Source: CAYFZR01 sp046760505 [NCBI: Candidatus Hydrothermarchaeota archaeon]
GTDB taxonomy: Archaea > CAYFZR01
Direction of reading: 5' to 3'
Length of the DNA: 19,916 bases
Assembly: GCA_046760505.1 (NCBI GenBank)
Contig: JBHIEG010000028.1
Location: 1 to 19,916, forward strand
The position numbers were made by a program, and so were the translations under genes. Under the pieces are notes generated by a model that ran no database searches, had not been told where the DNA came from, and was given only the letters and a program-made list of their open reading frames with translations. Every line of letters begins with the position of its first letter. The first letter of the stretch is position 1. Below, piece after piece: positions 1 to 19,916 of the stretch.

Positions 1-109
1 CCTCTTATCATAGCCTCAGGCTCAATTCAGCTGTATAAACAATCTTATGAATTCCAGGTGAGTCTCAAAATCTTATTTTCATTTTTTCGTACTTAAGTAT
101 ATTGGATAC

Positions 110-126
110 ATAACTTCCAAAGTTAT
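110..126. repeat. 17-bp dyad (7-bp arms, 3-nt spacer)
   Basis: ATAACTT and AAGTTAT are perfect inverted arms around the spacer CCA. The heptamer AACTTCC also recurs at 112-118 and 129-135, 17 bp apart. This could be an operator or chance in AT-rich DNA. Confidence 0.4.
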
Positions 127-218
127 CAAACTTCCGCTGGCATATAAATCAATGAGATTTTCTTGTCTGGGAACTTATCTTTGGATATTCTATCCCTGAA
201 AATTCTGGAGCCAAAACC

Positions 219-230
219 CTTAAATATTTT
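219..230 (+). promoter_or_regulatory. TATA-box-like promoter of the sulfate operon
   Basis: The stretch CTTAAATATTTT preceded by AAACC resembles an archaeal BRE plus TATA box. Its centre is about 50 nt before the ATG at 276, which predicts a transcript start near 250 and a leader of roughly 25 nt carrying the GAGGTGA ribosome site. Confidence 0.55.
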
Positions 231-236
231 AATGAT

Positions 237-263
237 ATTTAATTAGTAATTACATTTAATTAG
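237..263 (+). promoter_or_regulatory. Symmetric operator-like element before the RHH gene
   Basis: Two identical 10-mers, ATTTAATTAG, lie at 237-246 and 254-263. The 8-bp palindrome GTAATTAC (246-253) fills the space between them. The element sits between the TATA box and the ribosome site, where a bound repressor would block initiation. RHH proteins commonly bind short repeated sites in their own promoters, so autoregulation by the gene at 276 is a reasonable inference. AT-richness makes partial coincidence possible. Confidence 0.45.
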
Positions 264-269
264 AGGTGA
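263..269 (+). promoter_or_regulatory. Ribosome binding site of the RHH gene
   Basis: GAGGTGA matches the archaeal Shine-Dalgarno consensus and ends 6 nt before the ATG at 276, which fixes that start. Confidence 0.75.
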
Positions 270-275
270 AAATAA

Positions 276-503
276 ATGGAAGAAAAGGAGGAGAAAAAAT
301 TCACCACGGTATCGATACCCACTCCTTTATTCGAGAAAATAAAGAAGAGAATTGAGGGAACTGGCTTTACATCTGTATCCAGTTACGTAACCTATGTTCT
401 GAGAGAGATAGTGGCTGAAGAAGAGGAAGAAGAAGAGCCCTTTACGGAAGAAGACGAGGAGAGAGTAAAGGAAAGACTCAGAGCCTTGGGCTACCTGGAC
501 TGA
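276..503 (+). CDS. Ribbon-helix-helix (CopG/MetJ-Arc type) DNA-binding protein
   Basis: This 75-residue protein is probably a dimeric transcription factor. Residues 9-14 (FTTVSI) form the likely DNA-contacting beta strand. Two helices follow: about 17-27 (PLFEKIKKRIE) and about 34-46 (SVSSYVTYVLREI), with a Gly/Phe/Thr turn between them, as in the CopG fold. An acidic run of Glu (47-55) leads to a C-terminal helix ending in LRALGYLD, a tail that the APS kinase of the same operon also carries. It is the first gene of the operon: sat starts 8 nt after its stop, and the sat ribosome site GAGGG overlaps the stop codon. The repeated element just upstream suggests it controls its own operon. The effector is unknown; a sulfur metabolite or PAPS/pAp would fit. 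The fold is fairly sure, the role inferred. Confidence 0.8.
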   Translation: MEEKEEKKFTTVSIPTPLFEKIKKRIEGTGFTSVSSYVTYVLREIVAEEEEEEEPFTEEDEERVKERLRALGYLD

Positions 504-511
504 GGGATACC

Positions 512-1642
512 ATGATAAAGCCCCACGGAGGAAAGTTGATAAATAGGGTCTTCAGAGAAAAGGAAGAAGAGGCAAGGGAACTTCACAGGATAGCGATAAG
601 GAGAGATCAGGCAAAAGATGCTGAAAACATAGCAAATGGCGTTTTCTCCCCCTTGGAAGGCTTTTTAAATCAGGAGGATTATAAGAGCGTTCTCTATGAA
701 AAGAGACTTGCGAATGATATTCCATGGACCATTCCCATTGTACTGGATGTTTCCGAAGAAGATTCTAAGAAAATAAGTGAGGGAGAAGATTTAGCATTAA
801 CGTACAAGGACAAAATTGTGGCGATCCTCCATTTGGAAGAAAAATATGATTATGATAAGAAAGAGTTCGCTGAAAAGATATTCGGAACCGATGATAAAAA
901 TCATCCCGGCGTGAATAAAGTTTATGAAATGAAAGAAGTTCTTCTAGCAGGAAATATAGATCTTATAAGCGAGACAGACAATCCCTTTCTCAAATATACC
1001 CTGAAACCCATAGAAACGAGAATACTGTTCAAGGAGAAAGGATGGAAAACAATCGCGGGTTTTCAAACCAGAAATGTACCTCATTTAGGGCATGAATACG
1101 TTCAAAAGACCGCTTTAACATTTGTGGATGGAATATTCATAAATCCCGTGATAGGAAAAAAGAAAAAGGGAGATTTCAGAGATGATGTCATCCTTGAAAC
1201 CTACGAAGCGCTTATAAATAATTATTATTTGAAAGACAGCGCTGTTTTAAGCATTCTACAGTTCGAGATGAGATATGCAGGTCCAAGAGAGGCAATATTC
1301 CATTCTATTGTAAGAAAGAACTTTGGATGCACCCATTTCATAGTGGGAAGAGATCACGCGGGAGTAGGGGATTACTACGATCCCTATGAGGCTCAGGAGA
1401 TATTTAATGAGTTTCCGGATCTGGGTATAGTTCCTATTTTCTTTAAATCCTTCTTTTACTGCAAGAGATGTTCTGGCATAGCAAATGAAAAAACATGTCC
1501 GCATGATGAAAATCAACGCATAAAGTTCAGCGGAACAAGGATAAGAGAGGCTATTTCAAAAAAGAAGATTCCTCCAAAGGAATTGATGAGAAAGGAAGTT
1601 GCGGAGATAATACTTAGAAAGAAAAATCCTTTCGTGGTCTGA
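512..1642 (+). CDS. sat: Sulfate adenylyltransferase (ATP sulfurylase)
   Basis: Catalyses ATP + sulfate to adenylylsulfate (APS) + pyrophosphate, the first step of sulfate activation in the cytoplasm. The 376-residue length suits a homo-oligomeric ATP sulfurylase without a fused kinase domain. An N-terminal PUA-like domain (about 1-160, with NGVFSPLEGF at 42-51) precedes the catalytic domain. The active-site motifs are intact: QTRN (185-188), HLGH (191-194), GRDHAG (279-284) and FSGTRIRE (339-346). Cys317, Cys320, Cys329 and His331 form a probable zinc site, as in other homo-oligomeric forms. The ATG at 512 follows GAGGG overlapping the preceding stop, and the next gene starts directly after this stop. 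Dissimilatory and assimilatory enzymes look alike, but the linked APS kinase and the absence of aprAB here favour PAPS production. Confidence 0.96.
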   Translation: MIKPHGGKLINRVFREKEEEARELHRIAIRRDQAKDAENIANGVFSPLEGFLNQEDYKSVLYEKRLANDIPWTIPIVLDVSEEDSKKISEGEDLALTYKDKIVAILHLEEKYDYDKKEFAEKIFGTDDKNHPGVNKVYEMKEVLLAGNIDLISETDNPFLKYTLKPIETRILFKEKGWKTIAGFQTRNVPHLGHEYVQKTALTFVDGIFINPVIGKKKKGDFRDDVILETYEALINNYYLKDSAVLSILQFEMRYAGPREAIFHSIVRKNFGCTHFIVGRDHAGVGDYYDPYEAQEIFNEFPDLGIVPIFFKSFFYCKRCSGIANEKTCPHDENQRIKFSGTRIREAISKKKIPPKELMRKEVAEIILRKKNPFVV

Positions 1643-2599
1643 ATGAAAAGAACTCTAATAATTCATCACTGGGACACAGATGGGATATGCTCTACTGCTT
1701 TACTTTTAAACTATCTTAAAGGATATATAAAAAACACCACTCCTGAAATAGGAAATTATTTTCTAAGAGATTCAGAGATAGAGGAATATGAAGATTATGA
1801 ATCCATAGTAATAGCCGATATAAGTATTCCGAGAGAAGACGTTCTGAAGATCAAAGAGAAAACAAACGCAGATATCATGATATTCGATCATCATTTGCAA
1901 GAGGAGATCAAGGAAGTATTTCATTGCAATCCTATTTTGAGAGGAGAGAGTCCGGAGATATATCCATCCACATCATGGGTGATAAACGATTATCTTAAAA
2001 ATCCTGTAAGCCTTCTATCGGTTCTCGGAGCGGTGGGAGATGCTGGAGAGAAGATAAGGGAAAATGAGTTCATCTTTCAAAAAATAAGGGAAAACATCGA
2101 TTTAAGATTTGAAGATCTGCTAAAAATGACAGAGCTAATAGATTCTAACTACAAGATTAATGACAGAAAGGGAGTAGAGAATGCGGTACATTATCTTTTA
2201 AAGAATATTAATCATCCTGAAAGAATTTTAGAAAATAGAGAATGGAATAAGAATCTAAGAAAAATAAATGTGGAGATTCAAAAGATCTTGGAAGAGCCCT
2301 CTCTATTCGAGGATGATTCTCTTATTCTTAAAGAATTTGAATCTGATTACAGCATAATTTCTTCTATAGCGAGAAATCTAGCATGGAACGCAAAAAAGAC
2401 AGCTATTGTCATCAACAAAGGCTTCTTCAAAGATAGAGATCAGATATATGTGAGAGGCGATGGATGTTTAGATAGAATTTTAGAGTTAGCAAGGGAGAGA
2501 GGCTACTCTTCTGGAGGAAAAAAGGAAGTAGTGGGTATAGTTTTGCCTAAAGAAGAATCTGAGAAATTTCTGGATAAAATACTGGAGGAACTGAGATGA
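1643..2599 (+). CDS. DHH-family phosphoesterase (candidate pAp phosphatase or nanoRNase-like)
   Basis: A 318-residue DHH/DHHA1-type phosphoesterase that should hydrolyse phosphate esters with manganese. The metal-binding motifs are visible: HHWDTDG (8-14, Asp11 and Asp13), Asp59 in IADIS, DHH (82-84) and GDAG (132-135). The C-terminal part ends with SGGKKEVVG (290-298), which takes the place of the DHHA1 motif GGHxxAxG and has Lys instead of His. The start codon abuts the sat stop, and its own stop overlaps the next ATG by 4 nt, so translation is coupled. Family members include RecJ nucleases, nanoRNases and pAp phosphatases. Its position between the two PAPS-forming enzymes favours pAp removal, but this is inference. 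An archaeal RecJ-like nuclease is the alternative. Confidence 0.85.
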   Translation: MKRTLIIHHWDTDGICSTALLLNYLKGYIKNTTPEIGNYFLRDSEIEEYEDYESIVIADISIPREDVLKIKEKTNADIMIFDHHLQEEIKEVFHCNPILRGESPEIYPSTSWVINDYLKNPVSLLSVLGAVGDAGEKIRENEFIFQKIRENIDLRFEDLLKMTELIDSNYKINDRKGVENAVHYLLKNINHPERILENREWNKNLRKINVEIQKILEEPSLFEDDSLILKEFESDYSIISSIARNLAWNAKKTAIVINKGFFKDRDQIYVRGDGCLDRILELARERGYSSGGKKEVVGIVLPKEESEKFLDKILEELR

Positions 2600-3960
2600 G
2601 GGTTTTAGTGATAGGCCTGGACTCTGCTCCCCCGGAGCTGGTATTCGATGAATTCATAGATGAGCTTCCCAACATAAAGAAAATGGTTGAAAATGGTATT
2701 TATGGTAAATTAGAGAGTATTCATCCTCCCATAACAATTCCTGCATGGATATCCATGGCAACAAGCAAGAGTCCTGGCAAACTGGGACTCTACGGATTCA
2801 GACACAGAAAGAATTACTCTTATAAAGATATCTGGATTGCAAATTCCCATTCCATTAAAGAAAAAGCGATCTGGGATATTTTAGCAGAGCATGATAAAAA
2901 ATCCTGTTTGGTAGGAGTTCCTCCAAGCTATCCTCCCAAAAAAATAAACGGCTGGTTGATATCCTGCTTCATAACTCCTGATACAAAAAAAGATTATACC
3001 TATCCTAAAGAATTGAAAAGAGAAATAGAGAGCCTGGTGGGAGAATACATCGTAGATGTTGAATTTAGAACCGATGAAAAGGATAAACTGCTGAAAGAAA
3101 TCTATGAAATGACAGAGAAGAGATTTGAGGTAATTAAATATCTCCTGCAAAATAAAGACTGGGACTTCTTCATGTTTGTGGAAATAGGCTTGGATAGAGT
3201 ACAGCATGCATTCTGGAAGTTCTTTGATAAGGAGCATCATCTCTATCAGAAAAGCGAATACGAAAACGTAATTAAAGACTACTACAGGTATCTGGACAGA
3301 GAAATTGGAGATCTTCTTTCTATAGCAAGGGATGCCATTATATTAATTGTTTCTGACCATGGCGCAAAAAGAATGAAAGGTGCTTTTTGTATAAACGAGT
3401 GGCTGATAGAAAAGGGATATCTAAGGCTAAAGAACAAGCCAGATAGAATCATAAGTTTGGATAAGGCAGAGATAGACTGGAAAAATACAAAAGCATGGGG
3501 CTGGGGCGGTTATTACGCGAGAATTTTCTTGAATGTGGAGGGAAGAGAGCCTCAGGGAACAATAAAGCCCGCTAGTTATGAAAGTTTCAGAGATGAAATT
3601 GCAAGGGAAATAATGAATATAAGAGACTCGCAGGAAAATCCCATGGATAATAAGATTTTAAAGCCAGATGAGATTTTTGATGAATACAACGGAGACTATC
3701 CGGATCTCATGGTTTACCTCGACGATTTATACTGGAGATCAGCCGGCACGATAGGACATAATTCCTTATATTTAAAGGAAAACGATACAGGTCCTGATGA
3801 TGCGGTTCACTCTGCGCATGGAATTTTCATAATATACGATCCAAGGAAGAAGATCGGAAAAGAGGTTGATGCAAGCATACTGGATATTGCTCCCACGATT
3901 CTGGATCTCATGGGAATACCTGTTCCCCGTGATATGGAAGGTAGCATTATAAGGGTGTAA
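2596..3960 (+). CDS. Alkaline-phosphatase-superfamily type I phosphodiesterase / nucleotide pyrophosphatase
   Basis: A 454-residue member of the AlkP superfamily, close to the nucleotide pyrophosphatase/phosphodiesterase branch. The expected two-metal ligands and nucleophile are present: Asp9 in VIGLDS, Thr47 in PPITIPAW (nucleophile), Asp200 and His204 in GLDRVQHAFW, Asp254-His255 in VSDHG, and His408 in HSAHG. There is no signal peptide, so it acts in the cytoplasm. The ATG overlaps the DHH stop codon (ATGA), and cysC starts 3 nt after its stop. Related genes often sit near archaeal surface-glycan and sulfate-activation genes. The substrate could be a nucleotide-sugar, a lipid-linked phosphodiester or a nucleotide such as APS/PAPS; the sequence does not decide. 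Fold sure, substrate open. Confidence 0.88.
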   Translation: MRVLVIGLDSAPPELVFDEFIDELPNIKKMVENGIYGKLESIHPPITIPAWISMATSKSPGKLGLYGFRHRKNYSYKDIWIANSHSIKEKAIWDILAEHDKKSCLVGVPPSYPPKKINGWLISCFITPDTKKDYTYPKELKREIESLVGEYIVDVEFRTDEKDKLLKEIYEMTEKRFEVIKYLLQNKDWDFFMFVEIGLDRVQHAFWKFFDKEHHLYQKSEYENVIKDYYRYLDREIGDLLSIARDAIILIVSDHGAKRMKGAFCINEWLIEKGYLRLKNKPDRIISLDKAEIDWKNTKAWGWGGYYARIFLNVEGREPQGTIKPASYESFRDEIAREIMNIRDSQENPMDNKILKPDEIFDEYNGDYPDLMVYLDDLYWRSAGTIGHNSLYLKENDTGPDDAVHSAHGIFIIYDPRKKIGKEVDASILDIAPTILDLMGIPVPRDMEGSIIRV

Positions 3961-3963
3961 GAA

Positions 3964-4491
3964 ATGGAAAAGGGATTTGTCATATGGCTCACAGGACTTC
4001 CTGCATCAGGCAAAACCACCATAGCAAGAGAATTAGAGAGTATTTTGAGAGATAAAGGAATTAAAGTAGAAGTATTTGATGGAGACGAGGTAAGAAAAAA
4101 ATTGAGCCCTGACTTAGGATTCAGCAAGAGAGATAGAGAAATTCATGCGAAAAGAGTGGCTTATGTCAGCAAACTTCTTGCCAGAAACGGTGTGGCAGTA
4201 ATAGTTGCTCTAATATCTCCATACAGAAAATTTAGAGAAAATGCAAGAAAGGAAATCGGCGATTTCATAGAGGTTTACGTGAAATGCTCTCTCGAAACAT
4301 GCATGAAAAGAGATCCCAAGGGTATATTCAAAAAGGCGTTGAGAGGAGAGATAAATAATTTGACAGGAGTCCAAGATCCCTATGAAGAGCCTTTGAATCC
4401 TGAAGTAACAGTTAATACAGAAGTAGAGACTCCTGAAGAAAGTACAATGAAAATAATAGAGAAACTCAAGGATCTTGGATATCTGGAGTGA
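3964..4491 (+). CDS. cysC: Adenylyl-sulfate kinase (APS kinase)
   Basis: Phosphorylates APS at the 3' position to give PAPS, the sulfuryl donor. At 175 residues it is a stand-alone kinase of normal size. It has a P-loop GLPASGKT (11-18), the APS-binding DGD (39-41), the FSKRDREIHAKR segment (53-64), ISPYR (84-88) with the conserved serine at 85, and RDPKGIFKKALRGEI (116-130) followed by TGVQDPYEEP (134-143), all matching bacterial CysC. The start is 3 nt after the phosphodiesterase stop. It ends LKDLGYLE, resembling the tail of the RHH protein at the operon start. With Sat it completes PAPS synthesis; no PAPS-using enzyme is in the window. Confidence 0.96.
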   Translation: MEKGFVIWLTGLPASGKTTIARELESILRDKGIKVEVFDGDEVRKKLSPDLGFSKRDREIHAKRVAYVSKLLARNGVAVIVALISPYRKFRENARKEIGDFIEVYVKCSLETCMKRDPKGIFKKALRGEINNLTGVQDPYEEPLNPEVTVNTEVETPEESTMKIIEKLKDLGYLE

Positions 4492-4495
4492 TGAA

Positions 4496-5284
4496 ATGGA
4501 TCCTGCTCACCTTATCATCGGCTTTGTAGTAGGCTTCTTGATAGGTCTTAGCGGAGTTGGAGGAGGAGCAATTTTAACTCCTCTACTAATTTTTTCCGGT
4601 GTTTTGCCGATGTATGCGGTGGGCTCTAGTCTGGTATATGCATCTCTTACAAAGAGCCTCGGCTCCGTATTGCATCATAGAAAGGACAATATAGAGTTCA
4701 GTACGGTTAAGATCCTACTCTTAGGAAGTGTTCCTGCCTCATTTTTAGGCATACTATTGCTCAACTACCTCAAAAGTAAATTTAGCTTCCAGTTCCTCAA
4801 CGCATTCATAAGTTCCTTGCTGGCCATAATTTTGATTCTGGTGGCAATCATATATTTCTCACAGATAATGGGGAGTGGAATTAAACTGAAGAATCCTTCT
4901 AAGAAGAAACTGATTTTAGCCGGCTTTATAGTAGGAATAACCGTTCAGCTAACATCTGTTGGAAGCGGAGTCTTGGTAACGTTGTTTTTGCTTCCCATTT
5001 TAGTTCCCAGAAAGGTGGTGGGAACCGATGTATTCCATGCATTCGTGCTGACAAGTTTCGCAGGTATGATGCAATTTGGCATTGGAAACGTGTTGCCCTC
5101 TCTGGTTCTTGTGCTTCTGATCGGATCGATTCCAGGAGTAGTAATAGGCGTGAGTCTGAGCTCCAGAATACCTATAAAGCCTTTTCATATAATTCTAACC
5201 TTTGTGATATTTTTCTCTGGATTGCTTTTGCTCCTGAAGAACTTTGGCTTCATCATGGTTACAGATTTCTTGCAGGAGAAATGA
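4496..5284 (+). CDS. TauE/SafE-family membrane transporter (sulfur compound import or export)
   Basis: A 262-residue polytopic protein with about eight hydrophobic helices arranged as two repeats. The repeat signatures are GLSGVGGGAILTPLL (17-31) and VQLTSVGSGVLVTLFLLP (150-167), typical of TauE/SafE (formerly DUF81). The family moves organosulfonates, sulfite or sulfate across the cytoplasmic membrane. Being last in a sat/cysC operon, it most likely handles sulfate or sulfite. I chose the ATG at 4496, 7 nt after a GGAG site at 4485-4488, over an upstream in-frame TTG at 4475 that would overlap cysC. The gap after the cysC stop is 4 nt. Direction and substrate are not shown by the sequence. 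Confidence 0.9.
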   Translation: MDPAHLIIGFVVGFLIGLSGVGGGAILTPLLIFSGVLPMYAVGSSLVYASLTKSLGSVLHHRKDNIEFSTVKILLLGSVPASFLGILLLNYLKSKFSFQFLNAFISSLLAIILILVAIIYFSQIMGSGIKLKNPSKKKLILAGFIVGITVQLTSVGSGVLVTLFLLPILVPRKVVGTDVFHAFVLTSFAGMMQFGIGNVLPSLVLVLLIGSIPGVVIGVSLSSRIPIKPFHIILTFVIFFSGLLLLLKNFGFIMVTDFLQEK

Positions 5285-5285
5285 T

Positions 5286-5335
5286 CATCTTGTTATTACA
5301 TGGTAAATTAGATATAGATAAAATAACAAAAGATG
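5286..5335. repeat. Imperfect inverted repeat spanning the start of the next gene
   Basis: TTGTTATT (5290-5297) pairs perfectly with AATAACAA (5322-5329). CATC (5286-5289) and GATG (5332-5335) extend the stem across a two-A bulge. The element begins 1 nt after the transporter stop and its right arm includes the ATG at 5333. It may be an end-of-operon hairpin, or it may hide the start codon in read-through RNA. Confidence 0.45.
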
Positions 5336-6292
5336 TTTCTCGGTAGTTGCATGAGGTACCTGATCTTGATTCTGTTAATCGGCGTCTCTGGAGCAGATAC
5401 CCTACTCTACACGCCGGGAATGCTCATAGAAAAGCAGGGAGACACCGTGGTAATACCTGCAACGATATATCATGATGAAAACTATAAACTCGAAGAGGTA
5501 AGCCTTTATTTGAAGCAATCTGGATTTATTACTCCAAATAAGACCAGCATAAAATACAAGAACGTTTGTCCGCGTTTGCCGAAGAGAGAGAAATTCTTCC
5601 TGGAAATTCCCAAGCGAACAGGTGAGGGAGTCTACATCGTAGATGTTATAATGGACTATGTGTACAAAGGAGAAAGATACAGAAAGATAAAGAGCATTCC
5701 TGTCTATGTATTGGAGAGGAGGGTTCATCTTTTTTCGGTTACCGCAAGGGATTCCATCACGCCAGGAGATTTTCTGATTCTAAACCTTTTTGTGGTAAAC
5801 ACAAATGAGAAAGAAGAGTCTTTCGCCTTACTTGTGAACTTTAGGAACGTATCGATAACAAAGATCTACAAAATAGGCGGGGATCAGCAAATAAATTATG
5901 GTCTGGCTTTAAAGATTCCAGAAAATATAACCCTCGGCTACCAGAAAATAACGGTGGACATGTACTCGGGAATCACCCATGAGAAATACGAGAAGTGGGT
6001 AAAAGTAGTTCCAAAAAATCTCCAGTATACGGTAGTTGTAAATCCTGAAACAGACTCCATGTCTTCAGATTTGTTAAAAGATGATTATAAAGTTGTATCC
6101 TGCGATGAAAATGTAGAGGGAAATCTTATTGTTATAGGGGGTGAAGAGACCAACAGATATGCCTCAGGTTTAGGACTGGGACTAAAGGCGTATAATCTGG
6201 GAGAAAGGGACATAATACTAATTGCTGGAAGAGATAGAGAAGAAACCTTGATGTTAACGCGTTATTTTCTGGAAATAGAAAAAAATATATAA
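5333..6292 (+). CDS. Secreted protein with an S-layer-C-like C-terminal segment
   Basis: A 319-residue exported protein. Residues 7-21 (MRYLILILLIGVSGA) look like a signal peptide, so the start may be the ATG at 5351 instead of 5333. The first two thirds are beta-rich with Asn-X-Ser/Thr sites, suggesting immunoglobulin-like extracellular modules. The end (about 265-315, with LIVIGGEETN and IILIAGRDREETLMLTRYFLE) resembles the C-terminal motif of methanogen-type S-layer proteins (a GG-N half followed by an AG-RE-T half). I see no C-terminal membrane anchor or sorting signal. No ribosome site precedes either ATG; a TATA-like stretch near 5305-5315 could give a leaderless or short-leader message. 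Coat or coat-associated function is an inference. Confidence 0.7.
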   Translation: MFLGSCMRYLILILLIGVSGADTLLYTPGMLIEKQGDTVVIPATIYHDENYKLEEVSLYLKQSGFITPNKTSIKYKNVCPRLPKREKFFLEIPKRTGEGVYIVDVIMDYVYKGERYRKIKSIPVYVLERRVHLFSVTARDSITPGDFLILNLFVVNTNEKEESFALLVNFRNVSITKIYKIGGDQQINYGLALKIPENITLGYQKITVDMYSGITHEKYEKWVKVVPKNLQYTVVVNPETDSMSSDLLKDDYKVVSCDENVEGNLIVIGGEETNRYASGLGLGLKAYNLGERDIILIAGRDREETLMLTRYFLEIEKNI

Positions 6293-6329
6293 CTGAAAGA
6301 ACATCATTTGCTTGGAGATGGGGGTAAAC

Positions 6330-7031
6330 ATGAAAAAATCTATAGTAGTTCTCCTGTTAATTGGGATCTTGATTTTACCCATGTGCCTCCAAGAGGAAGC
6401 AATTCCTCCAAAGACGGCAGAGGCAATCAAAGAAGAGGTTAAGAAGGAAATAGAGAAGCCTCCTTTAATTGAAGAGAAACCTCCGTTGGTACCAGAGAAA
6501 CCTAAAGAGCCAACAATTGAGATTCCCATAGTGACCCTTAAGGCAACCAAAGAGGAACTTCCTTGGGCAATACTGGTTGATACAAAAAAAGATGCCACAA
6601 TCGATTACCTAAAATCTGAGGGTTTCAGGGTTTATTTATATGAGGAATGGTTCTCTCTAACCGTATTTCCCAGATACGATGAAGTTTTAATTCTGAGGAC
6701 GGAAGATCCAATATTGCTCATGTACGGCGCGAGATACGCCAAACTCACAAACAAACTCCTTGTTGTAGGTCCCTGCGGCTGTGAAATAACCAAACTGGAG
6801 TACATCACCAAGAGACATGCAGCAAGTGGTGTCATCCTCTTGGGAGAGGAAAAGTGTCTCCTTCCCGGTGAAGTAAGCAAACTTAAAGCCATCCTAGAAA
6901 GGTTCGTAACAGTAGTCACGATGGAAACTACTGCGGAGGTAGCAAAAAAGGTCTATGAAGAAACCGGAAGAAGAGGAGTCTACGGAGGCGGCGGGGTGAA
7001 AAGAAAAGTTCCACCCGCTAACATAGGTTAA
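6330..7031 (+). CDS. Exported, lipoprotein-like protein with Pro/Glu/Lys spacer
   Basis: From the ATG at 6330 the product has 233 residues. A basic start (MKK) and a hydrophobic core end in ILPMC, so Cys19 could be lipid-modified, although Met at -1 is not a standard lipobox residue. A Pro/Glu/Lys-rich spacer follows, with two near copies of KPPL, then a compact alpha/beta domain of about 150 residues with a CGC motif and one further Cys. The tail is Gly- and Lys-rich. I chose 6330 because GGGGGT lies a few bases before it; a TTG at 6312 and an ATG at 6318 are in frame. It lies 37 nt after the preceding secreted-protein gene, probably in one transcript. I do not recognise the family. Confidence 0.65.
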   Translation: MKKSIVVLLLIGILILPMCLQEEAIPPKTAEAIKEEVKKEIEKPPLIEEKPPLVPEKPKEPTIEIPIVTLKATKEELPWAILVDTKKDATIDYLKSEGFRVYLYEEWFSLTVFPRYDEVLILRTEDPILLMYGARYAKLTNKLLVVGPCGCEITKLEYITKRHAASGVILLGEEKCLLPGEVSKLKAILERFVTVVTMETTAEVAKKVYEETGRRGVYGGGGVKRKVPPANIG

Positions 7032-7032
7032 C

Positions 7033-7890
7033 TCATTCAACGTTTATCCAGAGATGAGTTTCGCGATAGGGTTCGGTAAAATTATTCTCTTTGTATAGTA
7101 AAAACTCCAACTTCAAATCCTTACCTTTTTTATTGGGAGTAAATATAATGGGCTCCTCGAAAGTCTCGTTGTGGTCTAGGCGCAGGGTTTTCTCAATTAA
7201 AGTTTCGTTGGATAGTTTTATTCTGAGCGTATAGTTGATCGTTTCGTATTCATGATTTACTATGCCCAGTATAACCTTTCCGGAATCTCCTAACTTCAAT
7301 TCAGTTGGATAATTCTTAGCAGATCCGTTTGGACCTAAAATGTAAAATTCCGTAAATCTTTCTCCTTTCTTTGGAGTTACAATAACGTATGCAAGCATGC
7401 ATACCGCTAAAAAGATGGAAATGATGAGAAAGATCGTCAGTATCTTGTCTACCTTACTTTTAGGCTTCTCAAAGATCTCTGCCTTAAATGATTCATAGAT
7501 CTCTTTAAATGGAACAAAAAATCTCTCCTCCTCTGGGAGTTTTAGTCTCCTTAGATGCGCGGTTACCACAAGCGCTAGGGTGAATACGGATAGAGTAACA
7601 ATTATCGGAATCAGTCTAATACCGAAGGGCGTGTAGTTTAAAACCAAGCCGAGCAATGGAACAACCGCTATGCTAAGTCCAAAACTCAAGGCAAATCTCT
7701 CTATTCCATCTAGATCTCCTTTTCTTGGAAATAAGGATGCTATCAATGCATATCCCGGCAGAAAAAGGACCATCATTATTCCAAGAATCACCCTGACTGG
7801 AGTCTTATTCAAGGGGGGAACGAGTACAAAGAGGAGTGTAAGTAGTACAAGCGCGGTTACGATTTGCAGATCTTTTGGAATCTTGAGCAT
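7033..7890 (-). CDS. DUF1616 membrane protein
   Basis: A 285-residue membrane protein matching the archaeal DUF1616 family. Residues 8-112 hold about four helices, including GIMMVLFLPGYALIASLFP (37-55). A soluble cytoplasmic stretch (113-146) and a fifth helix (148-171) follow. The C-terminal extracellular part contains EFYILGPNGSAKNYP (181-195) and GIVNHEYETINYTLRI (209-224), a CARDB-like beta domain with several N-glycosylation sequons. The family is common near archaeal surface-glycan and exosortase-type genes; its activity is unknown. No ribosome site is evident, but a TATA-like CTTATTTTTA (7911-7920) lies about 26 nt before the ATG, fitting a leaderless message. Its stop is one base from the stop of the convergent gene. 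Confidence 0.85.
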   Translation of the reverse strand: MLKIPKDLQIVTALVLLTLLFVLVPPLNKTPVRVILGIMMVLFLPGYALIASLFPRKGDLDGIERFALSFGLSIAVVPLLGLVLNYTPFGIRLIPIIVTLSVFTLALVVTAHLRRLKLPEEERFFVPFKEIYESFKAEIFEKPKSKVDKILTIFLIISIFLAVCMLAYVIVTPKKGERFTEFYILGPNGSAKNYPTELKLGDSGKVILGIVNHEYETINYTLRIKLSNETLIEKTLRLDHNETFEEPIIFTPNKKGKDLKLEFLLYKENNFTEPYRETHLWINVE

Positions 7891-7937
7891 ATGTTTAACT
7901 GAACTTTACATAAAAATAAGTTTATGCATGAGAATGT

Positions 7938-8252
7938 TCAAGATATGAGGACAAAATAGATCTTATTTATAAGTATGATGGTAAAAACTAATAACAAGGC
8001 TAAAATAGAGGCTTTTGTGCCGTTTGTCAGTGTTTTAATCCTTTTTGATATCGCTGACGTGGATAATTCCACTATGATCAAGAGCATGATAAGCGCTATG
8101 GTGGCAATCATTCCATTTGTCTCAAAATTCATGTGCAGTCCGGATACGGTAAGAGCATTGGTGGAAATCGCGCTGACACTTGATACAGAAGAAGTGGTTG
8201 TTGTGGTTGTGGTAACAGTAGAAGTGGTTGTGGTTATGGTCGATGAAATCAT
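7938..8252 (-). CDS. Small Thr/Ser-rich membrane protein
   Basis: A 104-residue product beginning with a Thr/Ser-rich stretch (3-31, with runs of 4 and 7 Thr). It is followed by a hydrophobic helix (48-68), a basic turn SKRIK (69-73) and a second helix (80-101). The Thr/Ser region would be a natural O-glycosylated linker outside the cell. The strand choice rests on a TATA-like TTATAAATA (8275-8283) about 27 nt before the ATG, ideal for a leaderless transcript, and on the same direction as the archaeosortase genes. The opposite strand is also open here but lacks such a promoter and would encode a Val-rich repeat. I recognise no family. Linker, helix and basic cluster resemble the parts of a sorting signal, but the second helix makes this unusual. 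Confidence 0.55.
   Translation of the reverse strand: MISSTITTTTSTVTTTTTTTSSVSSVSAISTNALTVSGLHMNFETNGMIATIALIMLLIIVELSTSAISKRIKTLTNGTKASILALLLVFTIILINKIYFVLIS
8191..8240. repeat. Low-complexity GTGGTTGT repeats encoding the Thr tract
   Basis: GAAGTGGTTG occurs at 8191 and again at 8221, with GTGGTTGT units between and after. On the minus strand this gives ACA/ACC threonine codons. Repeat expansion probably shaped the Thr tract of the small membrane protein. Confidence 0.6.
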
Positions 8253-8274
8253 AAATGATATTCAAGCATACTCA

Positions 8275-8283
8275 TATTTATAA
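8275..8283 (-). promoter_or_regulatory. TATA-like promoter of the Thr-rich gene
   Basis: Read on the minus strand the sequence is TTATAAATA, close to the archaeal TATA consensus. Its centre lies about 27 nt before the ATG at 8252, so transcription would begin at or next to the start codon. Confidence 0.5.
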
Positions 8284-8303
8284 TTTTCTTTCATTATACT
8301 GAT

Positions 8304-8873
8304 CTAATCTCTTGTCTTTTGAATTATCCTATCTAACAGTTTTATCTCCTTTTCAGCGAAAAAAAGCGCTGTGTCATGGGCTTCTTCTACATTTTGCGTT
8401 ACAGGGGTACAAATCTGAATCATCATGCTGTACTTAAAGCTCGGAAGAAAGAATAAAACCTTGGATCTCCTCTCAAATATATTCAAGTACCATGCTATAA
8501 CCCATCTTTTTTCTCCGTTCTTTTCTACCAAAAGTTTCATCACATTTCTATCGTGGTAGATGGTTTTTTCTTTCGTTAATATGTTCCATCCGGCCAGTTT
8601 ATAGCATGTATACGGGTCCTGCAAACTTTTAAGCCCCCTACCTTTATAAAGCGCTATCCATGTCTTCACATCCTTGGATGTATACTGTTTTACGGCTACA
8701 GATTCTTTTTCTGATAGGGTAGACTCCCTGAATCCTGTTATAGTTGGAAACAACTCTTCCGATTTAAGCTCTGGAATTGAATCTCTTGGGAGAGGCTTTT
8801 GAACTATTAAAGGTATCCAAGACAGTATAAGTATGGTTAAGACAAGCAAGGCGTATCTCTGCTCTTTATTCAT
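8304..8873 (-). CDS. EpsI-like exosortase-associated protein
   Basis: A 189-residue protein with one N-terminal signal-anchor helix (7-25) and an extracytoplasmic domain. The segment DPYTCYKLAGWNI (86-98), with Cys90 and Gly95-Trp96, recalls the Cys-x(n)-Gly-Trp motif of EpsI/DUF3485 proteins. In bacteria those are encoded next to, or fused to, exosortases. The start overlaps the end of the archaeosortase gene by 8 nt, and the ribosome site GAGGGTG lies 7 nt before the ATG, so the two are cotranslated. That context supports the family call, which from sequence alone is weaker because overall similarity looks low. The biochemical role of EpsI domains is not known; a partner in handling the sortase substrate is the usual idea. 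Confidence 0.7.
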   Translation of the reverse strand: MNKEQRYALLVLTILILSWIPLIVQKPLPRDSIPELKSEELFPTITGFRESTLSEKESVAVKQYTSKDVKTWIALYKGRGLKSLQDPYTCYKLAGWNILTKEKTIYHDRNVMKLLVEKNGEKRWVIAWYLNIFERRSKVLFFLPSFKYSMMIQICTPVTQNVEEAHDTALFFAEKEIKLLDRIIQKTRD

Positions 8874-9657
8874 GGGCGAGCACCCTCAAATAAACTATCA
8901 TCAGGATCATGAACATTAACCAGCCTCCAAATATGTGAAACACTCCTTGAGCCAAGTGCATATTGTTTAGTGCTATCAGCAAGATCAGCATTAGTCTCAT
9001 GACATTAATTGCAGGTATGAGTAAGAGTATCGAAAGGCTTAAAATAGTTTTTCTCTTTAGGCTTTGGAGAGGTAAAAGAAAGATAAACGCTGTAAACACA
9101 AAAAAAGGTATCAGGATCTCTCCGCTACTGCAGAGAGGAGTTATATAGAACATAGGCACTCCTTCGTTGAGTATAACCGTATCTTTTAGAGATAGATCAG
9201 TACCCAATCCATTTAATATGTCGATGGCTAAGTTAGCCTCTAAAAGTGATAGTTTGGCTCCAAAATAGGTTATCACGTAGTAGTTTGGTGGTATTAAAAA
9301 TATTAAAAAGAGTATTGAAGGAATTGCTTTTTTTACCTTTTGAACAGGATAAAAGAGCAGTAAATAGCCAAATATGAAAGCCATTAGAGACAGAATCATT
9401 ACTTCCATCGAGAGATAGAACAGATTATACCTGAGAAAAGAGACAAGTACCAGTAAAATCAGACCCGCTACCCTGAAAAATTTTTCATTTTCACAGGGGA
9501 TTTTCCATCTTTCTTTAAATATAATAAAGGACATTATGGGCACCAGGATGCCGTGCCTTGACCACGGATCTTCGTACCAAATTGATAGAAGGCGAAAGAT
9601 CTCACTGCCGAAAAGAGGAATCAATGCGAGAATAAATACTGCATTTATGAATCGCAT
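8866..9657 (-). CDS. Archaeosortase/exosortase-family transpeptidase
   Basis: A 263-residue multi-helix membrane protein with the catalytic triad of the family: Cys176 in TPLCSSGE, Arg221 in INVMRLML and His241 in VFHIFGGW. The N-terminal signature WYEDPWSRHGILVP (27-40) and the central IPPNYYVITYFG (122-133) also match. These enzymes cleave a C-terminal tripartite signal (short motif, helix, basic cluster) on exported proteins and are thought to transfer them to a lipid or other anchor. I chose the ATG at 9657; the frame stays open to 9852, but that part overlaps the protease gene and does not resemble the family. There is no clear ribosome site. A TATA-like TTTATAAAG near 9692-9700 may be an internal promoter. 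The subtype (ArtA-E) cannot be assigned by eye, and no canonical substrate is encoded here. Confidence 0.9.
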   Translation of the reverse strand: MRFINAVFILALIPLFGSEIFRLLSIWYEDPWSRHGILVPIMSFIIFKERWKIPCENEKFFRVAGLILLVLVSFLRYNLFYLSMEVMILSLMAFIFGYLLLFYPVQKVKKAIPSILFLIFLIPPNYYVITYFGAKLSLLEANLAIDILNGLGTDLSLKDTVILNEGVPMFYITPLCSSGEILIPFFVFTAFIFLLPLQSLKRKTILSLSILLLIPAINVMRLMLILLIALNNMHLAQGVFHIFGGWLMFMILMIVYLRVLAHE

Positions 9658-9695
9658 ACCGAGTAACTCTGTGTAGGATAACTCTATAAATTTCT

Positions 9696-10535
9696 TTATA
9701 AAAATTTGTGATACGGGAGCATCTGAAACAACACCATGTTCACCATGAAGTGAGCGGCTATGGGAGTCATCAGACTTCTCGTAACATAAAAAATAATTCC
9801 AAATACTATTCCTACGTAGAATGTAAAAGCGATCTCCATGGAACTTAGCCATATGCTGTGCATGCCGCTGAATATAATGCTTGTCAATATGATTGCATAG
9901 AAAGAATCCGTAACCTTCAGTGCATTCGAGAGAAAAATCCCCCTGTATAGAAGCTCTTCTGTGAACCCAAGCATGAAAAATGTAGATACAGATACGAACG
10001 GATAGTAAGGTAAGACCTTTCCGGGAGAGAGTATTAAAAATTCAGTTATTCCAAGTATGGCTCCGAGTATCAGACCCAGGACAATGTTTTTCACGAAGTT
10101 TTCTCTGATCAGCCCTAGATCCCTAAGATCAAAGCCCTGATGATAGGCAAGGATCATGGAGGCTGGCAGCAGTATGGAATATGTTATCTGAAACTGATAG
10201 TGGGTCAGGAATAGATTTAAGGGAAGTCCGGAATTTACCAGACGGAGTAATGCGAAGAGTATAAAACTCTGAATTACGAGAACGATATTTCTTTCATCTA
10301 TAAAGAGAGGAGAAAGCACTGCGAGGATTATGAGTGCTACATACGCTACTATGCCCCAGTAGGTTGAGTGGTAGGAATAAATGCCCTCGCTGGATAGGAG
10401 AAACAGCGTAAATATCAATGGATACTTCATCTTGCTTAGGTTAAATCTTTCTAAGGAGAGATATTTAATAGCCAGTACAATGCAGGAGATTATTATAAGT
10501 ATATTCAAGATTAATACGGGAAAGCCGATGTTCAT
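9696..10535 (-). CDS. CPBP-family intramembrane metalloprotease
   Basis: A 279-residue membrane protein with about eight helices and the CPBP (CAAX protease/bacteriocin-processing, Abi) motifs: EELLYR (193-198), FSGMH (222-226) and HFMVN (262-266). Glu193, Glu194, Arg198, His226, His262 and Asn266 are in place, so it should be active. Its ATG overlaps the stop of the large surface-protein gene (ATGA), with GAGG 5-7 nt before it. The archaeosortase follows after 38 nt. Fusions of a CPBP protease with an exosortase are known in bacteria (exosortase E type), so the adjacency suggests joint action on a membrane-embedded substrate. Natural candidates are the two paralogous proteins encoded just upstream; this is inference. 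Confidence 0.9.
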   Translation of the reverse strand: MNIGFPVLILNILIIISCIVLAIKYLSLERFNLSKMKYPLIFTLFLLSSEGIYSYHSTYWGIVAYVALIILAVLSPLFIDERNIVLVIQSFILFALLRLVNSGLPLNLFLTHYQFQITYSILLPASMILAYHQGFDLRDLGLIRENFVKNIVLGLILGAILGITEFLILSPGKVLPYYPFVSVSTFFMLGFTEELLYRGIFLSNALKVTDSFYAIILTSIIFSGMHSIWLSSMEIAFTFYVGIVFGIIFYVTRSLMTPIAAHFMVNMVLFQMLPYHKFL

Positions 10536-12907
10536 TCTTCCTCATCTCCCATCATGGCATAATTCTTGATGGCATAAATCGTGATGACAAATACAATCAG
10601 TGCGAGCGTAACCATTACCTTTAATGATCGAATTTTATCTTTGAGACTCGATAGATCATCTTTGGCAAATGATATTGTAATCTCAGCGTAATCATATGCA
10701 CGTTTAGCCTGAAGTTTGGAATCTGAATACAGGTGTGCCATGTACAGCGACCTTGCCTCGCTTTCATACTCTCTAGCCCTCTTGTAAAGGGACATCAGGT
10801 GATCCATGTCCTCCTTATCGGACTTGATCCAGAGGAACTCTACACTCTCCAGTTCTTTTATCAGATCACCTGCCTCTTTCAGCCTTTCCTCACATGATTT
10901 CAAATATTCCAATGCGGGTTCCTTTTCCTCAATTTCCTTCTTTCTTTCAATGTAACTGTACCTGTTTTCTGCAAGCGTTAAAAGCACGCTTGAAGAGTTC
11001 AAGAAGGAGTTTGCCCTGAGGAATTCTCCTTCAGAATATGCCTTTCTCGAGTCCTCCAACATCTTTTTGCTTAGATACAACAGTTCACTTGCATGGAGGG
11101 CGTCCGGGGATTTTATATAAGAAAGTTTATCTTCCAGCTCCAGGATCTCTTCCTCATTTTTTTCAATGCTTTTTGGAATTTTTTCTTTTATATAAGATAA
11201 TTTTTCGGTTTGTTTTCTTTTAAGTTCTGCCTTTCTTGTTTCCTGTATCCTTGCAATCTTTTTAAGTTCGTCATTGTAGTCTATTCTCAATGTTATATTG
11301 GTGGGAGATGTAAATTTATAGTAGAAAACGTCTTTTCCATCCTCTTTATATTGATACGCTGGAGGAGGAGAAGCTTTTTTAAGAATCAAACCTTCTGGAA
11401 GTTTTACTAAAATTTCAGCAAGAAAAACCTCTCTATTCAGAGCAGGTTTCAGGTAGAGGTAGTAATCAAAATCGCTCACTCTATTTATAAGATCTTTTGT
11501 ATAGGTCTCGATGGTATATCTGTATCGCCTTGTGTGCCTTACTGGCTCTCTAAAGGATGTTTGTATCAGGCTACCTTTGTCTTCCGGGATTACATTAAAT
11601 TTTAACGGCCCGTAGCGATCATATATCGCGAAAGAATTGGTGCTTCCCAGATTAAGATATATCCTGTCGTGGGTTATGTATGAAAAAGAGACATTGTTCT
11701 CGTATACTATGGTTCCGGTGAAATGGCAGGTTCCCGCCCCGGTTACATCAACGGTAAAGTAGACATTTGGATAGAAACCCTCTGAGCTTATGGCATGGGC
11801 TGGCAGCATTAATGCGAGAAGCAGAAACCAGAACCTCTTTCTAAAAAGGAAATAGAATATCAGCATCGTGAGTAGGGGTAGAACAGTGCCCATCGGGACA
11901 AATGGAACTGGAGGAATCACCTCTGGTTTGGTATAAACTTTTGCCCTCTTGATTTTCTCTCTCAAATAATCTAGAAGAAATGTCGCGGTTCTATTACTCT
12001 TGCGTATATCCACCGTCCATTTGCTCACCTCAGTAATTGGCAATTCAGTTTTAGGTATACTTACTTCGATGCTCTTTTCTCCCCATGAGATTGATGAACA
12101 CGATGCTAAACCGCTAAAATATGTTTTGTTCCATTTATACAATCTAAAAGAATCTCTTTCATCGATTTTAATCATGTAATCTGCTCCCATGGATGGAGGC
12201 TCCTCTCCGCTTGCTGATGTTGGCATCAAGGAAAGTGAGAATCCTGTTTTATTAGAGGAATCAGCATCGATCCATATGGTAAATTGCTTTGAGTAGGGCA
12301 GTGATTTCTCTATATCGCCCTCGGTTACGATCTTATAGTGCACGGTATCGTTCCCCTCAGATAGATATGAATTCACTATGTTTGATTCTGCAGGCGGCTT
12401 TTTTACATCCCCATCTTTGATAGAAGTTTTCCAGACCGGGGTTATGTTTTTTACAGATAGTTTTTCGATTTCTCTTCTATAATCAAAAAAATAGGCATTT
12501 GGGCGATTATACCTATCATATACAAAAAAAGGATAGAGACCATCTTCTTTTATGGAGGAAAGTTCAAATATAAGGATATATGGCTGAAGAGCCTTTAATT
12601 TTTCTAATTGAATGGAATAAGCCCTTTCCGCATGGAGTAATTTTGGCGTGATATTTAGAACCCTTATATCAATCCTCTTGGCATCAATGTCATAGGCTCT
12701 GAAATTCCTCGCGTATAAATTCTCAGAGAGTTCTATGGTTATGTTCTCCTTTTCCAAGTTTATGTCAGAGGTTAGAGTCACCATAGTACTTACAATAGGT
12801 CTTTGATCACTTGCTTTTTGGTCCGTGCATAAAATACTGGTCTGCGCGAGAGCAACGGGTAAAAGAAGTGCGATCAAGGTTACGAATGTTACATTTTTCA
12901 GAACCAT
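10532..12907 (-). CDS. Large composite surface protein with internal transmembrane hairpin
   Basis: A 791-residue product that reads like two proteins joined. Residues 1-22 are a signal peptide (cut near ALA). The first ectodomain (23-325) includes IWIDADSSNKTGF (211-223) and GADYMIKI (241-248), resembling DOMON/CBM9-like beta sandwiches. PPVPFVPMG (332-340), a helix (341-355), RKR (356-358) and a second helix (359-372) ending in AHA then make a hairpin. The second half repeats the layout of the neighbouring 473-residue protein: beta domain (373-545), helical segments (550-760, with FLWI at 691-694) and a C-terminal helix (764-780). Only a short acidic tail is cytoplasmic. The gene starts 1 nt after its paralogue's stop, with GAGGG just upstream, and overlaps the CPBP gene. 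A fusion of two ancestral genes fits best. Function is unrecognised; it is a candidate client of the archaeosortase/protease. Confidence 0.85.
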   Translation of the reverse strand: MVLKNVTFVTLIALLLPVALAQTSILCTDQKASDQRPIVSTMVTLTSDINLEKENITIELSENLYARNFRAYDIDAKRIDIRVLNITPKLLHAERAYSIQLEKLKALQPYILIFELSSIKEDGLYPFFVYDRYNRPNAYFFDYRREIEKLSVKNITPVWKTSIKDGDVKKPPAESNIVNSYLSEGNDTVHYKIVTEGDIEKSLPYSKQFTIWIDADSSNKTGFSLSLMPTSASGEEPPSMGADYMIKIDERDSFRLYKWNKTYFSGLASCSSISWGEKSIEVSIPKTELPITEVSKWTVDIRKSNRTATFLLDYLREKIKRAKVYTKPEVIPPVPFVPMGTVLPLLTMLIFYFLFRKRFWFLLLALMLPAHAISSEGFYPNVYFTVDVTGAGTCHFTGTIVYENNVSFSYITHDRIYLNLGSTNSFAIYDRYGPLKFNVIPEDKGSLIQTSFREPVRHTRRYRYTIETYTKDLINRVSDFDYYLYLKPALNREVFLAEILVKLPEGLILKKASPPPAYQYKEDGKDVFYYKFTSPTNITLRIDYNDELKKIARIQETRKAELKRKQTEKLSYIKEKIPKSIEKNEEEILELEDKLSYIKSPDALHASELLYLSKKMLEDSRKAYSEGEFLRANSFLNSSSVLLTLAENRYSYIERKKEIEEKEPALEYLKSCEERLKEAGDLIKELESVEFLWIKSDKEDMDHLMSLYKRAREYESEARSLYMAHLYSDSKLQAKRAYDYAEITISFAKDDLSSLKDKIRSLKVMVTLALIVFVITIYAIKNYAMMGDEEE

Positions 12908-12908
12908 A

Positions 12909-14330
12909 TCATCCCTCTTTAATTTTTTCTTGGATCTTGGAGATTTTTTTATCGATTTCTTCCAACCTTCTCTCGTACTCCTCCTTGGATATCAGTTTTC
13001 TCTCATAGTCCTTGGATACTTTGATATACTCTTCCCTAAGCGACTCCAATGCTTCTGAGGGCTCTTCCATGCCAGAAATATAATCATAAAACCGGGAGAA
13101 TCTAAAGGCTATGTTCTCTTTGAATATCGCAAACACTCCTGCAAGAAGAATTACTCCGATTCCTAAGAGTGTTAATCGAACCATGGATTCTTTCCGTCTA
13201 ATCTCTCTGTCAGCAAGTGCAATAGCCTTAGAAGCATATTCCCAGGATTTTTTTGCCTCTACATTTGCTAAAAGATATTTTTTATTTTGGAGTGCTTTTT
13301 TCGCACTTTGATAATGGAGTTTTGAAGAGGAATATTCTTTGTTCACCCCGGTTACATTGGGCTCGATCCAGAGAAATCCATTCAGATGATCAAGTTTTTT
13401 TTCTATACGTCTCAAACTTTCATTAGCCATCTTTAGGTACATCAAACTAGATTTCAGAGCCTCTTTCTCAGTTTTTTGATTAAATTCTTCCAATTTGATT
13501 TGAATAGAATCAATCAAACGTGTCGATGATAACAGATAAGCCTCAGCGCTGTCAAAATCAGATTTTTTTAAATAGGACTGAGACAGTGCCAGCATTTCTT
13601 CTGCCTTATCTAAACACTCTAAGTACAGATCAACATTTCTCTCAACTTCTTGGAGTTCTGATGCAAGAGTCCTGAGACCGTTAATCCTCTCAATTTGGTT
13701 GGATATGTTTTGCTCTAACTCCAACGTTTTGGGCTCTGGGGGATTAAGTATCTTGGTGCCTCCTTTCTCACGGTTGTAGTGTATTGATATCCTTGTAAGA
13801 TCCGACATGGGCTTCAAATCATAGAAGAAGACAATTCTCTTTCCCTCTTTATATATCCGCTCTGGATCGGGTGAATAAGACCTGTACCTTGCGTTGTAAG
13901 GCAGTCTTATGAGTACATCAAGATCAGATACAGGTATTCCCTCGATGGTGCCGAATGTAAGGTTGAAGACGTATGAAAAAGTTCCAGTCTTGGTAACCAG
14001 TCCCTTTGAATAAAATTTCACCGTGTATCTTAAAACTTCTTTCGCAACGTCTCTTCTAAACTTAATGTCTATTGTTGATATATCTCCTTTTCTGATATCA
14101 TAATCAAAGGGTCCTTCCTCGCTTAATATTTCAACGTACCAGATTTCATCCACATTTAAGAATACAGTATCCTTGGTTGCGATTGTTTCATACTGAAGGT
14201 TGGAGTATGTAACGTTTAATACTATATAGGCAATTTCTTCCTCCAAAAGATCACAAGTTACCTTTATCTCCGGATGTATTCCAGAATAGCCCTGAACAGT
14301 AGAGAGAAGAGCGAGCATCATCAGCATCAT
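12909..14330 (-). CDS. Membrane-anchored surface protein, paralogue of the downstream gene's second half
   Basis: A 473-residue exported protein. It has a short signal peptide (1-14, or longer from an upstream ATA codon), a beta-rich ectodomain (15-187) and long helical stretches (205-380, with FLWI at 319-322). A transmembrane helix (383-403) and a cytoplasmic tail (404-473) follow. The tail segment LISKEEYERRLEEIDKKI (446-463) resembles a SHOCT-type helical motif. From the beta domain to the membrane helix it aligns with residues about 415-780 of the next gene: shared VLIRLP/ILVKLP, FFYDL/FYYKF, FLWI, and the AKKSWEYASKAIALA/AKRAYDYAEITISFA helix. It is first in the minus-strand operon. The strong site GGGGAGGTT (14351-14359) lies too far from the ATG at 14330 but well placed for ATA at 14343-14345. 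Function unrecognised. Confidence 0.85.
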   Translation of the reverse strand: MMLMMLALLSTVQGYSGIHPEIKVTCDLLEEEIAYIVLNVTYSNLQYETIATKDTVFLNVDEIWYVEILSEEGPFDYDIRKGDISTIDIKFRRDVAKEVLRYTVKFYSKGLVTKTGTFSYVFNLTFGTIEGIPVSDLDVLIRLPYNARYRSYSPDPERIYKEGKRIVFFYDLKPMSDLTRISIHYNREKGGTKILNPPEPKTLELEQNISNQIERINGLRTLASELQEVERNVDLYLECLDKAEEMLALSQSYLKKSDFDSAEAYLLSSTRLIDSIQIKLEEFNQKTEKEALKSSLMYLKMANESLRRIEKKLDHLNGFLWIEPNVTGVNKEYSSSKLHYQSAKKALQNKKYLLANVEAKKSWEYASKAIALADREIRRKESMVRLTLLGIGVILLAGVFAIFKENIAFRFSRFYDYISGMEEPSEALESLREEYIKVSKDYERKLISKEEYERRLEEIDKKISKIQEKIKEG

Positions 14331-14350
14331 AGCAATAAGTCTTATGGTCG

Positions 14351-14359
14351 AACCTCCCC
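14351..14359 (-). promoter_or_regulatory. Strong ribosome site pointing to a non-AUG start
   Basis: On the minus strand GGGGAGGTT contains a perfect GGAGGT. It is 21 nt before the first ATG (14330) but only 6 nt before an in-frame ATA (14345-14343). The ATA start would add five residues, including an arginine, to the signal peptide. Confidence 0.55.
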
Positions 14360-14380
14360 TGAGTTATCTTCTACCGTGAA

Positions 14381-14391
14381 ATTTAAAAATT
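14381..14391 (-). promoter_or_regulatory. TATA-like promoter of the surface-protein/archaeosortase operon
   Basis: On the minus strand AATTTTTAAAT resembles a TATA box. A transcript start about 25 nt downstream would fall near 14360, just before the strong ribosome site. Confidence 0.4.
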
Positions 14392-14579
14392 CTTCCATGA
14401 GCCACTGGATCTTTCGGCTATGAAGAAAAATATTACCTTAAAAACTTTGTCATCGGTAAAAATGTTGTATCCGCAAAATAATTAAATTGATTAAGAAATT
14501 CAAATAAAGGAGATAAACGACGGAGATAAATTGAGGGAAAGATAGTTAGAAATGAGAGTTTACATTAAAGGTGCTTGAG
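14392..14579. other. Divergent intergenic region between the surface operon and hisD
   Basis: I see no gene in this stretch. It is AT-rich and should hold the promoter for hisD; TAATTAAAT near 14479-14487, preceded by CCGCAAAA, is a weak candidate. GGAGATAAA occurs twice, at 14509-14517 and 14522-14530, 13 bp apart, which might be a regulator site. AAAGGTG (14567-14573) is the ribosome site of hisD. Confidence 0.4.
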
Positions 14580-15851
14580 ATGAAAATCATAAGATGGAAT
14601 GATCTTTCTGAAATAGAGAAGGAGAGGATAGTTGACAGGGGAAGGGTAGAATTAACCAGGGCAATAGAAGCGGTGAGATCGATAGTAGATGATGTGAAGA
14701 TCAGGGGAGACAAGGCTCTGATAGATTATACAGAGAAATTCGACGGTGTAAGGCTTAAAGATCTGAGAGTAAGCGAAGAGGAATACGAGGAGGCTTTTTC
14801 TAAAGCAGAGAAGAAACTTATCAGAGCCATAGAAAGCGCCGCCAGGAACATAGAATCCTTTCACAAAAAACAGATTGATGTGGAATACAGAATCATTGAA
14901 GACGGGATAGAACTTAGAAGAATTGCTCGCCCCTTAGAGTCTGTAGGCATCTATGTGCCAGGAGGAAAGGCAGCCTATCCTTCCACTCTTTTGCATGCGG
15001 TTATACCTGCTAGAATAGCAGGGGTGGAAAATATTATAACATGCACTCCTCCCTTCAATGGCTCAATAAACCCATCAATACTGATAGCAGCAAGGATTCT
15101 TGGATTAAAGGAAATTTACAAGGTTGGGGGGGCTCAAGCCATAGCGGGAATGGCTTATGGTACGGAAACAATTAGGAAGGTTGATAAGATCATAGGACCC
15201 GGAAATATATACGTTACCGCTGCTAAAGAACTTGTCAGAGGAACCTGCGATATAGATTTTGTTGCGGGACCCAGCGAAATATTGATTCTCGCAGAAGAAG
15301 GCAATCCAAAATTTATTGCATCAGATCTCCTTGCTCAAGCAGAGCACGATGAATACGCTTGCGTTATAGCATGCGTTTTTGATGAAGAACTTGCTAAGAA
15401 GATTAAATTAGAAACCGAAAGGCTTCTCGAAGATCTATCAAGGAAGGATATAATTACCAAAGCAATGAAAAACGCTAAAATAATCGTTTTCGATAAACTA
15501 AAGGAAGGAATAAATTTCGTCAATAAATTTGCTCCAGAACACCTATCTTTGATGGTAAAAGATCCGGAAGAGGTATTAAAACAGATAAAAAATGCAGGCT
15601 CCATATTCATTGGTGAATACTCTCCAGTAGCAGCAGGGGACTATGCATCTGGCACAAATCATATCTTACCAACCCATGGCATGGCAAGATTCACATCTGG
15701 CATATCGGTAGATGACTTTTTAAAGAAGCCTACCGTACAGAAAATATCAAGGGAAGGTTTGAAGAAATTAAGAGAAACGGTAACGGTACTTGCAAGAACT
15801 GAGGGACTTGAAGCGCATGCAAGATCTGTAGAGATAAGATTTGAGGAATGA
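14580..15851 (+). CDS. hisD: Histidinol dehydrogenase
   Basis: Catalyses the last two steps of histidine synthesis, oxidising L-histidinol to L-histidine with two NAD+. The 423-residue protein keeps the family signature from VGGAQAIAG (182-190) through IIGPGNIYV (204-212) to [13 protein letters not shown] (226-238). Zinc ligands Gln253, His256, Asp354 and His413 and the catalytic pair Glu320-His321 (in FAPEHLSL) are all in place. I use the ATG at 14580, 6 nt after AAAGGTG, not the in-frame GTG at 14571 that lies inside that site. It is first in a plus-strand operon with hisF (3-nt gap) and purP; other his genes are not nearby. Confidence 0.96.
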
Positions 15852-15854
15852 TGC

Positions 15855-16613
15855 ATGCTTAAAAAGAGAATAATACCCTGTCTGGACGTGAAGGACGGAA
15901 AGGTCGTTAAAGGCATCCATTTTGTAAACTTGAGAGACGCGGGAGATCCTGTGGAACTTGCAATGATGTACAATGAACAAGAGGCAGATGAACTCGTATT
16001 CCTAGACATCACCGCTTCCCATGAGAAGAGGGACATAATGATAAACGTGGTCGAAAAAACCGCGGAGCACGTGTTTATACCTCTAACGGTAGGGGGAGGA
16101 TTAAGGGATCTGGAGGATATCAGAACCGTATTAAAGGCAGGAGCAGACAAAGTCTCCATAAATACCGCTGCGGTTTTAAATCCCGAACTTGTGAGGGAAG
16201 CAAGCAAGAAATTTGGCTCTCAGTGCATTACTGTAGCAATAGATGCCAAAAGAGTCTCTGATAAGAAGTGGGAGGTTTACATATACGGCGGTAGAAAGCC
16301 AACAGGACTCGATGCCTTAAAATGGGGCAAGAAGGTAGAAGAATTAGGTGCAGGAGAAATTCTTTTGACCAGCATGGATAGAGATGGAACAAAGGATGGA
16401 TATGATCTAGAACTTACCAGAACGTTTTCTGAGAATTTAAACATACCGATAATCGCTTCCGGAGGCGCAGGAAATAAAGAACATATATATGAGGCGCTCA
16501 CCTTAGGTAAGGCAGACGCCGCCCTAGCAGCTTCAATATTTCACTATGGAAAATATACGGTGAAGGAGATAAAAGAATATCTGACCTCTAAAGGCGTTCC
16601 GGTTAGAATTTAA
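15855..16613 (+). CDS. hisF: Imidazole glycerol phosphate synthase, cyclase subunit
   Basis: With the glutaminase HisH it converts PRFAR and ammonia to imidazole glycerol phosphate and AICAR. The 252-residue protein is a full (beta/alpha)8 barrel with catalytic Asp11 (PCLDVKDG) and Asp130 (AIDAKR). Its phosphate-binding motifs are TVGGGLRD (78-85) and ASGGAG (201-206), and [13 protein letters not shown] (172-184) is typical of HisF. The start at 15855 is 3 nt after hisD; purP begins 20 nt downstream. HisH is not encoded in the window. The by-product AICAR is the substrate of PurP, the next gene, which makes the operon order biochemically meaningful. Confidence 0.96.
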
Positions 16614-16633
16614 AGTATATTGGAGTAGTTTTT

Positions 16634-17731
16634 ATGATAGATCGCAAGGATATAGAAAAGGTTCTGGGAGAGTATGATAAAGATAATCTCACGATCGGAG
16701 TTATTGGTAGCCATTCTGCATTAGAAATAGGTTTTGGCGCAAAACAGGAAGGAATGAAGACTGTGGTGGTATGTCAAAAGGGAAGAGAAAGGACCTATAC
16801 AAGGCATTACAGAAATCTTTTCGATCATGTACTCGTATTGGATGAGTTTAAACATATAGTCAATGAGGATAGTCAGGAGTACCTGAGAAAACTGAATACT
16901 ATATTCCTGCCAAACCGGTCTTTTTCTGTCTACGTTGGCTATGATAACATAGAAAATAAATTTCTGATTCCAATGATGGGCAACAGATATATGTTAAGAT
17001 GCGAGGAGAGAGATGTAGAAAAAAATCAGTATTACTTGCTCAAAAAGGCAAAGATCAAAATGCCAAAGATATTTAATGATTATAAAGAGATAGACAGAAC
17101 CGTTATAGTGAAGGTACCTGAAAAGGAGAGAAAGATTGAGAGAGCATTTTTTTACGCCTCTTCTCCGGAAGAATTCGAAAAAAAAGCAAGAGAAAGAATA
17201 GAGAAGGGAGTTATAGATGAAGATCTTAGAAAGGCAACCATAGAAGAGTTTATCGATGGGGCAAAGGTGAATGCAAATTACTTTTATTCTCCAATAACTG
17301 ATGAGATAGATCTACTGGGCTTTGATAGGAGACTGCAAACAAATTTACATGGGGTAGTTGATTTACCGGCGAGAGAACAACTAGAGGCAAATATGCTGGT
17401 TCAAAACATAGAGATAGGGCACATGGGCGCTACATTAAGAGAATCTTTACTGGAGAAGATATTTGAGGAAGGAGAAAAATTCGTAGAAGTCTGTAAAAAA
17501 GAATATCCTCCAGGTATGATAGGTTTATTCGCCCTTCAGGGAGCCATTACAAAGGATTTAGAGTTTTGTGTATTTGATGTTAGTCCCAGAATACCCGGAT
17601 GCCCTTGCGTTGAGCCAACCTCCCCCTATGCAAAATATAAGTACGGAAAGGAGGTGGGACCGGGAAGAAGGGTTGCAATGGAGATAAAACTGGCAGTTGA
17701 GAAGGACAGATTGAGTAGTATTGTCACCTGA
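16634..17731 (+). CDS. purP: Formate-dependent AICAR ligase (FAICAR synthetase)
   Basis: Uses ATP and formate to convert AICAR to FAICAR, the archaeal replacement for the folate-dependent PurH transformylase. The 365-residue protein has the expected GSHSAL segment (25-30), the stretch from LPNRSFSVYVGY (92-103) to IPMMGNRYMLRCEER (112-126), and an ATP-grasp C-terminal part with EEFIDGAKVN, LGFDRRLQTN and FDVSPRIPGCP. The ribosome site TTGGAG (16619-16624) lies about 9 nt before the ATG. It ends the hisD-hisF-purP operon, and a T-run at 17762-17768 may end transcription inside the convergent gene. Confidence is high. Confidence 0.94.
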   Translation: MIDRKDIEKVLGEYDKDNLTIGVIGSHSALEIGFGAKQEGMKTVVVCQKGRERTYTRHYRNLFDHVLVLDEFKHIVNEDSQEYLRKLNTIFLPNRSFSVYVGYDNIENKFLIPMMGNRYMLRCEERDVEKNQYYLLKKAKIKMPKIFNDYKEIDRTVIVKVPEKERKIERAFFYASSPEEFEKKARERIEKGVIDEDLRKATIEEFIDGAKVNANYFYSPITDEIDLLGFDRRLQTNLHGVVDLPAREQLEANMLVQNIEIGHMGATLRESLLEKIFEEGEKFVEVCKKEYPPGMIGLFALQGAITKDLEFCVFDVSPRIPGCPCVEPTSPYAKYKYGKEVGPGRRVAMEIKLAVEKDRLSSIVT

Positions 17732-17743
17732 TTTCCCGAACCC

Positions 17744-18187
17744 TTAGATATGTGTTTTCACTTTTTTTAATCTTCTTTTCGCGTACCAGCAATCATTAAC
17801 TGAGTTTCCAACCAATCCCTGGGCTTTTAAATAAAATAGGGACCTGTAAATATCGTCAAGATCGCATGATACCAGGCGATGTAACCTTTCGGGGTTCATA
17901 CTCTTGGGGTAAACTCTTTGCAGCCATTCCAGTATTTCCTTATCCAACTTGTTTAAACCCATTTTCATCTCCATCTCCAGATGTGTCTTTGGTGTACAAA
18001 TTATGTATTTCGAAGATGTTAAAATTTTAGTAAGCAAATATGCGGTATAATTATCAAAAATAAGGCTTGGCATGCGCAGAATTAATTTCCAATCTCTCGT
18101 CTGATAACTTATCTTCTGAAAATTCTCTTCCATATGGGAATTGAATTTCAATCTATCAGGTATAGACTCTGTGATTACAGGTACCAT
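17744..18187 (-). CDS. Hypothetical protein with possible C-terminal winged helix
   Basis: A 147-residue protein I do not recognise. The C-terminal half (79-125: LNKLDKEILEWLQ, then SMNPERLHRLVSCDLDDIYRSLFYLKAQGLVG) has the spacing of a small winged helix-turn-helix, with a hydrophobic pattern like archaeal MarR/ArsR-type modules. The N-terminal half contains a stretch (33-65) with mixed hydrophobic residues but no clear membrane helix. The tail is basic (RRLKKVK). It lies 18 nt downstream of a small membrane-protein gene in the same direction, and its stop is 12 nt from that of purP on the other strand. No ribosome site precedes the ATG. Gene reality is likely; function unknown. Confidence 0.6.
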   Translation of the reverse strand: MVPVITESIPDRLKFNSHMEENFQKISYQTRDWKLILRMPSLIFDNYTAYLLTKILTSSKYIICTPKTHLEMEMKMGLNKLDKEILEWLQRVYPKSMNPERLHRLVSCDLDDIYRSLFYLKAQGLVGNSVNDCWYAKRRLKKVKTHI

Positions 18188-18205
18188 TTTATCTAAGGTA
18201 CTAAA

Positions 18206-18499
18206 TCATTTCAGCCCCTTAATCACCGGGAGCAGTACATTTTTGTACTTCATTACCGTCCAGTAAAATCCAACTATAAATACCAGAATAGTAGCGGTAT
18301 GAATCGTTTCAGACACGCATATTGGCGTATGTGCTGTGAATGGGTATGCAAGACCTGAAATCAAAAATCCAATACCCAAAAACGCGAATAACTTACTAAA
18401 GGTGCCTCCTCTGTATTCGTAAGCAATACGGAGTATTATTGTTGCACTTAATAGGTCCACAAATGCGTGCAATATCCCTCCAGCAATACCTGGATCCAT
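18206..18499 (-). CDS. Small membrane protein with three predicted helices
   Basis: A 97-residue protein with three hydrophobic segments: about 7-24 (GGILHAFVDLLSATIILR), 34-53 (LFAFLGIGFLISGLAYPF) and 65-84 (IHTATILVFIVGFYWTVMKY). His residues occur in or near helices 1 and 3, which could bind metal or heme, but nothing proves this. I chose the ATG at 18499 because AGGTGA (18505-18510) sits 5 nt before it; a GTG at 18508 lies inside that site. TATA-like stretches occur at 18578-18589 and 18599-18609. I do not recognise the family. Confidence 0.65.
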   Translation of the reverse strand: MDPGIAGGILHAFVDLLSATIILRIAYEYRGGTFSKLFAFLGIGFLISGLAYPFTAHTPICVSETIHTATILVFIVGFYWTVMKYKNVLLPVIKGLK

Positions 18500-18508
18500 A
18501 GGGGTCAC

Positions 18509-18678
18509 CTGTTTCTAACCCCTTTCTTCTCTATCCTTAACCTCTGGAGCGTTTTTTTTCATCCAAGTAAAATGCTATATTATTTATAGTCGTACTCGTA
18601 TTTTATAAGTGTTTTGTAGACAAAAATGATTTATTGTCTGGCAAATTTGTTTCAGACAATTATTCATCCTTCTTTAAA
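18509..18678. other. Intergenic region with dyads and TATA-like elements
   Basis: I see no gene here. On the minus strand there is a hairpin just after the upstream stop (18633-18660), then a T-rich stretch, then two TATA-like elements, CTTATAAAATA (18599-18609) and CTATAAATAATA (18578-18589). The layout suggests a terminator followed by a new promoter. Confidence 0.45.
18633..18660 (-). terminator. Dyad with nested palindrome, possible terminator or operator
   Basis: ATTGTCTG (18633-18640) and CAGACAAT (18653-18660) are perfect 8-bp arms. The 12-nt loop contains the palindrome CAAATTTG (18642-18649). It begins 18 nt after the stop of the upstream minus-strand gene and is followed on that strand by a T-rich run. 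A smaller TTGT/ACAA dyad lies at 18614-18623. Confidence 0.45.
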
Positions 18679-19179
18679 TCATATATTATTCATGGACTCG
18701 TAATTAAGACCTTCTCCATAACTCTTCAATTTTTTTCTATAAACAAAGTAAGTTATTGAAAGAATGATCGTGGCAAATAGATATATTAGCACGTACTCTT
18801 GGACGTTAGCGGCGCCCTCACCTTCATGGACGAATGGAGTCAGCATCAGTTTTAGGATGAAAAACACGGTGGAAATTTCAATCAAGGAAAGTATTAAATC
18901 CGTTCTCCTCTGAAGAAAATGTAGATTTACCCTAAACAATTCTATTGTCATAAAGGATGTCGCAATATGTTTCAAAAAATGTCTCTGCATTTCCAGATTG
19001 TGTATAGGGTGATCGAGCTGGAAGTTTATGATCCAATCCGAAAAGATCCACATAAGGGAGTGGATAATCGTGATCGCTGCGGAAATTCCAATGACTGCCA
19101 GTAATCCTAGTAATAGTATGTTTTCAGGTCTCACCTCACCTAACTTGCCAAAGAAGTCCTGTGTTTTATTTTCAGCCAC
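18679..19179 (-). CDS. PsiE-like integral membrane protein
   Basis: A 166-residue protein with about four hydrophobic segments: 21-45, 72-88, 96-114 and 127-146. The pair FMTIELFR (77-83) and LILSLIEISTVFFILKLML (95-113) resembles the paired Glu-containing helices of the phosphate-starvation-inducible PsiE family. The start is a GTG at 19179 preceded by AGGAGG 9 nt upstream, with TATTATAAA-type promoter sequence at about 19208-19216. Function is unknown even for the family. The neighbouring small membrane protein lies 180 bp downstream, separated by a dyad, so the two may not share a transcript. Family assignment is tentative. Confidence 0.6.
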   Translation of the reverse strand: MAENKTQDFFGKLGEVRPENILLLGLLAVIGISAAITIIHSLMWIFSDWIINFQLDHPIHNLEMQRHFLKHIATSFMTIELFRVNLHFLQRRTDLILSLIEISTVFFILKLMLTPFVHEGEGAANVQEYVLIYLFATIILSITYFVYRKKLKSYGEGLNYESMNNI

Positions 19180-19433
19180 GAAATAGGTCCTCCTTTATTT
19201 AATAGGGTTTATAATAGGTTTATGCGATTTCCTTCCTTACCTTTTACAATCAAGGATAAATATAGATTTTCCCAGATCTAAACCATCTTTCTACCAAATT
19301 AGTCCCAAGTATCATTTGAAATCATGAATGCAATCTAAACACCCAAGAAAAATACATTACGTTTGGAGCAGAGGCTCATCCTTCTCATCGATGGAGGGAA
19401 GAAATCGAATTTTCAAAAATTCTTATTCGAACT
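19180..19433. other. Intergenic region between the PsiE-like gene and the Lys-rich gene
   Basis: I support no gene here. It holds the ribosome site and promoter-like sequence of the downstream GTG-start gene (19188-19216), a second AT-rich element at 19253-19269, and a perfect 7-bp inverted repeat GAATTTT/AAAATTC (19407-19422, 2-nt spacer) shortly after the stop of the upstream gene. Plus-strand open frames in this stretch are compositionally unlikely to be genes. Confidence 0.5.
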
Positions 19434-19670
19434 TCAGGCTTTTGCCACCAGTACTTTCTTTTTCTTCTTTTTCTCCCTCATCTTTTTTATCCATTTTTCT
19501 AATTCAGTTTTACTTATTTTTACTAGATCCTGTTCGTTTTTGCCTTGAGCATGCCATTCTTCCTGCAGAAATTCAAAAAATTCCTTATCAAGTAGATCCT
19601 GCTTGGTGGTTTCATCTAGAATCTCAAATAATCTGTTCCTCTGTCTAATCCAACAAACCATATCAAACAC
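19434..19670 (-). CDS. Small Lys-rich hypothetical protein
   Basis: A 78-residue hydrophilic, mostly helical protein. It is rich in Glu and Lys, with a FFEFLQEEW segment (31-39) and a tail holding a run of six Lys (67-72) after KMRE. No signal peptide or membrane helix is visible. Its ATG overlaps the end of the upstream gene by 8 nt, which supports it as real and cotranscribed. I recognise no family; a nucleic-acid-binding or adaptor role is only a guess from charge. Confidence 0.55.
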   Translation of the reverse strand: MFDMVCWIRQRNRLFEILDETTKQDLLDKEFFEFLQEEWHAQGKNEQDLVKISKTELEKWIKKMREKKKKKKVLVAKA

Positions 19671-19916
19671 CTGCTTTAAGTTTAAGCCAGTTCAATCTCT
19701 CTTCTAACACCTTTAAGAGTTCTTCTCTAACCGGCTTTCCCCTGTATATTTTACCGGTTCCTAACTTATCAACTTCTCTTACTTTATTATTCTTTATCCT
19801 ATTAATTTTTATCCTATCAATTCTTCTCGATAATGTTGCGTCGCCGAAAACATCGCTGATCCACTTCTGAAAATGATTGTTACTGAGATGGTATATCAGA
19901 GAATTCTCATCCACAT
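19663..19916 (-). CDS. C-terminal part of a protein cut by the window edge (DUF5752-like motif)
   Basis: At least 83 residues are visible, with the frame open to the right edge. The segment SLIYHLSNNHFQKWISDVFGD (5-25) carries a His-x(n)-(D/N)F-x-x-W-x-x-DV-x-GD pattern. I associate this with small archaeal domains of the DUF5752 kind, where it normally lies near the end of a longer module. A basic helix-rich part (33-57) and a C-terminal helix follow. A GTG at 19914 could serve as a start, but no upstream sequence is available to test it, and continuation beyond the window is more likely. The downstream 78-residue gene overlaps its stop. Confidence 0.5.
   Translation of the reverse strand, partial: VDENSLIYHLSNNHFQKWISDVFGDATLSRRIDRIKINRIKNNKVREVDKLGTGKIYRGKPVREELLKVLEERLNWLKLKAGV

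Follow-up and report, generated by a model that had tools for sequence, protein, structure and literature searches.

The window, by which we mean the whole 19,916-nt stretch of DNA that was analysed, contains seven tightly packed open reading frames (ORFs), all on the minus strand and together spanning positions 14330-7033, that encode two surface proteins (SP1 and SP2), a CPBP protease, an archaeosortase (Art), an EpsI-like protein, a Thr-rich two-helix protein (2TM) and a DUF1616 protein. The genes and features are as follows.

12909..14330, minus strand: SP1, 473 aa; signal peptide, beta ectodomain, long helical region, TM at about 383-404 and a tail of about 70 aa
10532..12907, minus strand: SP2, 791-aa fusion; N-half a secreted domain plus an internal tripartite segment, C-half a paralogue of SP1
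11834..11920, minus strand: SP2 internal tripartite segment, residues 330-358, VIP-PVPFVPMGTVLP-LLTMLIFYFLF-RKR
11792..11830, minus strand: SP2 signal-peptide-like stretch, W360-A372, aligning with the SP1 N-terminus
9696..10535, minus strand: CPBP glutamic intramembrane protease (PF02517), 279 aa; EELLYR / FSGMH / HFMVN
8866..9657, minus strand: archaeosortase (PF09721, TIGR04178); C175, R220, H240 in 262-aa numbering
8304..8873, minus strand: EpsI-like protein (DUF3485); Cys90 kept, usual His at 85 replaced by Gln
7938..8252, minus strand: 2TM family protein, 104 aa; Ser/Thr-rich N-terminus, invariant Glu62 at the end of TM1
7033..7890, minus strand: DUF1616 membrane protein, 285 aa; Pfam match

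SP1 and SP2 are separated by a 1-nt gap, the CPBP gene overlaps that of SP2 by 4 nt, and the EpsI-like gene (189 aa) has an 8-nt overlap. The Art start is best placed at 9657, 38 nt past CPBP; an alternative ORF from 9852 would encode 328 aa and overlap CPBP. The ORF listing thus bears out the initial annotation, which had described minus-strand genes with overlaps or very short gaps, and its statement that the CPBP and archaeosortase motifs are intact is reinforced by the invariance of these residues in aligned relatives.

Family assignments of the membrane enzymes

The profile searches that the initial annotation had proposed place three of the proteins above the relevant cut-offs, namely those for the exosortase, CPBP and DUF1616 families, and leave the match to DUF3485 below its own. 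Art matches the Pfam family Exosortase_EpsH (PF09721; E 8.7e-30, 104.4 bits, cut-off 25.7) and lies above the curated cut-off of TIGR04178 (34.7 bits, cut-off 23), and its Cys, Arg and His are invariant in 12 aligned sequences (C176, R221 and H241 with the Met at 9657, equivalent to C175, R220 and H240 in the 262-aa numbering). The membrane enzyme of the window probably cuts and anchors surface proteins. None of the named NCBIfam sortase classes was reached (the best being XrtD at 58.6 of 400 bits and XrtA at 56.4 of 208 bits), none of the NCBIfam archaeal class models (ArtB, ArtC, ArtE and others) was listed for Art, no relative was found by sequence in the PDB, and a pattern scan of genome contigs returned 48 pattern matches with no relative among them. 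Art shares the motif CSSG with its counterparts in genomes G014 and G021, the other aligned relatives having CSG(M/F/L). Trees of Art, CPBP and EpsI, which have long branches and were rooted at the midpoint, place the window protein in every case with genomes of the Ca. Hydrothermarchaeum phylum (UFBoot/SH-aLRT 100/100, 99/98 and 99/98, respectively). A placement of the organism by HisD was less clear, reaching 52% at best with many genomes tied at 50-52%.

The EpsI-like protein scores 23.4 bits (E 5.4e-5) against DUF3485 (PF11984), below the cut-off of 26.1, and its relatives at loci L091, L092 and L075 pass with 36.8, 35.6 and 58.8 bits. The DUF1616 protein covers positions 1-307 of the 307 in its profile (PF07760; E 3.8e-105, 351.9 bits, cut-off 31.6), and further members occur at L075, L091 and L092 and, by sequence, at L128 and L136.

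The protease matches the Pfam Rce1-like/CPBP family (PF02517; E 3.3e-16, 59.8 bits, cut-off 22.4), with E194, R198, H262 and N266 of the EExxxR and HxxxN motifs invariant in 9 sequences. Among the myxosortase class models (MrtX/C/P/S/J), none was matched above its cut-off by the window protein, which scores 33.1 of 130 bits for MrtS, 25.8 of 75 for MrtJ and 24.1 of 100 for Mrt_core. That these same models are matched by the relatives too, again under their cut-offs, would suit a reading in which CPBP sorts CGP-CTERM-type proteins encoded elsewhere in the genome, in parallel to Art. Tails of the form GICGPT(I/L)V...R do occur, within the stretches of these genomes that were read, on two proteins of G014 and one of G021, and one of the three scores 17.2 of 21 bits for TIGR04288 CGP_CTERM, just under the cut-off. 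However, the same script, run on the window and the other loci, all short stretches, found no such tail, and this reading, which we judge improbable, leaves the link of the protease to 2TM unexplained.

The protease, its small partner and the sortase

The Thr-rich protein, noted in the initial annotation but not as a family member, belongs to a conserved family, here called 2TM, that passes no cut-off in Pfam or NCBIfam. It is present in 99 of 392 genomes of the phylum of genome G207. Of 26 loci taken from that phylum around the best 2TM matches, 22 have CPBP in the 1.5-kb flanks (18 of 22 once four loci are set aside whose genomes contributed to the models or lie close to them); in the same flanks, Art was found at none of the 26 and EpsI at 4. 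Outside that phylum, CPBP and 2TM are no more than 2 kb apart for 21 of 23 matches and no more than 5 kb apart for 22, mostly without an archaeosortase, and a control of 761 kb held no match to either. Art gave no match at E <= 1e-15 in 18 of 20 genomes that bear 2TM. The steadiest partner of CPBP is therefore 2TM, and because 2TM adjoins CPBP so widely, and mostly without an archaeosortase, the pair looks like an older two-gene unit beside which a sortase sometimes sits. One of the 18 genomes, G020, has EpsI on a contig that ends.

Judged by gene neighbourhood, Art, EpsI, CPBP and 2TM are also a recurring gene set. All four occur together in 8 of the 15 Art loci inspected (L075, L078, L080, L082, L084, L085, L091 and L092, out of L075-L085 and L090-L093), and Art and/or EpsI lies within the 1.5-kb flanks of CPBP at 20 of 30 loci in the class of the Methanophagales genome G002, each locus being the best CPBP match of one genome, so that 30 genomes are represented out of the 40 in that class that bear CPBP. 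Art and/or EpsI is found near CPBP in G021, G014 and G092 as well, and such recurrence agrees with the earlier proposal that the adjacency of protease and sortase is probably functional. Art occurs without a CPBP match in G002 and G029, and at L137 and L138, which carry long Art-like ORFs, 20 kb of sequence contained no CPBP and no 2TM.

The distances, flank counts and empty control given above for CPBP and 2TM also speak for a reading in which CPBP and 2TM (with or without DUF1616) and Art with EpsI are separate systems in one surface-protein neighbourhood, CPBP and 2TM forming a protease-target pair for which MrtJ with its single JDVT-CTERM target (PMC11980579) is a precedent. We regard this as possible, if on the unlikely side: Art and/or EpsI adjoins CPBP at those 20 of 30 loci, the set stays together in G014 despite a changed gene order, and 2TM has neither a Cys nor a C-terminal tripartite tail. 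Moreover, neighbours of CPBP served to build the 2TM profile, and members without CPBP may be under-sampled as a result.

SP2 and its internal segment

SP1 and SP2 had been annotated as two paralogous surface proteins, which holds for SP1 and the C-terminal half of SP2 (24% identity over 428 columns, from the signal peptide onward) and does not extend to the SP2 N-half. SP2, as the initial annotation had not noticed, is a two-part fusion, the middle of which reads PVPFVPMGTVLP–TM–RKR, and the signal-peptide-like stretch that follows the RKR cluster is likely to be a relic of a separate gene. The predicted structure of the N-half (pLDDT 39) is not usable; a CBM9/DOMON fold for it was an early guess, since dropped.

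A protein of G014 whose stop codon overlaps the start of a related archaeosortase gene (ATGA) ends in PVPFAPFGTLIP–TM–RRKR. The two segments have the consensus PVPFxPxGTxxP, followed by a hydrophobic stretch and a basic cluster, and this tail is all that SP2 and the G014 protein have in common (BLASTP 52% over 29, E 8e-6, in a single comparison). In SP2, the hydrophobic part is short, and hydrophobic residues run on past RKR. The likeness might be due to chance, the SP2 segment being an ordinary stop-transfer helix, and for this it can be said that the signal is known from two proteins only, one of them encoded by a gene in which a run of Ns occurs, that no NCBIfam model matches SP2, and that a PE/PEF-type tail profile from other Art loci fits the SP2 segment no better than shuffled sequences. 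Against it, the two segments align with a local score of 66, whereas neither the 4,525 hydrophobic segments drawn from all loci nor 5,000 shuffles exceeded 49, and the operons that encode the two proteins belong to one archaeosortase group. A six-frame search of 2.08 Mb of loci with a profile of the two tails found just these two sites, the next best match scoring 7.8 bits, and the 675 kb read of G014 contained no second signal-bearing protein. It speaks against a signal of this archaeosortase group that G021 (179 kb read) and G020 (one 6-kb contig), which belong to the same group, showed no such protein.

A third point against chance, which we hold to be distinctly improbable, is that the ectodomain next to the G014 tail carries a different sorting tail in G021: the 119 residues before the G014 tail are 48% identical to a G021 protein ending in a PEF-type IPEFP...RRRKRG, on the contig of an ArtC. 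The PVPFxPxGT tail is therefore exchangeable, as a swappable signal would be, and since SP2 shares only this tail with the G014 protein, SP2 is the probable client of Art through an internal tag. The expectation that the surface proteins carry no standard PGF/PEF/VPxxxP-CTERM tail is upheld, in that neither SP1 nor SP2 has an NCBIfam match (PGF-, PEF-, VPXXXP- or PEP-CTERM) and the SP2 segment is a non-standard one shared with the G014 protein. A PVPFxPxGTxxP sorting tag in the middle of SP2 is apparently new to description; among the paper titles listed, none dealt with such a signal or with the pairing of a CPBP with a small protein, and titles do not establish absence from print.

The initial annotation had gone further, proposing a joint action of protease and sortase on SP1 as well as SP2, each a dedicated client, as the tight operon and the paralogy of SP1 with the SP2 C-half might suggest. 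We consider this quite unlikely. A hydropathy script detected no tripartite sorting signal in SP1, which has a TM and then about 70 cytosolic residues instead of a motif-TM-basic tail. Nor are the two proteins conserved with Art: an SP1/SP2 profile matched 2 of 247 genomes, weakly and in neither case beside a module Art (in G103 the matches are on contigs other than that of its Art-like ORF), and tblastn over 18 loci found SP2 in one, weakly, and SP1 in none. Among 23 genomes of the Ca. Hydrothermarchaeum phylum, SP2 had one weak match, to a protein whose ectodomain is similar and which also has a DUF7343 winged helix; it had no match in viral contigs, and none when the order of G002 was searched (53 genomes), a search uninformative for want of a positive control.

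A proposed surface-anchoring module and its relation to known systems

With moderate confidence, we interpret the locus as an archaeosortase-based module for anchoring surface proteins, SP2 being its one probable dedicated client. Weighing against this reading are the short hydrophobic part of the SP2 segment, the missing His of the window EpsI, and the frequent occurrence of CPBP-2TM without Art and of Art without CPBP. SP2 would be exported via its signal peptide and halt in the membrane near residues 340-355, whereupon Art, through its Cys, Arg and His, would cut near PVPFxPxGT and, in the manner of ArtA, transfer the N-terminal ectodomain to a membrane lipid. The SP1-like C-half would become a separate membrane protein, as for HVO_0405. 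CPBP and 2TM would be the older unit now beside the sortase, the protease working most likely on 2TM and less likely on the TM peptide left by the sortase. That Art transfers its client to 2TM instead of, or besides, lipid, with CPBP preparing or recycling the acceptor, is a speculative variant to which we attach very little weight.

A close parallel is Haloferax HVO_0405, described in PMC7157517 as an ArtA substrate fused from two genes with a central cleavage site. SP2 fits this layout, with two fused genes and a tripartite signal between them (residues 330-358), and both systems have an archaeal Cys-Arg-His sortase, the internal site of SP2 being a predicted one. Unlike the Haloferax system, the window has the signal PVPFxPxGTxxP rather than PGF and has EpsI, CPBP and 2TM genes alongside, and its sortase is recognised by EpsH/exosortase models but by none of those for archaeal classes. 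The protease of exosortase E/protease is likewise a CPBP protein, and the VPEID-CTERM system (TIGR04162) resembles the window in pairing an EpsH-type sortase with a protease, whereas the window encodes the two as separate ORFs and TIGR04162 is not listed for its protein. Exosortase A with EpsI (TIGR03109, PF11984) also combines an EpsH-type enzyme with an adjacent EpsI-like protein, but Art reaches only 56 of 208 bits for XrtA and no PEP-CTERM was found in the window. The two-gene unit of MrtJ and JDVT-CTERM (PMC11980579) likewise couples a CPBP protease to a single dedicated partner; 2TM differs from that partner in its two TMs, N-terminal Ser/Thr stretch, absence of Cys and lack of a C-terminal tripartite tail. 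The relative G021 does encode an ArtC (PEF-CTERM, TIGR03762), on one contig with two IPEFP-tailed proteins, but this is a different gene from its module archaeosortase, which is on another contig, and Art of the window misses the ArtC model.

The archaeosortase-EpsI-CPBP-2TM set is found in many genomes of the class of G002, a member of the Methanophagales, the ANME-1 archaea. A 2017 review gives ArtA and ArtC domains as absent from ANME-1 (PMC5244752). The sorting signal PVPFxPxGTxxP is proposed together with its enzyme and a fused client, and 2TM represents a widespread, protease-linked small membrane protein that lies below every Pfam and NCBIfam cut-off. Were 2TM an acceptor, the CPBP-2TM pairs of sortase-less archaea would serve another route of surface-protein attachment or signalling, and if, as we guess, culturable methanogens are among the carriers, the role of this CPBP group would be directly testable.

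Seven genes on the minus strand of the window (14330-7033) follow one another with overlaps or short gaps, forming the tightly packed operon that the initial annotation had described. They encode two tandem surface proteins (SP1 and SP2), a glutamic intramembrane protease (CPBP), an archaeosortase (Art), an EpsI-like protein (EpsI), a small two-TM protein with a Ser/Thr-rich N-terminus (2TM) and a DUF1616 membrane protein. Pfam and NCBIfam profiles confirm the proposed EpsH-type archaeosortase, CPBP protease and DUF1616, and alignments show the catalytic residues of Art and CPBP to be intact, as had been claimed. The EpsI assignment holds less firmly, with three relatives passing the DUF3485 cut-off but the window protein lying slightly under it. 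A passage of PMC8241124 names HVO_2173, a Haloferax protein with DUF1616, among N-glycosylated membrane proteins.

Features of the window
512-5284, plus strand: one run of genes for sulfate adenylyltransferase, a DHH protein, a phosphodiesterase, adenylyl-sulfate kinase and a TauE/SafE exporter, probably a sulfate activation operon
5333-7031, plus strand: two secreted-looking proteins (319 aa, 239 aa), transcribed towards the module
14330-7033, minus strand: the seven-gene cluster, with SP1 at 12909-14330 and 2TM at 7938-8252

Neither secreted-looking protein has a family above cut-off in Pfam or NCBIfam; by eye, the C-terminus of the 319-aa protein appears similar to the protein at L128:3418-4557.

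Recurrence of the gene set in relatives

Window Art as single query matched 4 of 61 relatives of Ca. Hydrothermarchaeum profundi (G001), namely G021, G014, G092 and G103 (a 1198-aa ORF), and 11 of the 58 genomes in the class that includes a Methanophagales genome (G002). An Art profile matched 8 of 247 relatives of G001, these being the same four and weaker long ORFs in G086, G206, G258 and G292. Fifteen Art loci (L075-L085 and L090-L093) were inspected, and eight carry the full set; several of the other seven lie on short contigs.

Gene content of the 15 Art loci
L075, L078, L080, L082, L084, L085, L091, L092: Art, EpsI, CPBP, 2TM
L081: Art, EpsI, CPBP
L090: Art, CPBP
L076, L077, L083: Art, EpsI
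L079, L093: Art alone

CPBP itself occurs in 40 of the 58 G002-class genomes; within 1.5 kb of the best match in 30 of these 40 lie Art (18), EpsI (19), either of the two (20), 2TM (15), or 2TM plus Art or EpsI (12). Against a fixed Art-CPBP bond count G002 and G029, which have Art without a CPBP match at E <= 1e-15, and two 20-kb regions around long Art-like ORFs (L137, L138) with no CPBP, EpsI or 2TM. Gene order varies between loci (in G014: 2TM, Art, client, EpsI, CPBP, DUF1616), so the linkage goes beyond mere unbroken synteny. Profile searches found no 2TM in G021 and no Art in G020.

In trees, window Art groups with G021 and G014 (support 100/100), CPBP with G021, G014 and G020 (99/98) and EpsI with G014 and G020 (99/98), all from the phylum set of G001. 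As the window rows are long-branched, of which the tree program warns for Art and EpsI, no lineage is assigned to the organism. Window PurP is 51% identical to that of the Methanophagales genome (L001, G002) and 50% to that of Ca. H. profundi (L057), and HisD had no clear nearest group by sequence comparison.

Several other features were seen in these relatives. G021 also carries an ArtC (L229; TIGR03762, 193.5 bits against a cut-off of 100), with two IPEFP-tailed proteins on the same contig, which brings the archaeosortases of this genome to at least two. Three proteins, at L303:346-1974, L204:8476-9885 and L220:6740-8233, end in CGP-CTERM-like GICGPT(I/L)V tails; one of them weakly matches multiheme cytochrome models and another has a PGF-pre-PGF domain. 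The 1198-aa ORF of G103 (L093:2515-6111), at a contig end, starts with a VPEFP-type tripartite stretch, followed by an archaeosortase and then further parts, and is possibly a client-tail/sortase fusion.

The CPBP-2TM pair

The Thr-rich window protein belongs to a widespread family of about 76-109 aa, most members of which begin with M-[IL] and a Ser/Thr-rich stretch; a TM1 ending at an invariant Glu (KEILSS/KELLSA) and a TM2 come next. Five members were scanned (window, L131 and L130 against Pfam and NCBIfam, L078 against Pfam, L136 against NCBIfam) and none passed a cut-off, the nearest model being Mem_trans (15.7 of 25.7 bits, L131). Among the 247 relatives of G001, CPBP was found in 23 (E <= 1e-15) and 2TM in 20 (E <= 1e-3), and every genome with 2TM also has CPBP (Fisher p 1e-26, with no correction for kinship); G001, G013 and G021 have CPBP without 2TM. 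The distance to a CPBP match is at most 2 kb for 21 of 23 2TM matches and at most 5 kb for 22, the exception being G269. The 2TM profile was made from CPBP neighbours in some of these same genomes, so this co-occurrence does not test the link independently. A test that depends less on the profile source comes from the phylum of G207, to which G002-class genomes also belong; here 2TM occurs in 99 of 392 genomes, some with several copies (seven in one). CPBP, in some cases a piece cut by the locus end, lies in the 1.5-kb flanks of 22 of the 26 best-match loci (L239-L264), or of 18 of 22 once four loci are removed whose genomes had served to build the models or are close to those that had. A 761-kb control of other loci gave no CPBP, 2TM or EpsI match and a single Art match, which is an ArtC. 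CPBP itself varies: that at L075:7000-7764 (G080) lacks the motif 2 His in the alignment, and in one group of genomes (L129, L130, L131) it reaches ~420 aa, its N-terminal part weakly matching TPR-type models in L131.

Surface proteins and a shared tail segment

The initial annotation was right in seeing a sortase system and wrong on which parts are conserved. The profile of SP1 and SP2, its proposed clients, matched only 2 of 247 genomes, weakly (G103, in three places, and G250), and they are therefore not conserved members; neither has a family match above cut-off in Pfam or NCBIfam. The paralogy it described is limited to one part of SP2, its C-terminal half, where SP1 aligns. Since only this half is matched, with the SP1 signal peptide opposite the stretch directly after the RKR cluster of SP2, SP2 looks like a secreted protein fused to an SP1-type protein. 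A low-confidence SP1 model (two sequences; mean pLDDT 67, but 34-69 over ten-residue blocks of the beta domain), with a single TM and a helical tail, has an ectodomain resembling ribophorin I/Ost1 (6s7t_E, Z 11.1, rmsd 3.5 over 162 residues); the next-best structural matches are M1 aminopeptidase N-domains and integrin domains (Z 9-9.6). We take this as a lead only.

Secreted proteins with PE/PEF-type tripartite tails were found by script at 7 of the 15 Art loci (L075, L077, L079, L080, L084, L085, L092) and by eye at an eighth (L078). The script found none in the window, and a profile made from these Art-locus tails does not match SP2 residues 330-358 (VIPPVPFVPMGTVLPLLTMLIFYFLFRKR). This segment instead resembles the end, PVPFAPFGTLIPMAGSLAAYAYLRRKRS, of the G014 client. 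The stop codon of the client gene overlaps the start of Art, and owing to an upstream N-run no more than the last part of the gene was read in that frame. Their local alignment scores 66, against a best of 49 both for 5,000 shuffles and for 4,525 hydrophobic segments, a sample picked by hydropathy threshold from all loci then in the set. A two-tail profile, run on six-frame ORFs of >= 60 residues from loci that total 2.08 Mb and partly overlap, found only these two places; being built from the same two rows, it informs through the gap to the next match (7.8 bits). It found no further protein with such a tail in 675 kb of G014.

By BLASTP the tail is the sole part common to SP2 and the G014 client (52% over 29 residues). 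The client ectodomain shares 48% identity, over 119 columns, with a protein of G021 that ends in IPEFPTVAVPAILALGGYLVMRRRKRG instead, on the same contig as an ArtC. The same ectodomain with another tail, and the same tail with another ectodomain, is the pattern that an exchangeable sorting signal would produce. Internal signals have precedents: a MYXO-CTERM case is discussed in part of PMC11980579, and a passage of PMC7157517 describes HVO_0405, the fused substrate of the Haloferax sortase ArtA, as fused domains with the cleavage site in the centre. SP2 would be like HVO_0405 in carrying its signal at the junction of two fused genes; by analogy with ArtA, it would be cut close to PVPFxPxGT and its N-terminal half then transferred to lipid. 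At the level of sequence, the gene set, the catalytic residues and the common, exchangeable tail are shown, and the cluster is a real, recurring module with what is probably a dedicated, internally tagged client.
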